Position numbers and translations under genes: made by a program | In this document: piece by piece, positions 1 to 64,000 of the stretch | Position numbering within the stretch: the stretch's first letter is position 1 | How the letters are laid out: every line of letters starts with the position of its first letter | Assembly: GCF_014643635.1 (NCBI RefSeq) | Contig: NZ_BMJV01000009.1 | Coordinates: forward strand, 69,560 to 133,559 | Length of the DNA: 64,000 nucleotides | Origin: Salipiger pallidus | GTDB taxonomy: Bacteria; Pseudomonadota; Alphaproteobacteria; Rhodobacterales; Rhodobacteraceae | Direction of reading: 5' to 3' | The notes under the pieces: model-generated | Databases searched by the model: none | Seen by the model: only the letters and a program-made list of their open reading frames with translations | What the model was told of the DNA's origin: nothing

Positions 1-384
1 GACCCGGACCTCCAGACCGGGGTGGCGTTCATGGAAACCCGCAAGGCGCGGCATGAGCCAGTAGAACGCCTCGCAAAGTTGGCAATGCAGGACCAATCCC
101 GCGCCGGAGGGGCCGCCGCGCAGGCGCGTCGTCTCGGCTGCGATATCGGCGAGGGATGCGCTGACAACCTGTCCATAGGCGCGCCCGGCCTCGGTCAGGA
201 AGACGGCCCTGTTGCGACGCTCGAAGAGCCGCAGGCCGAGATCCGCCTCCAGGGCGGCGATCTGCTTGGTCACAGCGGTCTGCGTCAGACCAAGTTCCTC
301 GGCGGCGGCGGTGAAGCTTTCATGTCGGGCGGCCGCTTCGAAGGCAGGAAGACGAGACAACGGTGGCAGCGAACGGCGATCCAT
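1..384 (-). CDS. LysR-family transcriptional regulator, N-terminal part (runs off the window start)
   Basis: The reverse strand reads from an ATG at 384 to the window edge, 128 codons without a stop. The N-terminus is a LysR winged helix-turn-helix (about residues 6-65: SRLPAFEAAARHESF, then TQTAVTKQIAALE and LFERR), of the GcvA-like type. The start of the effector domain follows. The full family length is about 300 residues, so more than half lies outside the window. It is divergent from the EamA transporter gene, the classic arrangement for a LysR regulator controlling its neighbour. The inducer cannot be told from the sequence. Confidence 0.88.
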   Translation of the reverse strand, partial: MDRRSLPPLSRLPAFEAAARHESFTAAAEELGLTQTAVTKQIAALEADLGLRLFERRNRAVFLTEAGRAYGQVVSASLADIAAETTRLRGGPSGAGLVLHCQLCEAFYWLMPRLAGFHERHPGLEVRV

Positions 385-412
385 TCCAAATCCTCATGCA
401 TTGGCGACCCAT

Positions 413-426
413 TCTCATTTTATGAG
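413..426. promoter_or_regulatory. Palindrome in the lysR-eamA divergent promoter region (LysR-box-like)
   Basis: CTCAT-TTT-ATGAG is a perfect inverted repeat at 414-426. With T413 and A425 it fits the T-N11-A form of LysR operators. It lies 30 bases upstream of the lysR start and 27 bases upstream of the likely transporter start. Operator function is inferred. Confidence 0.45.
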
Positions 427-453
427 GGATGCAGCCCGTGGTTTCCATCGCGT

Positions 454-1395
454 ATGGCATGGAAATCTGATCACACCCCACCTTCTGGCGGGACCACGCA
501 CGGCATCATCGCGATCCTCGCGGCGGTTTCGCTTCTGTCCTTCTCTGACGCTTTGGTGAAGATGAGTGGAGACAACTTCGGGCTGGCACAGCTGGTCCTG
601 CTGCGATCGACCGTTGCCGCAGTGCTGCTCGCCGCCTGGCTCGTGCCCATGCATGGCCGGTCGAGCCTTCGTCTCACCCGCCGCGGCTGGGTCTGGGCGC
701 GTAGTCTCTGCCTCGCGGCCATGTGGCTGAGCTATTACGCAGCGCTGCCGGCCATGTCCTTTGCCCTCGCCGCAGCGTGCTACTACACCGCGCCCGCCTG
801 GATGGCGCTGCTGGGGCGCGTCCTGCTGGGGATGACGATCGGTGGGCGCGGATGGACCGCCGTGGCGCTGTCCCTTGCCGGGGTGCTGCTGGCAGTGTCT
901 CCCTCGACCAACACATTCACCCCTCTGCTGCTGCTCCCGTTCACAGCTGCCATCTTCTATGCTCTGGCGGGCCTCATCACCTGGAGCCGGTGCCAGGCGG
1001 AAAGCCCGGGAGCAATGGCCCTGACGCTCAACGTCTGTCTCGTCTGCGTGGCCGCCGCGGCGCTACTGCTTCTCTCGCTCTTTCAGCCGGGCGGCAAAGA
1101 GAGCTTCGTTCTGGCACTCTGGCCAAGGCTCACGCTCGCGGACTGGAGCCTCGCCTTCGGGCTCGGATGTCTCTTGGCAGTGATCGCCACGGCGGTCGCG
1201 ACGGCCTACCGGGTGGCCCCGACGCCGGTCGTTGGTGTCTTCGATACGGCCTACCTGGGCTTCGCGGCCGTCTGGAGCACCGTCTTTTTCGGAGACATCC
1301 CCACGGCTTGGGAAGCCCTCGGGATCGCCCTGATCGCGTGCAGCGCGATCCTCATGAACGGCAGACGACAACAACGGACCGAAAACGCTTGCTGA
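454..1395 (+). CDS. EamA/DMT-superfamily transporter, 10 membrane segments
   Basis: A 313-residue integral membrane protein of the drug/metabolite transporter superfamily. Two EamA halves are visible, with hydrophobic helices from GIIAILAAVSLLSFSDALVK onward and the usual closing segment (ALGIALIACSAILMNGR). The reading frame stays open upstream to base 22, but that stretch overlaps the opposite-strand lysR gene. The ATG at 454 gives the normal family length and a short cytoplasmic N-terminus before helix 1. Such proteins export amino acids or other small metabolites. The substrate is unknown. It is probably controlled by the divergent LysR protein. Confidence 0.85.
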   Translation: MAWKSDHTPPSGGTTHGIIAILAAVSLLSFSDALVKMSGDNFGLAQLVLLRSTVAAVLLAAWLVPMHGRSSLRLTRRGWVWARSLCLAAMWLSYYAALPAMSFALAAACYYTAPAWMALLGRVLLGMTIGGRGWTAVALSLAGVLLAVSPSTNTFTPLLLLPFTAAIFYALAGLITWSRCQAESPGAMALTLNVCLVCVAAAALLLLSLFQPGGKESFVLALWPRLTLADWSLAFGLGCLLAVIATAVATAYRVAPTPVVGVFDTAYLGFAAVWSTVFFGDIPTAWEALGIALIACSAILMNGRRQQRTENAC

Positions 1396-1655
1396 TCCGA
1401 ACGCACAGTTAGGGCTCGGTTCCGGACTTTCGCTGCGCGGCAGAGCCAACCGCTTGCTGGCCCCTCTTGCGGCGAACTGTCGACCTTCCGTCCTGAATCA
1501 GAATGCTGCAGAACTGCCCACTCAAGCAGCTGTTCGCCGCACTTGCGAACCTTGGCGGGGAACCAAGGTCCGCCGTGCGGACGAAGCTGGCATTGTAGAC
1601 GGCGCAGCGCGCCGCTATTGCCCTCTCGCTTTAAAATGCTAGCGGAGGGACAGAC

Positions 1656-2198
1656 ATGCCAAGAATATACCTGATCGGAGCATCGTGCTCGGGCGTCTCG
1701 ACACTTGGCGCGACCCTGTCGGCGCAGATGGGCGTTCCACTGCTGGACGTAGACGACTTCTATTGGATGCCAACAGACCCGCCCTTCACGACAAAGCGCC
1801 TGCCAGAGGATCGGGTCCGCTTGATCCAGCAGCGGCAATCCCAGACGGATGGCTGGGTTCTGTCAGGCTCCTTTGTGGGTTGGGGCGATATCCTGATTGA
1901 ACATGTAGAGATCATCGCCTTCCTATATACACCTACCAAGATACGGCTGCAGCGTCTCGAGCGCCGGGAGGCGCAAAGACATGGTGATCGTATCCTGCCG
2001 GGAGGCGACATGCATGACGGCCATCTGGCATTCCGCGACTGGGCCTCTCGCTATGACGACCCCTCGTTCACAGGACGCAACCTGGCGCAGCATGAACGCT
2101 GGCTCAAGGCACAAGCCGCTCCGGTCCTGAGGCTTGACGGCACACAGCCTGTTGAAGTGTTGGCTGAGGAAGTCACGACCGCGCTGGAACGGCTCTGA
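1656..2198 (+). CDS. P-loop nucleotide-kinase-like protein with no Walker A lysine
   Basis: A 180-residue protein of the adenylate/shikimate-kinase-like P-loop fold. The N-terminal loop is GASCSGVST at residues 8-16, where the usual Walker A sequence would be GxxxxGK[ST]. The lysine position is Val. It is followed by LLDVDDFYW and VLSGSFVGWG. A GGAGGGACAG ribosome site precedes the ATG. From memory, small bacterial relatives of this type often have Thr in place of the lysine, so the change is probably a family trait rather than damage. It stands alone, with no operon partner. Substrate unknown. Confidence 0.7.
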   Translation: MPRIYLIGASCSGVSTLGATLSAQMGVPLLDVDDFYWMPTDPPFTTKRLPEDRVRLIQQRQSQTDGWVLSGSFVGWGDILIEHVEIIAFLYTPTKIRLQRLERREAQRHGDRILPGGDMHDGHLAFRDWASRYDDPSFTGRNLAQHERWLKAQAAPVLRLDGTQPVEVLAEEVTTALERL

Positions 2199-2269
2199 AA
2201 GGCCACGAAGGGTTCGCCCCTGCCTGCGCGAAGGTGGTCTGGCACGACATAGCCCTGCCAGACCTGTGC

Positions 2270-2722
2270 TTAGGTTTTTATACTCAGTGCCGCATTCGGG
2301 AACGGCAACCCGAAGTCATCGACCGCGCGCCGGGAAACTTCCTGAAATCCGAGCGTCCTGTAAAAACGGACGGCTCGTTCATTCTCGGTATAGACCTCAA
2401 GGGACAGTTCGCCCTTCCGTGCCAAGGCATCGGCGATAAGCGTGCGCCCGATACCGTGACCTTGCCAGCCCGGCGCGATGAATATCCCGCCGATGAAACA
2501 TCCCAGAAGGCTGATGAAGCCAACAGCTTCTCCGTCGTGGCAGGCCACAGAAGTCTCCGCCTTCGGCAGATACGTCTCCTCGATCAGCTTGCGCTGTTCA
2601 GTCAGCCTTTTTTCACCGATGAAGGGGTGGGCGTCGAGTGAGGCTTCGAACCAGATGGTCGACAGTGTTTTCAGGTCCGTTGCCGCATCAAAGGGCCGTA
2701 TCACAACGTTCATGTTCTTCAT
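2270..2722 (-). CDS. GNAT-family N-acetyltransferase
   Basis: A GNAT acyltransferase of 150 residues. The acetyl-CoA pyrophosphate loop is seen as APGWQGHGIGRTLI, and the C-terminal strand-helix as LEVYTENERAVRFYRTLGFQ. The frame extends 12 codons further upstream, but the ATG at 2722 follows TTGGAG at normal spacing and begins just before the first strand (MNVVIRPF), so it is preferred. It transfers an acetyl group to an amine that cannot be identified. There are no obvious partners. Confidence 0.85.
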   Translation of the reverse strand: MKNMNVVIRPFDAATDLKTLSTIWFEASLDAHPFIGEKRLTEQRKLIEETYLPKAETSVACHDGEAVGFISLLGCFIGGIFIAPGWQGHGIGRTLIADALARKGELSLEVYTENERAVRFYRTLGFQEVSRRAVDDFGLPFPNAALSIKT

Positions 2723-2831
2723 GAGAACTCCAAAGAAATCATGCAAAAGGGTCGGCATCCATGTGCCGAGCGATGCCGCTACATCCGGGTCAATCGAAGC
2801 CTCTGTGCTTAAATCTCCGTCTGTGTCGGGC

Positions 2832-3107
2832 TTAGAAGTTTCCCCGTGAAGCCTTGGGCAGGATCAGTTTCTCGAGCGTCAGATCAGACACCACCCGCCG
2901 CAGCCTCACGTTCTCCTCAAGCTCCTTGAGCCGGCGAAAGTTGCGCCCGGGTCATCCCACCATAGTTTTCCGCCATCGGTAAGAGGTATGCTGCGAAATC
3001 CCGATCTGGCGCACCGCATCGGCCATCGACAGGCCCTGGCCGTGCAATACATCGACCTGCCGCAGCTTGATGACAATGTCTTCCGGCTGCTCTCGCTTTC
3101 CAGCCAT
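2832..3107 (-). pseudogene. IS3-family transposase OrfA, degraded
   Basis: The reverse strand from an ATG at 3107 reads an IS3-type OrfA start (PEDIVIKLRQVDVL, MADAVRQIGISQHTSYRWR) and hits a TGA at 2952-2954. After that frame break the family's coiled-coil end is recognisable in another frame (RRLKELEENVRLRRVVSD, LEKLIL, ASRGNF), ending at a TAA at 2832. At least one frameshift or small deletion has destroyed the gene. No OrfB is present. It marks an old insertion between the acetyltransferase and fic. Confidence 0.8.
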
Positions 3108-3454
3108 TCCGTAGCCCTCCTGTTCACCCAAATCCCATCAGATTTCCCACTTCGTGGGCGGACCACTTCAAAGGGGCTGGCTCAGACACTGATGGAACAC
3201 CCTTCTGCCGCCAGCAGGATGATCAAAGCTATCAGCTCATCAGGGAGTTGGCGTCAGCAACCAAGCGGGCAGGCGTCTTGGAAACCCCGGTAGCCACGAT
3301 AGTGAGGAACCTGAAAGAGAGCCCCGATCCAACTACGCTATAGGTCATCAAGACTGCATGACACTGTCACTCTGACACGAGTGCAACATAGAACCTGTGC
3401 TTTGCGAAGAAGTCTGCCCAGTCCAGCCCTCGAAGCAATCACCAGCTCAAGACA
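3108..3454. other. 347-base stretch between the IS3 remnant and fic; possible gene tail
   Basis: No intact gene. A plus-strand frame from about 3200 to a TAG near 3343 reads DDQSYQLIRELASATKRAGV, then LETPVATIVRNLKESPDPTTL and the stop. This looks like a protein-coding C-terminus, but I cannot name the family. It has no start or upstream domain, so it is probably the tail of a gene truncated by the neighbouring insertion. The rest shows nothing I can interpret. Confidence 0.3.
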
Positions 3455-4525
3455 CTACCAATTCAGTCGATAGCGCGTTGAGCGACCACCTTCGGAAGAG
3501 CGTCTCAAAACGCCGCGGCGTTCCAGTTCGGCCAGATCGCGGGTTGCCGTTGCCGGGGAAACCCTTGCAATCTTGCCATAGGGGCCGGCAGAGATGCCGA
3601 GATCGACCCTGTCTTCACCATCCTTGAAAAGCCGCTCGAGCACGCCGCGCGCCCTTGCAGGCAAGTCCGGATACACACGGAAGAACGCGTTGCGCCGAAC
3701 GAGGAAACGCGCTTCGCTTTCGGCCTCCGTCACACCACCCTCTAGCTTTTCGAGCAGCCAGAGCACGAAGGGTGTTGCGTCGATCACGTCTCCCACCACC
3801 TCGCGCCCGGCCTGAAGCGCAGCATAATAGCCGCGCTTGTCGCGTTCGATCTGCCTGGAGAGAGAGAAGGGCAGCGCGCCTTCCAGGGCAAAGACATGTT
3901 CCATGATGGCGCGGCCGATTCTTCCGTTGCCGTCCGAGAACGGGTGGATGGATTCGAACCAGAGGTGCGCAATGGCCGCGCGCAGGGGCAGGGGCTGCCG
4001 GTCGGTTTCGAGCCACTCCAGAAACGTTTCCATTTCGTTTGCCATGCGTTCGGGCGGTGGCGCGCTGTAGAGCACATCCTCCCGGCGTCCGCGCGGGCCG
4101 CGTACGATCTCCATGGGAAAGCTGCGCCACTGGCCCCTGTCTTCCACCTCGATGCCATGAAAGAGAAGCGCGTGCCAGCGATGCAGGGTCGCAGCCGTCA
4201 GGGGAGCCGTGCCGGCGCGGGCCTCCAGCATCAGCTCGGCAATCGCGTCGCTGCGACGCTGAGGCATGGCCTGCCGATGAGCGAGGGACGCGACAACCGA
4301 GGCCTCGATTTCATCGGGCGCAAGCGGTGCGCCTTCGATGCTGAAACTGGCGAGCGCTTCGCCGGTGATGGCCCGCAAGAAGATCTCGGCGCGCTCATCG
4401 GAAGCAAGGCCGGCATGCAGCCCGCCGATGGTGCCAAGGCGCGCCATGACCCGGGCGAGAGGAGCCTCGCTCTTGGCGGGGTCGTGTCGGAAGCGTGGCC
4501 AAGCGGAAGTGTTCCAGATCTGCAT
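3455..4525 (-). CDS. Fic-domain protein (AMPylator family) with N-terminal inhibitory motif and C-terminal winged helix
   Basis: A 356-residue Fic protein. The catalytic loop HPFSDGNGRIGR is intact (residues 194-205) and its His, Asp/Asn and Arg residues are all present, so it should be active in AMP or other nucleotide transfer. The N-terminal region starts in the style of DUF4172 (IWNTSAWPRFRHD). It carries SFSIEG, which matches the [S/T]xxxE[G/N] motif whose Glu blocks ATP binding in autoinhibited Fic proteins. The C-terminus (about 300-356: IARVSPATATRDLAELERRG) looks like a winged helix. A TTG 12 codons upstream is open, but it lies inside the palindrome at 4539-4583, so the ATG at 4525 is preferred. 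No antitoxin gene is adjacent. Confidence 0.9.
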   Translation of the reverse strand: MQIWNTSAWPRFRHDPAKSEAPLARVMARLGTIGGLHAGLASDERAEIFLRAITGEALASFSIEGAPLAPDEIEASVVASLAHRQAMPQRRSDAIAELMLEARAGTAPLTAATLHRWHALLFHGIEVEDRGQWRSFPMEIVRGPRGRREDVLYSAPPPERMANEMETFLEWLETDRQPLPLRAAIAHLWFESIHPFSDGNGRIGRAIMEHVFALEGALPFSLSRQIERDKRGYYAALQAGREVVGDVIDATPFVLWLLEKLEGGVTEAESEARFLVRRNAFFRVYPDLPARARGVLERLFKDGEDRVDLGISAGPYGKIARVSPATATRDLAELERRGVLRRSSEGGRSTRYRLNW

Positions 4526-4538
4526 GAGGGGATTGATC

Positions 4539-4583
4539 GCTATATTCGCATCAAAAAGCAATGTTTTGTGATGAGAATATAGC
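4539..4583. promoter_or_regulatory. 15-base inverted repeat upstream of fic, probable operator
   Basis: GCTATATTCGCATCA (4539-4553) and TGATGAGAATATAGC (4569-4583) are inverted copies with one mismatch, separated by 15 bases. They end 13 bases before the fic ATG. A Fic protein with a winged-helix C-terminus next to such a repeat suggests autorepression. That is inference. Confidence 0.55.
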
Positions 4584-4849
4584 CTTTATTCCCCTCAACA
4601 ATTTTGAGGAAGCCCAATGAAGGGGGGTCGCGAACCCCCTCAGCCTGCGTCCACATCCGAGGGAGCGCGTCACGGTTGCTGATGGTGTCGACGAGCGCCG
4701 CCACGGCCAATGCAACCTCGTCATCGTGGGGCAGGGGGCCGTGACCGGTTTTGCCATCTGCTGGCGTTGCGCCACGAAGGCCAGTAAATCAGGGACAGCA
4801 CCGTGCCGCGGACAGGCGCATCTTGCGTGCCGCCAAACAGGTTTCGGTG
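4584..4849. other. Intergenic stretch between fic and lacI
   Basis: About 270 bases. A G/C hairpin (AGGGGGG-TCGCGAA-CCCCCT) lies near 4620-4640. A reverse-strand frame reads LPHDDEVALAVAALVDTISN, then RDALPRMWTQAEGVRDP, which looks protein-like but lacks a start and a recognisable family. It may be a gene remnant. No intact gene is supported. Confidence 0.25.
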
Positions 4850-5908
4850 TCAGATCGACGCCCGAGCAATAAGCCGCGGCTGCAGTTCGAGATGCTCGAC
4901 GGGGGCTTTACGGTTCTTGAGGCGGCGCAGCATCATTTCCGCAGCCTCACGCCCCACGAGATAGTTGTCGATCTCTGCGGTGTACAGAGGCGGCGCGGTC
5001 ATCTCGGAGATCGCAGTGTTGTCAAAACCGCTGATCGCGAAGTCTTTTGGCACCTGAAGCCCCATGCGCTGTGCCATTGAAAGCGCACCGATGGCCAGCG
5101 TGTCGTTGCCGCAAATGATGGCAGAGGGACGGACGGCCTCGGGTAGGCTCATCAGTCGTCGCAAGCTGTCTGCACCAAACTGCAACGTTCCTTCACCGAT
5201 TAGCACCTGATCTTCGGGCAGGGGGGCGGCAGCCTCTGCGAGGGTCTCGCGCACCCCTCGCAATCGGTCGGCCACACGCGAATTGCCCTCGACGTTCTGA
5301 AAGATCAGAGCAAAGCGGCGGTGACCGGCCTCCAGGTGCGCGCGGGTGAGCTGCGCAAAGATCTCGTCATGGCGAAAGCCCACGGTCGGATGGTCCAGCC
5401 CTGGATCGTAGATGTAGCTCAGCACATGCGGTGTGCGATGCGCCCTGAGCAGCCGGAACAGCGTATCGGGATAATCGCGCCCCACGAGCATGATGCCTTC
5501 GACGCCATGTTCGAGCATGGCTCGCACCTCGGTCAGCGCAGCCTCGCCGCAGTAGCGCGAACAGCCAAGGAACAGCGTGTAGCCATGCGGTGACAGCCCG
5601 TCCTGCAGCCCGAGCACCTGCCGGGCGAAGATCTCGTTGTCGAGCGTGGGAATCACCGCGCCGAGGATCCTCGTCCGCGCGCTGGCCAGGGCGCGTCCCG
5701 CCGCATTGGGCACCCAGTTCAGCTGTTCCGCGGCTTTGAAGATCCGGCTCCGCATCGCCTCGCTGACGCGGTCTGGATTGTTGAACGCACGCGACACCGT
5801 TGCGGTTGAAACCCCTGCGAGTTCGGCGACTTGACCAAGGCTTGCACTGGACTGCCCGGTGCGTCTGCGGCGGCGTTTCGGGGGATTTGGATCGTCGGTT
5901 GCAGCCAT
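4850..5908 (-). CDS. LacI-family transcriptional regulator
   Basis: A 352-residue repressor. A basic N-terminal extension precedes the helix-turn-helix and hinge (residues about 22-70: VAELAGVSTATVSRAFNNP, then NAAGRALASARTRILGAVIP). The periplasmic-binding-protein-like effector domain follows to the end (ICGNDTLAIGAL, ISGFDNTAISEMTAPPLYT). It is divergent from the PfkB kinase gene, with a perfect LacI-type operator between them at 5999-6012. It should therefore repress both itself and the catabolic TRAP operon until a sugar or sugar acid is present. The inducer is not known. Confidence 0.92.
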   Translation of the reverse strand: MAATDDPNPPKRRRRRTGQSSASLGQVAELAGVSTATVSRAFNNPDRVSEAMRSRIFKAAEQLNWVPNAAGRALASARTRILGAVIPTLDNEIFARQVLGLQDGLSPHGYTLFLGCSRYCGEAALTEVRAMLEHGVEGIMLVGRDYPDTLFRLLRAHRTPHVLSYIYDPGLDHPTVGFRHDEIFAQLTRAHLEAGHRRFALIFQNVEGNSRVADRLRGVRETLAEAAAPLPEDQVLIGEGTLQFGADSLRRLMSLPEAVRPSAIICGNDTLAIGALSMAQRMGLQVPKDFAISGFDNTAISEMTAPPLYTAEIDNYLVGREAAEMMLRRLKNRKAPVEHLELQPRLIARASI

Positions 5909-5998
5909 GGTTTATGGGGGCCTTCTTGAATTTGGGCGCGAGTATGCACGGGCCGTGCGGCATGAAAAGAAAAAGGTTGACCGCTCGCCATGCAATTT

Positions 5999-6012
5999 TG
6001 TAAGCGCTTACA
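5999..6012. promoter_or_regulatory. LacI-family operator TGTAAGCGCTTACA
   Basis: A perfect 14-base palindrome with the central CG that is characteristic of LacI/GalR-family operators. It lies 33 bases upstream of the kinase start and 90 bases upstream of lacI, so one site can control both divergent genes. Confidence 0.85.
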
Positions 6013-6045
6013 TCGGAGGAAGCAAGCCAAGGGAGGATGCCAAAC

Positions 6046-6945
6046 ATGCTTAACGTATTCGGCTCCATCAATCTGGACATCATCTGCGACACGCAGCGGG
6101 TTCCGGGTCCCGGCGAGACCCTCGCGGCGCGGTCCATGCGTCGCATGGCCGGTGGCAAGGGCGCCAATCAAGCGGTTGCCGCAGCCCGTGCCGGTGCCGG
6201 CCTGCGCATGTTCGGGATGGTCGGGCACGATGACGGTGCCAGCCTTGCCCTTGCCAACCTGCGCGCGGCCGGGGCGGACGTTTCGGGCGTGGGCACTGCC
6301 GACAGCGTTCCCACCGGCACTGCCATCGTCATGGTCGAGGATAGCGGTGAGAACCGCATCCTGATCGATGAGGGTGCCAACGGCTGCCTGACCGCCGACA
6401 TGCTGACCGGCCTTGGGGCGCGGGACTGGCTTGTGCTGCAACTCGAGGTGCCTGCGGATGTCACCCGCGGCGTGGTGGCCCGCGCCGCCGCCGCCGGGGC
6501 ACATGTGCTGCTGAACCTCGCGCCCGCCGCCTCCGTGGACCGGGCTACGCTGGAACAAGTGCGCCTGCTGGTGGTGAACGAGACCGAGGCGCAGTTCCTG
6601 GCCAGCAGCCTTGGCTGCGCGCCGGACGCAAGGGCGCTTTCGGGCGCTCTTGGCAACACCGTGCTGCGCACTCTCGGGGCTGAGGGCGCCGAGGCCTTTG
6701 GCCCGATGACGGCAGGGCAGACCGTGAGTGTTCCCAGCCCGCGCATCCGTCCACGCGACACGACCGCCGCCGGCGACACTTTCATCGGATACCTCGCGGC
6801 AGCGCTCGAGGGCGGGGTTTCCTTGCCCGATGCCATGGCGCGGGCGGCCCGGGCCGCCGCGCTGACCTGCCTGAGCGCTGGCAGTCAGGATTCGATCCCC
6901 GATGCTCATGCGGTGGACGCCGCAGATTTTGAACTCAATGCCTGA
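6046..6945 (+). CDS. PfkB-family carbohydrate kinase (ribokinase-like)
   Basis: A 299-residue sugar kinase. Both PfkB signatures are intact: the N-terminal substrate-side GGKGANQAVAAARAG and the C-terminal anion hole/catalytic DTTAAGDTFIG, whose Asp is the base. Overall order is closest to ribokinase. Two in-frame ATGs exist. The one at 6037 touches the GGGAGG sequence, while the one at 6046 sits 9 bases beyond it and is taken as the start. It is the first gene of the LacI-controlled operon, so it probably phosphorylates the imported sugar acid or a breakdown product. Confidence 0.88.
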   Translation: MLNVFGSINLDIICDTQRVPGPGETLAARSMRRMAGGKGANQAVAAARAGAGLRMFGMVGHDDGASLALANLRAAGADVSGVGTADSVPTGTAIVMVEDSGENRILIDEGANGCLTADMLTGLGARDWLVLQLEVPADVTRGVVARAAAAGAHVLLNLAPAASVDRATLEQVRLLVVNETEAQFLASSLGCAPDARALSGALGNTVLRTLGAEGAEAFGPMTAGQTVSVPSPRIRPRDTTAAGDTFIGYLAAALEGGVSLPDAMARAARAAALTCLSAGSQDSIPDAHAVDAADFELNA

Positions 6946-6958
6946 CCGGAGACGAGAC

Positions 6959-7969
6959 ATGGCTGAAGCCAACCGCATCTTGGTGAACACCGAACAGTTC
7001 GCCCCCAATGATCCGATCTTCGCGCCGCTGCGCGAGGCGGGCTACGATGTCCGCGTCAACGAGACCGGCCTCCTGCCGACCGAAGACCAGCTGATCGAGC
7101 TGCTGAAGGACGGCGTCGTCGCCACCATCGCTGGGGGCGAGCCCTACACCGCGAAGGTGCTGGAAAGCGCCCCTGACCTGAAGATCATCGCGCGCTGGGG
7201 CGTCGGCTTCGACAAGGTCGACACCGCTGCCGCGACCGGCGCCGGCATTCCCGTGGCCATGGCCTTCGGCACGAACCACGAAAGCGTGGCGGAATACGCC
7301 TATGCCATGGCGCTGTCCCTGGCCTGCCGTCTCGGGCCGCGTGACGCCATGGTGCGCGGTGGCGCCTGGACCTTCGACGGCTTCCACGCCGGCATGTGGG
7401 GCCGCACCGCCGGTGTCATCGGCCTCGGCCGGATCGGTGGAGCCTTTGCCCGCCGCTGTCAGGCGGCGCAGATGACCATTCTCGTGCATGATCCTTATGC
7501 CACGCCCGAGCAGCTGGCCGAGCTGGGCGCGCGTTCGGTGGATCTCGACGAGCTCTTCACGCAGGCCGACGTGATCTCGGTGCACGCCCCGTCGACGCCG
7601 CAGACCCGCCACACGGTCAACGCCGCGCGGCTGGCGCAGATGAAGCCGGGCGCGATCCTAGTCAACACCTCGCGCGGGCCGCTCATCGACGAGGCCGCGC
7701 TGTGCGATGCGCTGGAAAGCGGCCACCTCGGTGGGGTCGGCCTCGACGTCTTCGAGACCGAGCCGCTGCCCGCCGGCAGCCGCCTGCGCAGCTTCGACAA
7801 CGTGCTGCTGTCGCCGCACGTGTCGGGCATGGACGAGATGGCGCGTCAGCGCGTCACCGAGCGTTGCATGCAGTCGATCCTGTCCTGCCTCGAGGGGGAC
7901 GTGGAAAGCCTGCGTCCGTACCTCGCCAACCCTGATTTCCTCTCCCAAAAGACCGGAGCTTCCGCATGA
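6959..7969 (+). CDS. D-isomer-specific 2-hydroxyacid dehydrogenase (SerA/phosphoglycerate dehydrogenase type)
   Basis: A 336-residue NAD-dependent dehydrogenase. The Rossmann motif GLGRIGGAFARRC is seen near residue 155. The catalytic set is present: Arg in NTSRGPLIDE, Glu in LDVFETEPLP, and His in LLSPHVSGMDEMA. It oxidises a D-2-hydroxyacid or reduces the 2-keto acid. The ATG at 6959 lies 13 bases after the kinase stop. The gene ends by overlapping the next start (ATGA), showing translational coupling with the DapA-family lyase. Confidence 0.9.
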   Translation: MAEANRILVNTEQFAPNDPIFAPLREAGYDVRVNETGLLPTEDQLIELLKDGVVATIAGGEPYTAKVLESAPDLKIIARWGVGFDKVDTAAATGAGIPVAMAFGTNHESVAEYAYAMALSLACRLGPRDAMVRGGAWTFDGFHAGMWGRTAGVIGLGRIGGAFARRCQAAQMTILVHDPYATPEQLAELGARSVDLDELFTQADVISVHAPSTPQTRHTVNAARLAQMKPGAILVNTSRGPLIDEAALCDALESGHLGGVGLDVFETEPLPAGSRLRSFDNVLLSPHVSGMDEMARQRVTERCMQSILSCLEGDVESLRPYLANPDFLSQKTGASA

Positions 7970-8904
7970 GCCGTTCCTTCTCGGGCATCATCCCGGTGAT
8001 GATCACGCCCTTCACAGCAGACGGGCAGATCGACGAGCCTGGCCTGAAGTCGCTTGTCGACTGGTATGTGGACCACGGCGCGGATGTGCTGTTCGGCGTG
8101 TGCCAGTCCAGCGAGATGCAGTTCCTGAGCCTCGAAGAGCGGGTCGCGCTTGGCAAGGCCACGGTCAAGGCCTCAGCGGGGCGTCTTCCGGTCATCGTGT
8201 CCGGCCACGTCAGCGACACGCCCGATGCACAGGCCGACGAACTGCAGGCGATGGTCGAGACCGGCGCCGACGGCATCGTGCTGGTGACAAACCGCTTTGC
8301 CGTGGGCAACGACGACTCCGCCGCGTGGATCCGCGACCTCGACACGCTGCTCGCGCGGCTGCCCGAGGATCTGCCGCTGGGTCTCTATGAATGCCCCGCT
8401 CCCTACCGCCGCCTTCTGTCCGACGAAGAGCTGCAGTACTGTGCGCGGACCGGCCGCTTCGGCGTGCTGAAGGACGTGTCCTGCGATCTGCCCACGGTCG
8501 AACGCCGGGTGAAGCTGGTCGAGGGAACGCCCCTGCAGATCGTCAACGCCAACGCCGCCATTGCCGCTGGTGCAATGCGGGCCGGGGCGCGCGGCTTCTC
8601 GGGAGTGTTCACCAACTTCCACCCCGATCTCTACAAGTGGCTTCTTGAGCATGGTGCGGATCACCCCGAGCTTGCGGCTGACCTGACCGTCTTCCTCGCG
8701 CTGGCGGCCCAGACCGAACCCATGGGCTATCCAAAGCTTGCCAAGCTCTATCATCAGCGCCTCGGCACCTTTGCCGAGACCCTCAGCCGCACGGTGCCCT
8801 TCGACATCGAAGAGAAGTTCTGGGCCCTGACCGCCACGCTGGAACACATTGAACACGGGACCGAGACGTTCCGCGCCAGGATCGCGGCCACCCGCGCTTC
8901 CTAA
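7966..8904 (+). CDS. DapA-family (dihydrodipicolinate synthase/KDG aldolase-like) lyase
   Basis: A class I (Schiff-base) lyase of 312 residues. The TIM-barrel start is IIPVMITPFTADGQID. The catalytic Tyr is in GLYECPAPYRR and the imine-forming Lys in GVLKDVSCD. Members cleave or condense 2-keto acids: dihydrodipicolinate synthase, N-acetylneuraminate lyase, 2-keto-3-deoxysugar-acid aldolases and dehydratases. With a PfkB kinase, a hydroxyacid dehydrogenase and a TRAP transporter, a role on a keto-deoxy sugar acid is more likely than lysine synthesis. Its start overlaps the upstream stop by 4 bases. Confidence 0.88.
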   Translation: MSRSFSGIIPVMITPFTADGQIDEPGLKSLVDWYVDHGADVLFGVCQSSEMQFLSLEERVALGKATVKASAGRLPVIVSGHVSDTPDAQADELQAMVETGADGIVLVTNRFAVGNDDSAAWIRDLDTLLARLPEDLPLGLYECPAPYRRLLSDEELQYCARTGRFGVLKDVSCDLPTVERRVKLVEGTPLQIVNANAAIAAGAMRAGARGFSGVFTNFHPDLYKWLLEHGADHPELAADLTVFLALAAQTEPMGYPKLAKLYHQRLGTFAETLSRTVPFDIEEKFWALTATLEHIEHGTETFRARIAATRAS

Positions 8905-8916
8905 TCCAGAGATGAT

Positions 8917-8946
8917 GGGGCCGGGCAGGGGGATGCGCCCGGCCCC
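8917..8946. terminator. Intercistronic hairpin before the TRAP transporter genes
   Basis: GGGGCCGGGC (8917-8926) pairs perfectly with GCCCGGCCCC (8937-8946) across a 10-base loop. There is no T-run, so it is more likely an mRNA processing or attenuation structure than a complete terminator. It could set different levels for the enzyme and transporter parts of the operon. Confidence 0.5.
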
Positions 8947-8972
8947 GTCGTCGCCCCACGAAGGGAGGACAC

Positions 8973-9473
8973 ATGAAAGCTCTTTTGTTCCTTGAGCGCT
9001 ATTTCGAGCGCATCATCCTCACTGCCTCGCTCAGCGTGATGGCGGTGGTCCTGCTGGCGCAGGTCTTCATGCGCTACTTCATGCGCTCGCCCTTCGTCTG
9101 GTCCGAAGAGCTGGCCCGTTACATCCTTGTCTGGGCCGCTATCCTCGGTGTCAGCCTCGCGGTGCGCGAACGCCGCCACATCAGCGTCGATTTCCTGCCG
9201 GTGGTGATGGGGCCACGGGTCACCGGGTTCTTCTCGGTGATCGCGCATCTTGGTGTGCTTGCGTTCAGCGTGATCCTCGTCTGGGAATCCCTGCCACTGA
9301 TCGAACGCCTGAAGATGATCGGCCAGACCTCGCCTGCGCTCAATCTTCCCATGTGGATGGTCTACCTCGCGGTGCCCGTCGGGTTCGGCCTGACCGCCCT
9401 GCGCACCCTGCAGGCCTTGTGGATGGACTTCCGGGGCCATCCCGAGAAACCCCATCCCGAGGTGTCTTCCTGA
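8973..9473 (+). CDS. TRAP transporter small permease, DctQ family
   Basis: A 166-residue membrane protein with four hydrophobic segments. It carries the DctQ hallmark between helices 1 and 2 (QVFMRYFMRSPFVWSEELAR), then VWAAILGVSLAVRERRHIS. It pairs with the large permease to form the TRAP membrane complex. A GGGAGG site precedes the ATG. The stop overlaps the start of the large permease (TGATG). Confidence 0.93.
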   Translation: MKALLFLERYFERIILTASLSVMAVVLLAQVFMRYFMRSPFVWSEELARYILVWAAILGVSLAVRERRHISVDFLPVVMGPRVTGFFSVIAHLGVLAFSVILVWESLPLIERLKMIGQTSPALNLPMWMVYLAVPVGFGLTALRTLQALWMDFRGHPEKPHPEVSS

Positions 9474-10750
9474 TGTACGCTGCACTTTCCATCGTCTCAT
9501 TCTTCGTCCTGCTGCTGCTGACGGTTCCGGTCGCGATCTCGCTTGGCTTCGGGGCGATCATCCCTGCCTGGTTCGGGGCGCCCACCAATACCGGGCAGTC
9601 GATCCGGACCATTGTCACGGCGATTGACAGCTTCCCGTTCCTCGCGGTGCCGCTGTTCATGATGGCTGGCGACCTGATGACCCGCGGCGGCCTTGCCAAG
9701 CGGCTGTTCAGCTTTGCCGATGCGCTGCTGGGACGGCTGAACGGCGGGCTTGCGATTTCGACCGTGATGGCCTGCATGCTCTTCGGCGCGATCTCGGGCT
9801 CGTCGCCCGCCACCGTCGCGGCGATCGGCGCGATGGCCATCCCGCTGCTGCTCAATCAGGGCTACGACCTGCGCTTCGCGTCGGTGCTGGTCACCACCGC
9901 TGGCACGCTCGGGGTGATCGTGCCGCCGTCGATCCCGATGATCATCTACGGCATGTCCGCCAATGTGTCGGTGTCGGCGCTGTTCCTGGGCGGCATTCTT
10001 CCCGCCGCCACCATCGCCCTGCTGCTGATGGGCTACGCCTTCTGGTACGGCACCAAGAACAAGGACCGCATCACCACGACGGCGGGCCAGACCTCCATCC
10101 TCAAGGCCTTCCGCAGCAGCTTCTGGGCGCTTCTGGCCCCGGTGATCGTGCTGGGCGGTATCTATTCCGGCATCTTCACCCCTACCGAGGCGGCAGCCAT
10201 CGCGGTTGGGTACAGCGTCTTCGTATCGATGGTGATCTTCCGCGAGCTGACCTTCAGGGGGCTGGTGGAATCCGTCGCGCAGACATCGCTGACCATTGCG
10301 CCGATCCTGATCATCGCTGGCACCGGCGCGGCCATCGGACGGACGCTGAACCTGCTGGGCGTGCCGGGAATGCTGGGCGACCTCGTGGGCGGCAACGTTT
10401 CGGATGCACTGATGCTGCTGCTGGTGGTCAACGTGATCCTTCTGGTCGTGGGCATGGTTATGGAGACCATCGCCGCGATCATCGTGCTGACCCCGATCCT
10501 GCTGCCGTTGGTCACCCAGTACCAGATCGACCCGATCCACTTCGGCCTGATCATGACGGTGAACCTTGCCATCGGCTTCGTGTCGCCGCCCGTCGGCGCC
10601 AACCTCTACATCGCAAGCGGCCTGACCGGATTGAGCGTTGTGCGCATCTGCCAAGGCCTCCTGGTGCCCTTCGCGCTGCTGCTGCTCGGGCTTGCGATCA
10701 TCACCTACGTTCCGGGACTGACGCTGGGCCTTCCCGCCCTGCTGAACTGA
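9473..10750 (+). CDS. TRAP transporter large permease, DctM family
   Basis: A permease of 425 residues with about 12 hydrophobic segments. It carries the DctM motifs PLFMMAGDLMTRGGL, GAISGSSPATVAAIGAMAIP, GVIVPPSIPMIIYG and FVSPPVGANLYIASG. It is a sodium- or proton-driven importer of an organic acid, working with DctQ and the binding protein. The ATG at 9473 shares a base with the preceding stop. An upstream in-frame extension overlaps dctQ and is rejected. Confidence 0.94.
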   Translation: MYAALSIVSFFVLLLLTVPVAISLGFGAIIPAWFGAPTNTGQSIRTIVTAIDSFPFLAVPLFMMAGDLMTRGGLAKRLFSFADALLGRLNGGLAISTVMACMLFGAISGSSPATVAAIGAMAIPLLLNQGYDLRFASVLVTTAGTLGVIVPPSIPMIIYGMSANVSVSALFLGGILPAATIALLLMGYAFWYGTKNKDRITTTAGQTSILKAFRSSFWALLAPVIVLGGIYSGIFTPTEAAAIAVGYSVFVSMVIFRELTFRGLVESVAQTSLTIAPILIIAGTGAAIGRTLNLLGVPGMLGDLVGGNVSDALMLLLVVNVILLVVGMVMETIAAIIVLTPILLPLVTQYQIDPIHFGLIMTVNLAIGFVSPPVGANLYIASGLTGLSVVRICQGLLVPFALLLLGLAIITYVPGLTLGLPALLN

Positions 10751-10790
10751 CCCTTCCGGTACGCCCTTTTTCAAAGTGAGGAGAACCAAG

Positions 10791-11798
10791 ATGAAACCCA
10801 TCAAGACCCTGCTCTGGTCCTGCGCGGCCAGCTGTGCCTTCGCCCTGCCGGCCATGGCTGCCGACTACACCATGATCATGGCCCACGGCCTGTCGGACCG
10901 GGCGCACCCGCTCTACAAGGCGTTCGAGAAGATCGAAACCGACATCGAGGAACGCTCCGAGGGCCGCATCGATGTGGTCGACCAAGGCGGTGGCGCCCTT
11001 GGTGGTGACCGCGAGGTCATGGAATCGCTGATGCTCGGCGACATCCAGTTCGCTCCGCTGGGTACCTCGGGCGCAGTGCAGTTCATCCCTGAATTCGCCG
11101 TGTTCGACATTCCCTACGTGCTGCCGACCGATCCGGCCGTGCTCAAGCCACTGCTCAACGACAGCGACCTGTCCGAGCAGCTGACCAGCGTGCTCGCGGA
11201 CCGTGGCATTATGTTCGGCGGCATCCTCGACGGCGGCTTCCGCAACCTGACCACCTCGGGAACTGAAGTGCACACGCCCGCCGACATCGCCGACAATGGC
11301 CTGCGCATCCGGGTTCAGGAAAACCCCGTGCACATCGCCATTTGGCGCGATCTCGGTGCCGCACCGACGCCCATCGCCTTCCCCGAGCTTTACGGCGCTC
11401 TGCAGCAGGGCGTGGTCGACGGGCAGGAAAACCCCTACGGCCACATCCTGTCCCAGCGCTTCTACGAAGTGCAGGATTACCTGATCAACACGCAGCACAT
11501 CTTCCTCGCGAACATCAACCTGATCAACCAGGAGTGGTTCGAGGGGCTGCCCGAGGATTTGCAGACCATCGTCTCGGACGTGCTGGCCGAGTCGGTGGAC
11601 TACCAGTGGGATCTGCAGGCGGAGGCCGAGGGTGACATGCGTGAGCAGCTGGCAGAGCATCTGACCATCATCGACCTGACCGACGAGGAAATCGCGCAGT
11701 TCCGTGACCAGACCTCGGGCATCATTGACATGGCGCGGGAACGTGCGGGCGACGAGACCGTTGACGCGCTTCTTTCGGCAACCGACAGCGCCCAGTAA
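10791..11798 (+). CDS. TRAP transporter substrate-binding protein, DctP family
   Basis: A periplasmic binding protein of 335 residues. It has a signal peptide (MKPIKTLLW, hydrophobic core, cleavage after ALPAMA). DctP features follow: FEKIETDIEERSEGRIDV, GALGGDREVMESLMLGD and RIRVQENPVHIAIWRDLGA, where the Arg usually contacts the carboxylate of the ligand. The ATG at 10791 follows GAGGAG at good spacing. It is the last gene of the LacI-controlled operon, with a hairpin just downstream. Confidence 0.93.
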   Translation: MKPIKTLLWSCAASCAFALPAMAADYTMIMAHGLSDRAHPLYKAFEKIETDIEERSEGRIDVVDQGGGALGGDREVMESLMLGDIQFAPLGTSGAVQFIPEFAVFDIPYVLPTDPAVLKPLLNDSDLSEQLTSVLADRGIMFGGILDGGFRNLTTSGTEVHTPADIADNGLRIRVQENPVHIAIWRDLGAAPTPIAFPELYGALQQGVVDGQENPYGHILSQRFYEVQDYLINTQHIFLANINLINQEWFEGLPEDLQTIVSDVLAESVDYQWDLQAEAEGDMREQLAEHLTIIDLTDEEIAQFRDQTSGIIDMARERAGDETVDALLSATDSAQ

Positions 11799-11806
11799 GA
11801 CAAGAC

Positions 11807-11832
11807 GCCCCGCCCTTCTACAGGGGCGGGGC
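11807..11832 (+). terminator. Hairpin after the TRAP operon
   Basis: GCCCCGCCC (11807-11815) pairs with GGGCGGGGC (11824-11832), an unbroken 9-base G/C stem beginning 8 bases after the dctP stop and followed by CCTTCCCT. It is a likely transcription terminator, though without a strong T-run. Confidence 0.65.
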
Positions 11833-11858
11833 CCTTCCCTGAAGGCCGCTCCGGTAGG

Positions 11859-12175
11859 GCAACTGCGAGACTGGATGACCTGCGCGATCGGGCGCGCCGC
11901 AAGCTGCCGAAGATCTTCTTCGACGACATCGACGGCACTGCCTTCAGCAAGACGACGGCACACTACAACCGTGCCAATTTCGATGACATCCTGCTGCGCC
12001 AGCGTGTTCTGCGCGACGTCGCGAACTTCAACCTCGCCATGACCATCCCTGGACGCGATCTGCCGATGCCGGTCATGCTGAGGCGAGTGGGCTGTTCCGG
12101 GCTCTTCGCCGCGCATGGCGAAGCACAGGCGGATCACGCCACAGACACCCCGTCGGCGGCCTGCGCGAGAAGAAC
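11859..12175 (+). pseudogene. Fragment of an FMN-dependent alpha-hydroxy-acid (L-lactate) dehydrogenase
   Basis: A plus-strand frame resembles the N-terminus of LldD-type enzymes: ATARLDDLRDRARRKLPKIF, FDDIDGTAF, FDDILLRQRVLRDV, and GCSGLFAAHGEAQADHAT. Similarity stops after about 95 residues. No start codon or FMN-binding remainder is present. It is a truncated remnant from a former lactate or hydroxyacid oxidation gene. Confidence 0.7.
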
Positions 12176-12223
12176 ATGCGCAAAGAGGCTCGCAGGACTG
12201 GAACCATGAGTGATGGCGTTCCG

Positions 12224-12391
12224 TCAGTCCTGCCTGCGGGTCAGCAAGGCGATGCGCTGGAAGTGTCCATGGCGTGTAAGCCGACACATAGCGGTTTCAG
12301 CGGCTGCGCTGTCTCCGCCGTCGATCGCCTGACAGATTTCTTGATGTTCCTTGAGCGAGAACGACCCTAAGTCGTACTTGCCGGGGGTGGT
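12224..12391 (-). pseudogene. C-terminal fragment of a GntR/FadR-type (FCD) regulator
   Basis: The reverse strand ends with SLKEHQEICQAIDGGDSAAA and ETAMCRLTRHGHFQRIALL before a stop. That is the typical last two helices of an FCD effector domain. There is no DNA-binding domain. The open frame extending beyond 12391 reads into an unrelated fragment on the other strand. It is only about 55 residues and cannot function. Confidence 0.65.
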
Positions 12392-12397
12392 GCCTCG

Positions 12398-12902
12398 ATG
12401 GCGCGCGCGCTCGGGATGCAGGTCACGGCCTTCGATTCCGCTTTGCGGGCAGAGGATCTTTCGCGCGATGAGTTCGAACTTTGCAGCAGCATCGACGCGC
12501 TGGTCGCGAGCTCTGACATCATCCCGCTGCACTGCCTGCGGGTTCCATCCACGCGGCAAAAGGTGGATGCGGCGTCCCTCTCCAGGATGCAGAGCCACGC
12601 AATGCTGGTAAACACCGCCCGTGGCGAGATCATCGACGAGACCGCTCCCGGGGCTGCTTTCAGGCAAGGGGATAGCGCCGGCGCTTCCGGCGACAGCTTT
12701 GAGGTGGAGCCACCTTACAACGGTCATCCCCTATTTTTGGCGTCCGAACTGATTGTCTCGCCTCATGCTGCGGGCCTGACCTCGGGGGCCGAGCGCGATG
12801 ACAACGATGGCAGTGCATTTCTTCATGGACACGATTGCTGGCAAGGATGTGTCAGCGGAATTCCGAGCCGAGGCCAAGACCCTCGACGGACTGACCGAAT
12901 AG
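12398..12902 (+). pseudogene. C-terminal fragment of a D-2-hydroxyacid dehydrogenase, frameshifted
   Basis: The plus strand reads MARALGMQVTAFDSAL, DALVASSDIIPLHC, LVNTARGEIIDE, then HPLFLASELIVSPHAAGLTS. This is the second half of a hydroxyacid dehydrogenase's NAD domain and its catalytic His region. The nucleotide-binding GxGxxG is missing. After AGLTSGAE the natural ending continues in another frame (DTIAGKDVSAEFRAEAK, LDGLTE) to a TAG at about 12902. It is truncated and frameshifted, hence not functional. Confidence 0.7.
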
Positions 12903-12984
12903 GAGATCCACATGAGTGAAGGCTTTGGAATCCGCGAAACCTGAACGCCTGCCAGTGTGGCGGATGTAGAACGCGGAGAGGCGA

Positions 12985-13659
12985 TCAGCCTTCGACGGAC
13001 CGTCGTGGTGGCCGCTGCGTGTTGAGCTTGGTCTTGCGAAACCGCTCGATCGCTGCACATAGATGGGATGTCACTGCGGAGCGAGCCCACTCGGCGTTGC
13101 GGCTGCGCAACGCGTTGATGATATCCTGATGCTGTCGGATACTCTCCATCGCGTCCTCATCGGAATAGATGAAGAAGCCGCCGATGATGAGCGGGTATTC
13201 CAGTAGGTTCATGCCAAAGACCCGGAGCCGGGCGCTACCGCAGAGATCGTAGAACATGGTATGAAACGCTAAATTGTGCTGCTGCACTTGGTCGAGATAG
13301 CCTTTCGGACGGGTTTTTACGGCCTCCTCGATGCGGTTGTTCAGCCACTCCATGCGCGCGATGTCCTCGTCTCGGACATGCCGGGTCGCCCAGGCGGCAG
13401 CCTGCCCTTCCGCAAGAAGCCGGAGTTGGAAAATCTCTTCGGTGTCGCTTTCGCGCCATTTCGTTACGATGGCTCCGCGCTTCGGCGCCGCTTCAAGTAG
13501 GCCTTCGGTGATCAGGCGCTGAATCGCCGTGCGAACAGGAGTCCGGCTGACCCCCAGCTCGGTGGCGATGTGCTCCTCTTTCAACTTCATGCCAGGTTCG
13601 AAGAAGCCGGCGATGAGTTTGCGACGAAGCTCGGTATGTACGTCGTCACTGACACTCAT
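12985..13659 (-). CDS. GntR-family transcriptional regulator (FadR/FCD subfamily)
   Basis: A 224-residue regulator with an N-terminal winged helix (about 8-72: KEEHIATELGVSRTPVRTAI, ITEGLLEAAPKRGAIV). The FCD ligand-binding domain follows, ending in RQHQDIINALRSRNAEWARS and VTSHLCAAIERFR. FCD regulators commonly sense carboxylic acids. It is the last gene on the strand after tctCBA, so it probably controls this tripartite carboxylate transporter and the divergent dehydrogenase operon. Confidence 0.9.
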   Translation of the reverse strand: MSVSDDVHTELRRKLIAGFFEPGMKLKEEHIATELGVSRTPVRTAIQRLITEGLLEAAPKRGAIVTKWRESDTEEIFQLRLLAEGQAAAWATRHVRDEDIARMEWLNNRIEEAVKTRPKGYLDQVQQHNLAFHTMFYDLCGSARLRVFGMNLLEYPLIIGGFFIYSDEDAMESIRQHQDIINALRSRNAEWARSAVTSHLCAAIERFRKTKLNTQRPPRRSVEG

Positions 13660-13735
13660 GCTCGGAGGCCTCCTGTTTCCCTTGGTCTGCCTTTTAAGAA
13701 TGCGAAGATGGGTTGCGCAAGCGATACCTAGGAAA

Positions 13736-13773
13736 CGGAACGTTCCGGTCCCATGTGGGGCCGAAACGTTCGG
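13736..13773. promoter_or_regulatory. Two near-palindromes between tctA and gntR
   Basis: CGGAACGTTCCG (13736-13747, perfect) and CCGAAACGTTCGG (13761-13773, near-perfect) share an AACGTT core. The CGGTCCCA..TGGGGCCG sequence between them could also fold as a hairpin after tctA. They lie upstream of gntR and may be its own operator or a read-through control structure. Function is inferred only. Confidence 0.35.
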
Positions 13774-13792
13774 ATGTCTGTGGCTTTATAGG

Positions 13793-15286
13793 TCAGGCCT
13801 TGGCGTTGACTTTGTTCTTGCGCCAAGTCGTCCAGGCAGGCGAAACAAGCGCGATCACAACAAGAAACGCCAGGATGATCGAAATCGGACTGCGCACGAG
13901 GTAGGTGATGTTGTCGCCCGAGATCAGCAGGGCGCGACGCAGGTTCTCTTCCGCAATGGGGCCCAGTATCACCGCAAGTACCGCCGGGGCCGTTGGGATC
14001 GAAAGACGCTCCATTGCGAAACCGATCAGGCCAAACACCAGCATCAGGATGACTTCGAAAATGCTGTTGTGAATGGCATAGACCCCGACGGTAGTCAGTA
14101 CGAGAATGATCGGCCCGAGGATCTGGCGCGGTACGCGAAGAACGTTGACATAGGCGCGCGCCCCAAGTTTGCCAATGACAAACATCATCCCTGAGGTGAC
14201 AAGCATTGTCAGCATGAAGCCGTAGGTGACTTCCGCGTCCGCCCGGAACAGATCGGGTCCGGGACGCAGCCCGTGAACGAGAAGGGCGCCAAGAATGACT
14301 GCGGCGACCGCATTGCCGGGAATGCCTAGCGTCAGCGCCGGTATCAGTGTGGCCGCCGTGTCCGCATTGTTGGCGCATTCGGGCGCTGCGAGGCCCGCGG
14401 GTTCACCTTTGCCCCAATTGTCCTTGTTCTTGGAGTAACGCCGCTCTTCCTGCCAGGCCAGAAGCGCAGCGATATTGCCTCCGAGTGCCGGGATAAGCCC
14501 GACAATAAGGCCGATGGCAGAGGAGCGGAGCCACGTCGGTATCAGGCTCGACCAGGAGAAGTTGGCGGTCTTCTCGCCAAGGTCCACATTGCCTGCATCA
14601 ATCGTGTTGCGGCCCATCATCAGGTCGATCGCTGGAGGGATGGCATAGAGCCCTGTCAGCAACACGATGATGTGGATGCCAGAGAGAAACTCGACCGATC
14701 CGAAAGTGAAGCGTTCGTTGCCGGTGATGGTGTCAATCCCCACGACCCCAAGGCAGAGGCCGAAGCATGCCGAGAGGATGCCCTTCGCAGGGTTACCCGA
14801 GAGCATGATTGCGATTGTCGTCATCCCGAACACCGCGAGCCAGAAATAGTCGGCGGGACCGAAGCGCAGGGCGATCATCGCAAGCGGAGGCGCGAGCAGC
14901 AGCAGTGCCACGGCGCTCACCGCGCTCCCGATGGAGGACGACACGAGCGAAATGTTGAGCGCGAGCCTTGCTTTGCCTTGCTTGGCCATCTCATGGCCGT
15001 CGAAGACAGTGGCAATGCCGGCGGGTGTGCCGGGGATGCGCAGAAGGATCGCGGGGATCGAGCCGCCATACATCGACCCGTTGTAGATGCCGGCGATCAT
15101 GCCCAGAGCCACGAGCGGCTCCATTGTAAAGGTCAGCGGAATCAGCACGGCGATGCCCATCGTCGCGGACAGCCCCGGCAGCGCGCCGACAGCGATACCG
15201 ACGGCAGTGCCGACGATCATTGCGAGAAGAACGCTCGGATCGAGCAACGCAGGCGCGGCCTGCGCGATATTCATGAAAACGTCCAT
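13793..15286 (-). CDS. tctA: Tripartite tricarboxylate transporter large permease, TctA family
   Basis: A 497-residue permease with about 11-12 hydrophobic segments and the TctA signatures: GIAVGALPGLSATMGIAVLI at the N-terminus, YNGSMYGGSIPAILLRIPGT, and TLGIPGNAVAAVILGALLVH in the second half. It imports citrate-like or other carboxylates from the periplasmic binding protein. The frame is open upstream into tctB, but the ATG at 15286 lies 2 bases after the tctB stop and gives the normal family start. It is part of tctC-tctB-tctA-gntR. Confidence 0.94.
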   Translation of the reverse strand: MDVFMNIAQAAPALLDPSVLLAMIVGTAVGIAVGALPGLSATMGIAVLIPLTFTMEPLVALGMIAGIYNGSMYGGSIPAILLRIPGTPAGIATVFDGHEMAKQGKARLALNISLVSSSIGSAVSAVALLLLAPPLAMIALRFGPADYFWLAVFGMTTIAIMLSGNPAKGILSACFGLCLGVVGIDTITGNERFTFGSVEFLSGIHIIVLLTGLYAIPPAIDLMMGRNTIDAGNVDLGEKTANFSWSSLIPTWLRSSAIGLIVGLIPALGGNIAALLAWQEERRYSKNKDNWGKGEPAGLAAPECANNADTAATLIPALTLGIPGNAVAAVILGALLVHGLRPGPDLFRADAEVTYGFMLTMLVTSGMMFVIGKLGARAYVNVLRVPRQILGPIILVLTTVGVYAIHNSIFEVILMLVFGLIGFAMERLSIPTAPAVLAVILGPIAEENLRRALLISGDNITYLVRSPISIILAFLVVIALVSPAWTTWRKNKVNAKA

Positions 15287-15288
15287 GA

Positions 15289-15744
15289 TCAGAATCCAGC
15301 CATGGTCAGAAGACGTTCGGGCGGTAGTGGCACGGCCAGAAGCGCCCGGAAGACAATGTAGAGTACGACAACGAAGCCCACCGTCGTTAAGCTGGTGACA
15401 AGGGCGTTGCGATAGCCGAACGTATAGGACAGCGCGGGCACGAAAATCAGGGTGGTGGTGAAGAGGCCGACCCACAAGAACCCGGCGACAAAGGCCGCCC
15501 CTGCGCAGACGATGGTGAGAAACCGACGCACATCGGCCTGCATTACCATTGGCGCAGCAGCTTCATCCTGCGCCGTAACGAAGATACCGATGGCCCAGGC
15601 AATGCACATCAGCAAGCCGAGGCCCGATGCCGCGCTTGGCATATAGGCTGACCGATTGCTGTAGTTCAGGCCGTTCCAAAGCAAGACAGCAAAAAGGATG
15701 CCGAATAAGCTGGCCGCAACCAACTCGGTGTGGCGCCTGCTCAT
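15289..15744 (-). CDS. tctB: Tripartite tricarboxylate transporter small permease, TctB family
   Basis: A 151-residue membrane protein with four hydrophobic segments (SLFGILFAVLLWNGL, LGLLMCIAWAIGIFV, FLTIVCAGAAFVAGFL, TTVGFVVVLYIVFRALL). The size, topology and place between tctC and tctA identify the poorly conserved TctB subunit. It forms the membrane complex with TctA. Confidence 0.85.
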   Translation of the reverse strand: MSRRHTELVAASLFGILFAVLLWNGLNYSNRSAYMPSAASGLGLLMCIAWAIGIFVTAQDEAAAPMVMQADVRRFLTIVCAGAAFVAGFLWVGLFTTTLIFVPALSYTFGYRNALVTSLTTVGFVVVLYIVFRALLAVPLPPERLLTMAGF

Positions 15745-15816
15745 GCGCTTCCTCCCAAATCCGAATAGTCATCCACCCTTGCTGGCCGGCACAGACCGGC
15801 CAGCAGAGTGGCGGCG

Positions 15817-16773
15817 TCACTTAACCCAAGGATCTTCTTTCCAGAGAGTCTGCAGATTGCTGTCGAGCTCGTCCAGTTTGGCTTGGAAATCAGCCGCATT
15901 CTGGAAGTCCAGCGGAAGGTCCTGCTTTTCAGCGGCCGCTAGGAACTCGGGATCCTCCACGGTTTTGGCAATGGCCTCCTGCAGAGCGTTCAGCGCCTCT
16001 TTGGGGATCCCCGCCGGAGCACCGATGCCGCGGCTGGACCCCATTACGAGATCATAGCCCTGTTCTTGGAAGGTCGGAACATCGGGCGCGCCGGTCCAGC
16101 GCTTTTCACCCATCTGGCCGAGCGCAATCAGCTCGCCCTCATTGACGAGAGATGCCGCCTCGCTGATGTTGAGCCCTGCCATGGCAATATGCCCGCCCAT
16201 GACGGCAGCGCGCACATCTGCGGCACCGGAAAACGGAACGTGGGTCATCGAGATGCCCGTGAGGCGCTCGAATTGAAGGACGGCGAGATGATCATCGCCG
16301 CCGACACCAGAGGTGCCATAGGTCACGCTGCCAGGATTTTCCTTTGCGTAGGCAACTAGCTCGTCGAGCGTCGTGAACGGCGAATTCGGCAGAACATTGA
16401 AGGCTCCGGCATCATCGACCACATTCGAGACGGCCTGAATGCTGTCCATGGAGTAGCGCGTCTGGCGCGCAATCGGAATGCTGAGGATATTCGGCGTGTT
16501 GATGAAGCCGATGGTATAGCCGTCGGGCCTTGCGCGGCTCAGTTCAGTGAAGCCCACTTCGCCGCCCGCTCCGGGCCGGTTTACCACCGTGATCGTGGCG
16601 CCCTCGCCCAGATACTTCTCGATAAAGGGCGCAAGAGTGCGCGCCGCGGTATCTGTGCCGCCTCCGGCGGAGTAGGCGACGATCATCTCGATCGGGCGCT
16701 CAGGATACTCGGCCGCTGCCGCGCCGGCGATGGTCAAGCCGAAGGCTGACGCAATGGCGAAAAGTCTCTTCAT
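15817..16773 (-). CDS. tctC: Tripartite tricarboxylate transporter substrate-binding protein, TctC/Bug family
   Basis: A 318-residue periplasmic binding protein with a clear signal peptide (AIASAFGLTIAGAAAA, cleavage before EYPERPIEMIVAYSAGGGTD). The Bug-family ligand loops follow: VNRPGAGGEVGFTELSRA, then GTSGVGGDDHLAVLQFERL and VPFSGAADVRAAVMGGHI. These proteins bind small carboxylates through backbone and water contacts, so the ligand cannot be read from sequence. It is the first gene of the leftward operon, with an AT-rich shared promoter region upstream. Confidence 0.94.
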   Translation of the reverse strand: MKRLFAIASAFGLTIAGAAAAEYPERPIEMIVAYSAGGGTDTAARTLAPFIEKYLGEGATITVVNRPGAGGEVGFTELSRARPDGYTIGFINTPNILSIPIARQTRYSMDSIQAVSNVVDDAGAFNVLPNSPFTTLDELVAYAKENPGSVTYGTSGVGGDDHLAVLQFERLTGISMTHVPFSGAADVRAAVMGGHIAMAGLNISEAASLVNEGELIALGQMGEKRWTGAPDVPTFQEQGYDLVMGSSRGIGAPAGIPKEALNALQEAIAKTVEDPEFLAAAEKQDLPLDFQNAADFQAKLDELDSNLQTLWKEDPWVK

Positions 16774-17026
16774 ATTCCCCTCCCTGAGGATTCTCGCTGC
16801 GGCCCGCTCTCCATGCGGTCGCTCATTTTTGGATACAAATATGATACAGGCCTGTCTAGGAAAATCTTATGAAGGTTGCCAAAAGTCGTTTAAATTTACA
16901 ATTTATACCCGAATAACAATATGTTGAGTTGGATCGACCAAGAATTCCTCATCTTCGCGTTTGTCTTTTTCTTGCTTTTTGTTTTTAGTTTGTATTTTTA
17001 AGCTCCGTGGGAAGAGGAGAACCAGC
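16774..17026. promoter_or_regulatory. AT-rich divergent promoter region between tctC and the dehydrogenase operon
   Basis: A stretch of 253 bases, much richer in A/T than its surroundings. A repeated GATACA occurs in GGATACAAATATGATACAGG near 16830-16850, followed by the palindrome CAGGCCTG. Both operons start here, so the GntR-family regulator probably binds in this region. No site can be assigned with certainty. A GAAGAGGAG ribosome site precedes the rightward gene. Confidence 0.45.
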
Positions 17027-17881
17027 ATGAATGAACAAAGCCGTCCGGCGGCTCTACTGATCGGGTACGGTGAGGTTGGCCGCGCCTTCGGTGCAAAGAT
17101 CTCTGCACATGGCTGGTCTGTGACGTACGTTGACCCGTTTGCACTTGAAGAGACGGGAGACGCGGTTGTCCTCTCGGCGCTTCCGTTGGAGCTTGCACAG
17201 GACACCCTGGTTTTGGGCCTGATGCCGTCCGCAGCGGCAGAAGGGGTTGCGCGGGATCTGGCGCGGGTCGGTGGAGCGTTCCTTTATCTGGATCTCTCAT
17301 CCTCTCCGAAGGCTCTGATGGAGGTGTGCGCCGATGCCTTTACTGAGGATCGGGCGCGGTTTGTCGACGGGGCGATCATGGGATCGGTCGATCTGTCGGG
17401 GGCGAGTGCTCCGATCTTGCTTTCAGGGCCGCGCGCCCCGGAAGCCCTGGCAGCCCTGCAGGAATTGGGTTTCAGCGTATCGGCGTTGCCCGACTCCGCT
17501 GCGGGAGATGCCGGCGGGATCAAGCTCTTACGCACCTTGATGACCAAAGGTATCGAGGCCCTGGCCGTCGAATGCTATGCGGCCGCAACCGCCATGGGCC
17601 TTCAGGTGCCGATCCGCGACAACCTGACCGACATCAGCGCGCGCCCCTTTCCTGACCTGCTGGATGCTATGGTGCGCTCGCATGTTCTGCACGCGCCGCG
17701 CCGCAAGTATGAAGTCGCCGCCGCGATTGCGCAGGCCGAGTCCTACGGGCTGAAGCTACAACTGACCCAATCCGTTCTGCAAAGCTACGAGCGCACGGTC
17801 CGGCAGCTTGAAAACACCGCACCGAAAGGGCCGCTGTCGACAGATGAAGCCGTTGCGCTGCTGTCGGAGCAATTGAAATGA
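17027..17881 (+). CDS. NAD(P)-dependent oxidoreductase, 6-phosphogluconate/3-hydroxyisobutyrate dehydrogenase-like
   Basis: A 284-residue dehydrogenase. The N-terminal Rossmann segment is LLIGYGEVGRAFGAKIS. The middle contains FVDGAIMGSVDLSGASAPIL, equivalent to the substrate loop of beta-hydroxyacid dehydrogenases. The helical C-terminal part (RRKYEVAAAIAQAESYG, LQLTQSVLQSYERT) resembles DUF1932. The ATG at 17027 is preceded by GAAGAGGAG; the upstream open frame is AT-rich non-coding sequence. It overlaps the next gene by 4 bases. The substrate is likely a beta-hydroxyacid related to the tct cargo. Confidence 0.8.
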   Translation: MNEQSRPAALLIGYGEVGRAFGAKISAHGWSVTYVDPFALEETGDAVVLSALPLELAQDTLVLGLMPSAAAEGVARDLARVGGAFLYLDLSSSPKALMEVCADAFTEDRARFVDGAIMGSVDLSGASAPILLSGPRAPEALAALQELGFSVSALPDSAAGDAGGIKLLRTLMTKGIEALAVECYAAATAMGLQVPIRDNLTDISARPFPDLLDAMVRSHVLHAPRRKYEVAAAIAQAESYGLKLQLTQSVLQSYERTVRQLENTAPKGPLSTDEAVALLSEQLK

Positions 17882-18792
17882 GCCGTCCGATCGTTCACGT
17901 CGTCGATCCGGTGCATCCCGATGTCGTGGCGTTGCTGCAGACCGAGGCGGAAGTCTGGCTAGGGGATGTGCCGTTTCCCTCCGCCTGCGATGCGGTAATC
18001 GTGCGCACGGCGAAAGTCGGCGCCGACGAGATCAGCGCCTGTCCGAACCTGAGGGTGATCGGAAAGCATGGTGCGGGCCTCGACGCAATTGATCTAGAGG
18101 CCGCCAGCGCGCGGGCGATCACCGTCCTGTCGACGCCGGGGGCCAATGCGGCATCGGTATCAGATCTGGCCATCGGGTTCGCCCTCGCGCTCATCCGCCA
18201 GATTCATACCGTCACACTTGCAGTCAAGGCAGGGACGCCACCGAGCGGCGCGCAGAAGCGCGGGTTTGACCTAGCTGAGCTTCAGGCCGGAATTTTCGGC
18301 CTCGGCGCCATCGGCAGGGGGACCGCGCAGCGGCTCATCGGGGGCTTCGACGCGCCTGTTCAAGCTTTCGATCCGGGCGTCTCGGATCAGGACTGGCCCG
18401 CTGCTATCGCCCGCTGCGACAGCCTCGAACGCCTGCTCGAAACCAGTGACATACTTTTTGTCCACGCGCCCCTGCTCCCCGCGACCCAAAACGCTCTGGA
18501 TGCCCCTGCGCTGGCCCGCATGCGCCCCGGCAGTTTTCTCGTCAATTGCGCGCGAGGCGGCATCGTCGATGAGACCGCCCTCGCGGCTGCCATCCAGTCG
18601 GGACACATCGCCGGGGCCGCCGCCGATGTGTTCGCTGTGGAGCCTCCCTCGACGGAGAATCCGCTGATGGCCTGCGAAGCCTTTCTCGCCACACCGCACA
18701 TCGGCGGCTCCACCAATGGCGCACTTGTCCGTGTCGGCCAAGCGGTCGCGGAACAGATCTTATCGGCGCTGCGCGCACCCAACACCATCTAA
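17878..18792 (+). CDS. D-isomer-specific 2-hydroxyacid dehydrogenase
   Basis: A 304-residue NAD-dependent dehydrogenase of the hydroxypyruvate/phosphoglycerate dehydrogenase type. The NAD-binding loop is FGLGAIGRGTAQRL. Catalytic elements are NCARGGIVDETAL (Arg), ADVFAVEPPS (Glu) and ATPHIGGSTNGA (His). Start and stop are fixed by the ATGA overlap with the upstream gene. With the other dehydrogenase and the RraA-family lyase it forms a three-gene catabolic operon for a hydroxy-carboxylic acid. Confidence 0.9.
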   Translation: MSRPIVHVVDPVHPDVVALLQTEAEVWLGDVPFPSACDAVIVRTAKVGADEISACPNLRVIGKHGAGLDAIDLEAASARAITVLSTPGANAASVSDLAIGFALALIRQIHTVTLAVKAGTPPSGAQKRGFDLAELQAGIFGLGAIGRGTAQRLIGGFDAPVQAFDPGVSDQDWPAAIARCDSLERLLETSDILFVHAPLLPATQNALDAPALARMRPGSFLVNCARGGIVDETALAAAIQSGHIAGAAADVFAVEPPSTENPLMACEAFLATPHIGGSTNGALVRVGQAVAEQILSALRAPNTI

Positions 18793-18809
18793 ATACAAGG
18801 AGATATCTC

Positions 18810-19490
18810 ATGACCACCGGTTTCACGATCCGTCCGCGCAAGGCAAAAGTGGATGCCACTCTGGCGGCGCGCTTTGCCGCTTTGCCGGTTGCCAATGTGT
18901 CGGATTCGATGAGTCGCATGACTGCGGCCGGCACGCGCCTGCGCCCCTATCATGCGCAGGGCAAGGTGCTGTCTGGCGCGGCGATCACCGTTAAGACCCG
19001 GCCGGGCGACAACCTTCTGGTCCACAAGGCCATCGACATGGCCGAGGCGGGCGATGTCATCGTTGTCGACGCGGGCGGTGACCTGACCAACTCGATCATG
19101 GGCGAAATCATGGTCTATCTCGCGCAAGAAAAAGGCGTCGCCGGGTTTGTGATCAACGGGGCGATCCGTGATGCCGATGAGATCCGCGAGTCGGGGATCG
19201 GCATGTATGCCGCCGGGGTGACGCATCGCGGTCCCTACAAGGACGGCCCCGGCGAGATCAACGTTTCGGTTTCCATCGACGGCATGGTCGTCAATCCCGG
19301 CGATCTGATCCTTGGCGATTGCGACGGAGTGCTGTGTGTTCCGTGCGAAGAGGCCGAAGGTCTCATCACACTCGCCGAAGCCAAGCAGGCGGCGGAGGTC
19401 AAAGAGATCGCAGCGATCCGCGATGGCAGCGTGGACCGCAGCTGGGTCGATACGCTTCTGAACGATCGTGGTGTTCAATACCTCGACTGA
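18810..19490 (+). CDS. RraA-family protein (4-hydroxy-4-methyl-2-oxoglutarate aldolase / oxaloacetate decarboxylase-like)
   Basis: A 226-residue RraA-fold protein. The metal/substrate motif is in GFVINGAIRDADEI, followed by HRGPYKDGPGEINV and LILGDCDGVLCVP. Its conserved Arg-Asp pair (AIRD) is the one used by the class II pyruvate aldolases of this fold. It likely cleaves a 4-hydroxy-2-oxo acid or decarboxylates oxaloacetate, giving pyruvate. It ends the rightward operon. A second RraA-family gene is at 50497-51129. Confidence 0.87.
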   Translation: MTTGFTIRPRKAKVDATLAARFAALPVANVSDSMSRMTAAGTRLRPYHAQGKVLSGAAITVKTRPGDNLLVHKAIDMAEAGDVIVVDAGGDLTNSIMGEIMVYLAQEKGVAGFVINGAIRDADEIRESGIGMYAAGVTHRGPYKDGPGEINVSVSIDGMVVNPGDLILGDCDGVLCVPCEEAEGLITLAEAKQAAEVKEIAAIRDGSVDRSWVDTLLNDRGVQYLD

Positions 19491-19536
19491 TGCTCTAACA
19501 AGGTGGTGAAAAACTCCGAGTGCCGCCATCCGCCGC

Positions 19537-20307
19537 ATGGACCCCGCTCTGCGCGACATCCGCGCCAAGATGCCCAACATCATGACGCAGATGCTGCTGC
19601 GCGCCTCCAACGGCGTGGGCTACACCAACTACCCCGACAACGTGGTGCAGAGCTTCTTGGCGCAGGCGGCGGAGAGCGGCGTCGACGTGTTCCGCGTCTT
19701 CGATTCGCTGAACTGGGTCGAGAACATGCGCGTCGCGATGGACGCGGTGATCGAGAGCGGCAAGGTCTGCGAAGGCACCATCTGCTACACCGGCGACATC
19801 CTCGATCCGGACCGGGCGAAGTACAACCTCCAGTACTATGTCGACATGGGCAAGGCGCTGAAAGACGCCGGCGCGCATGTGCTGGGTCTCAAGGACATGG
19901 CCGGCCTGCTCAAGGCCAACTCCGCCGGGGCTCTGGTCAAGGCGCTGAAGGAAGAGGTCGGCCTGCCGATCCACTTCCACACCCACGACACCTCGGGCGC
20001 GTCCATCGCCACCGTGCTGGAAGCGGCGCGCGCGGGCGTGGACGCGGTGGATGCGGCCATGGACGCGCTGTCGGGCAACACCTCGCAGCCCACTCTGGGG
20101 TCGATCGTCGAGGCGCTGCGCCACACCGACCGTGACACGCTGCTGGACGTTGGCACCATCCGCGAGCTGTCGAACTACTGGGAAGCGGTGCGCGGGCAGT
20201 ACACCGCGTTCGAGTCCGGTCTTCAGGCGCCTGCATCGGAGGTGTACCTGCACGAGATGCCCGGTGGTCAGATCGACGCCAAGGACCTGCTGATCGAGTT
20301 CGAGTGA
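19537..20307 (+). pseudogene. Pyruvate carboxylase remnant: 5'-truncated with an in-frame internal deletion
   Basis: A 256-residue open frame that is clearly part of the pyruvate carboxylase carboxyltransferase domain (TQMLLRASNGVGYTNYPDNV, FDSLNWVENMRVAMDAVI, HFHTHDTSGA, DALSGNTSQPTLGSIVEAL, SEVYLHEMPGGQ). Right after MPGGQ it continues with IDAKDLLIEFE and a stop. That is the style of the extreme C-terminus of the biotin-carrier domain, normally several hundred residues further on. The biotin carboxylase half is missing at the 5' end, and the rest of the CT, PT and carrier regions is deleted. It cannot carboxylate pyruvate. Confidence 0.8.
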
Positions 20308-20315
20308 AGGGAGAT

Positions 20316-20328
20316 GGGGCTCCGCCCC
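20316..20328 (+). terminator. Small G/C hairpin after the pyruvate carboxylase remnant
   Basis: GGGGC-TCC-GCCCC, 9 bases after the stop. It has the form of the usual short terminator hairpin of this lineage and was probably retained from the intact parent gene. Confidence 0.4.
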
Positions 20329-21075
20329 CGCCGCGCTGCTCGCGTCAGACCCTGCATGATCACCTACCGGTACAGGGCGAGCGCTTTCATGATTTGCATG
20401 CGATCCTTGGGAGTTCAAGGTCTGAGGCGCTTGGGGGGGCTGATGGCCCACATCGTTCGGCGCAAGCCCCGCGGGTTCCACCTGGGCAATGGGGTAGTTG
20501 CTTCTGGTATTGGGTAACAATTGAGACGTGTGTCCAACAATCTAGCAGACTGGCTGCATTTCGTTTTTCGTAATTTGGCTTATCCGACGCGCAGTTCGTC
20601 CCAAGATCGTCGCGTCAAATCTCCAAGGTCGCGAGATAGATTTCAGAAACAAAGTTGAGTGTGCCCGCTCTGAATGATCTTTCATCAAATGATTTAAGAT
20701 TTGGATCGCTCTGATGGTCGGGGCCATTCAATTCTCTGTCCTGCCCCACAGGGCTCTTCAACTGTAAGCAGGAAACGGCCCCAGTGTAGGGCTGGATCCG
20801 ACCGGGTCAGCTCGCAAGGTGTTGAAGTACCAGTGAAGGAGTATCGCGACTTCTGATTGAAAGTACTTTCCGTAGCACACGGATGATGTTCGCCTCGGGC
20901 GACGAGACAAACCCCCGGCGCGCGCCAGAACACGTGGTGGTCGACAAACTCCTGGCGCGGGCCGATCACGTGCGAGGTCAGCGCAATGTCCAACGTTTCG
21001 GCCACCGATGCCGCTGCCTCGGTCCAGGCGAGCCATGGCCGGATCACGAAGCAGGGCAATGCAACGGCGTGAACG
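20329..21075. other. Degraded intergenic region, no supported gene
   Basis: About 750 bases between the pyruvate carboxylase and IS110 remnants. Several short frames exist on both strands. A reverse-strand segment around 20890-21060 reads FVIRPWLAWTEAAASVAETL and DIALTSHVIGPRQEFVDHHV, which looks protein-like but has no start or family that I recognise. AT content rises at 20520-20720. I see no RNA gene. Confidence 0.3.
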
Positions 21076-21331
21076 ATGCTGGTCGCGACGGCGCGCAAGA
21101 TCGCCGTCCTGATCTGGCATCTGCTCAAGAAGGCGAGGACCTACCGCTGGGCACGGCAGAACATAGTGGGGATGAAGATGTGCAAGCTCGCGCTACGTGC
21201 CGGGGCGCCCAAACAGCATGGCAACAAGCCGGGTCCAGGGCGCGACTATTGGATTAAGGAGATCCGCCCCCCGGGAGGTGGAGCTCGTCACCAATGCGGA
21301 GGCATCCTACGCGAGGATGGTCGAGGCATGA
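21076..21331 (+). pseudogene. IS110-family transposase C-terminal remnant
   Basis: The plus strand reads MLVATARKIAVLIWHLLKKA, RTYRWARQNI, KMCKLALRAGAPKQHG, then DYWIKEIR. It then shifts frame to REVELVTNAEASYARMVEA and a stop at 21331. This is the typical tail of IS110/IS1111 transposases. The catalytic DEDD domain and most of the element are missing. Confidence 0.65.
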
Positions 21332-21505
21332 GAAGACAGGCCACCAAAGCCCTAACCGTCGTGAAAATAGTCGGGAAAGGGGGTTATCAACATAATCGGT
21401 GTCGATGCACCCCTCCTCGAGGTAGAGCTCAAAGGAGTGCCAACGGGAGAGCCCACAGCGGAAGGCCTTGGCAAGTGCGCTCGGGGCGGTGAAGTGCGTG
21501 TATGC

Positions 21506-22171
21506 TCAAGTCACGCCCTTAATCTGCAGCCCGGCGACCTCGACAGCCATGGCCTTTTGGGTTTCGGGGCTTTCATCTGCGCGCGGGCGGTACCAGATTG
21601 CCATCCAGTTAACAGCCCCAAGAATGCCCTTCACCGCAAGCGACGTATCGGCGGTCTCTCGCACGCTTCCATCCGCCTGACCTTCATGGAAGACCTGCAC
21701 GAAAAGCTGTTCGAACTGGTGCCGGACGTCCATCAACTCGTTCAGGATGACCCGTTGCTCTGGGGTGGTGGCGCTCAGCCTGTGCAGGTGCACGCCTTGC
21801 ACGACGACGGCCTCGTAGGCGACATTCTGCATCATGGTGAGGGCGTGCGCCTCGACCATCCGCTGCAGCTTTTCGCGGCCCGTGCCGCCTGCGTCCATCG
21901 CAGCGGTCACGGCATCCATCAGGCGTGTCATGCCCTCGCGATGGACCTCGAAGAAAAGGTCCGTCTTTGACCGGAAGTAGTGGTAAATTCGGCCCTTCGT
22001 CGCGCCGAGACGGCGGGCCACATCGTCGATGCTGGTCCCCTGAAAACCCATCTCGGTGAAGCAAAGTGCCGCGCAATCAAGAATTTCGACGACGCTTTCG
22101 ACAAGGTGACCCGACTCTTCGTGGCCGCGGATCCTTGATGCCCATTCGCGGTGAATGCCTTCGTTCGCCAC
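21506..22171 (-). CDS. TetR-family transcriptional regulator of the acyl-CoA degradation regulon
   Basis: A 221-residue TetR regulator. The helix-turn-helix is at about 28-75 (ALCFTEMGFQGTSIDDVARR, LGATKGRIYHYFRSKTDLFF), and an all-helical ligand domain follows. It is divergent from maoC, with the palindrome ACATACT-N4-AGTATGT between them. The same palindrome sits between the enoyl-CoA hydratase and CoA ligase genes 9 kb away, so this protein probably represses the whole cluster and responds to an acyl-CoA, as FadR/PsrA-type TetR regulators do. That assignment is inference. Confidence 0.9.
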   Translation of the reverse strand: MANEGIHREWASRIRGHEESGHLVESVVEILDCAALCFTEMGFQGTSIDDVARRLGATKGRIYHYFRSKTDLFFEVHREGMTRLMDAVTAAMDAGGTGREKLQRMVEAHALTMMQNVAYEAVVVQGVHLHRLSATTPEQRVILNELMDVRHQFEQLFVQVFHEGQADGSVRETADTSLAVKGILGAVNWMAIWYRPRADESPETQKAMAVEVAGLQIKGVT

Positions 22172-22283
22172 CCGGTGCCCTCCGGTGAGTTTTTAGTTTT
22201 TATATCATCCAAGCCATAAAACGGATCGCGAAATCAAACAACAATCTTCGCGTCGGGGATCAGGTCTGGACAGTATGCGACGA

Positions 22284-22301
22284 ACATACTACGCAGTATG
22301 T
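22284..22301. promoter_or_regulatory. TetR operator copy 1: ACATACT-ACGC-AGTATGT
   Basis: A perfect 7+7 inverted repeat with a 4-base spacer, in the tetR-maoC promoter region 38 bases before the maoC ATG. An extra half-site, AGTATG, lies at 22272-22277. The arms are identical to those at 31517-31534. Confidence 0.8.
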
Positions 22302-22338
22302 CGCAAGTGTAAAGCCAAGACTTCTCAAGGACACTCCC

Positions 22339-22767
22339 ATGCATGACGCGGCCGCTTCGTTCGCTTCCGACTGGATCACGGTCGACCAAGCCATGGTCGA
22401 CCGGTTCGCCGATACCATCGATGACCACCAGTTCATCCATGTCGACCCCGAACGCGCTAAGGCCGAAAGCGCCTATGGCGGCACCATCGTGCACGGGTTC
22501 TTCGTGCTCTCGCTTCTGACGGCCTTCACGCGCACCGCCCTGCCCCAGACGGGGCAGGGCGCGGTCGAGGTGAACTACGGCTTCGACAAAGTGCGGTTCC
22601 TCGCGCCGGTGCCGGTCGGCTCCCGCCTGCGGGGCCACTTCAGCGTGGCGGGCGAGACGGCGAAGGCCGGGGGCGTCCTGCGCAGCTATGCGGTCAGCGT
22701 CGAAATAGAGGGTGCGGATCGCCCGGCGCTTGCCGCGGACTGGCTCGTGCTAATCGTCGGCGGCTGA
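22339..22767 (+). CDS. MaoC-family (R)-specific enoyl-CoA hydratase
   Basis: A 142-residue hot-dog-fold hydratase. The hydratase-2 active-site segment is seen as FADTIDDHQFIHVDPERAK (catalytic Asp and His), then GGTIVHGFFVLSL. It hydrates a trans-2-enoyl-CoA to the (R)-3-hydroxyacyl-CoA. It is followed by an MFE-2-like SDR, the natural next enzyme on an (R)-hydroxy intermediate. It is the first gene of the rightward operon under the TetR operator. Confidence 0.88.
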   Translation: MHDAAASFASDWITVDQAMVDRFADTIDDHQFIHVDPERAKAESAYGGTIVHGFFVLSLLTAFTRTALPQTGQGAVEVNYGFDKVRFLAPVPVGSRLRGHFSVAGETAKAGGVLRSYAVSVEIEGADRPALAADWLVLIVGG

Positions 22768-22837
22768 GGCCTCGGGCGGGCCGGGTGCGGTCACATCAGG
22801 AAATTCTCAAAAGACAAACGGCTTGGAGGAGATAGAC

Positions 22838-23755
22838 ATGCCGGTTTCATTCAAGGATCAAGTCGCGATTGTCACTGGCGCGGGCGGCGGTCTGGGCCGC
22901 TCTCACGCTCTCATGCTTGCCCGTCACGGTGCGGCGGTCGTGGTAAATGATTTCGGTGGCGGCAGAGACGGGAGCGACGGCACCACCGAGGCTAGCGAGG
23001 CCGTGGTGCGCGAGATCACCGCCGAAGGCGGCCGGGCCATAGCCAATGCCGGCAACGTCACCTCCGAGGCAGACATGGCCGCACTGGTGGAGCAGACGCT
23101 GTCGGCTTTCGGGCGCATCGATGTGCTGATCAACAACGCGGGCATCCTGCGCGACAAGAGCTTCGCGAAGATGGAGATCGACGACTTCCGCCGCGTCGTC
23201 GACGTGCACCTGCTGGGCACTGCGATTGCCACCAAGGCGGTCTGGGCCCAGATGCGCGAACAGGGCTATGGCCGGATCCTCGTGACCTCGTCGACCTCCG
23301 GCAGCTATGGCAACTTCGGCCAGGCGAATTACGGCGCCGCCAAGATGGGGGTGCTCGGGCTGATGAACGTGCTGCATTTCGAAGGCGCCAAATACGGCAT
23401 CCACCTGAACGCGATCCTTCCGACGGCGGCGACCCGCATGACCGGCGACATGATGGATCCGGCGATGCTGGACCTTCTGGAGCCGGAACTGGTCTCGCCG
23501 GCGGCGGTCTGGCTCGTAAGCCGCGACGCGCCCTCGCGCACCGCATTGCTGGCCGGGGCGGGCACCGTCGCCCGTCTTGCTCTGGTCGAGAGCCAGGGGG
23601 TGTGCTTTGCCGGCACGGATTTCACCCCCAGCGCCGTCGGGGACCGCTTCGACGAGATCGCCAGTCTCGACGGCCAGATCGAGGTGATGGCCGGGCTCGA
23701 CCATGTCGATCGCATCATTGCCAACGCCCGCGCGGCGGTGGCAGAGAAGGGCTGA
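22838..23755 (+). CDS. SDR-family 3-hydroxyacyl-CoA dehydrogenase, MFE-2/HSD17B4-like
   Basis: A 305-residue short-chain dehydrogenase. The cofactor loop is VTGAGGGLGRSHALMLA, followed by VVVNDFGGGRDGSD. That insertion is typical of the dehydrogenase domain of peroxisomal multifunctional enzyme 2. The active site is the Ser of TSSTSGSYGNFGQANYGAAK with YGAAK (Tyr and Lys). A C-terminal extension past 240 resembles the same subfamily. It oxidises a (R)-3-hydroxyacyl-CoA to the 3-ketoacyl-CoA. The ATG at 22838 follows TTGGAGGAG; an upstream alternative 15 bases earlier lies inside the ribosome site. Confidence 0.88.
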   Translation: MPVSFKDQVAIVTGAGGGLGRSHALMLARHGAAVVVNDFGGGRDGSDGTTEASEAVVREITAEGGRAIANAGNVTSEADMAALVEQTLSAFGRIDVLINNAGILRDKSFAKMEIDDFRRVVDVHLLGTAIATKAVWAQMREQGYGRILVTSSTSGSYGNFGQANYGAAKMGVLGLMNVLHFEGAKYGIHLNAILPTAATRMTGDMMDPAMLDLLEPELVSPAAVWLVSRDAPSRTALLAGAGTVARLALVESQGVCFAGTDFTPSAVGDRFDEIASLDGQIEVMAGLDHVDRIIANARAAVAEKG

Positions 23756-23759
23756 CGGC

Positions 23760-24248
23760 ATGTCCGAGCGTCTCGAGCCGCTGCCGCAGGAGGCCTATGG
23801 CTGGCATTACGCCACCGTGCCGCAATGGGCTGATTCCGATGTCTATGGCCACGTCAACAACGTGGCATACCTGCGCTATTTCGATACAGCCATGAACGTG
23901 GCCTTGCTGGAACACGGCGCCCTCGACCTCTCGGCTTCAAGCGCCGGGCCGATTGGGCTGGTGGTGCGCAACGGCGCCCAATTCTTCCGCGAGATCACCT
24001 TTCCCGCGAGCCTCAGGGTCGGGGTGCGGATCGAGGCCATCGGGCGCACCAGCCTGACCTGGGGCTTCGGTCTCTTCGATCTCGCAAAGGGAGCATGTGC
24101 CGCACGGGGGCAATTTGTCCATGTCTACGTTGACCGCGCCACCCGCCGCCCTATGCCCCTGACCCCCGCGCTGCGGGCCTGTGCCGACGCGCTGTTCCGC
24201 GATCCTGCCACTGTCCCCGTCACCGACAAACAGGAGGCCCCGAAATGA
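23760..24248 (+). CDS. Acyl-CoA thioesterase, 4HBT hot-dog family
   Basis: A 162-residue thioesterase. The 4HBT active-site loop is present: [20 protein letters not shown], with the catalytic Asp and the HVNN segment. It hydrolyses an acyl-CoA thioester, perhaps recycling CoA from dead-end intermediates. The start is 4 bases after the SDR stop, and the end overlaps the thiolase start (ATGA). Confidence 0.87.
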
Positions 24249-25447
24249 GGGAAGCCGTCATCGTCTCGACCGCCCGCACTCCGATCGGAAAGGCCTATCG
24301 CGGCGCTTTCAATGCCACCACCGCGCCCCGGCTCATCGGCCATGCCATCGCGTACGCCGTGAGCCGCGCCGGGGTCGAGCCGGGTGAGATCGAGGATGTC
24401 GTCGTCGGGGCCGCCCTGCAGCAGGGCACCATGCATATGAATATCGCGCGCACCGGCCTGCTGCGCGCGGGTCTGCCGGTTTCGGTGCCCGGGCAAAGCG
24501 TCGATCGGCAATGTGCCTCGGGGCTAATGGCCATCGCCATCGCCGCGAAGCAGATCATTTCGGACGGCATGTCGGTGACCATCGGCGGCGGTGTCGAGCA
24601 GATCTCGCTGGTGCAGACCCCCGAGATGAACACCCGCCACTGGCAGGACCCGTGGCTGTCCGAGCATCTGCCCGCGACTTATATGTCAATGGTCGAAACC
24701 GCCGAGATCGTCGCGCGCCGCCATGGCATCCGCCGCGCGGATCAAGATGCCTACGCGCTGCGCTCGCAGCAGCGCACCGCCGCGGCACAGGAGGCGGGTC
24801 GGTTCGACGACGAGATCGTGCCGATCACCACGCTCATGCAGGTCACGGACCGGCAGAGCGGCGCCACCTCGATGCAGGAGGTGACGCTGTCCCGGGACGA
24901 GGGCAACCGTCCGGGAACCACGCTGGAGGGCCTCTCCGGCCTGTCCCCGGTGTTCAGCGACGGCCAGCAGATCGGGGTGGGCGAGTATGTTACCGCAGGC
25001 AATGCCTCACAGCTGTCCGACGGCGCCTCTGCGGCGGTGCTGATGGAGCGGGCCGAGGCCGAGCGTCGCGGGCTGGCACCGCTCGGCCTCTATCGCGGCA
25101 TGGCCGTCGCGGGCGTGTCGCCGGACGAGATGGGCATGGGCCCGGTGCCCGCGGTCCGCAAGCTGCTGGCCATCCATGGGCTGCGGGTCGAGGATATCGG
25201 CCTGTGGGAGCTGAACGAGGCCTTTGCGGCGCAGGTCCTGCCCTCGCGCGATCAGCTGGGCATTCCCGACGAGCTGCTCAACGTCAATGGCGGCGCGATC
25301 TCGATCGGGCATCCCTACGGCATGTCGGGCGCGCGGATGGTCGGGCACGCGCTGATCGAGGGCAAGCGGCGCGGCGTGCGTTTTGTCGTCGTGACCATGT
25401 GCGTCGGCGGGGGCATGGGGGCGGCCGGGCTGTTCGAGGTGCTCTGA
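24245..25447 (+). CDS. Thiolase family acyl-CoA acyltransferase
   Basis: A 400-residue thiolase. The nucleophile Cys is in [16 protein letters not shown]. The second-half motifs are [18 protein letters not shown] (His) and [19 protein letters not shown] (second Cys). It cleaves the 3-ketoacyl-CoA to acetyl- or propionyl-CoA. With MaoC and the SDR it completes the last three steps of a beta-oxidation spiral. It is the last gene of the rightward operon, with a strong hairpin after it. Confidence 0.93.
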
Positions 25448-25470
25448 ACGCCGCCCACACCCACGACTCC

Positions 25471-25501
25471 AGACGGCCGCCGGTTGCCCCGGCGGCCGTC
25501 T
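25471..25501. terminator. Bidirectional terminator hairpin between convergent operons
   Basis: AGACGGCCGCCGG (25471-25483) and CCGGCGGCCGTCT (25489-25501) form a perfect 13-base stem with a 5-base loop. It lies between the ends of the thiolase gene and the opposite-strand thioesterase gene. Confidence 0.85.
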
Positions 25502-25580
25502 GCTCTTGTATGCCTTGGGCAAGGACAAACCCGCCCGTGTCGCCCCGAGAGGGTCTATCGATGCTCTTAAGGTGGAGGCC

Positions 25581-26057
25581 TCAGCCGAGGCCCGTCGGCC
25601 GCTCGAGCCAGCCCGGGCGTCCGATTGGCCGGAATTGGGCTGACAGTCCAGCCAGCCGCTCTGCGGTGGCGGGTGGGAACGGTGCGGCGCGGGGCGTGCC
25701 CGTGTCACGCGCCACATGCAGTAACACCTGTTCACACCACGCCAGCAGGGTGCCGTCCCCGGAGCGCATCTCCTGATAGAGATGCATCCGCTTGGGATCT
25801 GCGGCCTGCACCCGGGTCTCGACCATAAGGGCATCGCCCTCGTGGCATTCGCGCTGGTAGCCGATCCGCATCTCCAGCGTGTAGAGCGTCGCCCGTGCCG
25901 CGGTGCGGTAGGCTTCGTCGAGCCCGATGTCTTCCATCATCGCGGTCGCGCTGCGCGAGAAGGCGATGCCATAGGCGAAGTCCCCCATGTGGCCGTTGTA
26001 ATCGACCCAGTCGGACAGCACACGGAACCGGCTGACGGGCAGGTCGGGGGCGCTCAT
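25581..26057 (-). CDS. Acyl-CoA thioesterase, 4HBT family
   Basis: A 158-residue hot-dog thioesterase. The active-site segment is VDYNGHMGDFAYGIAFSRS (Asp and NGHM). The body contains RIGYQRECHEGDALMVETRV and RMHLYQEMRSGDG. The ATG at 26057 overlaps the livM stop (ATGA), fixing the start; a start 12 bases earlier would overlap livM more deeply. It is the last gene of the leftward Liv-type ABC operon. Confidence 0.85.
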   Translation of the reverse strand: MSAPDLPVSRFRVLSDWVDYNGHMGDFAYGIAFSRSATAMMEDIGLDEAYRTAARATLYTLEMRIGYQRECHEGDALMVETRVQAADPKRMHLYQEMRSGDGTLLAWCEQVLLHVARDTGTPRAAPFPPATAERLAGLSAQFRPIGRPGWLERPTGLG

Positions 26058-27028
26058 TTGCGTCTCCATGCGGGAAGCCGGTGGCGCAGTTCCCCCACGA
26101 TGCCGCGGCGGAACAGCAGCACGCAGACGATGAAGGTCGCGCCGAGAACCGTGGTCACCGGAAAGCCGGACGTGGCGAGATGGTTCTGCAGCGTGACGAC
26201 GAGGCCCGCGCCGACAATGGGACCGGCAATGCTGCCGATACCGCCCAGCAGGGTCATCAGAATGACCTCACCGGACATGTGCCAGTTGACATCCGTGAGG
26301 GTGGCGAACTGGAACAGCAGCGCCTTGAGGCTGCCGGCGAGACCGGCAAAGCCCGCCGACATCACGAACGCCCCCAGCTTGTAGCGCTGCACCGAGTAGC
26401 CGAGCGAGATCGCGCGCTGCTCGTTCTCGCGGACCGCCTGCAGGATCATCCCGAAGGGCGAATGCACGATGCGCCAGATCGCGAAGAGGCTGGCCACGAA
26501 CATCGCGGCGACGAAGTAATAGAGCGTCGTGCTGTCGGCGAGGTCGACGATGCCGAACAGTTTGCCGCGGGAAAAGCCCTGGATGCCGTCCTCACCATGG
26601 GTGAATGGCGCCTGCAGGCAGAAGAAGTAGAACATCTGCGACAGGGCCAGCGTCACCATGGCGAAGTAGATGCCCTGACGGCGCACGGCGAGCAGCCCGA
26701 TCACCAGTCCCAGACCCAGCGCGGCCCCTACACCGGTGAGGATGGCGAACTCGGGGTTGATCTCCCAGACCTTGAGGGCGTGGGCCGTGACATAGGCCGC
26801 CCCGCCGAAGAAGGCGGCGTGGCCGAAGGACAACAGCCCTCCGTAGCCAAGCAGCAGGTTGAAGGCCGATGCGAATAGCGCGAAGCACATCAGCTTCATC
26901 AAGAGCACCGGATAGACCCAGAGCGGAAGCAGCAGGAGCACACCGATCAGCGCCAGAACCAGGACCCGCTGGGCGGGATGCGATCGACGGGAGTCCGCGA
27001 CCGTCTCGTAGTCTTCGGCTACAATCAT
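26054..27028 (-). CDS. livM: Branched-chain amino acid type ABC transporter permease, LivM family
   Basis: A 324-residue membrane protein with about 8-9 hydrophobic segments. The LivM hallmarks are SAFNLLLGYGGLLSFGHAAF, GIYFAMVTLALSQMFYFF and SGEVILMTLLGGIGSIAGPI. It pairs with LivH to form the inner-membrane channel. The gene lies 1 base from livH and overlaps the thioesterase. In this acyl-CoA context the cargo is probably an aromatic, branched or cyclic carboxylic acid rather than an amino acid (inference). Confidence 0.92.
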   Translation of the reverse strand: MIVAEDYETVADSRRSHPAQRVLVLALIGVLLLLPLWVYPVLLMKLMCFALFASAFNLLLGYGGLLSFGHAAFFGGAAYVTAHALKVWEINPEFAILTGVGAALGLGLVIGLLAVRRQGIYFAMVTLALSQMFYFFCLQAPFTHGEDGIQGFSRGKLFGIVDLADSTTLYYFVAAMFVASLFAIWRIVHSPFGMILQAVRENEQRAISLGYSVQRYKLGAFVMSAGFAGLAGSLKALLFQFATLTDVNWHMSGEVILMTLLGGIGSIAGPIVGAGLVVTLQNHLATSGFPVTTVLGATFIVCVLLFRRGIVGELRHRLPAWRRK

Positions 27029-27029
27029 G

Positions 27030-27917
27030 TCAGTATTCCTTTCCGAAGAGACCCGCAGGCCGCAGCATCAGCACCACGGCCATGATGATGAAGATCGCGA
27101 TATTCGCGGCCTCAGGGTAAAACACCTTGGTCAGCCCCTCGACGATGCCAAGCAGATAGCCGGTGGCGATCGCGCCAAGGATCGATCCCATGCCGCCCAC
27201 CACGACCACCGCGAAGATGATGATGATGAGGTTTGATCCCATCGTCGGGCTAACCTGAAAGACCGGCGCGGCCAGAACCCCGGCGATGCCCGCAAGGGCG
27301 CAGCCGAAGGCGTAGGTCAGCGTCAGCAACAAGGGCACGTTCACGCCGAAGGCCTGAACCAGCGTGGCATCCTCGGTCGCCGCACGAAGGTAGGCGCCGA
27401 TCTTGGTCTTCTCGATCAGCGCCCAGGTGCCGAGGCAGAGCACGAGCGACGCGATCACGACCCAGCCGCGATAGATTGGCACGGTCACGAAATCGGTCCG
27501 CACCACGCCCTTCATCGCCTCCGGTGCCGAGAACGGTTTGCCCGAGGCGCCGTAGACATGCTGGAACAGCCCCTCCAAGAGCAGGGCAAGCCCAAAGGTG
27601 AAGAGCAACCCGTAGAGATGGTCGAGATCGTAAAGGCGCCGCAGCATGGTGCGTTCGACGACCGCGCCCACGAGGCCGACGATCAGCGGGGCAAGCAGCA
27701 GCGCGCCCCAGAATCCGATGCCTAGATACTGCCCCAGCATCCAGGCGGTGAAGGCGCCCAGCATGTAAAACGCCCCATGGGCAAAGTTCACCACGCGCAG
27801 CAGGCCGAAAATCACCGCGAGGCCCAGCGACAGCAGCGCGTAGAAGGAGCCGTTGATCAGGCCGATGAGCAGCTGTCCAGTAAGGACAGGCAGCGGCATC
27901 CCGAGTATCATAGTCAT
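27030..27917 (-). CDS. livH: Branched-chain amino acid type ABC transporter permease, LivH family
   Basis: A 295-residue membrane protein with about 8 hydrophobic segments. LivH signatures are LINGSFYALLSLGLAVIFGL, RVVNFAHGAFYMLGAFTA, and the C-terminal VVVVGGMGSILGAIATGYLL. It is the partner of LivM. It starts 1 base downstream of livF on the same strand. Confidence 0.92.
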   Translation of the reverse strand: MTMILGMPLPVLTGQLLIGLINGSFYALLSLGLAVIFGLLRVVNFAHGAFYMLGAFTAWMLGQYLGIGFWGALLLAPLIVGLVGAVVERTMLRRLYDLDHLYGLLFTFGLALLLEGLFQHVYGASGKPFSAPEAMKGVVRTDFVTVPIYRGWVVIASLVLCLGTWALIEKTKIGAYLRAATEDATLVQAFGVNVPLLLTLTYAFGCALAGIAGVLAAPVFQVSPTMGSNLIIIIFAVVVVGGMGSILGAIATGYLLGIVEGLTKVFYPEAANIAIFIIMAVVLMLRPAGLFGKEY

Positions 27918-27918
27918 A

Positions 27919-28662
27919 TCAAACCCCCAGCGCCGTGTTCAGCGCCTCTCGCTTTGCGGGCAGCTCGGCCACCGCGAAGCTGTCGATCATCACGCCATGA
28001 TCCATGACGTAGAAGTGGTCGGCGTTCCTTGCCGCGAAACGGAAATTCTGTTCGACCAGCAGGATGCTCAGCCCGTGGGCCTTCAGCGCTGTCAGCATCT
28101 CGCCGATGCGGTTCACGATCACCGGGGCCAGTCCTTCGGTTGGCTCGTCAAGAAGGATCATACTGACGCCGGTGCGCAGGATGCGGGCGATGGCCAGCAT
28201 CTGCTGCTCTCCTCCGGACAGCTTGGTGCCCGGGCTGTGCCGGCGCTCCAGCAGGTTCGGGAACAGCGTGTAGATCTCGTCAAGCGACATCTCCATGCCG
28301 CTGTTGGCCACCTTTGGCGGCAGCAGCAGGTTCTCCTCGACGGTTAGCGAGGCGAAGATACCACGCTCCTCGGGGACGAACCCCATGCCGGCGTGAGCGA
28401 CCCGGTGCGGCGCCAGCCGCAGGATCGATCGCTGGTCGAAGTCGATCTCTCCGCTGCGTTTGCGTAAGATGCCCATTAGGCTGCGCAGGGTTGTCGTCTT
28501 GCCGACCCCGTTGCGGCCCAGAAGCGTGACGGTCTCGCCCGGGTAGACATCGAGGTCGACACCGTAAAGCGCCTGACTCTCGCCGTACCACGCTTCGAGC
28601 CCCCTGACCCTCAACTGTGCGGGGCCGCGCGCCTCGCGGGGTGTCGCGGATCCATCAGTCAT
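27919..28662 (-). CDS. livF: ABC transporter ATP-binding protein, LivF family
   Basis: A 247-residue ATPase with Walker A GRNGVGKTT, signature LSGGEQQMLAIARIL and Walker B ILLDEPTEGLAP. LivF-type details are GFVPEERGIFASLTVEENL and the C-terminal LVEQNFRFAARNADHFYVM. The ATG at 28662 lies 8 bases inside the end of livG and gives the normal N-terminus; the longer open frame runs further into livG. It energises the transporter with LivG. Confidence 0.92.
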   Translation of the reverse strand: MTDGSATPREARGPAQLRVRGLEAWYGESQALYGVDLDVYPGETVTLLGRNGVGKTTTLRSLMGILRKRSGEIDFDQRSILRLAPHRVAHAGMGFVPEERGIFASLTVEENLLLPPKVANSGMEMSLDEIYTLFPNLLERRHSPGTKLSGGEQQMLAIARILRTGVSMILLDEPTEGLAPVIVNRIGEMLTALKAHGLSILLVEQNFRFAARNADHFYVMDHGVMIDSFAVAELPAKREALNTALGV

Positions 28663-29449
28663 CGTCCTCGGCTCCCATGTAGGCTTCGCGCACGCGGGGA
28701 TCGGCGCTGACCTCGGCATAGCTGCCCTGGGTCAGGATCTCGCCGCGCTGAAGCACGGTGATGTCGTGACCGATATCGGCAACGACCTTGATGTTGTGTT
28801 CCACCATCAGCAGCGCGCAGTCGCGGGCGACATCGGCGATCAGGCCCGCCATGGTTTCGACGTCCTCCTGGCCCATGCCGGCGAGCGGCTCGTCCAGCAG
28901 CAGCACCTTGGGATCGAGGGCCAGAGTCGTGGCGATCTCGAGCGCGCGCTTGCGCCCGTAGGACAGGTCCGCAGCGCGCCGGGCGGCCATGTCGGCAAGC
29001 CCGACGCGCCCCAGCAGCTCCATAGCGCGGGGACGCAGCCGTGACAGGCTGCCAAGCGGTCGCCAGAATTGCACGGCAAGCCCGTTGGGCCGTTGCAGCG
29101 CCACGCAGACGTTGTCGACCAGCGACATGTCCCCGAAGGTCGCGGAAATCTGGAACGACCGCGCCACTCCGAGCCGGGCGATATGGGCGGGATCCATACG
29201 GGTGATGTCGGTCTCGCCCAACATGATCTTGCCCGCGGTCGGCTGCAGGAACTTGGTCAACAGGTTGAAGACCGTGCTCTTGCCCGCGCCATTCGGTCCG
29301 ATCAGGGCGTGGATCCGGCCGTGATGAACGTCGATATCGACGTCGTTCACCGCCTGGAAGTTTCCGAAGCTCTTGCTGAGACCCCGTGCCGACAAGGCGG
29401 CACGGGACCCCGCCGGCGCATGCTGCGCCGGAACGGTAGCCAACGTCAT
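28655..29449 (-). CDS. livG: ABC transporter ATP-binding protein, LivG family
   Basis: A 264-residue ATPase with Walker A IGPNGAGKSTVFNLL, the LivG feature RLGVARSFQIS, the variant signature LSYGRKRALEIAT and Walker B LLLDEPLAGMGQED. LSYG in place of LSGG is common in LivG. The ATG at 29449 lies 11 bases after the binding-protein stop. It forms a heterodimer with LivF. Confidence 0.92.
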   Translation of the reverse strand: MTLATVPAQHAPAGSRAALSARGLSKSFGNFQAVNDVDIDVHHGRIHALIGPNGAGKSTVFNLLTKFLQPTAGKIMLGETDITRMDPAHIARLGVARSFQISATFGDMSLVDNVCVALQRPNGLAVQFWRPLGSLSRLRPRAMELLGRVGLADMAARRAADLSYGRKRALEIATTLALDPKVLLLDEPLAGMGQEDVETMAGLIADVARDCALLMVEHNIKVVADIGHDITVLQRGEILTQGSYAEVSADPRVREAYMGAEDDD

Positions 29450-29460
29450 GAGGTCACCCT

Positions 29461-30666
29461 TCAGTCGTCGAGGAGCGGGCAGGCGCTCTGTTCGACCGAG
29501 CGGAAAGCCTCGTCGCCCGGGATGGTGCGCAGAACCTTGTAGTAGTCCCACGGGCCCTTCGATTCTTCGGGGGTCTTGACCTGCACGAGGTACATGTCGT
29601 GCACGACCCGGCCGTCCTTGCGCAGATAGGCGTTGCGGTTGAAGAAGTCGTCGATATCCATGCCGCGCATGGTCTCCATGACTTGCGAGCCGCTGGTTGC
29701 CTGACCCGAGGCCTCGGCCGCCTTGAGGTAGTTCAGCACCGCCGAGTAGACGCCGGCGTGCACCATAGTCGGCATCTTGCCGTCCATGCGCTCGGCAAAG
29801 CGTTGCGACCAGGCGCGGGTGTCATCGTCCATGTCCCAGTAGAAGGCAGTGGTCAGCGTCAGGTTCTGAGCGATCTCGAGGCCGACGCCATGCACGTCAG
29901 TGAGGAACAGAAGCATCCCTGCGATGTCCTGACCGGCGGCGGTGATGCCGAACTCTTCGGCCTGCTTCAGCGCCGTCATCGTGTCGCCCGACGAATTCGC
30001 AAGCGCGATCACATCCGCGCCCGAGGCCTGTGCCTGCAGCAGGTAGGAGGAGAAATCCGAGGTTTCGCGCGGGTGAGTGACCTTGCCGACGATCGAGCCG
30101 CCGGCGGCTTCCACTGCAGCCGTCGTGTCCGCCTCAAGAGCATGGCCAAAGGTGTAGTCGACGGTCAGGAAGAACCAGTTTTTGTCGCCTTCCAGCGTCA
30201 TCGCGCGGCCAGTGCCGTTTGCAAGCGCGTAGGTGTCCCAGGTCCACTGCGCGGTGGAGGGCGAGCACGACGCTCCGGTCAACTCGGAGGAGCCGCCGGT
30301 CGAGATCAGCAGCGCGGTATCGCTCTGGCGGGTGATTTCCTGCACGGCAAGTGCAACCGAAGAGGTCGGCAGGTCGACGATGGCGACGACGTTCTCTTCG
30401 TCAATCCAGCGGCGGGCGAGTGTGGAGCCGACGTCCGGCTTGTTCTGGTGATCGCCGACGATCACCTCCACGTCCTCGCCAAGCAGTGTGCCACCGAAAT
30501 CCTCGACAGCCATGCGCGCGGCGACTTCCGAGCCCTTGCCCGACAAGTCAAAGTTCATCCCGGACATGTCAGTGAGAACACCGAGCCGATAGGGCTCGGC
30601 CTGCGCCCCCGTGGCAAGTCCGACCGAGAATAGACACGCCAGAGCGGCCTTGTTCAGTTTTGTCAT
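29461..30666 (-). CDS. ABC transporter substrate-binding protein, branched-chain/aromatic type
   Basis: A 401-residue periplasmic binding protein. The signal peptide is MTKLNKAALACLFSVGLATG with cleavage after AQA. The mature start YRLGVLTDMSGMNFDLSGKG is typical of LivJ-like proteins of carboxylic acid transporters. DHQNKPDVGSTLARRWIDEE and DYTFGHALEADTT follow. The ATG at 30666 fits the signal peptide. It lies between the enoyl-CoA hydratase gene and livG in one leftward operon, and probably binds the acid that the adjacent CoA ligase activates. Confidence 0.92.
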   Translation of the reverse strand: MTKLNKAALACLFSVGLATGAQAEPYRLGVLTDMSGMNFDLSGKGSEVAARMAVEDFGGTLLGEDVEVIVGDHQNKPDVGSTLARRWIDEENVVAIVDLPTSSVALAVQEITRQSDTALLISTGGSSELTGASCSPSTAQWTWDTYALANGTGRAMTLEGDKNWFFLTVDYTFGHALEADTTAAVEAAGGSIVGKVTHPRETSDFSSYLLQAQASGADVIALANSSGDTMTALKQAEEFGITAAGQDIAGMLLFLTDVHGVGLEIAQNLTLTTAFYWDMDDDTRAWSQRFAERMDGKMPTMVHAGVYSAVLNYLKAAEASGQATSGSQVMETMRGMDIDDFFNRNAYLRKDGRVVHDMYLVQVKTPEESKGPWDYYKVLRTIPGDEAFRSVEQSACPLLDD

Positions 30667-30739
30667 TGGAATACTCCTCCCTTTTCGCACCGACAGCGGT
30701 GCATGTGTGGCCGGCCGCCCCCTCGCCCCGGCCCTTGCT

Positions 30740-31486
30740 TCAGCCCGTGCTGCCGCTTTCGGCAAGCAGTTTGGCCAGAAGAAACTGATCCCCCTCGGCG
30801 CCCTCGGCCCAGTTTCGCCGGGCATGGGCATCGATGGCGGATTTGGTCATGCGCAGGGACATCGCCGGACTTTCGGCGATCGAGGCCGCCCAGCTCCGCG
30901 CGGCCTCGAAGGCGGTGCCGGCAGGGACCTTTCGGTCGGCCAGTCCCAGCGCAAGTGCCTCGTCGGCGCCGATGGTCTCGTCACAGCACAGGATCCGCTT
31001 GGCGCGCCCGGCGCCGACCCGCTCGGTCAGCAGCGGCAGCCCGCCCCAGCCGAGCGTCATGCCGAGACGGACCTCGGGAAAGCGCAGGTAGGCCTCTTCG
31101 GAGACGACGCGGAAGTCGGCACAGAGCGCGAGGATGGCACCGCCCCCAATCGCGGGCCCCTCCAGCGCGGCAATGACGATCTGGGGCAGGCGCCGCCATG
31201 CATTGCTCATCCGCACACCCGCATTCATCGAAAGGTGACGGGCGACATCTCCACCTTCGGGATTCCACAGGCGCGCGTCCTTCAGGTCGACACCGGCGGC
31301 GAAGATGCTTGGCGTTCCGGCGAGCACGACGACAGATACATCGGGGTTGCGCGACAGCTCGGTCGCGGCGGCCTCCAGACTGTCGATCATCGCGTAGTCT
31401 AGCGCATTGGCCTTGCCGCCCCGGTCGAATCGTACCGTTGCGATGGCGCCCTGTGTTTCGACTTCCACACCTGTCATTTCGGTCAT
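30740..31486 (-). CDS. Enoyl-CoA hydratase/isomerase (crotonase) family protein
   Basis: A 248-residue crotonase-fold protein. The first oxyanion-hole segment is GTPSIFAAGVDLKD, and the second is ALEGPAIGGGAILALCADFR. The position equivalent to catalytic Glu144 falls in FPEVRLGMTLGWGG, and the second one is replaced in this region, as in many paralogs. It hydrates, isomerises or cleaves an enoyl- or ketoacyl-CoA. It is the first gene of the leftward operon, starting 31 bases downstream of the second TetR palindrome. The ATG at 31486 has AAGGGAAA before it; one at 31477 is possible. Confidence 0.87.
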   Translation of the reverse strand: MTEMTGVEVETQGAIATVRFDRGGKANALDYAMIDSLEAAATELSRNPDVSVVVLAGTPSIFAAGVDLKDARLWNPEGGDVARHLSMNAGVRMSNAWRRLPQIVIAALEGPAIGGGAILALCADFRVVSEEAYLRFPEVRLGMTLGWGGLPLLTERVGAGRAKRILCCDETIGADEALALGLADRKVPAGTAFEAARSWAASIAESPAMSLRMTKSAIDAHARRNWAEGAEGDQFLLAKLLAESGSTG

Positions 31487-31516
31487 TTTCCCTTGTCGCC
31501 GTCCCACTGACGTGAG

Positions 31517-31534
31517 ACATACTACCAAGTATGT
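31517..31534. promoter_or_regulatory. TetR operator copy 2: ACATACT-ACCA-AGTATGT
   Basis: A perfect 7+7 inverted repeat between the divergent enoyl-CoA hydratase and CoA ligase genes. Its arms are identical to the copy in the tetR-maoC promoter region; only the 4-base spacer differs. This ties the two halves of the cluster into one regulon. Confidence 0.8.
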
Positions 31535-31623
31535 TGCATGTCGAGTCGCGCCGTTGCAATATGAAAATTGCGCGCCCTGCGACCGGCGCGCACGGAGTGA
31601 GACCTTTTCTTGAGGAGGAAGAG

Positions 31624-33252
31624 ATGGCCCAGACGTCCACGGATACGGCCCCCGAAAGCGCCTTGGGCGCCGATCCCGCGCTCGATCGGAACAGGTCTGT
31701 CCTGCGCTATGTCCTAGACGGATACGCCGAGACCCAACCCGACGCGCCGTTCGTCCAGTTCTGGCCCGGGCCGCTCTGGAGCTATGGCGAGTTGCACCGT
31801 CGCGTGCGGCTGCGGGCCTGCGCGCTGGCCAAGGCCGGCGTCCGGCGCGGCGACCATGTGCTTTGCCTGATGGGCAACAGCCCCGATCTTCTGTGCACCT
31901 GGTTTGCGATCAACTACCTTGGCGCCGCCTATGTCCCGATCAACACCGGGGCACGCGGGCAGATGCTGGAACACATACTGGCGGACGCCGACGCCTCCGT
32001 CCTCATCGCCCAGGCCGGGCTGGCCGAGCGGCTGGCCGGGCTGAACCCCGGCGCGGTCACCACCGTTCTGGTGGTCGAGGGCGAGGCCGCCGCAATCGAC
32101 GGCTACGACATCGCGCCGCTGGTCGACCCGCAGAAAGAGGACCCCGAGGCGCTGGCGCTGGCGCAGCCGATCGAGCCTTGGGACCTTCATGCGATTATGT
32201 ACACATCCGGCACCACGGGCAACGCCAAGGGGGTGATGAGCACCTATGCTCAGCACTATACCATGGGCCCGGACGCCTTCGAGGTGGCCGCAGACGACCG
32301 ATGCATGATCTGCGGTCCGATCTTCCACTGTGGCTCGACGCTTTACGTGAATGCCATGCTGGCGCGGGGCCTTTCGATCGGGATGATGTGCGAGTTCAAG
32401 ACCGATACCTTCTGGCAGGCGGTGCGCGAGACCGGCTCGACCTATTGCCTCCTGCTCGGGGTCATGGCCGCCTTCCTGCTGAAGGCCCCGGCCCGCCCTG
32501 ATGACCGCGACCACCCGTTGCGGCGCGCCTTCATCACGCCCTTCGGCGAAGACGGCCCGCTGTTCGCGCAGCGCTTCGGCGTGGAGGCTTGGACGATCTA
32601 CAACATGACCGAGATCGCCAGCCCGATGCACGCGGGCCCCGGCATCACCACCAAGGGCATCGCCGGGAAACCGCGTCCGTGGTGCGAGCTTCGGATCGTT
32701 GACGAGAACGACATGCCCCTGGGGATCGGTGAAACCGGCGAGCTGGTTATCCGCTCGCATCGGCCCTGGGCTCTGATGTCGGGCTACTACAATAATGCCG
32801 GCGCTACGGTGGACGCGATGCGGAACGGCTGGTTCCACACCGGAGACAGTTTCCGCTGCGACGCGGATGGCACCTATTACTTCGTCGACCGGTTGAAAGA
32901 CGTGATCCGTCGGCGCGGCGAAAACATCTCCTCCTTTGCTCTGGAAAGCGAGGTGCTGAACCTCCCTGAAATTCGCGAATGCGCCGCGGTGGCGGTGCCC
33001 TCCGAGTTCTCGGAGGACGACGTCCTGATCGTCGTCGCCCCCGCCGAAGGGCAGAAGATCGATCCTGTATCAGTAAGCAAACGCCTGTCCGAGACGCTTC
33101 CGCGCTTCATGGTGCCGCGCTACCTCCGGGTGCTGGACGACCTGCCGAAGACAGCCTCGGGCAAGGTGCAAAAGCACCTTCTGCGCAAGGCGGGTGTGAC
33201 CCTCGACACCTGGGATCGCGAGGTGGACAAGCCCGCCCGTGCTCGCGCCTGA
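31624..33252 (+). CDS. AMP-forming acyl-CoA synthetase (class I adenylate-forming, CaiC/FadD-like)
   Basis: A 542-residue adenylate-forming ligase. The phosphate loop is IMYTSGTTGNAKGVM, the A5 motif is IYNMTEIASPMHAGPG, and A7/A8 are WFHTGDSFRCDADGTYYFVD and RLKDVIRRRGENIS. The A10 lysine is in KTASGKVQKHLL. It activates a free acid to acyl-AMP, then acyl-CoA, the entry step to the pathway. The ATG at 31624 follows GAGGAGGAAGAG. It is divergent from the enoyl-CoA hydratase gene, with the TetR palindrome between them. Substrate unknown. Confidence 0.92.
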   Translation: MAQTSTDTAPESALGADPALDRNRSVLRYVLDGYAETQPDAPFVQFWPGPLWSYGELHRRVRLRACALAKAGVRRGDHVLCLMGNSPDLLCTWFAINYLGAAYVPINTGARGQMLEHILADADASVLIAQAGLAERLAGLNPGAVTTVLVVEGEAAAIDGYDIAPLVDPQKEDPEALALAQPIEPWDLHAIMYTSGTTGNAKGVMSTYAQHYTMGPDAFEVAADDRCMICGPIFHCGSTLYVNAMLARGLSIGMMCEFKTDTFWQAVRETGSTYCLLLGVMAAFLLKAPARPDDRDHPLRRAFITPFGEDGPLFAQRFGVEAWTIYNMTEIASPMHAGPGITTKGIAGKPRPWCELRIVDENDMPLGIGETGELVIRSHRPWALMSGYYNNAGATVDAMRNGWFHTGDSFRCDADGTYYFVDRLKDVIRRRGENISSFALESEVLNLPEIRECAAVAVPSEFSEDDVLIVVAPAEGQKIDPVSVSKRLSETLPRFMVPRYLRVLDDLPKTASGKVQKHLLRKAGVTLDTWDREVDKPARARA

Positions 33253-33342
33253 GAGTTGATCCCTTTCGCGGTCGCGTGACCAGAAGCTGTCGGTTCGCGC
33301 GTGTCGCGGCCCACGCGGCAGCGGACCTAATCAGGAGTTCGC

Positions 33343-33886
33343 ATGTCTTCACATACCCACAAAGATGACCCCACGCTTCTGCGTAAATCCTGCCTGATCG
33401 ACGGCGGCTGTTACCAGATGGCATCGGTTAAAACCACCGCCGGCCTAACCTCCGCAGATGGTGGAGCCGTCGGTCACGTGCCGTACATGTCGCCAGAAAT
33501 TCATGCCGTTATCGAGGCTTCGTAAGGGGCCCAGCCGGATTCGGCCCACTGGTTGGCGCGCGAGTGTGGGGCCGTGCCGCGCCGCTAATTTGAGCTGATG
33601 CCTGCCAATGCCGATGACATGGTCATGTTCACGACGCTCGAGCAGGGCAAACTGCTAGCCGAGGCACGCGGCGAGAGTTCCGGTGCCGCTTCTTTCGTCG
33701 AATGGTTCGCCCTCGGGGCGAGATGAACCGCGCCCCCGCCGTGACCAGCGCTTGACAGTGATGCGCCAGCCCATCTTGGGCAGCGCGGCGATCAGGCCCT
33801 GGAACGTCCCGGCGGCGATCACCACCCGCAAGGCGGCGCTAGCATTGGTCGCGGGATATCCGACGATCCTGCGCCCCACGAGTTGA
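33343..33886 (+). pseudogene. Succinate-semialdehyde dehydrogenase (GabD-like) N-terminal remnant, multiply frameshifted
   Basis: Three blocks in different frames line up in order with the N-terminal half of GabD-type enzymes. At 33343-33525 they read DPTLLRKSCLIDGG, GGAVGHVPYMSPEIHAVIEA. At about 33590-33720 they read DDMVMFTTLEQGKLLAEARG, SFVEWFA. At about 33745-33886 they read RLTVMRQPILGSAAIRPWNV, PAAITTRKAALALVAGYPTI and LRPTS. The cofactor Lys and Glu and the catalytic Cys regions are absent. Each block ends in a stop or frameshift, so this is a dead gene. Confidence 0.75.
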
Positions 33887-34055
33887 CCCCGCTGGCCGGC
33901 TCTTTCTGCCCATGAGAAAAGGCAGTTTTCTGCGCAGTCTCATGACATGCGACGGTCACGCCAAGGCTGGGCCGGTCGCGCCGGTGAGCAGGATGGTTCG
34001 TTCGGCAACAGGAGTCATCTGTGTCTTTTGGATTCGCGGAGGTGCGGGGTGGGGA
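33887..34055. other. Intergenic region after the gabD remnant
   Basis: A reverse-strand ATG near 34017 reads MTPVAERTILLTGATGPALA and soon stops. This resembles the first strand and cofactor loop of an epimerase or SDR, but is too short to be sure. A CATGAGAAAAGGCAGTTTTC-like stretch with local symmetry lies at 33912-33945. Nothing else is visible. Confidence 0.25.
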
Positions 34056-35075
34056 TCAGCCACCCCAGGTGTCGGAAAGCGTGAAACCAAGTGGGAACGG
34101 ATCGCCGGGGTCGAGGCCGAGTTGAGTGATCGCGTAGATCCAGCATTGGCCGGAAACGCGGTTCTGTGTGGCGGGAACATTTCCCACCTTCGATACGTCG
34201 AGAAACTGGGTGGTGAATTCGCCGCCGATGATCGACCGCGAAACCACCCGGTCGCCGACCATTGCCCGTCCCTCGGCGTGGCGTACCGCCATATTGGCGT
34301 TTGAGCCAGTCCCGCAGGGCGAGCGGTCGACTCGCCCTGGGCGCAGCGTCGTGCAGGTACGCAGCGCGCCATCGGACTCCTGCGCGCGGAACATAACGTA
34401 TGCGAGCCCATCGAGGGCGCTGTTCTCCGGATGCCTTGCGGCGCAGGTCTGGGCGATCGCATTGCGCAGGGTGACACCGGCGGTGGCCAGCGCGCGGGCG
34501 TTCTCCGGGGCGATGGTCAGGCCGATCTGGTCGACGTCCACCAGCGCATAGAAAACCCCGCCGAAGCAGAGGTCGTAGCGCAGCTGCCCCCAGTCGAGAG
34601 TATCGATCACCGCATCCTTAGCGGCGACGAAAGAGGGGGGCATATCAAGCGAAACGCGAGTGACCTTGCCCGCCTCGCACAGCGCCGTGGTTCGGACCAG
34701 CCCTGCGGCCGTGTCGAGTGTCACAATGGTCTCGGGCTCGGTCAACGGTATCATGCCGGTTTCGAGAAGGGCGGTTACCGCGCACATGGCGTTCGAGCCA
34801 GACATGGCGTGGGCCTGATCCGGCTGCAGCACGATGAACCCGACGTCCGCGCGCGGATCGCAGGCGGGCAGAAGCAGGCAGAACGAGCCTGCAGGGCCCG
34901 AGCGCGGCTCGGAGCAAAGAAAGCGACGCAGGCTGTCGTCGACCTCGTTGAGGTGCCGCAGCTTGTCGGCCATCGTTGCGCCCGGGATGTCGAGCATGCC
35001 GCCGGTCACAACGCGGCCGATCTCGCCCGCGCAGTGTACATCGACCGTCTGGAGAGTCCGAGTCCAGCGCATCAT
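34056..35075 (-). CDS. Proline racemase family enzyme with Ser/Cys catalytic pair (hydroxyproline epimerase or dehydratase)
   Basis: A 339-residue proline-racemase-fold enzyme. The first catalytic position, Cys in proline racemase (MCGH), is Ser here (AHAMSGSNAMCAV). The second is Cys in DRSPCGTGSNANMA. Family members with such pairs act as 4- or 3-hydroxyproline epimerases or trans-3-hydroxy-L-proline dehydratases; which one cannot be settled from sequence. It is the last gene of an operon with a D-amino-acid dehydrogenase, a DapA-family enzyme and an aldehyde dehydrogenase, so conversion of hydroxy-L-proline is likely. It starts 1 base after the aldehyde dehydrogenase stop. Confidence 0.85.
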   Translation of the reverse strand: MMRWTRTLQTVDVHCAGEIGRVVTGGMLDIPGATMADKLRHLNEVDDSLRRFLCSEPRSGPAGSFCLLLPACDPRADVGFIVLQPDQAHAMSGSNAMCAVTALLETGMIPLTEPETIVTLDTAAGLVRTTALCEAGKVTRVSLDMPPSFVAAKDAVIDTLDWGQLRYDLCFGGVFYALVDVDQIGLTIAPENARALATAGVTLRNAIAQTCAARHPENSALDGLAYVMFRAQESDGALRTCTTLRPGRVDRSPCGTGSNANMAVRHAEGRAMVGDRVVSRSIIGGEFTTQFLDVSKVGNVPATQNRVSGQCWIYAITQLGLDPGDPFPLGFTLSDTWGG

Positions 35076-35076
35076 T

Positions 35077-36549
35077 TCACTCCTTGAGATACCAGCCCCA
35101 CGGCCGAGAACGGTCGAAGCTGGTGATCTGCTTGGTCTCGAGGTAGTTGTTCAGGCCCCATTCGCCGAGTTCTCGGCCAATGCCCGATTGTTTGTAGCCG
35201 CCCCAAGGCGCCTCGGTGAAGGTGGGCTGCGAGCAGTTGATCCAGACGATGCCAGCCCGGAAGGCACGGGCCACGCGCTCGGCGCGGTCAAGATCAGCGG
35301 ACATCACCGCCGCGCCGAGTCCAAAGCGGCTGTTATTGGCCATCCGGATCGCTTCTGCCTCGGTGTCGAAGGGTTTGACGCAGACCACGGGACCGAAGAT
35401 TTCCTCGGTCCAGATCCTCGCGTCCTTACCCATATCGGCGAAAATTGTCGGCTCGATGTAACAGCCGCCTTCGAGCCCCTTGGGTACGCCACCGCCGCAG
35501 ACGAGCCGCGCTTCAGCCTTGCCGGTCTCGATCCAGGCCAGCACCTTCTCAAGCTGGCCTTGACTGACCAACGGCCCCAGCAGAACGCCCTCTTCGAGCC
35601 CATGGCCGATCTTGATCTTGCGCGCCTCTTCGGCGAGCCGTGCGATTAGCGCGTCGTAGATCGGAGCCTCGACCAGCACACGCGAAGTGGCCGAGCAGAC
35701 CTCGCCCTGGTTCCAGAAGATCCCGAACATGATCCACTCGACCGCCTCATCGAGTGGGGTGTCGGCAAAGATCACCATCGGCGACTTGCCCCCGAGCTCC
35801 AGGCTGACGGCCTTGATGTCGCGCGCGGCAGTTGCCATGATCCGCGAGCCGGTGGGGATCGAGCCTGTGAAGGCCAGCTTGTCGACGCCGGGGTGTTCGG
35901 TCAGCGGTTGGCCAGCCTCGTCGCCATAGCCGGTGACGATGTTGAGTACGCCATACGGGAGGCCCGCCTTGTTGGCGATCTCGCCAAGCTCAAGCGCAGT
36001 GCACGGGGTGAGTTCAGAGGGTTTGAGGACTATCGTGCAGCCCGCGGCAAGCGCCGGCGCCACCTTCCACGACGCCATGAGCATCGGGAAGTTCCATGGG
36101 ATGATCGCCCCGGCCACGCCGATCGGCTCCTTCACTGCCTTAGACGTGAACCCATCCATTCCGAGCGTGATCGCCTGCTCGGCCCCATCGAGCCCTTCTG
36201 CTAGGTCGGCGTAGAAGTGGAACACACCGGCAGTATCCTCGATATCCCAAACCGCCTCGGGAAGGGGCTTGCCATTGTCCCGAACCTCGAGCCGGGCAAG
36301 CTCGTCGGTGCGGGCGGCGATCTCATCACCCATGCGGCGCAATACGCCGGCCCTCTCGGCGCCGCTCATGCGTGGCCAGGGGCCTTCTTCAAAGGCGCGG
36401 CGGGCCGCCACAACGGCACGGTCGATATCCGCCGCAATGCCACGCGGCACATGGTGGAACACCTTGCGGTCAGCAGGGTCGACAACGTCGAAAAACTCGC
36501 CGGAGGCAGAGGCGCAGTAGGCGCCGTCAATGAAAATCTGATCCTTCAT
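35077..36549 (-). CDS. NAD(P)-dependent aldehyde dehydrogenase (probable 2-oxoglutarate semialdehyde dehydrogenase)
   Basis: A 490-residue ALDH with all catalytic elements: GAIIPWNFPMLMASWKVAPA (Asn), KPSELTPCTALEL (cofactor Lys), LAFTGSIPTGSRIM, VSLELGGKSPM (Glu) and NQGEVCSATSRVLV (nucleophile Cys). Sequence style is betaine-aldehyde dehydrogenase-like. In hydroxyproline breakdown the last step oxidises 2-oxoglutarate semialdehyde to 2-oxoglutarate, and this is the only ALDH in the operon. That substrate is inferred from context. Confidence 0.9.
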   Translation of the reverse strand: MKDQIFIDGAYCASASGEFFDVVDPADRKVFHHVPRGIAADIDRAVVAARRAFEEGPWPRMSGAERAGVLRRMGDEIAARTDELARLEVRDNGKPLPEAVWDIEDTAGVFHFYADLAEGLDGAEQAITLGMDGFTSKAVKEPIGVAGAIIPWNFPMLMASWKVAPALAAGCTIVLKPSELTPCTALELGEIANKAGLPYGVLNIVTGYGDEAGQPLTEHPGVDKLAFTGSIPTGSRIMATAARDIKAVSLELGGKSPMVIFADTPLDEAVEWIMFGIFWNQGEVCSATSRVLVEAPIYDALIARLAEEARKIKIGHGLEEGVLLGPLVSQGQLEKVLAWIETGKAEARLVCGGGVPKGLEGGCYIEPTIFADMGKDARIWTEEIFGPVVCVKPFDTEAEAIRMANNSRFGLGAAVMSADLDRAERVARAFRAGIVWINCSQPTFTEAPWGGYKQSGIGRELGEWGLNNYLETKQITSFDRSRPWGWYLKE

Positions 36550-36557
36550 GGGAATCC

Positions 36558-37259
36558 TTACATCGAACGTGTGACACCGCCGTCGACCCGCAGGCTCTGG
36601 CCGGTGATGTAGCTGCTGTCCTCGGACAGAAGGAAGGCTGCGGCCTTGCCCTGTTCCTCAGCGCGGGCGAGCCGCCCGAGCGCGGACATGTCGGCATATT
36701 TTTGTGGCAGGTTGAGGCTGTCGGTAAAGCCCGGCAGAAGGCAGTTGAAGCGAATGTTGGCTGTGCCGTAGCGGTCCGAATAGAGCTTGGCAAAGGACGA
36801 CACGCCCACGCGGTAGACGCTCGACGTCGGGAAGATCAGCGACGGCTCGAAGGCAGAGAAAGTGGTGATGCAGACGATCGAGCCGCCGCCCTGCGCCTCC
36901 ATCGTCGGGGTAACCAGCCGGGCCATGCGGATCACCGGCTTCAGAACCATATCGTTGGCGCGGTCCCACTCCTCATCGGGGATCTCCAGCAGCTCGCCCT
37001 TGGGCGGTCCGGCGACATGGAGCAGCACGGCGTCGATACGGCCATGGCGTTCCATCGCCAGTGAAACGATGGCCTCAAGATCCGCTTGCACCTCTGCCTT
37101 GCCGCGGCGGGCGAGACCTCCCAGCTCAGCAGCGAGAGTCTCGCAGCTATCAGAGGGGGACATCAGCACCAGTTTGTAGCCGCGGGCGTGCATCTCGCGC
37201 GCGGCGGCGGCGCCCATGCCGCGGCCGCCGCCAACGATCAGACAAACCTTGTCGGTCAT
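36558..37259 (-). CDS. SDR-family oxidoreductase lacking the catalytic lysine of YxxxK
   Basis: A 233-residue short-chain dehydrogenase fold. The cofactor loop is LIVGGGRGMGAAAAREM and the NAG-equivalent is LLHVAGPP. The C-terminal ITGQSLRVDGG is canonical. At the active site TTFSAFEPSLIFPTSSVYRV continues as GVSSFAKLYSD, so the position four after Tyr is Val instead of Lys, and a Lys appears later. It may be a non-classical SDR or a binding protein. It lies in the hydroxyproline-type operon between the FAD dehydrogenase and aldehyde dehydrogenase genes. Role there unknown. Confidence 0.8.
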   Translation of the reverse strand: MTDKVCLIVGGGRGMGAAAAREMHARGYKLVLMSPSDSCETLAAELGGLARRGKAEVQADLEAIVSLAMERHGRIDAVLLHVAGPPKGELLEIPDEEWDRANDMVLKPVIRMARLVTPTMEAQGGGSIVCITTFSAFEPSLIFPTSSVYRVGVSSFAKLYSDRYGTANIRFNCLLPGFTDSLNLPQKYADMSALGRLARAEEQGKAAAFLLSEDSSYITGQSLRVDGGVTRSM

Positions 37260-37271
37260 GATTGGCTCCTT

Positions 37272-38540
37272 TCAGAAACGGTTGATACGATAGGGGTGCA
37301 GGTCGATCTCCGGCCTGTCGCCGGTGATTAGCTGCCCCATGAGTTTGGCGGTGGTGGCGGCATTGGTCACGCCCAGATGTCCGTGCCCGGTGGCGTAGTA
37401 GACACGCCGCACCTTTTCCGAGGCCGAGAGGATCGGCACCGTGTCGGGCAGGGCGGGGCGGTGCCCCATCCATTCCGTCGCCTCTTCGACGCGCAGATCG
37501 GGAAGCGCCTCGCGGGCGCGGCGCACGGTAATCTTGGCGCGGTTGAAATCCGGAGCCGCTTCGAGCCCGGCCATCTCGACTGTGCCGCCAACCCGGATGC
37601 CGCCGGCTGTCGGCGTCACCATGAAAGCGCGCGACGGCCAGATGATCGAGTGCGCGAGCGATATGCCCGGTGCCATGATCTGCGTGTGATATCCGCGCTC
37701 GGTCTCGAGCGGGATCGGCTCGCCCAGCATCGCCGAAAGCCTGCCCGTATACGCCCCGGCGCAAAGCACCAGCTCATCGGCAAGTAGCGTCTCACCGGTG
37801 GTGATTTGGACCTCGGTGATCTGCTCCTGCGGACGGATGCCCACAACCTCCCCGCTGGCCAGTTGGCCGCCCATCTCGGCAAACCGCTGGACGATCCGCG
37901 TCACATAGCGGTGTGGGTCGCGCAGCGAGCGGTTGTCGGGAAAAACCACCGCCTTGCCGATCGCCGGGGTCAGCGCGGGCTCCAGCTCGCGTAGGCGCTC
38001 CGCCCCAATCACCTCATGATCAAAGCCAAAGCGCTCGAGGAGCTCGATATGGTCGCGGTCGGCGCGAAACTCGGCCTCGTCGCTGTAGAGCGACAGGCAG
38101 CCTGTAGGGGTCAGCTCGTCGCCAGCTCCGAGTTCCGACAAGAGCGCTTCAGTGTCTGCCAACGCGCGGGCGCAGAGCGCCGCGCCGCCCGCCTCGAGCG
38201 CGCGCAATTTGCTGGGGCGCGAAGCCATCAGGAAGCGGAGAAACCACGGAACAAGCCGCGGCATGTAACCGGGGCGCACACGGATTGGCCCCTCGGGGTC
38301 CATCATCCAGCCAGGGATCTGACGCCAGACCGAGGGCCGCGAGGCAGGCAAGAATTCGGTCACCGCAATCGAAGCCATATTCCCGAAGGAGGCGCCGCGC
38401 CCCGGTTCGTCGCGGTCGAGCAGCGTGACCCTGCGGCCGCGCTTGATCAGCTCATAGGCGATGGCGGAACCGATGATGCCGGAACCGATGACAAGCGTGT
38501 GTTGTGGGCGGGAGTACGTGGTCACCACGGGCCTCTGCAA
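37272..38540 (-). CDS. FAD-dependent D-amino-acid dehydrogenase (DadA/D-hydroxyproline dehydrogenase-like)
   Basis: A flavoenzyme of about 420 residues. The dinucleotide loop is LVIGSGIIGSAIAYELIKRG, followed by VTLLDRDEPGRGASFGN. The C-terminal FAD signature is RRVYYATGHGHLGVTNAAT, with the substrate-region Arg in GYHTQIM and WMGHRPALPDTVP. It oxidises a D-amino acid such as cis-4-hydroxy-D-proline to the imine. The longest frame begins with TTG at 38540. A GTG at 38525, six bases after AGAGG, is an equally good or better start. The start is therefore uncertain by 5 codons. Confidence 0.88.
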   Translation of the reverse strand: MQRPVVTTYSRPQHTLVIGSGIIGSAIAYELIKRGRRVTLLDRDEPGRGASFGNMASIAVTEFLPASRPSVWRQIPGWMMDPEGPIRVRPGYMPRLVPWFLRFLMASRPSKLRALEAGGAALCARALADTEALLSELGAGDELTPTGCLSLYSDEAEFRADRDHIELLERFGFDHEVIGAERLRELEPALTPAIGKAVVFPDNRSLRDPHRYVTRIVQRFAEMGGQLASGEVVGIRPQEQITEVQITTGETLLADELVLCAGAYTGRLSAMLGEPIPLETERGYHTQIMAPGISLAHSIIWPSRAFMVTPTAGGIRVGGTVEMAGLEAAPDFNRAKITVRRAREALPDLRVEEATEWMGHRPALPDTVPILSASEKVRRVYYATGHGHLGVTNAATTAKLMGQLITGDRPEIDLHPYRINRF

Positions 38541-38587
38541 ATTCGAAGGGGACCGGGGGCATAGTTAACGCCCCCGGCGCGAAGCTG

Positions 38588-39478
38588 TCACCAGCTGAGG
38601 ATGGGGTCCATGGCCGCCTTGAAGGCCGCCTTTTCGTCCGCGGTGAGCGGACCAAGCGGCATGCGGCATTCGCCGACTGGAGTGCCCTGCAGTTCGCAAC
38701 CATACTTCAGCTTCTGCACGAACTTGCCCGACTCAAGGATGTTCATCGCCTTGTAGAGCGTGGCCATTTGCGCCTTGGCCTTGGCAAGATCACCGGCTCG
38801 GTAGCTGCGGTCAAGATCGCAGACCGCCTTGCCCATGCAGTTCGCCGGGCCGCAAATCCAGCTGTCGGCGCCCCAAAACATGAAGTCGAGCGCAATGTCG
38901 TCCGAGCCCGAGACCAGCTGGATGCGCCCCTCATAGCGGGTGGCAATGGTAACGGCGCGCTGCAGCGAGCCCGAGCTTTCCTTGATGCCGATGATGCGTG
39001 GATCATCGGCCAGCGCATCCATGAGGTCTGTCGAGATCTCGATGCCGTCCTTGTCCGGGTAGGAGTAAAGCACGATGTTCATATCGGTGGCATCGAGCAC
39101 CGCGCGGAAATGGGTCTCAAGCTCGGCGTCAGTTGGCTTTGTGTAGAAGGGCGTCGCCAGCAGGACCGCGTGATAGCCCAGTTCCTTCGCCTTCAAGGTA
39201 TTGGCGATGACTCCAGCGGTGTGCGGTGCATTGGTGCCCGCGATGAGGATCTCGTCTTCGTTGGCGAAGTCAGCGACGAATTTCAACACTTGCGCGCGCT
39301 CGTCATCCGACATGAAGTTGTACTCGCCCGATGAACCGCAGGGCACCCAGCCGGTCACGCCGACGGCACGCAGTTCGGTCAGGTGCTTTTCGAAGGCGGC
39401 GAAGTCGATCTTGCCGTCGGCGTCGAAAGGAGTGACCAGCGCGGGCATCACGCCCGAGAGCTTGAGGTTGTAGGTCAT
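38588..39478 (-). CDS. DapA-family enzyme, probable 1-pyrroline-4-hydroxy-2-carboxylate deaminase
   Basis: A 296-residue class I lyase. The N-terminus GVMPALVTPFDADGKIDFAA is followed by GSSGEYNFMSDDER. The catalytic Tyr is in VLYSYPDKDGIEI and the Schiff-base Lys in IIGIKESSGSLQ. DapA-fold enzymes deaminate the imine made from D-hydroxyproline, giving 2-oxoglutarate semialdehyde. The neighbours supply the steps before and after. Assignment to that reaction rests on context; the fold is certain. Confidence 0.87.
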   Translation of the reverse strand: MTYNLKLSGVMPALVTPFDADGKIDFAAFEKHLTELRAVGVTGWVPCGSSGEYNFMSDDERAQVLKFVADFANEDEILIAGTNAPHTAGVIANTLKAKELGYHAVLLATPFYTKPTDAELETHFRAVLDATDMNIVLYSYPDKDGIEISTDLMDALADDPRIIGIKESSGSLQRAVTIATRYEGRIQLVSGSDDIALDFMFWGADSWICGPANCMGKAVCDLDRSYRAGDLAKAKAQMATLYKAMNILESGKFVQKLKYGCELQGTPVGECRMPLGPLTADEKAAFKAAMDPILSW

Positions 39479-39580
39479 GGTTCGATCCTTTTTCGTAGGT
39501 GTTCATGCGCCAGGAACGCTGGCTGCGTTCGGCGAGGCGAAGGGCGGTGCGGCCTGGCGATGCCCGACCGCACCGGTGCA

Positions 39581-39616
39581 GGTGCCGCATGGGAGGGAGC
39601 GCCCCTGCGCGGCACC
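39581..39616. terminator. Intercistronic hairpin between the transporter and enzyme genes
   Basis: GGTGCCGC (39581-39588) pairs with GCGGCACC (39609-39616), extendable by three base pairs with one bulge. It lies just after the ATP-binding gene in the leftward operon and may reduce read-through or protect the transporter mRNA. Confidence 0.45.
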
Positions 39617-39623
39617 TTGCAGG

Positions 39624-40364
39624 TCAATGTCCGAGAACCTGTCCCAGGAATGCGCGGGTGCGTTCGTTTCTCGGGGCGCCGAAAAACTCTGCGGGAGGTG
39701 CTTGCTCGAGGATCTGGCCATCGGCCATGAAGATCACCCGGTCCGCGACCTGCCGCGCGAAACCCATCTCATGCGTAACGCAAACCATGGTCATACCCTC
39801 CTGCGCGAGGCCGACCATGACGTCGAGCACCTCTGCGATCATCTCGGGGTCGAGCGCAGAGGTCGGCTCGTCGAACAGCATGATCTCGGGGTTCATGCAC
39901 AGTGCTCGGGCGATCGCCACCCGTTGCTGCTGGCCGCCAGAGAGCTGGCCGGGGTATTTGCGCGCCTGGTCGGGAATCTTTACCCGCTCGAGGTAGCGCA
40001 TGGCGGTCTCCTCCGCCTCGGCGCGAGGGGTTTTGCGCACTAGCATGGGTGCCAGCGTGCAATTGTCGAGAACGCTCATATGCGGGAATAGGTTGAAGTT
40101 CTGGAAAACCATGCCGGCCTCGCGGCGGATCTCGTCGATGTGGTGTACATTGTCGTCGAGAGCGGTCCCCATCACCTCGATGGTGCCAGATTGATGCTCT
40201 TCCAGTCGGTTGATGCAGCGGATTAGCGTCGACTTACCAGACCCCGAGGGTCCGCATATGACGATCTTTTCACCGCGCGCGACATCGAGGTTGATGTCCT
40301 TCAGGACATGGAAGCTGCCGTAGAACTTTTGCATCTGAGCGATGTGGATGGCTGTGTCAGACAT
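39624..40364 (-). CDS. aapP: Polar amino acid ABC transporter ATP-binding protein, AapP/GlnQ family
   Basis: A 246-residue ATPase with Walker [21 protein letters not shown], signature [15 protein letters not shown] and Walker [16 protein letters not shown]. The stretch [18 protein letters not shown] is typical of the amino acid subfamily. The same frame is open far upstream across the permease gene in another frame, but the ATG at 40364 gives the family N-terminus ([20 protein letters not shown]) and lies 11 bases after the permease stop. Confidence 0.93.
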
Positions 40365-40375
40365 GAGAGTTCTCC

Positions 40376-41458
40376 TTAGCGGCGACCGACGTCGAGGCGA
40401 CGTTCGAGATAGGCCCCGTAGCGGGATAGCGAGAAGACGAAGACGAAGAAGATGAGAGCGACGAAGACGTAGATTTCGATCACAGCGAAGTTCCATTCCG
40501 CGGTGCCCGAGGCCGCCCGGCCGCTTGCCATCACATCGAAGAAGCCGATGATCGTGACCAGCGAGGTTTCCTTGAAGGTGATGACGACCTGATTGATCGT
40601 CGGCGGCAAGGCGTTCTTGAACGCCTGCGGCAGCACGATGTAGCCAACGCGGTGCCAGTATCCGAGCCCGAGCGCCATGGCTGCCTCTTCCTGCCCGGCC
40701 GGGAGCGCCTGGATGCCGCCGCGGATGATCTCCGCCTGGTAGCAGGCGAAGAAAAGCGCATAACCAACTATCACCCGGTAAAGCTTGTCGCCGGTAAGCC
40801 AGCCCGGAAGAACGAAGGGCAGCACGATGGCAAAGGTGAACATAATCGACAGCAACGGCAGAGACCGAATTGTATCGATCACCAGCGCCATGGTTCGAGC
40901 GATCCAAGGCAGTTTTGAGCGCCGCAGCAACGCGAAGCAGATCGCCAGGGGCATACCGAGGATGCAGACCGCCGCGAAGATGAACAGGGTCAGTGAGAGC
41001 CCGCCCCAGTTCTGCTCGGTCACCACGGGGAGGCCGAAGAACCCGCCGCGCATCAGCAAGTAGAAGGTGGCAAATCCAGTGACCCAGAGCAGGGGCAGAC
41101 GCCGCGCGTTCCAGAACCACGGCGCACAGGACAGCGCTATGACGGCACCCATGACCAAGCATGCCAAGCCCGAGCGCCATTGTTCCTCGAAGGGGTAGAG
41201 ACCGAAGAGGACGATGCGCCAGCGGCTCGACACGACGCTCCAGCAGGCGCCTTCGGCGGCAAGGCAAGCCTCCCGCTGCCCGGTACCGAAGACCGCATGC
41301 AGCACCGCCCAATCAAACGCCGACCAGAGGAGCCAGAGCGCGACGGTCGCACAAACGAGAGTGACGGCGCCGTTCAGAGGAGTAGAGAAATAGCGGGCGC
41401 GCAGCGAACTAAAGGGGCTAGGGCGTATCGCCGTAGTATGTGGAACAAGCTCCTGCAT
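40376..41458 (-). CDS. aapM: Amino acid ABC transporter permease, AapM family
   Basis: A 360-residue membrane protein. An N-terminal portion with several helices is followed by the HisM/GlnP permease core. The EAA loop is [20 protein letters not shown], then [17 protein letters not shown]. Its length, larger than GlnP, and the position after another long permease match the general L-amino-acid (Aap) system. It starts 3 bases after aapQ. Confidence 0.9.
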
Positions 41459-41461
41459 CGC

Positions 41462-42628
41462 TCAGATCCTCAGCTGGGTGCCCTTGAGGGCGATGGCGTC
41501 ATTGAGCCGGTTCAGGACCCAGGCGATCGAATAGTTGATGATCAGGAAGCCCCCCATCAGGATGCCGATGAGCTCGAGGGTCTGGCCCGACTGGTTGATC
41601 GATGTGGAAATGACCATGAAGAAGTCGGTGAAGCTGATCGCGATGCCGATAGTGGTCGCCTTGAAGAGCCAGACGTACTGGTTGATCATCGTCGGCATCA
41701 CGATCCGGATCGCCAACGGCAGGCGGATGCGGCTGAAGATGTGCCAGCTGCTGAGCCCCAGCGCGCGCCCGGCCTCGGCCTGCCCCTTGGGAACGGCGTT
41801 GATGCCTGAGCGGACAATCTCGGCGATATAGGCCGCACCGTAGATTGAGATGGAGATGACGCAGGCCATCAGTTCCGGGGAGATGCGAATGCCCTCACGG
41901 TAGTTCAGACCCTGCTGGACGGGAATGCTGAGTAGTGCTGTCTCAGGAATTCGGCCGATCCACAGCGCGGCGACCGCAGCGGTAGTGCCAAGCGCCCATG
42001 TGGCTCGGATAGCGCGGCGCACCGCCCGAGGCGGTGCCGAGACCAGACGCGCGCTCTTGAGCCAGAGCGCCATAGCCGCTGCGGCTAGGACCAGCAGTAT
42101 GGCGATGAAAACCGACCCACCGGTAACGTTGAGTCCCGGCACATAGATGCCGCGGCCGCTGAGGGCGATGCCACCAGGAAGTAGTCCGGTGTCCCGAGGC
42201 GAGGGCAGGGACAGCAGGATCGCATACCAGAAAAGCAATTGCAGCAGCAGAGGCACATTGCGGAAGACCTCGACGAAGACCGTGCCGAGCAGTTCTGCCA
42301 TGCCGTTGCCCGAGGTGCGCATGACCCCGACAGTGACCCCGAGAAGCGTTGCAAGAGGCAGCGCGATCGCGCCAAGGAACAGCGAATTGAGGACGCCGAC
42401 GAGGATGGCTTTCCAGTAGGGCGAGGATGTATCGTAGTCGATCAGCGAGAAACTGATACGCCAGCCAGTGGCGCGCTCGAGAAAGCCAAATCCAGCGCTG
42501 AGACCCTGCGCCTCAAGATTGGCCCGGGCGGTGACGATCGCGATACCGACGAGCAGGACCAACGCACCTACAAACGCGGTCTGCGCTGCGCCGTCGCGCA
42601 TGGCTCGACTGTTGAGAAACGCTGGCAT
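41462..42628 (-). CDS. aapQ: Amino acid ABC transporter permease, AapQ family
   Basis: A 388-residue permease with a long N-terminal membrane region and periplasmic insert (DYDTSSPYWKAILVGVLNSL). The HisM core has the EAA loop KGQAEAGRALGLSSWHIFSR, followed by IRLPLAIRIVMPTMINQYVW. It pairs with AapM. The cargo is probably hydroxyproline or a relative, given the downstream enzymes. Confidence 0.9.
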   Translation of the reverse strand: MPAFLNSRAMRDGAAQTAFVGALVLLVGIAIVTARANLEAQGLSAGFGFLERATGWRISFSLIDYDTSSPYWKAILVGVLNSLFLGAIALPLATLLGVTVGVMRTSGNGMAELLGTVFVEVFRNVPLLLQLLFWYAILLSLPSPRDTGLLPGGIALSGRGIYVPGLNVTGGSVFIAILLVLAAAAMALWLKSARLVSAPPRAVRRAIRATWALGTTAAVAALWIGRIPETALLSIPVQQGLNYREGIRISPELMACVISISIYGAAYIAEIVRSGINAVPKGQAEAGRALGLSSWHIFSRIRLPLAIRIVMPTMINQYVWLFKATTIGIAISFTDFFMVISTSINQSGQTLELIGILMGGFLIINYSIAWVLNRLNDAIALKGTQLRI

Positions 42629-42707
42629 GTCCTGCGTCTCCTGAATAGAGGGGGGGGCCGGGGTGACTGGCAGGACGCGGCGCTGCGCCCAGTCCTGCCA
42701 GGGGCGG

Positions 42708-43742
42708 TCAGTCGATTATCATCGGGAAGAACACGCCACCATCTGAATAGAGCGCATTGACGCCACGCGGCAGGTTGTAGGGCGAACCAGCACCGATGTT
42801 GCGATCATAGATCTCGGCGAAATTGCCGACCTCCTTGATCATGTTGTAGGCCCAATCGTCCGAGAGCCCCAGCCGCTCGCCGTAGCCCGGAGTCACGCCG
42901 AGAAACTTCTCGATGGCACTCGAGGTCGGGTTCGCTTTGATCTCGTCGACATTTTCAGAAGTGATGCCGTTGGCCTCGGCAAACCACAGCGAAGAGATCA
43001 TCCAGTTCTGCACGTCGAGCCAGTCCGGATCCGTCTCGGGCACAATGATGCCTTCGGCCTCAAGGTCGATGACATCGGGCAGGATGGTATGAGCCTCGGC
43101 GCCGTCGGGTGCATCGACCCGGGCTGCGGCCAGCGAGGGGGCCCATTCTACGTAGCCGTCGCACCGACCCTCGAAGTAAGCGTTCCGTAGTTCGTCACCG
43201 TTTTCGAAGGTGAGGACCTCGGCCTGGATGCCGTTACTTTCGAGATAAGTTGCAAGTGCGCGTTCGGTCGAAGTCCCTGCGGCCGCGCACATCGAGCCAC
43301 CGTCGAGATCTGCAATGGATTCCGCCCCCAGCGATGCCGGGGACATGGCTTGGAAGGCACCGATGAAGTACGGACGGCTGAACGAGAGGTTCAGTTCGGT
43401 GTCCCTGCTCTGGGTCCAGCCAGAGACCTTGATGACCACGTCGATATCGCCGGACTGCAAGGCCGGCCAACGCTGGGCCCAGGAGACAGGAACGATCTCT
43501 AGATGTCCCTCGGAGGTGCCGAAGAGCCCTGCCGCAAGCGCGCGGCAGAGGTCGATGTCAACGCCCTTCCAGTTCCCTTTATCGTCGACCTCGGCAAAGC
43601 CGAGGAACGAGCCATTGTGGCCCGAGCACATCAGCGTGCCGCGGTCGAGGACGGTGTTCAGGCGACTGTCCGCGGCGACATCGGCAAATACCGGAGTGGC
43701 TAGCGCGGTTCCGGTCAAAAGTAGGCCAGTCAGAATTTTCAT
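42708..43742 (-). CDS. aapJ: Amino acid ABC transporter substrate-binding protein, AapJ family
   Basis: A 344-residue periplasmic binding protein. The signal peptide is MKILTGLLLTGTALATPVFA. The mature start includes LNTVLDRGTLMCSGHNGSFL, then DIDLCRALAAGLFG. This AapJ-type protein has the YVEWAPSLAAA and DDWAYNMIKEVGNFAEIYDR segments. The ATG at 43742 fits the signal peptide. It is the first gene of the leftward operon, divergent from the GntR gene. Confidence 0.92.
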   Translation of the reverse strand: MKILTGLLLTGTALATPVFADVAADSRLNTVLDRGTLMCSGHNGSFLGFAEVDDKGNWKGVDIDLCRALAAGLFGTSEGHLEIVPVSWAQRWPALQSGDIDVVIKVSGWTQSRDTELNLSFSRPYFIGAFQAMSPASLGAESIADLDGGSMCAAAGTSTERALATYLESNGIQAEVLTFENGDELRNAYFEGRCDGYVEWAPSLAAARVDAPDGAEAHTILPDVIDLEAEGIIVPETDPDWLDVQNWMISSLWFAEANGITSENVDEIKANPTSSAIEKFLGVTPGYGERLGLSDDWAYNMIKEVGNFAEIYDRNIGAGSPYNLPRGVNALYSDGGVFFPMIID

Positions 43743-43768
43743 TTTTTTACTCTCCCTGTGTCGGCACC

Positions 43769-43783
43769 GTGTGTACAAGATAG
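43769..43783. promoter_or_regulatory. GTGTGTACAAGATAG element upstream of the transporter operon
   Basis: It lies in the aapJ-gntR divergent promoter region. It is followed by TTGTCGACACAG, which forms an imperfect inverted partner. A 14/15 match occurs just after the GntR gene at 44630-44644. Its likely role is as a GntR operator (inference). Confidence 0.45.
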
Positions 43784-43861
43784 GATTGTCGACACAGTGC
43801 CGCCATGTCAATAGATTTGATATTCTGCAAAGCAGGGCGATAAAGCATCGGGAAAGCGAAG

Positions 43862-44602
43862 ATGACGAAGGCTAGAGAAATGACGAAGAGTCAGGGCACT
43901 GCACAAAAGCAGGCGAAAGGGCTGGGCGCGCGCTACGTCTATGACGAGCTGAAGCGGGAGATCCTGACGCTCGATCTAGAGCCCGGCGCGCCGCTTGATG
44001 AGACCACGCTGTCGGAAAGATTCGCGATGTCGCGCTCGCCGATCCGTGAGGCTCTCATTCGTCTCGGAGCCGAGGGCCTCGTGGTCACGTTGTCGAACCG
44101 CTCGACACTTGTCGCCCCGGTGAACCTCGCGGAGTTTCCGCGCTATGTTGAGGCACTCGATTTCCTGCAGAGGATAAATACCCGCCTTGCCGCCCGGCAC
44201 CGCACCGACGCCGACATCGTGGCCATGGAGAAGCTCGCGCGCGCCTTTGACCAGGCCTGCGAGGGCAACGATTTCCTAGCGATGTCTGCGAGCAACCGCG
44301 ATTTCCACATGGCAGTCGCCGAGGCCGGCAAGAACTTCTACCTCGCGCGAAGCTATGGCCATCTGCTGGATGAGGGGCGGCGGATCCTGCACATGCACTT
44401 CGAGTTCATCCAGAACTCGGAAAGCGACGAGTTGCTAAATTCGGACCACGTCGACATGATCGAGGCCATCCGCCGCCAGGATGTCGCTAAGGCCGACCAG
44501 TTGGCGCACGACCACACACGCCAGTTTCATCGCCGCTTCGTGAACTTTCTCGCGGCGAAATATGACGACGATTTTGATTTTGAGCGGCCTTTTCCTACGT
44601 AG
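43862..44602 (+). CDS. GntR-family transcriptional regulator (FCD subfamily) of the hydroxyproline-type operon
   Basis: A 246-residue regulator. The winged helix is at about 25-95 (LDETTLSERFAMSRSPIREA, LIRLGAEGLVV). The FCD domain has its metal-binding His/Asp residues in SNRDFHMAVAEAG and NSDHVDMIEAIRRQ, and an HDHTRQFHRRF end. It is divergent from the aapJ operon. FCD members often regulate hydroxyproline and other amino acid uptake genes. Several nearby ATGs (43862, 43880) are possible starts. Confidence 0.88.
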   Translation: MTKAREMTKSQGTAQKQAKGLGARYVYDELKREILTLDLEPGAPLDETTLSERFAMSRSPIREALIRLGAEGLVVTLSNRSTLVAPVNLAEFPRYVEALDFLQRINTRLAARHRTDADIVAMEKLARAFDQACEGNDFLAMSASNRDFHMAVAEAGKNFYLARSYGHLLDEGRRILHMHFEFIQNSESDELLNSDHVDMIEAIRRQDVAKADQLAHDHTRQFHRRFVNFLAAKYDDDFDFERPFPT

Positions 44603-44894
44603 CCTTGCTGGCATGGGGAGGTCCGCCATGTGTGCACAAGATAGTAGCCAAGTTAGCGGAGTTTTTCATCAGCGGCTGGCGCGCTCGCGTTTTGGAATAG
44701 TCGCAACGGTCAGCGGCCTGACCCGCCATGGGAATAGTCTGTGCAACGTCGCCACCATATCCGCAGTTGTTCCATCGCGCAGATCGGTTTGTAGGCGTCA
44801 GTAAGCTAAATCAGTTTTGCCCCACGGTAGACGCACCTCACCCCAATGGCTGCCCCGCTGACCTGCTCCCGCCGGTGAAGCCGACGGGGCGAGA
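44603..44894. other. Intergenic stretch between gntR and lysR
   Basis: 292 bases. It holds the second GTGTGCACAAGATAG element at 44630-44644. A possible hairpin near 44850-44890 (CCCCG..CGGGG around CTCCCGCCGGTGAAGCCGA) could terminate either convergent gene. No gene is supported. Confidence 0.35.
44630..44644. promoter_or_regulatory. Second copy of the GntR-linked element, GTGTGCACAAGATAG
   Basis: It differs in one base from the element at 43769-43783 and starts 27 bases after the gntR stop. Its outer part GTGCAC is self-complementary. The paired placement on both sides of gntR suggests binding by its product, perhaps with looping (inference). Confidence 0.35.
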
Positions 44895-45800
44895 TCACAT
44901 CTTTGGGGAGAAAAAGCTGCTATAGTAGCAGCTCTTCTTTGCGAGGTCTGCGATGTGTTTCCGAAACTTCGAGGTTCGATCGCTCTTGTAGAGGACAGAA
45001 TATTTCACATGCGGCAGCCTGCCCTCGGTGGGAAGGCGCCTTAGGTGGCCAGCATCTATCAGCGGCTGTGTCACTGGAACCGGCAGATAGCTGATTCCGA
45101 GACCTGACACGGTGAAGCCGATCTGCGCGATGAGGCTTTCACATTGCATTGTTCTGTTTGATTGAAAATTCTGCTCTTCGAGCCATCGGTTGTAGATAAT
45201 CCCTGTGCCGGACCGGTTTCCCTGAACGAGTAGGGTAAATTCTGCCATTTGCTCCTGCCTGAGACGGATGTCCCCCCGATAAAGGCTGGGGGCGACCATC
45301 CAGTCATTCTCGACCGGGGCGATCGGCAAGCGCACGCAGCGGCTGTCATCGAAGACGTCCGGTACGACGATCAGGTCGATGGAATCCTCGATCAACCGCT
45401 CGAACAAGGTGGCGCTCAGTTCCACTTCGGGCTCGATGCTGACTCTCGGGAATTCCGAGCGGATGACACTGACCAGCTTGGGCAGCCAGGTCATCGCGGT
45501 GAGCTCGGTGACACCTATACGTAGGCGGCGAAACATGACCTCGTTCGAACTGGCGCGTTCGATCATCTGGTCGCGATCGCTCAGCAGCTTCTTGGCGAAA
45601 GAGAGGATCTCATTGCCCTTGTCGGTCAGACGGGCGGTGCGCCTCGAGCGATCGAAAATCTCGATCTGGAACTGGGCTTCCAGCTCCTGCACCCGTTTCG
45701 ACACCGCCGACTGGGTGGTACAGAGCTTGTCGGCGGCGGCGGCGAAGCTACCGAGATTGGCGATCCAGTAGATGGCTTCGAGTTGCTTGAAGGTGATCAT
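44895..45800 (-). CDS. LysR-family transcriptional regulator
   Basis: A 301-residue LysR regulator. The winged helix is at 4-63 (QLEAIYWIANLGSFAAAADK, TTQSAVSKRVQELEAQFQIE). The effector domain follows (LRIGVTELTAMTWLPKLVSV, LIVVPDVFDD). It lies 105 bases downstream of pxpA on the same strand, at the end of the lactam-type operon, and probably regulates it. Confidence 0.9.
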   Translation of the reverse strand: MITFKQLEAIYWIANLGSFAAAADKLCTTQSAVSKRVQELEAQFQIEIFDRSRRTARLTDKGNEILSFAKKLLSDRDQMIERASSNEVMFRRLRIGVTELTAMTWLPKLVSVIRSEFPRVSIEPEVELSATLFERLIEDSIDLIVVPDVFDDSRCVRLPIAPVENDWMVAPSLYRGDIRLRQEQMAEFTLLVQGNRSGTGIIYNRWLEEQNFQSNRTMQCESLIAQIGFTVSGLGISYLPVPVTQPLIDAGHLRRLPTEGRLPHVKYSVLYKSDRTSKFRKHIADLAKKSCYYSSFFSPKM

Positions 45801-45905
45801 GCCGCACCTGTCCGGGTTGGTCTGCCGTGGAATACATTCTCATAGCGCATGAGAAGCCGCGTGCCCACATGAGTTGAAGAGACCAGTCGCAGAGGTGCGG
45901 CATCT

Positions 45906-46667
45906 CTACGCTGCGTAGGGGGCGATACTGCAGCCGCTGTCGGCAATGCCCGCGCGGATCGCATGGGCCAGTTCCAGCGCGCTCGGCGTATCACTGTGCA
46001 CGAGCACCGAGTCGACCTCCATCGGGACCATTTCCCCGGTGGTGAGGCGCAGCATGCCGGTTGCAAGTGTCTCCGCGACCCGTTCACGGACCGCCTCAGG
46101 ATCATGGATCAACGCGCCTTCGGCGCCGCGCGGTGCCAGCCGGCCCGGGGCGCTGTAGCCTCGATCGGCGAGGAAGGAGCGGATGACCGGCAGGCCGAGC
46201 GCCTCGGCGGCGCGGGTCGCTTCGGTGTCCGGCAGGCCGATGAAGGTCAGCGCAGGGTCCACCGCCTTGACAGCCCGCAGGAGAGTTTTCGCGACATCCG
46301 CGTCGGCGAAGGAGAGGTTTCCCAGTGCGCCATGGAAGTTAAAATGGGTTAGCGTTCTGCCTCGCAGACGCGCCACGCCCTGCAGGGCACCGAGCTGTGT
46401 TACGGTCATCAGTTCGAGCTCGCGGTGCGTCATCGGCATCGGACGCCGCCCGAACCCGGCGCGGTCGGGGAACCCGATATGGGCGCCGATGCGCACGGAA
46501 TTTTCCGCCGCGAGGTCGATGGTCTCGCACATGACCTCCGGGTCTCCGGCATGTCCACCGCAGGCGATGTTTGCCGAGGTGATGAGGGGCATCAGCTCGG
46601 CGTCAGGGGCAATGCGATAGGGGCCGAAACCTTCGCCAAGGTCCGAGTTCACGTCGATCTGTCGCAT
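45906..46667 (-). CDS. pxpA: LamB/YcsF family protein, 5-oxoprolinase subunit PxpA-like
   Basis: A 253-residue protein of the LamB/YcsF fold. Conserved segments are DVNSDLGEGFGPY, SANIACGGHAGDPEVM and GAHIGFPDRAGFGRRPM. The usual KPHGALYN box is altered to NFHGALGN. PxpA works with PxpB and PxpC to hydrolyse 5-oxoproline with ATP. The ATG at 46667 places DVNSDLGE at the N-terminus as usual. Variation in the HGAL box and the operon context suggest a relative acting on a different cyclic amide. Confidence 0.87.
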   Translation of the reverse strand: MRQIDVNSDLGEGFGPYRIAPDAELMPLITSANIACGGHAGDPEVMCETIDLAAENSVRIGAHIGFPDRAGFGRRPMPMTHRELELMTVTQLGALQGVARLRGRTLTHFNFHGALGNLSFADADVAKTLLRAVKAVDPALTFIGLPDTEATRAAEALGLPVIRSFLADRGYSAPGRLAPRGAEGALIHDPEAVRERVAETLATGMLRLTTGEMVPMEVDSVLVHSDTPSALELAHAIRAGIADSGCSIAPYAA

Positions 46668-46672
46668 GTGTC

Positions 46673-47065
46673 TCAGGCTCCGGTCGTGATCTTGAACGCG
46701 GGGCTGCCCCAACCAAGGAGGCTGTCGGTCTCGGCAAGCTGCTCGGTGACCGTTCCGTCGCAGGGGGCGGTCAGGGTGTTTCGAACCGGGCCGGCATTCA
46801 GGAAGGCAAGAATGTCGCCTTTGGACACAGTCAGCGGCAGCTCGGTGATCTGGGGCTGGAACAGCCCCGGCGTGTCCGCTGTGACGAAAACCGCCGCTTC
46901 TGCGGGGATCTCTGCGGGCAGGGTCTCGGCAGTGGGGCAGGCAGCCTCAGCGAAGCGAAGCTCGATCCGGTCATCCGGCAGGCCAAATGTCAGCGCGGTG
47001 ACGCCAAATTTCCGGGACACGGCCAAGATGTCCTCGAGGGTGCGGAGGTCGGATGTCATTTCCAT
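46673..47065 (-). CDS. Biotin/lipoyl-carrier-like protein without the biotin lysine
   Basis: A 130-residue protein arranged like AccB: a short N-terminal helix region (LRTLEDILAVSRKFGVTALT), a linker, then a biotinyl/lipoyl-like barrel. Where a real carrier has EAMKMM, this one reads NAGPVRNTLTAPCDGTV, with no Lys in the hairpin loop. It therefore cannot be biotinylated. It lies between pxpC and pxpA with 5-base gaps. A genuine AccB with EAMKMM is encoded 3 kb upstream in the same operon. It may be a structural or assembly subunit. Confidence 0.75.
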   Translation of the reverse strand: MEMTSDLRTLEDILAVSRKFGVTALTFGLPDDRIELRFAEAACPTAETLPAEIPAEAAVFVTADTPGLFQPQITELPLTVSKGDILAFLNAGPVRNTLTAPCDGTVTEQLAETDSLLGWGSPAFKITTGA

Positions 47066-47070
47066 GCGGC

Positions 47071-48039
47071 CTATCCCTTTCGTTGATGTGAGGTTGCGCG
47101 GCGGATCGCCGAGACGAGGTCATCTTCTTCGCGGCGTGCGGCGCGTGCTTCCGCGGCGCAGAACTCGCGGAAGCGCAGCGTGCTGCCCAGCGTCGCCTGC
47201 GCCAGCAGCGGCAGGTCCGCGTCTATGACGACCCCCAGTTTCGGATAGCCCCCGACGGTGTTGGCGTCCAGCATCTGGACGACCGGCCGCCCCGAGGGCG
47301 GAAGCTGGATCGTTCCCGGCAGGATGCCATGCGACAACAGCTCGCGGCGAATTGTCGGCACCATCTCCGGCCCATAGAGGCGATAGCCGATGCGGTTGCT
47401 CGCCGGCTCGATCGTCCAGCCGGTCGCGCAGAACAGGGCGCGAGCCTTCTCGTCGTAGTCGGCCCATTCCATGGCGGGCACGAAGCGGACCTCGGTCTCG
47501 CCCGAGCCGTCGGCCCAGAGATCGGGCCAGGCGCGGGGACTGAGCCCGTAGTCCAGGGCCCGCGTGCCGCTGCTCTCCGCCGCGGTGGTCAGGGTGTCCC
47601 CGGCCTTCAGCAGGCGACCGTCGTGGCCGCCGAAGCCGCCCTTTGCATCGGTGGCGCGCGACCCGAGCACCTCGGGCACGTCGAGGCCCCCCGAGACGGC
47701 GATGTAACCGCGCATTCCGGTGCGGCTGTGACCCATCCTCAGGACCTGTCCGGGCAAGAGGGTCCGCGCCCACCAGCGGGGGAGGGGGCGGCCGTCGAGC
47801 GTCGCTTCGGTATCTGCCCCGGCAAGCGCGATGGCGACGGGCTCCAGCGTCTCGAAGGAGAAACCACCGAGCGTGATCTCGAGGCCGGCCGCCTCCTCGG
47901 CATTGCCGAGCATTGCGTTGGCCACCCTCAGGGCGCGACGATCCATGGCACCGGAGCGCCCGACACCGATGTTCGCAAGGCCTCTCCGCCCAAGGTCCTG
48001 AACCGCCGCTCCGAGGCCGGGATTGAGTATGCGGATCAT
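47071..48039 (-). CDS. pxpC: 5-oxoprolinase subunit PxpC / biotin-dependent carboxyltransferase family (AHS2 domain)
   Basis: A 322-residue AHS2-domain protein, homologous to the second carboxyltransferase lobe of urea carboxylase. Family segments are GLGAAVQDLGRRGLANIGVG, SGAMDRRALRVANAMLGN, RGYIAVSGGLDVPEVLGSRA and PSGRPVVQMLDANTVGGYPK. It forms the carboxyltransferase-like complex with PxpB. The start overlaps the pxpB stop by 4 bases. Confidence 0.92.
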   Translation of the reverse strand: MIRILNPGLGAAVQDLGRRGLANIGVGRSGAMDRRALRVANAMLGNAEEAAGLEITLGGFSFETLEPVAIALAGADTEATLDGRPLPRWWARTLLPGQVLRMGHSRTGMRGYIAVSGGLDVPEVLGSRATDAKGGFGGHDGRLLKAGDTLTTAAESSGTRALDYGLSPRAWPDLWADGSGETEVRFVPAMEWADYDEKARALFCATGWTIEPASNRIGYRLYGPEMVPTIRRELLSHGILPGTIQLPPSGRPVVQMLDANTVGGYPKLGVVIDADLPLLAQATLGSTLRFREFCAAEARAARREEDDLVSAIRRATSHQRKG

Positions 48040-48683
48040 GCGGAGACCTCCTCGACGCTGAAACGCAACCGGTCGCCGGGCTGCAGCAGCGCTGGCTCGT
48101 CGCGGGCATGGTCGAAGAGGCTGACCTGCGTCGCGCCGATGATGTGCCAGCCCGAGGGCGAGGTGCGGGCGATCACGCCCGCCTGTTCACCGCCGATTAC
48201 CACGCTGCCTTCGTCGACGCGTTGCCGCGGCGAGGATCTGCGCGGCGTCGCGAGCCGAGGATCGAGCCCGCCCAAGTAGGGAAATCCGGGCTGCGAGCCG
48301 AGGGCGAAGACGGTGTAGATGGGGGCGGTGTGCAGGGCAATGACTTCGTCGATGCGAAGATCGTGGCACGCGGCGAGCTCCGTGAGGTCCTCGCCGCCGT
48401 AATGCACGGGGATCTCGACGAGCCGGCCCTGTCCATCGGCGGGCCGGGTCTCGTTCCAGAGATCCTGAAGGCGCGCCGCGGTTTCCGCCACTTCGGCCTG
48501 CGGATCGAAACGCACAAGCAGCGAATGCACGCCAAGCACGGTTTCGGTCACGCCGGGAAGATCGCGGCAGCTGCGGTCAAGCGCCCAGTACAGGCGCTGG
48601 ACGTCGAGCGACATCGGCCCGCCGCTCTGGATCAGCAGGGCGCTCTCGCCCATCTCGGAGACATGCGCTGCGGGACTCGTCAT
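48036..48683 (-). CDS. pxpB: 5-oxoprolinase subunit PxpB (AHS1/KipI domain)
   Basis: A 215-residue AHS1-domain protein, homologous to the first carboxyltransferase lobe of urea carboxylase. The hallmark is GSQPGFPYLGGLDPRLATPR, then EGSVVIGGEQAGVIA and SPSGWHIIGATQ. It is the partner of PxpC, starts 1 base after the accC stop and overlaps pxpC. Confidence 0.92.
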   Translation of the reverse strand: MTSPAAHVSEMGESALLIQSGGPMSLDVQRLYWALDRSCRDLPGVTETVLGVHSLLVRFDPQAEVAETAARLQDLWNETRPADGQGRLVEIPVHYGGEDLTELAACHDLRIDEVIALHTAPIYTVFALGSQPGFPYLGGLDPRLATPRRSSPRQRVDEGSVVIGGEQAGVIARTSPSGWHIIGATQVSLFDHARDEPALLQPGDRLRFSVEEVSA

Positions 48684-48684
48684 G

Positions 48685-50031
48685 TCAGGCCTCCGGCGCG
48701 ATGAGATGTTCGATGAAGTGGATCGTCTGCGGCTCCTCCCGGAACGCGGGATGGCTCAGCAGTCGGCGGTGCAGCGGCGCATTGCTCTGGATGCCGTCGA
48801 TGCGCAGCGCCGCGAGGGCGCCCATCATCCGGTCGATGGCCTCTGTCCTGTCCCGGCCCGAGGTGACGAGCTTGGCCACCATGCCGTCGTAGTAGGGTGG
48901 CACCTCGGCTCCGGGCTCGAGATGGGTTTCGACCCGGATGCCGTTTCCGGCCGGAGGAATGAAGTCGCGGACCCGGCCCGGCGTCGGTGCAAAGGTTTCG
49001 GGGTCCTCGGCGTTGATCCGGCACTCCATGGCGTGCCCGTGCAGGGCGATGTCTTCCTGGCGAAGGGTCAGCGGTTCCCCTGCCGCGATGCGCAGCTGCC
49101 ACTGCACGATGTCGATCCCGGTGATCGCCTCGGTCACGCAATGCTCAACCTGCAGGCGGGTGTTCATCTCGATGAAGAACATCTCGCCATCCTGGTAAAG
49201 GAATTCGAAAGTCCCGGCCCCGGCATAGCCGAGATCGCGGCAGGCGCGCAGGCAGGCTGCGGCGGTGGCGTCGATCAGGGCGCGGGAGACGCCCATGGCC
49301 GGCGCTTCTTCGATGACCTTCTGGTGACGGCGCTGCATCGAGCAGTCGCGTTCCCCGAGATGCACAGCGTTGCCATGGGCGTCGGCGAGGATCTGGATCT
49401 CGACGTGGCGCGGCCGGTCGAGGAAGCGCTCCATGAACAGCGTGTCGTCGCCAAAAGCGTTGCGAGCCTCGGCGCGCGTCGTCTTCAGCGCCGCCGCAAG
49501 ATCGTCTGACTGGCGCACCACCCGCATGCCGCGCCCGCCGCCGCCGTGGGCCGCCTTGATGATCACCGGATAGCCGATCCCCGCCGCCACCGTGCGGCAG
49601 GCGTCGAGATCGTCCGGCAGCGGATCGTTGGTGCCGGGCACGCAGGGCACACCCGCGGCGGTCATCACGTTGCGGGCGGCGATCTTGTCACCCATCTTCG
49701 CGATGCACTCGGCTCGGGGGCCGACGAAGGCCAGCCCGGATTCCTCGCAGAGCGCCGCGAATTCGGGGTTCTCCGACAGCAGGCCGTAGCCGGGATGGAC
49801 CGCGTCGCAGTCACTTGCCAGGGCCGCGGCAATGATCCGCGGCATGTTCAGGTAGCTATCCGCGGTGGCGGCCGGTCCGACGCAGACCGCAAGGTCGGCG
49901 GCGCGCACGAAGGAGGTCCCGGCATCGGCGGTGCTGTGGATCTGCACGGTCTCGATCCCGAGCGCGCGCGCGGCGCGCTGGATGCGCAGGGCGATCTCGC
50001 CACGGTTGGCTATGACAAGGCGCTTGATCAT
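48685..50031 (-). CDS. accC: Biotin carboxylase, AccC family
   Basis: A 448-residue ATP-grasp biotin carboxylase. The N-terminus is IANRGEIALRIQRAARALG, the ATP loop is KAAHGGGGRGMRVV, and the catalytic core is EKVIEEAPA-like (QKVIEEAPAMGVS) with FIEMNTRLQVEHCVTE. It carboxylates the biotin of the adjacent carrier with bicarbonate and ATP. The ATG at 50031 overlaps the accB stop (ATGA). Presence in a PxpABC operon with no AccA/AccD suggests the acceptor is an amide or lactam, not acetyl-CoA. Confidence 0.9.
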   Translation of the reverse strand: MIKRLVIANRGEIALRIQRAARALGIETVQIHSTADAGTSFVRAADLAVCVGPAATADSYLNMPRIIAAALASDCDAVHPGYGLLSENPEFAALCEESGLAFVGPRAECIAKMGDKIAARNVMTAAGVPCVPGTNDPLPDDLDACRTVAAGIGYPVIIKAAHGGGGRGMRVVRQSDDLAAALKTTRAEARNAFGDDTLFMERFLDRPRHVEIQILADAHGNAVHLGERDCSMQRRHQKVIEEAPAMGVSRALIDATAAACLRACRDLGYAGAGTFEFLYQDGEMFFIEMNTRLQVEHCVTEAITGIDIVQWQLRIAAGEPLTLRQEDIALHGHAMECRINAEDPETFAPTPGRVRDFIPPAGNGIRVETHLEPGAEVPPYYDGMVAKLVTSGRDRTEAIDRMMGALAALRIDGIQSNAPLHRRLLSHPAFREEPQTIHFIEHLIAPEA

Positions 50032-50495
50032 GCTTCGGCCTCCCGGATCAGGACCAGCGGTTGCCCGGCGGCCACCATGTCTCCGGCGGCGACGAGCACC
50101 TCCACGATCATGCCGTCGCACTCGCTGTCAATGTTGGTCATCATCTTCATCGCCTCGATCACCGCGACCGTGGTCCCTGCGGTGATCTTCTCTCCAGCGG
50201 CGACCAGGGCGGGCTCGCCCGGCGCCGCGGTCAAATGCACGATCCCGGACACCGGGGCGACGATGGAGTGCGTCACGGTGTCTGCCGGTGTCGCCTGCCC
50301 AGGGGCAGGCGGCTCAGGACCTTCGGTTCGAAGAGAGTCACCCGCCGAGGCCGAGATGGCCGGGCCCGGCCCGAAGCTTACGTCGAGGTACCAGTCGCCG
50401 CGATGGATCCGGAGGGCATCGAGCCGATAGTCCCTCCCAAGGCGAAGCAGGTCCTCGTACTCGGACAGGGTGAGGGGAGCATTCCTGTACGCCAT
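50028..50495 (-). CDS. accB: Biotin carboxyl carrier protein, AccB family
   Basis: A 155-residue carrier protein. The N-terminal region (EDLLRLGRDYRLDALRIHRG) is AccB-like. A Pro/Ala-rich linker runs over about 45-72. The C-terminal biotinyl domain carries the intact VAVIEAMKMMTNIDSECDG with its biotin Lys. It works with the overlapping accC product. Confidence 0.9.
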   Translation of the reverse strand: MAYRNAPLTLSEYEDLLRLGRDYRLDALRIHRGDWYLDVSFGPGPAISASAGDSLRTEGPEPPAPGQATPADTVTHSIVAPVSGIVHLTAAPGEPALVAAGEKITAGTTVAVIEAMKMMTNIDSECDGMIVEVLVAAGDMVAAGQPLVLIREAEA

Positions 50496-50496
50496 C

Positions 50497-51129
50497 CTAC
50501 TTCGCGTAGGCCCCGGTATAGGTTCCCGCCTCGATCGAGGCCAGGATCTCGGCCTCCTTGCGGGCCTGGGCCTGCGTCGCGGCCAGTGTAGCGGGGGCCT
50601 CGTCGGGCCGGATCGCCACGATCCCGTCTGCGTCGCCGAGGACGATGTCGCCGGGGTGGACCACCATCCCGCCGATTGTCACCGGCACGTTGATCGCACC
50701 CGGACCGTTCTTGTAGGGGCCAAGGTGAATGACGCTGCGCGCGAAGACCGGGAAGTCGCCGCCGACGATCTCGTCGATGTCGCGGATCGCACCGTCGAGC
50801 ACGAAACCGGCCGCGCCGCGCTTGCGCGCGATGGCCACCATGATGCCGCCGATCAGCGCGCGATCCTCGTAGCCCGCACCGTCGACGACGATGACGTCAC
50901 CCGGCTGCACCAGGTCGAGAGCGCGGTGGATGAAGGCGTTGTCGCCCGGCGCTGTCTTGACCGTCAGCGCGCGGCCGACCATTGGCGCGGCCCCGTGGAA
51001 CGGCCGCAGGCCGATCGCCCCACGCAGGCGGTCAAGGTTGTCGCTGACGTTGGCGACGGCGCATTTGCCGAATTCCGTGATCAGCTCTAGGTCGGCCGGC
51101 TGCGCGGCGGCGGTGGATGTCGGGGTCAT
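50497..51129 (-). CDS. RraA-family protein (4-hydroxy-4-methyl-2-oxoglutarate aldolase-like)
   Basis: A 210-residue RraA-fold protein. Conserved segments are KTAPGDNAFIHRALDLVQPG, GFVLDGAIRDIDEI with the Arg-Asp pair, HLGPYKNGPGAINVPVTIGG and IVLGDADGIVAI. Enzymes of this kind split 4-hydroxy(-4-methyl)-2-oxoglutarate to pyruvate plus an oxo acid, or decarboxylate oxaloacetate. It overlaps the aminotransferase gene by 4 bases, so it probably acts on the keto acid that enzyme produces. Confidence 0.87.
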   Translation of the reverse strand: MTPTSTAAAQPADLELITEFGKCAVANVSDNLDRLRGAIGLRPFHGAAPMVGRALTVKTAPGDNAFIHRALDLVQPGDVIVVDGAGYEDRALIGGIMVAIARKRGAAGFVLDGAIRDIDEIVGGDFPVFARSVIHLGPYKNGPGAINVPVTIGGMVVHPGDIVLGDADGIVAIRPDEAPATLAATQAQARKEAEILASIEAGTYTGAYAK

Positions 51130-52367
51130 GACTGATCTGCCTTTTCGAGTGTCTGGGGTGCCGGGGTCAGCTGCGCCACCGCCGCGGCGATAGCCGCGAC
51201 GCCGGCGCGGATGTTTTCGTTGGACGCGGCGAAGGACAGCCGCAGGAAACCCGGCGTGCCATAGGAGGTGCCGTCCATGACCGCGACAGAGGCCTCGTCG
51301 AGCAGGTAGTCGACGAGGTCGATGTCCGTGGCGATGCGACGACCGGCCGGGGTCACCGTGCCGAGCAGGGCGCGCACGTCGGGGAAGACGTAGAAGGCGG
51401 CATCAGGCAGCGCGCAGGTGATCCCCGGTGCGGCGCTAAGCCCATCGACGATCAGCTTGCGCCGCTCGCTGTAGGCGGCGAGCATCTCGTCCACCGCGGG
51501 ATGCTCGGCCTCCAGCGCGGTAATTGCCGCAGTCTGGGCAAAGGCGCACGGGCAGCTGGTCGACTGGCTCAGGAGCTTCGTCACCGCCTTGATCACCTCG
51601 ACCGGACCAGCGGCATAGCCGACGCGCCAGCCGGTCATGGCATAGGCCTTCGACATGCCGTTAACGACGACACAGCGGTCTTTTAGCGCGGGGGCGATGG
51701 AGGTCGGCGTGATGGTGAGGTTGCCCTCGTAGAAGATCTTCTCGTAGATCTCGTCGGTCAGCACGGCGACCTGCGGATGCCGCTCCAGCACTTCTACCAG
51801 CGCCAGCCATTCGTCCTTCGTGTAGACGGCACCGGTCGGGTTCGACGGCGAGTTGACGATCAGCCAGCGGGTGCGCCCGGTGATCGCCGCTTCCAGGATC
51901 TCGGGGGTCAGCTTGAAGTTCACCTCCGGTCCGCAGGTGGCGATCACCGGCACGCCGCCATTCAGCGAAACGATGTCCGGGTAGCTCACCCAGTAGGGCG
52001 TGGGAACGATCACCTCGTCGCCCTCGGACAGCGTCGCGGCGAGCACCTCAAAGATGAGCTGCTTCGCGCCGTTGCCGATCACGATTTCCGAAGGATCGTA
52101 GGACACGCCGTTCTCGACCTCGAGCTTGCGCGACACGGCCTGGCGGAGCGCGAGCTTGCCCTGTGCCGAGGTGTAGTGCGTATCTCCGGAGCGCATGGCC
52201 TTTTCCGCCGCGGCGATGATGTATTCGGGCGTGTCGAAATCGGGCTCTCCGAGGCAGAAGTCGAGAATGTTCCTCCCAGCCGCCTCGAGTTCAAGCACGC
52301 GCTGCTTGGCCGCCATGCTGGGCGAGGGGCGCAACTTCTGCACCTTGGCGGAAATGGGGATCGGCAT
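51126..52367 (-). CDS. Pyridoxal-phosphate aminotransferase class I (aspartate aminotransferase-like)
   Basis: A 413-residue fold-type I aminotransferase. It has LDFCLGEPDFDTPEYI, the Asn in VNSPSNPTGAVY, VLTDEIYEKIFY, the PLP Lys in VNGMSKAYAMTGWRVGY and the substrate carboxylate Arg in GFLRLSFAASNENIRAGV. It transaminates a dicarboxylic amino acid such as glutamate or aspartate. In this operon it would convert the ring-opened amino acid to a 2-oxo acid for the RraA-type lyase (inference). Confidence 0.9.
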   Translation of the reverse strand: MPIPISAKVQKLRPSPSMAAKQRVLELEAAGRNILDFCLGEPDFDTPEYIIAAAEKAMRSGDTHYTSAQGKLALRQAVSRKLEVENGVSYDPSEIVIGNGAKQLIFEVLAATLSEGDEVIVPTPYWVSYPDIVSLNGGVPVIATCGPEVNFKLTPEILEAAITGRTRWLIVNSPSNPTGAVYTKDEWLALVEVLERHPQVAVLTDEIYEKIFYEGNLTITPTSIAPALKDRCVVVNGMSKAYAMTGWRVGYAAGPVEVIKAVTKLLSQSTSCPCAFAQTAAITALEAEHPAVDEMLAAYSERRKLIVDGLSAAPGITCALPDAAFYVFPDVRALLGTVTPAGRRIATDIDLVDYLLDEASVAVMDGTSYGTPGFLRLSFAASNENIRAGVAAIAAAVAQLTPAPQTLEKADQS

Positions 52368-52379
52368 TGAAGAACCTCT

Positions 52380-52539
52380 TTGGTTTCAGTCAGTCGGGGG
52401 CTCTCCGAGGCAGTCGGAGGAGCGACGTTCAGGGGGCGCCGGGTGCAAGGTTTCGGCGGGGTTCGCCCCGTGCCTTGGGCAAGGCTGGCCACTCCCGTGC
52501 CCGAAGGCACGGGGGAGCCGGGACGGCGTGGAGGGTGAA
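52380..52539. terminator. Hairpin-rich intercistronic region between dctM and the aminotransferase gene
   Basis: CTCCCGTGCC (52492-52501) pairs with GGCACGGG(G)GAG (52506-52516). Two smaller stems lie nearby (CCTTG-GG-CAAGG at 52473-52484, and GGCG..CGCC near 52457-52466). There is no T-run. It probably acts as an attenuator or processing site separating transporter from enzyme expression. Confidence 0.5.
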
Positions 52540-53847
52540 TCAGCCGCCGGTCACAAGATCGGGAACGACCGAGACGATGCCGGGGAAAATCGCGAGCACC
52601 AGCACGAAGACGAGCATGATGGTGAAGAAGGGCAGGGCGGCGCGGACGATTTCTCCGAGAGGCTTGCGGGTCAGCCCCTGCAGCACGAAGAGATTCATCC
52701 CCACGGGTGGCGAGATCTGCGCGAGTTCCACCATCAGGATCAGGAAGATCCCGAACCACAGGCTGTCGTAGCCGGCAGCGGTGACCAGGGGCAGGACGAT
52801 CGGGATGGTCATCACGATGATCGACATGCCCTCGAGGAAGCTGCCAAGGACGATGTAGATGACGATCAGCAGGACGATCAGCATCAGCGGCGACAGGTTG
52901 AGCCCGTTGACGAAGCCGGACACCGCGCGCGGCATGCCGAGGAAGCCCATGGCCATCGACAGGAAGGAGGCCGAGGCGATGATGAGACCGAGCATCGAGA
53001 CGGTGCGAGAGGTGCCGATCGCCGCGTCGCGCAGTGCCCGCAGCGACAGCGATCCCTCGAAGGCCATGATCACGACGGTGGCGAATACTGCGAAGGCGGC
53101 GGCTTCGGTCGGGCTTGCCAAGCCGCCGTACATCGACCCGAGCACGGCGAGGATCAGCACGAGGAAAGGCAGGAGCCGGGGCAGGCCGCCAAAACGCTGC
53201 TTCCACAGCGCTTTGCGGTCGATACTGTCGGAGCGGCCGACGATGCCGGGGGACAGTTTAGCCCGCAGAATGACGTAGCCGACGAAGCTGAGCGCGAGCA
53301 GGAGGCCGGGCAGTATGCCCGCGGCAAAGAGCTTCAGCACAGAGGTCTGGGACAGCACGCCGTAGACGATCATGATGATCGACGGGGGGATCAGGAAGCC
53401 CAGCGTCCCAGCCCCGGCGAGAGTGCCGATGACGAGGCGCTCATCGTAGCCACGCTTCTTCAGCTCGGGAATGGTGATGCGCCCGATGGAGGTGGTGGTC
53501 GCGGCCGAAGAGCCCGAGATCAGCGCGAAGAGCGCGCAGCCGAAGATATTGGTATGCAGCAGCCCTCCGGGCAGGTCACGCAGCCAGGGCTCCAGCGCGC
53601 TGAACACACCGTTGATGAACTTCGTGCGGAAGAGCAGCTCCGCCATCATTATGAAGAGTGGCAGGGCCAGCAGCTCGGGCGAGGAGAGACCGTTCCACAC
53701 GGATTGAGCCAGCAACTTCTCGACCGGCATATTGCGGAAGATTTCGAGGCTGAGGATCCCGATGCCGGAAAGGCCCAGTCCGACCCAGACGCCCGAGCCC
53801 AGGATGGCGAGAAGAATGACGAAGGGGAAAAGAACAGATGCGGTCAT
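52540..53847 (-). CDS. TRAP transporter large permease, DctM family
   Basis: A 435-residue permease with about 12 hydrophobic segments and the DctM motifs LPLFIMMAELLFRTKFINGV, FALISGSSAATTTSIGRITI, GFLIPPSIIMIVYGVLS and AQISPPVGMNLFVLQGLT. It imports the operon's substrate with the DctQ and DctP proteins. It starts 6 bases after dctQ. Confidence 0.94.
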   Translation of the reverse strand: MTASVLFPFVILLAILGSGVWVGLGLSGIGILSLEIFRNMPVEKLLAQSVWNGLSSPELLALPLFIMMAELLFRTKFINGVFSALEPWLRDLPGGLLHTNIFGCALFALISGSSAATTTSIGRITIPELKKRGYDERLVIGTLAGAGTLGFLIPPSIIMIVYGVLSQTSVLKLFAAGILPGLLLALSFVGYVILRAKLSPGIVGRSDSIDRKALWKQRFGGLPRLLPFLVLILAVLGSMYGGLASPTEAAAFAVFATVVIMAFEGSLSLRALRDAAIGTSRTVSMLGLIIASASFLSMAMGFLGMPRAVSGFVNGLNLSPLMLIVLLIVIYIVLGSFLEGMSIIVMTIPIVLPLVTAAGYDSLWFGIFLILMVELAQISPPVGMNLFVLQGLTRKPLGEIVRAALPFFTIMLVFVLVLAIFPGIVSVVPDLVTGG

Positions 53848-53853
53848 TTCGGG

Positions 53854-54366
53854 TCAATCCATGATCGGGGCGGGGTCGTCCTCGCCGGTCGTGTCGAGCT
53901 CGAGCTCCTTGCCGAGAAGCAGGGCGAGTAGCCGCAGCGCGACCTGCAGCGTCAGCACCCCGCAGCCGAAGACCACGAAGGCGGCCGGGATGATGAGCGG
54001 CGTGTCGGTGGTGGTGCCGGTGGTCCGGCCCGACCAGAGGTAGCCGAGCGCAAGCTGCGTCATGGCACTGGTGAGGAAGAGGGCGATTGCGAGGCCGATG
54101 AGGCCGCTAATCCATTCAAAGCCCCGCGGGATGAAGCCGCGCAGCAGCGTCACCCGGATGTGGCCGCCGGTACGCAACGTCCAGCCGGCGCCGAGAAAGA
54201 CCGCCGAGATATGGATGAAGACGGAGTATTCCCACACGAAATGCAGGCTAATCCCGGCGAGCTTGCGCAGGAAGATTTCTGCGACGATCAAGACGACGAT
54301 GCAGCAAATCGCCAGACCCGACAGCAAAGAAAGAGCGTAGGACAGGCGGTCAACGGTCTTGATCAT
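53854..54366 (-). CDS. TRAP transporter small permease, DctQ family
   Basis: A 170-residue membrane protein with four hydrophobic segments. It carries the DctQ loop LIVAEIFLRKLAGISLHFVW, then EYSVFIHISAVFLGAGWTLR and TGGHIRVTLL. The frame is open further upstream, but the ATG at 54366 follows GAGGG and gives the normal N-terminus. Confidence 0.9.
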   Translation of the reverse strand: MIKTVDRLSYALSLLSGLAICCIVVLIVAEIFLRKLAGISLHFVWEYSVFIHISAVFLGAGWTLRTGGHIRVTLLRGFIPRGFEWISGLIGLAIALFLTSAMTQLALGYLWSGRTTGTTTDTPLIIPAAFVVFGCGVLTLQVALRLLALLLGKELELDTTGEDDPAPIMD

Positions 54367-54438
54367 TATGGGGTTTCCCTCGGTTGTCGGAACGTCGCGG
54401 GCCGAGATGGCCCGCGACATGGGTCGTCTCAGCAGGGG

Positions 54439-55401
54439 TCAGCGGCCCTTGAAGCCGTCAACGATGGCCGTGGCCTCGTCACCCAGTTCCTCGAGCACCG
54501 CTGCGCGCAGCGGTGCTGCCAGGTCTGCCAGCTCGGCGCGCAGCTCATCCGAGATCGGCGCGAGCGTCATGCCATTCTCGGCAAGGACGTCCATGTTGCG
54601 GGCATCCTCGTCCTGGGCAGCCTGCCAGAATTCGGGCTGGAGCTTGTCGGCAATCTCGCTGATCGCGGTCTGGTCGGCTTCGTCCAGCGCGTTCCAGCTG
54701 TCGAGGTTGACGGTCACCGCGTTCAGGTTCCAAGTCTGCCGGGTCGGGTAGCCGTACTCGAGGAATTCCCAGAACGAGCCGTCGACCGCGGAGGGCGAGG
54801 AGGTCGCCACCGAGTCGATGGCGCCCGCTGCCAGCGAGGGGATCACCTCGCCCCAGGGCAGTTGTACCGGGGTCATGCCGGCAGAGGCGAAGACTTCGGT
54901 CGAGGAGCGGTCATAGGAGCGGATCTTGATCCCCGCGAGCGAGGCCAGATCGGTGACCTCGGTCTTGGTCCAGATCTGCTGCTGCGGCCAAGGCATCGTG
55001 TAGAGCAGCTTCTGGTTGTTGGCTTCCATGATCGCTTCGAGCTCTTCGCGGAAGAAGTCCTCGAATTCCGCAAGTTCCTCGGAGGAGGATATGAAGTAGG
55101 GAAGCGAGGTCAGACCAAGCAGCGGCTCGTCGCCGACCTGCTGGTTGAGCAGCATGTCACCGATCGGTACGAGACCGTCGCGCACCGCGCCGAGCATCTC
55201 CGGGCCCTTGAAGCCGAGGGCACCGCCGGGGTGCAGCGCGATCTCGACCCGCCCATCGGTAGCATCCTTCACGTCGTCGGCGAAGGTTGCGGCGGCTACC
55301 GAGATGTAGTTCTCGGCCGGCCATGCAAGTGGAAGGTCCCAGTTTTCGGCTGCCGCGGGGGCGGCTGCCAGAGTCGCGAGCATGAGGCTGCGGTAAAGCA
55401 T
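54439..55401 (-). CDS. TRAP transporter substrate-binding protein, DctP family
   Basis: A 320-residue binding protein. The signal peptide is MLYRSLMLATLAAAPAAA, and the mature start is ENWDLPLAWPAENYISVAAA. DctP features are TDGRVEIALHPGGALGFKGP and the carboxylate-binding Arg region LAGIKIRSYDRSSTEVFASA, where Ser/Tyr changes around the Arg set it apart from the one at 10791-11798. It is the first gene of the long leftward operon. An AGGGAAAA site precedes the ATG at 55401, and an AT-rich region lies upstream. Confidence 0.92.
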   Translation of the reverse strand: MLYRSLMLATLAAAPAAAENWDLPLAWPAENYISVAAATFADDVKDATDGRVEIALHPGGALGFKGPEMLGAVRDGLVPIGDMLLNQQVGDEPLLGLTSLPYFISSSEELAEFEDFFREELEAIMEANNQKLLYTMPWPQQQIWTKTEVTDLASLAGIKIRSYDRSSTEVFASAGMTPVQLPWGEVIPSLAAGAIDSVATSSPSAVDGSFWEFLEYGYPTRQTWNLNAVTVNLDSWNALDEADQTAISEIADKLQPEFWQAAQDEDARNMDVLAENGMTLAPISDELRAELADLAAPLRAAVLEELGDEATAIVDGFKGR

Positions 55402-56208
55402 GATTTTTCCCTGAAGTTTATGTTTGTCTTTGCGATCGAGTATGAAGGAAAACCTAAGGCGCATAGTTTTTTAAAAAAAGAGAATATAATTTTCATAAAA
55501 AAATTCCCAAAAGTGATGTGTTGGCCGTTCGTTGATCGAGAGAGGCGCTTGGATGTACGAAGGTTTTCAATGTTTGCCCGAACTTGAACGACCGCTCGCG
55601 CCTCCCTGAGCAGCCGCGCAGCCATTCCACGTCCGGCGCCGCAACAAGCGGATCTGTCTTCTCAATGACAGCTTGATTGAATCGGCTTGATTTGTGGCGA
55701 TGGCTGAACCTGCGGACGCTACTGGCCCTAGCCGATTTTTCCTGAGTTGTATCCCAGGTGAGTGTTTTTGGAACACTGGCCTTCGAGGAGATTGCACTAC
55801 GGTCCGTGTTGCTAGTCCCGGCATTGCACCTATCTCTCTGCGGGCTTGTCGGAAAGCCAGGTTGTGCGCTTTCAAGCAGCCCACAAGACGCGCTCCAGCC
55901 AGCCGTCCAAGCCCGTGCCATCGCAGCTGATGGCTCTTAATGGCCGAGCAATAACTAGCGGTGTTGCCTCCCCCGAGCGACGGGCTCGGGCGCGTCGCGC
56001 GGTTTTCTATGGGGTACGATCGTCGTTCCGTGCCCAACCCTTGCGCAAGCTTATAGCTTTCGGCATCCATATCGAAGACGTTGACGTGGCAATATTTTAC
56101 ATAACCCTCATTACGCGGCACTTTTAGCGGCAGGTCGCGCGCTGCCCTGAAGTTCGATTCCCATATAAACAGACGTTTATCTAATGGATAGCCTCTGCCA
56201 ATGAAGCG
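55402..56208. other. 807-base non-coding region: AT-rich promoter side, then decayed sequence
   Basis: Bases 55440-55520 are strongly AT-rich (runs such as TTTTTTAAAAAAAG and ATAAAAAAATT), fitting a promoter for the leftward TRAP operon. The remainder to 56208 has an open frame on the reverse strand without any family features, start signal or codon pattern that I trust. A GTTCGATTCC near 56152 looks like a tRNA T-loop, but its flanks do not pair. No gene is supported. Confidence 0.4.
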
Positions 56209-57090
56209 ATTTACGCGCAACTGAGCGTCATGGACCGTGTCCAGATCGAACGCTGGAAGCTGGCAAAGGTCCCTGTCCGGGAGATGGCGCGCGTGTTGCC
56301 TCGCTCGAAAGCCACTATCATCGCGAAACCAAACGAAGCTGGTTCAGCGATGAGTGCCTGCCGGTTTACGGCGCCGACGCGCATCACCGAGCCAACAGTC
56401 GGCGCGCCCGCCAGCGCAAGCTGATCCGGCATCCTCAGCTTCGAAATCAGGTGGCCGAGCGGATCAAGAACGGCCCCCTCTCGGCAGCATGCCGCGCACG
56501 CGCCTGCCGGTCGACGGGACGTCTGAGCAAATCGGCAACCAGCTGGTCCACGAAGGTGTGACGCTCCGGGTCTGCCAGGAAACGATCTACCACTACATCT
56601 ACTTGAAGGAAGGCATGGCGCAGGAGCTTTTGTGGTACCTACCCGAACACTGAAAGGCCCGCCAACCACATCGCGCCCGCAAGCGCCGCGCTGAAAGTCG
56701 ACCGTGATGTCAGTATCCTCTTCCGCCCGGATGATGTCGCACACCGCGGGGAATTTGGTCACTGGGAAGACGATTTGATGCTGTTCGCACAATCCTCGCG
56801 AGACCAACGTCACCTCTCTTGTCCAACGCGGCGGCCACTTCACCGTGTTGCTGAAGAGCACGAACAGGCGTACGAAACCGGTCATGCACTGCCCGGCAGG
56901 CGGTTGCGTCGTGCTAGAGCATGACGCAATCTGCCGAGAGGGAAAAGTTCGTGAAGGCGGTTCGGGATCTGAACTGGTGGGCCACAGATCCCTCACCTTC
57001 GACTGCGGCACGGGGTTCGTATCATGGCCGCACCGGCAGGCCCAGCTCGGAACCCAGACCTGGGTCTGCGACCCCTCCTCATCTGGTGCT
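56209..57090 (+). pseudogene. IS30-family transposase, multiply frameshifted
   Basis: Blocks in different frames follow the order of an IS30 transposase. The N-terminal HTH is IYAQLSVMDRVQIERWKLAK, VPVREMARVLPRSKATI. The middle is RHPQLRNQVAERIKNG, then EQIGNQLVHEGVTLRVCQET, IYHYIYLKEGMAQELLW. The catalytic start is RPDDVAHRGEFGHWEDDL. The later part is LLKSTNRRTKPVM, RSLTFDCGTGFVSWP and GTQTWVCDPSSS. Several catalytic positions are altered (for example FDCGTG for the usual FDRGTE). The element is dead and its ends are not evident. Confidence 0.75.
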
Positions 57091-57224
57091 GGACCGTGCG
57101 TGCGCCATATCGGCAACGACTGCCATCCTAGATTTGTCTGGCCTGGTCCAATGCCAGGCCAGGATCACGCGTCGGCGTCAGATGGTCGCCATTCCGGCAA
57201 GGGCCGCAGCCTGCTTTCCACAAA

Positions 57225-57312
57225 TCTGCCGCACTCATCCGACCAAGGCGGGCGCCCCAAGTGCGGCGTGACGACCAAGCTGCAAGCGATCTGTGGAAGC
57301 AAGGCCCCCGGT
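57225..57312 (+). pseudogene. Short IS5-like transposase fragment
   Basis: The plus strand reads DQGGRPKCGVTTKLQAICGS, resembling the GRPxGGLTTKLHAxxD segment of IS5-group transposases. It stops abruptly 2 bases from the end of the opposite-strand secretion-associated gene. Too short for certainty. Confidence 0.4.
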
Positions 57313-57313
57313 A

Positions 57314-60300
57314 TCAGGCGAGATAGTAATCCTTGTCATTGCCGGCGCCGCCCTTGAACAGGTCGTCGAGTTCATGTTCGGCCTTGGCTTTCTCCTGCCC
57401 CGCCATGGCGGTCTGGCCGATGATCGTGACTAGTGTCACGGCCAGGCCGAAGCCGGCCATGAGTGGGAACAGCGGGCCGCTCAACGCTGCGATCCCTGCC
57501 AGATCACCGATAGCGGCTGTCAGACCGAACCCGCCTGACATTGCAAGTCCCGTGCCCCCCAGAAGATCGAGTACACCTTTCTCATTCTTGCCGGCTGCAA
57601 AGTTGTCGACTGCGGAATGGTAGGTGCCAGCCGCGTAAAGCAGATCGCCAATCGGAGACAGTGTGCCCACAACCTTCAGGAACATGCCGAGCCCCTCTTT
57701 GGGAATGAAACCAAGGAACTTGGCGACCGTTTCCGGATCACCTTCCTCCATGACTTGCGCAATCTGCTCATTCAAAGCCGTGGGGTCATTGAGGACCTCA
57801 GCATCTGTCAGGCGTGGCAGGTCAAGCTCCTCGCGCACGCCGGACGCGTCGAGCGCCTCATTGACATCGGTAGCGTAGTCCGAGCCCCTGACCTCTTCGG
57901 GAATGGTGTCCAACCCAGGCATACGTCCGTCAGACTCCATGTGCAGAAGCTCATCCGCGTCGATGCCCGCCTCGTCCGCAGTGTAGATGAAAGCGTCCGC
58001 GAATTCGTCGCCAATCTCTTCCAGCGCCTCAAGATCTTCTGGGCTGGCTCCTGCGATCAACTCCCTTGTTTCGGCGATAAAGGCTTTTGTTTCCGCATCC
58101 GGCGCAAGTTCCTCGAGCGTCTCGAAGTACTCGTCAATTGCCTTTTCGATTTCCTTCCTGTCAGCCTCGCTCGGTGCGTTATGGCGCAATTCCGCCAATT
58201 CGACGGGTGACGGCGGACGACCATCGGACATGTTCGCCGGCACCTTGCCGCCATGCTCTTCGAACTCCCCATAGAAGGTCTGCGTCGCCGAAGCCAAGGA
58301 CTTGCCCTCTTTCGACATGCCAAACATCTTCCAGAAGTTTTCGGTGCCAGCCATCTGCCCGGTCGCCGAGAACACGTCGGCAGCCATCGTCAGGCGATCC
58401 CATGGCGTCGTATCGCTGCCTCCGTTGGTGAAGCGCGTGATGAAATGTGCTCCCGCCATCAAGCTGCCCAGGACCGTCAGGCCCTTGCTGTCGTCAAGCT
58501 TTTGCAGGAACTTCTTCATGCCTCCGATCTCAGAGGCCTTTATGCCGTTCTTTTCCAAGAAAGAGACCATCTCTTCGGCGGTCATGTTGCCGGTGTCTTT
58601 GACATTCTTCAGCAGCAGAACGAGCGCTTTCTTCGCCTGCCCCTTGCCCGCTGCAGGGATCTCGTTGAACGTGTTGATAAAGCTGGATGCCGTGCCGTTG
58701 GTGATCCGCGAGATCGATAGTCCTTTGGCAACCATGCTGTCGACGTATTCTGATATCTCCGCGTCGGTCATGTTCTTGAGCTGTTCGGGGTCGATCGCGG
58801 TTTCGAGCTGGTTCTTCACCTCTTTGCCACGCAGCTCATTGGCCTTGCCCTGATCGAACAGCGCGACCGTATCTATCAGCCCCTTAACGTAACGCTGCCG
58901 CTCGGCAGGTTCCATCGTGTCCAGCTTTTCCTGAACCTCAGGATCGTTGAGAATGTCCTCGACCTCCGAGACGATCTCGTCGCCAGACTTTCCGGTGACT
59001 TTCTTGGCGATCTTGGTCTCGATCTTCTCTTGGATCGCGATGATTTCAGGGTCGTTGAGAAGCTCGGCGATATCTTCCTGGATCTTCTTCTTGTCGATCT
59101 TGCCCTTGAACTTGCCCTCATCGGCATTGACCAGCATGTGGATCAGGTTGTGCAATGTCTTGGCCTTGGAGCCATCCTTGGCCTTCGACAGTTCCCCATC
59201 AAGCTCTTTTCTACCCTCTTCGAGGATCTTCTCGCGCTCGTCGAGGGACAAGGGCGACTTGGGTAGGTCGCCGTAATCGGCAACGCCGGGGCGCGGCACG
59301 TCGCGCCTGTCCAAGCCCGCTGGAATGCCGTCGATTTCCGAATGGCCCTTGAGTGTGCCATAGCCGTGATCGATGAAATCCTGGAACCGCCCGGCCTCGG
59401 TGCCGTTCTTGGCCTGTGACTTGGGATCATTGCGATCGGCACGTGTCCAACCCTCGATCCGTCCATTGCCGACATCCTTGCCGGACAGGCGTTCGCCGTC
59501 GGCGCTGAAATTTTCGATGTGGTTGAGCACAGCCACGGCACGGAAGGCAGCGGCTGGATCGCGTTCAAAGTCGCCGACACGGCGTTTGAGCGCCTGCTTG
59601 TCCTTGGTCGACAGCTGCGCGAGTATCGGGTTGTCCTTTACGATTTCATCCGCCGAACGCGTGTCACCATAGGGCCGGGTGGTTTCAGGTCCAATCGTGC
59701 CGTGGAACGTTGTGTGACGCGGAGGCGGGACGTCCTTTTTCATCCCGTGTTCATTGGCATCCTTACCCTGAAGCGTCTTGAAGCCGTATTTGCCGAAGTC
59801 TTCCAGGCGGTTCTTAAGCTCGTTCGGCCAGCTTGTGACGTCAGCGAACCAACCCGACCTGCGGTTGCTCGAACTCGGAACGAACGATCCATTTTCGTCA
59901 AAGTTTCTGATATGATTGAGCACAGAAGCCGCCCGGTATGCGGCGTCGGGATCACGTTCGAAATCCCCAACATGCTTTTTAAGGTCGTCCTTGTATTTCT
60001 TAGGCAGGCTTTTGAGTTCGGGGTTATCATCAAGGATCTGATCAGCGCTGCGAGTATCGCCTTCGGGACGCTTGGTGGTCTTGCTTAGTCCGCCCTCGGC
60101 TTCATTGCCCTTGTAGGTGCCGTCAATCTCTGCGTCGCCCTTGAGCGAGCCGTAGCCCTCCTTAAAGAAGGTCTCCAGCCGCTTGGCTTCGCTCCCTCCC
60201 TTGGCGTCCTTGCCTTTGCGAAAACCACTGACGCGACCATCGCCGACGCTCTTGTCGAAGATCTCGTTCCCTTCAGCGTCGAAATGTTCGATATGGTTCA

Positions 60301-61531
60301 GGACGGCCACGGCGCGGAAGGCCGCGTCGGGATCGTTTTCAAAATCCCCGACCATCTGCTTGAGGGCATGCTTCTCGCGTTTGCTGAGCTGCGCCAGGAT
60401 CGGGTTGTCGTCGATGATCTCGTCCGCCGAACGCTTGTCACCCTTGGGACGCTTGGTGTCGTGGTTGAGGCCACTCTCGGCTTCGCCGTCAATGGGCCGC
60501 CCGGTGATCGGGATGTCCTTGTCGAAGGCATCAAAGCCGTTTTTCAGGAACTCCTCCAGCCGTGCGGCTTCGGATCCGCCGTGCGTCTTGCGCTTTTTCT
60601 TGCCCCATTTCCATGGCAGGAAAACCTCGGACGCATTGGGGTTGTAGTGGTAGCCGTCAATGCGGTCGTTCTCGGTCTTGTCGCCATACAGCGCCTTGCC
60701 ATCGCCATCGTAGTTCTCGATCATCTCAAGCACACTGACGGCCCGGTAGGCGGCGTCCGGATCCCGGTCGAAATCACCGACCTTCTGCTTCAGGCGCTCG
60801 CGTTCGGAATCCCCAAGGTTGGTCAGCAAAGGGCTGTCTGCCTTGATCTCCTCGGCAGAGCGGGTGTCACCCTCGGGGCGGGTGGTAAAGCGGTCGAGAC
60901 CGTTGGCCGCCTGATCCCCGCGCGGGATCCCGTCGCCGCCGACCGGAGATTTGTGATTGAAGTGATCGAAGCCGTACTTGATGAAATCCTGAAAGCGGCC
61001 GGCTTCGGTACCGTGCTTGGCCTCGGACTTCTTGTCGTTGCGATTGGCGCGGGTCCAGCCGTCAATGCGTCCGTCGCCGACCTTCTTGCCCTCGATGACA
61101 TCGCCATCGTCGTTGTAGTTTTCGATATGGTTGATGACGGCGGAGGCCTTGTAGGCGGCGTCCGGGTCCTTCATCAGGTCGTTCCAGTCCTTCTTGCCCA
61201 GCTTCTTGGCGAGGTCGTTTTTGTCCTTGATGTGCAGCTGGGCGAGCGTCGGGTTGTCCTTGACGATCTCCTCGGCGCTGCGGTCGTCACCGCGCGGACG
61301 CTCAAGATCGGGGCCGAACTTTTGCTCGCCGGCAGTCGGACGACGGTCTCTTTTTTCTGAGATGCCAATATTTGGACTAGAGGGGTCCGGGATGGGAAGG
61401 GGAGACCAGGTATCCCGCTTAGATGAGCGCCGTGCGGAAAGGTTAAAAGCACTCTGGGGCAGCGATGGTCCGTCGTATTCGGCCAGCCTGTTTTCGTTTC
61501 CTGTAGCACCATTCTGGCCTGTCACGCGCAT
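57314..61531 (-). CDS. Large HrpF/NolX-like type III secretion-associated protein with five N-terminal repeats
   Basis: A 1405-residue protein starting with GGAGG-ATG. After a short N-terminal region come five imperfect repeats (about residues 78-217, 218-360, 361-487, 488-618, 619-740). Each follows the pattern RPxGDxRSAxEI, DNPxLxxL, VGDFxxDPDAAYRA, VLxHIEN, a D/G/N-rich EF-hand-like loop and GRIDGW. A helical charged middle (EEILNDPE-like, 760-1100) follows. The C-terminus (about 1285-1395) is hydrophobic and Gly-rich (GGTGLAMSGGFGLTAAIGDL, LMAGFGLAVTLVTIIGQTAM), suited to membrane insertion. HrpF/NolX translocon proteins share this repeat type and hydrophobic tail. It lies beside sctV. 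Assignment is by pattern memory only. Confidence 0.6.
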   Translation of the reverse strand: MRVTGQNGATGNENRLAEYDGPSLPQSAFNLSARRSSKRDTWSPLPIPDPSSPNIGISEKRDRRPTAGEQKFGPDLERPRGDDRSAEEIVKDNPTLAQLHIKDKNDLAKKLGKKDWNDLMKDPDAAYKASAVINHIENYNDDGDVIEGKKVGDGRIDGWTRANRNDKKSEAKHGTEAGRFQDFIKYGFDHFNHKSPVGGDGIPRGDQAANGLDRFTTRPEGDTRSAEEIKADSPLLTNLGDSERERLKQKVGDFDRDPDAAYRAVSVLEMIENYDGDGKALYGDKTENDRIDGYHYNPNASEVFLPWKWGKKKRKTHGGSEAARLEEFLKNGFDAFDKDIPITGRPIDGEAESGLNHDTKRPKGDKRSADEIIDDNPILAQLSKREKHALKQMVGDFENDPDAAFRAVAVLNHIEHFDAEGNEIFDKSVGDGRVSGFRKGKDAKGGSEAKRLETFFKEGYGSLKGDAEIDGTYKGNEAEGGLSKTTKRPEGDTRSADQILDDNPELKSLPKKYKDDLKKHVGDFERDPDAAYRAASVLNHIRNFDENGSFVPSSSNRRSGWFADVTSWPNELKNRLEDFGKYGFKTLQGKDANEHGMKKDVPPPRHTTFHGTIGPETTRPYGDTRSADEIVKDNPILAQLSTKDKQALKRRVGDFERDPAAAFRAVAVLNHIENFSADGERLSGKDVGNGRIEGWTRADRNDPKSQAKNGTEAGRFQDFIDHGYGTLKGHSEIDGIPAGLDRRDVPRPGVADYGDLPKSPLSLDEREKILEEGRKELDGELSKAKDGSKAKTLHNLIHMLVNADEGKFKGKIDKKKIQEDIAELLNDPEIIAIQEKIETKIAKKVTGKSGDEIVSEVEDILNDPEVQEKLDTMEPAERQRYVKGLIDTVALFDQGKANELRGKEVKNQLETAIDPEQLKNMTDAEISEYVDSMVAKGLSISRITNGTASSFINTFNEIPAAGKGQAKKALVLLLKNVKDTGNMTAEEMVSFLEKNGIKASEIGGMKKFLQKLDDSKGLTVLGSLMAGAHFITRFTNGGSDTTPWDRLTMAADVFSATGQMAGTENFWKMFGMSKEGKSLASATQTFYGEFEEHGGKVPANMSDGRPPSPVELAELRHNAPSEADRKEIEKAIDEYFETLEELAPDAETKAFIAETRELIAGASPEDLEALEEIGDEFADAFIYTADEAGIDADELLHMESDGRMPGLDTIPEEVRGSDYATDVNEALDASGVREELDLPRLTDAEVLNDPTALNEQIAQVMEEGDPETVAKFLGFIPKEGLGMFLKVVGTLSPIGDLLYAAGTYHSAVDNFAAGKNEKGVLDLLGGTGLAMSGGFGLTAAIGDLAGIAALSGPLFPLMAGFGLAVTLVTIIGQTAMAGQEKAKAEHELDDLFKGGAGNDKDYYLA
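59312..61300 (-). repeat. Five tandem about 120-140-residue protein repeats within the HrpF/NolX-like gene
   Basis: Repeat starts are marked by ERPRGDDRSAEEI, RPEGDTRSAEEI, RPKGDKRSADEI, RPEGDTRSADQI and RPYGDTRSADEI. Repeats 1 and 5 are most alike (both end GxGRIxGWTRAxRND, TEAGRFQDFI). The repeats differ enough in DNA to have been duplicated long ago. Confidence 0.85.
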
Positions 61532-61624
61532 CTTGCAATCCCTCCAATATCTCCCATCAGGATTGCGCGTTCGCGTACAGAGCGCATCTGGATCGGCTAC
61601 GCAGATCCCTCAGTAGAACCTCGG

Positions 61625-62260
61625 TCAGATGACGGACATCAGGGTTTCGAGTTCCTTTACCGAATTGCAGGATGTCTTGCGGTAGATGTTGTGACGATGG
61701 GTTTCGACAGTGCGTACCGAGATGTCGAGACTGCTCGCCACTTCCTTGGTAGAGGCACCTCCAACGCAGGCTTCCAGCACTTCGAGCTCGCGGGCCGAAA
61801 GGCCGAAGATGTTGCCGCTGCGCATGAGGGTCCGGCGGCAGCTCACGAACTCCCGCATGAGGTTTGACGGCAAAAAGGCGTGTCCCGACAACGCGGCATT
61901 CACGGCGTTGACGTAATCCTCTGCCGAGGCCGAACGCGGCAGGATACTGACCGCGCCATGAGACAGCGCAACGAAAGCGTTAGCGACCGATGTGTTCTCG
62001 GTGACCACGACGATGTGAAGGTCGGGCAGCGCCGAGCGCAATCGCGCCATCGTATCGCTGGCCGCCGGTCTGGCGATCGACATGTCAAGAACCAGAAGGT
62101 CGGGCCGGTGGTGCCTGCACATCTTGAGCGTTTCGTAACCGTCCTTCGTCTGTGCAACAACATTGACGCCACACTGCCTAGTCAAATGGTCGGACACGGT
62201 CTGCCGGACAATCTCCAATGCGTCGGCAACCACGATGCGGTGTTCAGTGCTGTTCACCAT
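61625..62260 (-). CDS. LuxR/NarL-type regulator with atypical receiver domain
   Basis: A 211-residue protein. Residues 5-120 form a response-regulator receiver and 145-205 a LuxR helix-turn-helix (LSARELEVLEACVGGASTKE, VASSLDISVRTVETHRHNIY). The phosphorylatable Asp is present in LLVLDMSIARP. The acidic pair that should read DD is AD-Ala (VVADALEIV), and the Lys near the end is Arg (ILPRSASAED). The ATG at 62260 follows AGGAGAAGG. It lies between sctV and the HrpF-like gene on the same strand, so it is a likely controller of this secretion locus. Confidence 0.85.
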   Translation of the reverse strand: MVNSTEHRIVVADALEIVRQTVSDHLTRQCGVNVVAQTKDGYETLKMCRHHRPDLLVLDMSIARPAASDTMARLRSALPDLHIVVVTENTSVANAFVALSHGAVSILPRSASAEDYVNAVNAALSGHAFLPSNLMREFVSCRRTLMRSGNIFGLSARELEVLEACVGGASTKEVASSLDISVRTVETHRHNIYRKTSCNSVKELETLMSVI

Positions 62261-62443
62261 CAGGCCTTCTCCTGGTTCCACTCCGAGGACCCTTTCCCCG
62301 CGGGCAAGATGCAGTGTTGTTCAGGCTCTGTAAACTACACGTCTTAGTAGCATTTCTTCTGGGTAGCGAGATTATCGGAGATTTTTTCGAACAACGATAA
62401 GCAGTTGTCAATTGCTCGCCGCCCGGGCATTTGCTCAAAAAGC

Positions 62444-64000
62444 TTAGGAACGAAGGACAGTTAGCGGTACAGAAGCGATGTCCGGAGCGATCTCGTGAGG
62501 TGCCAAAACGGTCAGGTGGATGTCGTTGGTGGCAAGAACTTGCCGAAGCCGTCGACGGAGGTCCGCAGACACCACAAGGGCCAGATGACGGCTCCGGGCG
62601 CCGCTGTCCCGGGTGATTCGCCGCACTTCCGCCAAGAAGGTTTCGAACGCTTCGGACGCCCCTAGCCCCGCCGCCTCCTGCTCTACGGCGGACCCGGACC
62701 CACGCCCGACAAGGCGCCGCCGCAGCCGCGTTTCGACGTCCGGATCAAGCATGATCAGCGCAAGCAGCCCGTCGTCTCCCAGCGCGGCGTGACAGATCTG
62801 GCGCCGAAGCGATAGCCGCAGACCGTCCGCGAGTTCGGTCGGGTCGGTGATCCCGCGCTCTTCGATCCAGTGCTGCAGCGCCTCAAGCACCAGCGGCAAA
62901 GGCTGGACCGGCACGCGATCCTCGACCAGATGGCGCAGCAGCGCCATCATCGCAGGACGCCCCACTTGGCCCAGCAGGCGCTGGGTGGCCTCCGGATCGG
63001 TTTCAGAACAGCGGCTCAGGAACGCATCGAGTTCGGCGCGGGTCAAAAGCTGCCCTGTGCGCGCCTCAAACATCTCTATCGCGGCATCGCAGAGCGCCAG
63101 GGCAAGCGGTACCTCGTTCTCGCCCCCCGACCCGGCCAGACGCGCAGCGGCTTCACCGCCGGGCGTCTCAATGGCAACCAGCACCATGCCGGGCCAGTCA
63201 AGATCACGGATCTGATCGGCAGGCACTCCCGCCTCACGGGCCGCCTCTGGGTCCGCTGCGAATAGCCGTGTTTCGGGACCAAGTGTGCGGCGCAGAATCG
63301 GCACGCCGTCAATCTCGATGCGCAGATCCCAAGGCCCTAGCAGGGGCGAGACCTCCACCCCCGGCCGGGGAAAGGTCAGCCCCAGATGATCGTTGAACGC
63401 AGCAACCCGGCGCTCAAGTCGGTCTGTCAGGGCGGCCATATCCGCCGCCCCGGCCAGAGCCGCCCCAAGGCGCAGCACAAACCGCGTGCCGACCGGAAGC
63501 CCCGCCGGTTGCGATGGGGCGGGCACGCCCTCGCCGACCTCGGCAGGCGCCTCGTCCGGCGGGGCGCTCTGTGCTTCGTCGTCTGCCTGCGTCTGACGTC
63601 GGATACGTGCCACGATCAGCGTTGCCGCCAGTGCCAGCACCCCGGCGGCCCCCGCAAAGACGAAAAACGGGAAGCCCGGGATCAGGCCGATGCCCAGAAC
63701 GATGCCTGCGGCCACCGCGGGAACCCGCGGCTCGCTCAGCAACTCGCGGCCAATGTCGGTGCCAAGATCGACGTTGTCGCCGTTGGTCGCTCTGGTGACG
63801 ATAATGCCTGCGCACAGCGACATAAGCAGCGCCGGGATCTGCGCCACCAGCCCGTCGCCAATGGTCAGCAGCGAAAACACCGACCCCGCCTCGGCAAAGC
63901 CAAGGCCATGGGTGGTCACACCGACAGCAATGCCACCCACCAGGTTGATCGCGATAATGATCAGGCCGGCGATGGCGTCGCCCTTCACGAATTTCATCGC
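62444..64000 (-). CDS. sctV: Type III secretion export-gate protein SctV (FlhA/LcrD family), 5' end outside the window
   Basis: Codons run from the window edge to a stop at 62444, at least 518 residues of the roughly 690 expected. The visible part begins in the conserved FHIPEP core (AMKFVKGDAIAGLIIIAINL), then LTIGDGLVAQIPALLMSLCA, GIIVTRA and the last two membrane helices (VPAVAAGIVLGIGLIPGFPF, VFAGAAGVLALAATLIVARI). The cytoplasmic nonameric-ring domain with its linker follows, ending in LVVSADLRRRLRQVLA and LTVLAPHEI. The gate passes effectors to the needle complex. It is non-flagellar SctV rather than FlhA, judging by the neighbouring HrpF-like gene. Confidence 0.88.
   Translation of the reverse strand, partial: AMKFVKGDAIAGLIIIAINLVGGIAVGVTTHGLGFAEAGSVFSLLTIGDGLVAQIPALLMSLCAGIIVTRATNGDNVDLGTDIGRELLSEPRVPAVAAGIVLGIGLIPGFPFFVFAGAAGVLALAATLIVARIRRQTQADDEAQSAPPDEAPAEVGEGVPAPSQPAGLPVGTRFVLRLGAALAGAADMAALTDRLERRVAAFNDHLGLTFPRPGVEVSPLLGPWDLRIEIDGVPILRRTLGPETRLFAADPEAAREAGVPADQIRDLDWPGMVLVAIETPGGEAAARLAGSGGENEVPLALALCDAAIEMFEARTGQLLTRAELDAFLSRCSETDPEATQRLLGQVGRPAMMALLRHLVEDRVPVQPLPLVLEALQHWIEERGITDPTELADGLRLSLRRQICHAALGDDGLLALIMLDPDVETRLRRRLVGRGSGSAVEQEAAGLGASEAFETFLAEVRRITRDSGARSRHLALVVSADLRRRLRQVLATNDIHLTVLAPHEIAPDIASVPLTVLRS

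What the first reader, a model, noticed from the sequence alone, without database searches (positions are those of the whole stretch)
45906..55401. Split urea-carboxylase-like lactam pathway with its own TRAP importer, aminotransferase and aldolase
AccC (biotin carboxylase), PxpB (AHS1), PxpC (AHS2) and AccB (biotin carrier) are exactly the domains that urea carboxylase carries in one chain, here as overlapping separate genes with the PxpA hydrolase. There is no AccA/AccD, so the carboxyl acceptor is probably an amide or lactam nitrogen. Adding the aminotransferase and an RraA/HMG-aldolase-like lyase gives a plausible route. The steps would be: uptake of a 4-hydroxy- or 4-hydroxy-4-methyl-pyroglutamate-like lactam, biotin-dependent carboxylation, ring opening, transamination to 4-hydroxy(-4-methyl)-2-oxoglutarate, and cleavage to pyruvate. 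I know of no described pathway with this exact set. The domains are seen; the pathway is inference.
Basis: partly seen in the sequence, partly recalled or inferred. Interest (0 to 1): 0.8.

Follow-up and report, generated by a model that had tools for sequence, protein, structure and literature searches.

The report
Biotin-linked lactam operon with lysine-less carrier
A marine-type bacterium carries a compact set of genes that probably imports a ring-shaped amino acid, opens the ring with help from a biotin enzyme and breaks the product down, and the set includes an overlooked small protein that looks like the biotin carrier but lacks the one residue that carries biotin.

Summary
One strand of a genome near Alloyangia pacifica carries DctPQM, an aminotransferase, an RraA-like lyase, AccB, AccC, PxpB, PxpC and PxpA. 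A lysine-less BCCP occurs in 41 of 41 AccC-linked rows (38 loci) of one 54-row PxpC clade, in 7 of its 13 AccC-less rows, and in 0 of 38 plain PxpABC rows. PxpB and PxpC carry residues that set this clade apart from plain 5-oxoprolinase, and the genome holds a plain pxpABC elsewhere. The TRAP receptor's closest solved relatives are, by recall, pyroglutamate binders. Aminotransferase and RraA genes recur with the clade. I think this is a split, probably biotin-dependent opener of a 5-oxoproline-like lactam, feeding transamination and perhaps aldol cleavage. Against it: Pseudooceanicola keeps the transporter, aminotransferase, RraA and Pxp genes, but genome searches found no dedicated AccBC and no clear lysine-less BCCP, so the biotin part is dispensable in some lineages. 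The substrate is inference. The parts are known; my limited searches found no description of this combination or of such a carrier in bacteria.

The parts
54439..55401 (-). DctP, TRAP solute receptor of the pyroglutamate-type group
   Evidence: Pfam DctP; best solved relatives 6wgm, 2pfy, 2pfz at 153/135/135 bits, next 73; 46% to a second such receptor of the same genome
53854..54420 (-). DctQ, TRAP small permease
   Evidence: Pfam DctQ
52540..53847 (-). DctM, TRAP large permease
   Evidence: Pfam DctM, TIGR00786 over cut-off
51126..52367 (-). class I/II aminotransferase, aspartate-aminotransferase-like
   Evidence: Pfam Aminotran_1_2; PRK06107 524.4 bits, cut-off 617, not reached; best solved relative 6f35, aspartate aminotransferase B
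50497..51129 (-). RraA/HMG-CHA-aldolase-like lyase
   Evidence: Pfam RraA-like, PRK06201 over cut-off; best solved relative 3noj; R116-D117 kept, position 95 is Gly
50028..50495 (-). AccB, biotin carrier with EAMKM
   Evidence: Pfam Biotin_lipoyl; motif read
48685..50031 (-). AccC, biotin carboxylase of the Pxp-linked type
   Evidence: PRK08591 659.2 bits; lies in the 29-row group (26 linked rows, the window and two other linked copies) of the quick AccC tree
48036..48683 (-). PxpB (carboxyltransferase subdomain C/D); Ser130 where plain PxpB has Phe
   Evidence: TIGR00370 over cut-off; residues
47071..48039 (-). PxpC (carboxyltransferase subdomain A/B); Gln255 where plain PxpC has Leu
46673..47065 (-). 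lysine-less BCCP paralogue (pseudo-carrier, 'BCCP2'): Pro93 where AccB has the biotinyl Lys
45906..46667 (-). PxpA (LamB/YcsF), ring-opening hydrolase subunit
   Evidence: Pfam LamB_YcsF, NF003814 over cut-off; start chosen by eye at MRQIDVNSD, 5 bp after the BCCP2 stop
44895..45800 (-). LysR-type regulator, likely of this operon
   Evidence: Pfam HTH_1 and LysR_substrate; LysR genes near the cluster in L134, L136, L137, L141, L143 and others

Best explanation
A catabolic operon for a gamma-lactam amino acid related to 5-oxoproline. Step 1 (inferred from receptor kinship): DctPQM imports the lactam. Step 2 (inferred): AccC uses ATP and bicarbonate to carboxylate the biotin of AccB. Step 3 (inferred): PxpB-PxpC move the carboxyl group to the lactam nitrogen or lactim oxygen, which activates the ring. 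Step 4 (inferred from the known PxpA role): PxpA hydrolyses the activated ring to an open-chain glutamate analogue. Step 5 (inferred): the aminotransferase turns it into a 2-oxo acid. Step 6 (inferred): the RraA-like enzyme cleaves that acid, most simply a 4-hydroxy-2-oxo acid, to pyruvate plus a second oxo acid. The overlooked lysine-less BCCP is most likely a non-catalytic assembly or docking subunit that joins AccC-AccB to PxpBC-PxpA, in the way proposed for plant BADC proteins. Shown: the genes, their order, the families, the clade and its residues, the loss of lysine. Inferred: every reaction. My odds: gamma-lactam acid as ligand 0.7; ring opening by PxpABC 0.8; carboxybiotin needed here 0.55; BCCP2 as assembly or docking subunit 0.5; aldol cleavage of a 4-hydroxy-2-oxo acid 0.45.
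For: Tight operon, conserved in A. pacifica. PxpC tree of 96 rows: a 54-row clade (95/88 support) holds 41 AccC-linked rows; a neighbouring 26-row plain group holds none; over the tree the AccC label needs 11 changes against a mean of 32 when shuffled. PxpB position 130 is Phe in 38 of 38 plain rows and Ser/Ala/Thr in 51 of 51 clade rows; PxpC 255 is Leu in 38 of 38 plain rows and Gln in 50 of 54 clade rows. Lysine-less BCCP in 41 of 41 AccC-linked clade rows; Lys column K in 33 of 33 carriers and 0 of 39 pseudo-carriers; profile match to AccB prob 99.9, E 1.3e-31; top fold match the E. coli AccB biotinyl domain; own motifs G[YFWH]G 31 of 39 and HP 26 of 39, both 0 of 27 in AccB. Haematobacter plasmid: LysR-AT-RraA (71%)-amino-acid ABC importer-Glu/Leu/Phe/Val dehydrogenase with no Pxp genes annotated in the 24.5 kb shown, as expected if AT and RraA act on the open-chain product. 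Two Pxp sets and two such receptors in one genome suggest different substrates. PDB 9yx5 is titled as a mycobacterial acyl-CoA carboxylase complex with MSMEG_0435-0436, PxpC/PxpB homologues, bound, so such proteins can bind a biotin carboxylase.
Against: In L136, L158 and L135 genome searches found no AccC of this type and no BCCP-like match above 38 bits other than a lysine-bearing AccB, although their PxpBC keep the clade residues; 13 of 54 clade rows are AccC-less. With relatedness controlled, AccC and BCCP2 go together in on average 2.5 of 8 independent pairs, none against, not significant; AccC with AT and AccC with RraA are not significant either. The urea carboxylase catalytic Lys is Arg in all 89 PxpB rows. 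RraA relatives of about 50-55% identity also sit in clusters without lactam genes, and this RraA has Gly at the expected acid position, as do 5 of 33 rows. L113, with the same order from DctP to PxpA, has no RraA in its 12.7 kb. DctP lies near only 5 of 47 clade rows. BCCP2 dN/dS against A. pacifica is 0.49, AccB 0.38, PxpC 0.14: weaker constraint.
Confidence: 0.5

Rival explanations
1. It is an ordinary 5-oxoproline pathway: TRAP uptake of pyroglutamate, ATP-dependent PxpABC to glutamate, aminotransferase to 2-oxoglutarate with oxaloacetate as acceptor, RraA as an oxaloacetate decarboxylase. AccBC and BCCP2 are auxiliary or inherited passengers.
For: AccBC-less relatives keep the rest. RraA's best solved relative is named CHA aldolase/oxaloacetate decarboxylase. 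The aminotransferase is aspartate-aminotransferase-like. Bordetella DctP6 and DctP7 bind 5-oxoproline (PMC13274462, passages).
Against: The genome already has a plain pxpABC with a similar TRAP receptor some 8 kb away. The clade-wide residue differences in PxpB/PxpC. AccBC with BCCP2 kept in 38 loci of a deep clade. Plain 5-oxoproline needs no aldolase (established pathway knowledge).
Confidence: 0.25
2. The substrate yields aspartate rather than a glutamate analogue: a cyclic imide, hydantoin- or dihydroorotate-like acid is carboxylated and opened, the aminotransferase gives oxaloacetate, and RraA decarboxylates it to pyruvate.
For: Aspartate-type aminotransferase beside a RraA whose kin include oxaloacetate decarboxylases; one pair of enzymes would then suffice.
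Against: The DctP group is, by recall, the pyroglutamate one. Two clade loci carry proline-type genes (proC, proline racemase family, Ldh family), which point to a five-membered ring.
Confidence: 0.12
3. AccC-AccB-PxpBC is a urea- or guanidine-carboxylase-like enzyme for a small amide, and PxpA acts as its hydrolase.
Against: The transferase lysine of urea carboxylase is Arg here; no amidase or allophanate hydrolase domain among the proteins scanned; the six urea-carboxylase-type proteins compared are single chains of 1197-1353 residues; amino-acid-type import and an aminotransferase fit poorly with urea.
Confidence: 0.05

Closest known systems
PxpABC prokaryotic 5-oxoprolinase (Niehaus 2017 not held; known through passages of PMC13274462)
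   Same: PxpA, PxpB and PxpC are all present and adjacent; ring opening of a lactam acid is the expected chemistry
   Different: Adds AccB, AccC and a lysine-less BCCP in the same operon; PxpC misses the NCBI 5-oxoprolinase PxpC cut-off; PxpB F130 to S and PxpC L255 to Q
Urea carboxylase / urea amidolyase (PMC5770610, passages)
   Same: Biotin carboxylase, AHS2, AHS1 and BCCP domains
   Different: Split into separate genes; conserved Lys of the transferase is Arg; no allophanate hydrolase; extra PxpA and pseudo-BCCP
LamA-LamB lactam utilisation of Aspergillus nidulans (recalled, not read; the paper opened did not treat it)
   Same: A urea-carboxylase-like biotin protein together with a LamB/YcsF protein for 2-pyrrolidinone: a genetic precedent for biotin-linked lactam opening
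   Different: Fused fungal protein, different lactam, no TRAP, aminotransferase, RraA or pseudo-BCCP known to me
Caprolactamase CapAB (PMC8453981, passages)
   Same: ATP- and bicarbonate-dependent lactam hydrolysis; one of three proposed mechanisms goes through a carboxylated lactim
   Different: Unrelated protein family, no biotin
Plant BADC proteins (PMC11926652, passages)
   Same: BCCP homologues that lack the biotinylation motif and are proposed to help the BC-BCCP complex assemble; an inhibitory role has also been proposed
   Different: Plant plastid acetyl-CoA carboxylase; kinship between BADC and the bacterial pseudo-BCCP was not tested; that paper calls BADC unique to the plant enzyme
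M. smegmatis MSMEG_0435-0436 bound to the long chain acyl-CoA carboxylase complex (PDB 9yx5, title only)
   Same: PxpB/PxpC homologues in contact with a biotin carboxylase complex
   Different: The carboxylase subunit is an alpha3-type chain; what the contact does was not read

Membership tests
PxpABC 5-oxoprolinase | PxpA and PxpB family models reached | tested here: met
   NF003814 305.3 (cut-off 226), TIGR00370 200.9 (cut-off 145.55)
PxpABC 5-oxoprolinase | PxpC equivalog NF045499 reached | tested here: not met
   297.6 bits against 500
PxpABC 5-oxoprolinase | residues shared by all plain PxpB/PxpC rows compared (PxpB F130, PxpC L255) | tested here: not met
   Ser and Gln; plain 38 of 38 and 38 of 38
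PxpABC 5-oxoprolinase | ATP-dependent opening of 5-oxoproline without biotin | not testable with these tools
   needs enzyme assay
Urea carboxylase | BC, CT A/B, CT C/D and BCCP domains | tested here: met
   all four, as separate genes
Urea carboxylase | conserved CT lysine (Lys1605 in K. lactis, PMC5770610 passages) | tested here: not met
   Arg148; K in 6 of 6 urea-carboxylase-type proteins, R in 89 of 89 PxpB rows; the identification with Lys1605 rests on a position estimate
Urea carboxylase | allophanate hydrolase (amidase) partner | tested here: not met
   no amidase domain among the proteins scanned
Heteromeric acetyl-CoA carboxylase | AccA and AccD with AccB and AccC | tested here: not met
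   no AccA/AccD among the cluster proteins scanned; full-length AccA on contig 3
HMG/CHA aldolase (RraA-like) | subfamily model PRK06201 reached | tested here: met
   274.6 bits, cut-off 231; the model's own description is hypothetical protein
HMG/CHA aldolase (RraA-like) | LigK equivalog TIGR02798 reached | tested here: not met
   117.7 bits, cut-off 304.5
HMG/CHA aldolase (RraA-like) | acid-x20-Arg-Asp motif (recalled) | tested here: inconclusive
   R116-D117 present, position 95 is Gly; 28 of 33 RraA rows have Glu or Asp there
Pyroglutamate-binding DctP group | closest solved relatives are pyroglutamate receptors | tested here: inconclusive
   6wgm, 2pfy, 2pfz far ahead of the rest; the ligands of these entry codes are recalled; no ligand contact was tested
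BADC-like pseudo-BCCP | homology to BCCP over its length | tested here: met
   hhalign 99.9%, E 1.3e-31; 4hr7_B E 5.1e-24; Foldseek 1bdo
BADC-like pseudo-BCCP | no biotinylation lysine | tested here: met
   0 of 39 rows have K in the Lys column
BADC-like pseudo-BCCP | promotes BC-BCCP assembly | not testable with these tools
   needs binding and activity assays
BADC-like pseudo-BCCP | common descent with plant BADC | not tested
   no plant sequence was compared

The most novel reading that the evidence does not exclude
A bacterial six-subunit biotin-dependent lactamase (AccC, AccB, pseudo-BCCP, PxpB, PxpC, PxpA) in which an old, non-biotinylated BCCP paralogue acts as an obligatory assembly or hand-over subunit between the biotin carboxylase and a 5-oxoprolinase-like machine: a bacterial counterpart in function of plant BADC, and a second, biotin-driven way of opening lactams beside ATP-driven PxpABC.
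Probability: 0.4. Interest if true: 0.8.

Novelty: new variant of a known kind. Interest (0 to 1): 0.6.

Why it matters
If true, many Proteobacteria carry an undescribed biotin-dependent way to open lactam acids that databases now label as acetyl-CoA carboxylase and 5-oxoprolinase pieces, which misleads metabolic models. The lysine-less BCCP would show that non-biotinylated carrier paralogues are not confined to plant plastids, and gives a small bacterial system in which their role can be tested. It also gives a clean natural comparison: relatives with and without the biotin part around what looks like the same pathway.

Tried and rejected
Considered and rejected: chance grouping (same order in A. 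pacifica, recurrence in several families). A dedicated AccBC placed elsewhere in the AccBC-less relatives: searches at E 1e-60 found 3, 2 and 4 AccC-like genes in the Pseudooceanicola, Xanthobacteraceae and Halocynthiibacter genomes, none in the Pxp-linked group of the quick AccC tree (their types, housekeeping or CoA- or pyruvate-carboxylase, are my reading of tree place and frame length). A lysine-less BCCP there: the best match in each was a lysine-bearing AccB beside AccC, and no other match passed 38 bits; in four of the five genomes only 150 of 214-313 first-look candidates were scored, and the weaker matches were not all read. Bordetella sp. BOR01 (L152) gave the same picture; Cupriavidus (L210) does have a separate AccB-AccC-PxpBC set with a lysine-less match of 111.8 bits on another contig. 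Decay as the cause of the missing lysine: the family has its own motifs and the 39 lysine-less rows form one side of the quick tree (SH-aLRT 99.4); without the motif columns the tree needs two changes, so a single origin is not shown. Urea-carboxylase-like catalysis, lowered by the Lys/Arg difference.

Led nowhere: literature on the exact set. Searches: 5-oxoprolinase/PxpB/biotin carboxylase (22 papers, 20 listed), lactam utilization/YcsF/urea carboxylase, lamA/lamB/2-pyrrolidinone (10 listed), PA0492-PA0495, urea carboxylase structure, PGAP product names, RraA/4-hydroxyglutamate (none). Titles and abstract starts in these listings showed no described AccBC-PxpABC-aminotransferase-RraA pathway. 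For lysine-less carriers only the BADC search was made (25 papers, 15 listed), which could not show a bacterial case under another name. Passages were seen of PMC13274462, PMC8453981, PMC8683493, PMC5770610, PMC5812351 and PMC11926652; no paper was read whole. Two papers asked for by DOI (Niehaus; the K. lactis urea carboxylase structure, DOI recalled) are not held. Co-occurrence tests with relatedness controlled were mostly too small. The VIA list is a second look at Foldseek's own matches and says nothing of families not listed.

Full report
What is there. The minus strand of the window carries, in order of transcription, DctP-DctQ-DctM, aminotransferase, RraA-like lyase, AccB, AccC, PxpB, PxpC, an unnamed 130-aa gene, PxpA and a LysR regulator. 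From the aminotransferase to PxpA neighbours overlap by 4 bp or lie 1-5 bp apart. The genome is 4.44 Mb in 23 contigs; its nearest named relative found is Alloyangia pacifica DSM 26894, with the whole cluster in the same order at 82-98% identity.

The missed gene. The gene at 46673-47065 has no Pfam or NCBIfam match at E 0.001. It was recognised because annotated relatives carry a 'biotin attachment', 'BCCP subunit' or similar small gene beside PxpA, AccC or PxpC. A profile of 39 such proteins matches the AccB profile over its length (probability 99.9, E 1.3e-31), matches E. coli BCCP in both its N-terminal and biotinyl parts (4hr7_B, E 5.1e-24), and 27 of 39 members, not the window's own, hit Pfam Biotin_lipoyl at E 0.01. 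The predicted structure (mean pLDDT 86.9, about 97 in the carrier domain) has the E. coli biotinyl domain 1bdo as its top match (E 1e-4, TM 0.80 by target length). The biotinyl lysine is absent: in the common alignment the Lys column is K in 33 of 33 carriers and in 0 of 39 pseudo-carriers, most often Pro (15 of 39), as in the window. The pseudo-carriers have their own motifs, G[YFWH]G near the C-terminus in 31 of 39 and HP in 26 of 39, against 0 of 27 AccB for both.

Distribution. A tree of 96 thinned rows puts the window in a 54-row clade (support 95/88) in which 41 rows have AccC within 9.5 kb. A neighbouring group of 26 plain rows has none; of its 12 rows with a named organism 11 are Enterobacterales. 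A lysine-less BCCP was found in 41 of 41 AccC-linked clade rows (38 loci, as three Bradyrhizobium loci give two rows), in 0 of 38 plain rows, and in 7 of 13 AccC-less clade rows, two of which also have a lysine-bearing AccB. For two AccC-linked rows no lysine-bearing AccB was counted: L140, whose AMKM was cut off by segment trimming (it shows), and L184, on a 3.4 kb contig. With relatedness controlled the AccC-BCCP2 link rests on 2.5 of 8 pairs, none against: mostly shared inheritance, so the argument is retention over a deep clade and not repeated gain.

Clade residues. PxpB position 130 is Phe in 38 of 38 plain rows and Ser, Ala or Thr in 51 of 51 clade rows; PxpC 255 is Leu in 38 of 38 plain rows and Gln in 39 of 41 AccC-linked and 11 of 13 AccC-less clade rows. 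All 10 AccBC-less rows with a PxpB keep a clade-type residue at 130. In six urea-carboxylase-type single chains the only fully conserved lysine of the stretch aligned to PxpB falls on Arg148, which is Arg in all 89 PxpB rows. PMC5770610 (passages) calls Lys1605 of the K. lactis enzyme the likely general base; that this is the same lysine rests on my position estimate.

Two sets in one genome. A second pxpA and pxpBC pair lies on contig 8 without AccBC beside it, and some 8 kb away a second TRAP receptor, 46% identical to the first, also closest to 2pfz, 2pfy and 6wgm. PMC13274462 (passages) reports that Bordetella DctP6 and DctP7 were solved with 5-oxoproline, Kd 0.3 uM for DctP7; that these are 2pfz and 2pfy, and what 6wgm binds, is recalled. 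Two parallel sets suggest different substrates.

Partners. Within 9.5 kb, in rows with at least 6 kb on both sides: aminotransferase (250 bits or more to this one) 35 of 47 clade rows against 1 of 35 plain rows; RraA (80 bits or more) 28 of 47 against 0 of 35, at 120 bits or more 14 of 47 against 0 of 35; AccC 37 of 47 against 0 of 35; DctP 5 of 47 against 0 of 35, so TRAP is not a constant partner. These counts do not allow for kinship; the pairwise test supports only AT with RraA (median p 0.03, range to 0.06). Haematobacter massiliensis plasmid pOT1-2 has LysR, aminotransferase, RraA at 71%, an amino-acid ABC importer and a Glu/Leu/Phe/Val dehydrogenase, with no Pxp gene annotated in the 24.5 kb shown. 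Bradyrhizobium sp. 62B has RraA at 55% near hydantoinase/oxoprolinase subunits. Both fit a lactam that becomes an open-chain amino acid, then a 2-oxo acid, then is cleaved. Against a narrow reading, RraA relatives of about 50-55% also sit in hydroxy-acid-type clusters without lactam genes, and this RraA has Gly where 28 of 33 rows have Glu or Asp.

The main result against biotin dependence. Pseudooceanicola endophyticus (L136) has DctP 77%, DctM 81%, aminotransferase 67%, RraA 72%, PxpC 61% and PxpA 71% identical, in the same order, with no AccBC between. Its genome gave three AccC-like genes, none in the Pxp-linked group, and no BCCP-like match above 38 bits other than a lysine-bearing AccB. 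The Xanthobacteraceae genome (L158) and Halocynthiibacter (L135, Pxp and TRAP genes only) gave the same picture. Either PxpABC of this clade can work without carboxybiotin, or it borrows the housekeeping carrier. In Bosea (L214) a short ORF between PxpA and PxpB looks like a remnant of AccB and AccC (AccB part by eye; AccC-like pieces), which would be a loss.

How it probably works. I favour carboxybiotin activation of the lactam by AccC-AccB-PxpBC, hydrolysis by PxpA, then transamination and cleavage. Precedents: CapAB caprolactamase needs bicarbonate, and one of three proposed mechanisms goes through a carboxylated lactim (PMC8453981, passages); PxpB/PxpC homologues appear bound to a mycobacterial acyl-CoA carboxylase complex by the title of PDB 9yx5. 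For the pseudo-carrier the nearest idea is plant BADC: not biotinylated, lacking the AMKL motif, proposed as a 'glue' for BC-BCCP (an inhibitory role has been proposed too), and called unique to the plant enzyme (PMC11926652, passages). I claim likeness in working, not common descent.

Verdict.

Noticed in passing
G000 contig 8, 93390-96018 and 103703-104767 (L005, L263): The same genome has a second, plain pxpABC without AccBC beside it, with two aminotransferases next to pxpA and a second pyroglutamate-type TRAP receptor some 8 kb away.
   Followed up: partly
L214:10924-11364: Bosea plasmid ORF between PxpA and PxpB that looks like the start of AccB joined to the end of AccC, a deletion remnant (AccB part judged by eye).
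   Followed up: partly
L161, L201: AccB and lysine-less BCCP next to PxpA but no AccC found within the stretch; may share the housekeeping AccC.
   Followed up: no
L122, L128, L131: A second, distant AccC-linked PxpC group with a short MK-type carrier and no lysine-less BCCP found; in L131 PxpB is only 26% alike, in the other two no PxpB match was listed.
   Followed up: no
L182, L194, L211, L212: Bradyrhizobium loci with two PxpB-PxpC pairs around one AccC and one lysine-less BCCP.
   Followed up: no
window 57314-61531 (-): A 1405-aa ORF in a stretch of lower GC without any Pfam or NCBIfam match; two further unmatched ORFs at 55567-56220 and 56211-57116.
   Followed up: no
window 61625-63997 (-): A LuxR-type response regulator and an FHIPEP-family export protein whose best NCBIfam model is type III SctV (269.5 bits, cut-off 692.25); it lacks the start of the profile and probably runs beyond the window end.
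   Followed up: no
L256: Haematobacter plasmid cluster LysR-aminotransferase-RraA-amino acid ABC importer-Glu/Leu/Phe/Val dehydrogenase without annotated Pxp genes in the stretch shown.
   Followed up: partly
L257: Bradyrhizobium sp. 62B plasmid: hydantoinase/oxoprolinase A and B subunits, a DUF4286 gene, an MFS transporter and RraA in a row, another lactam-type enzyme near RraA.
   Followed up: no
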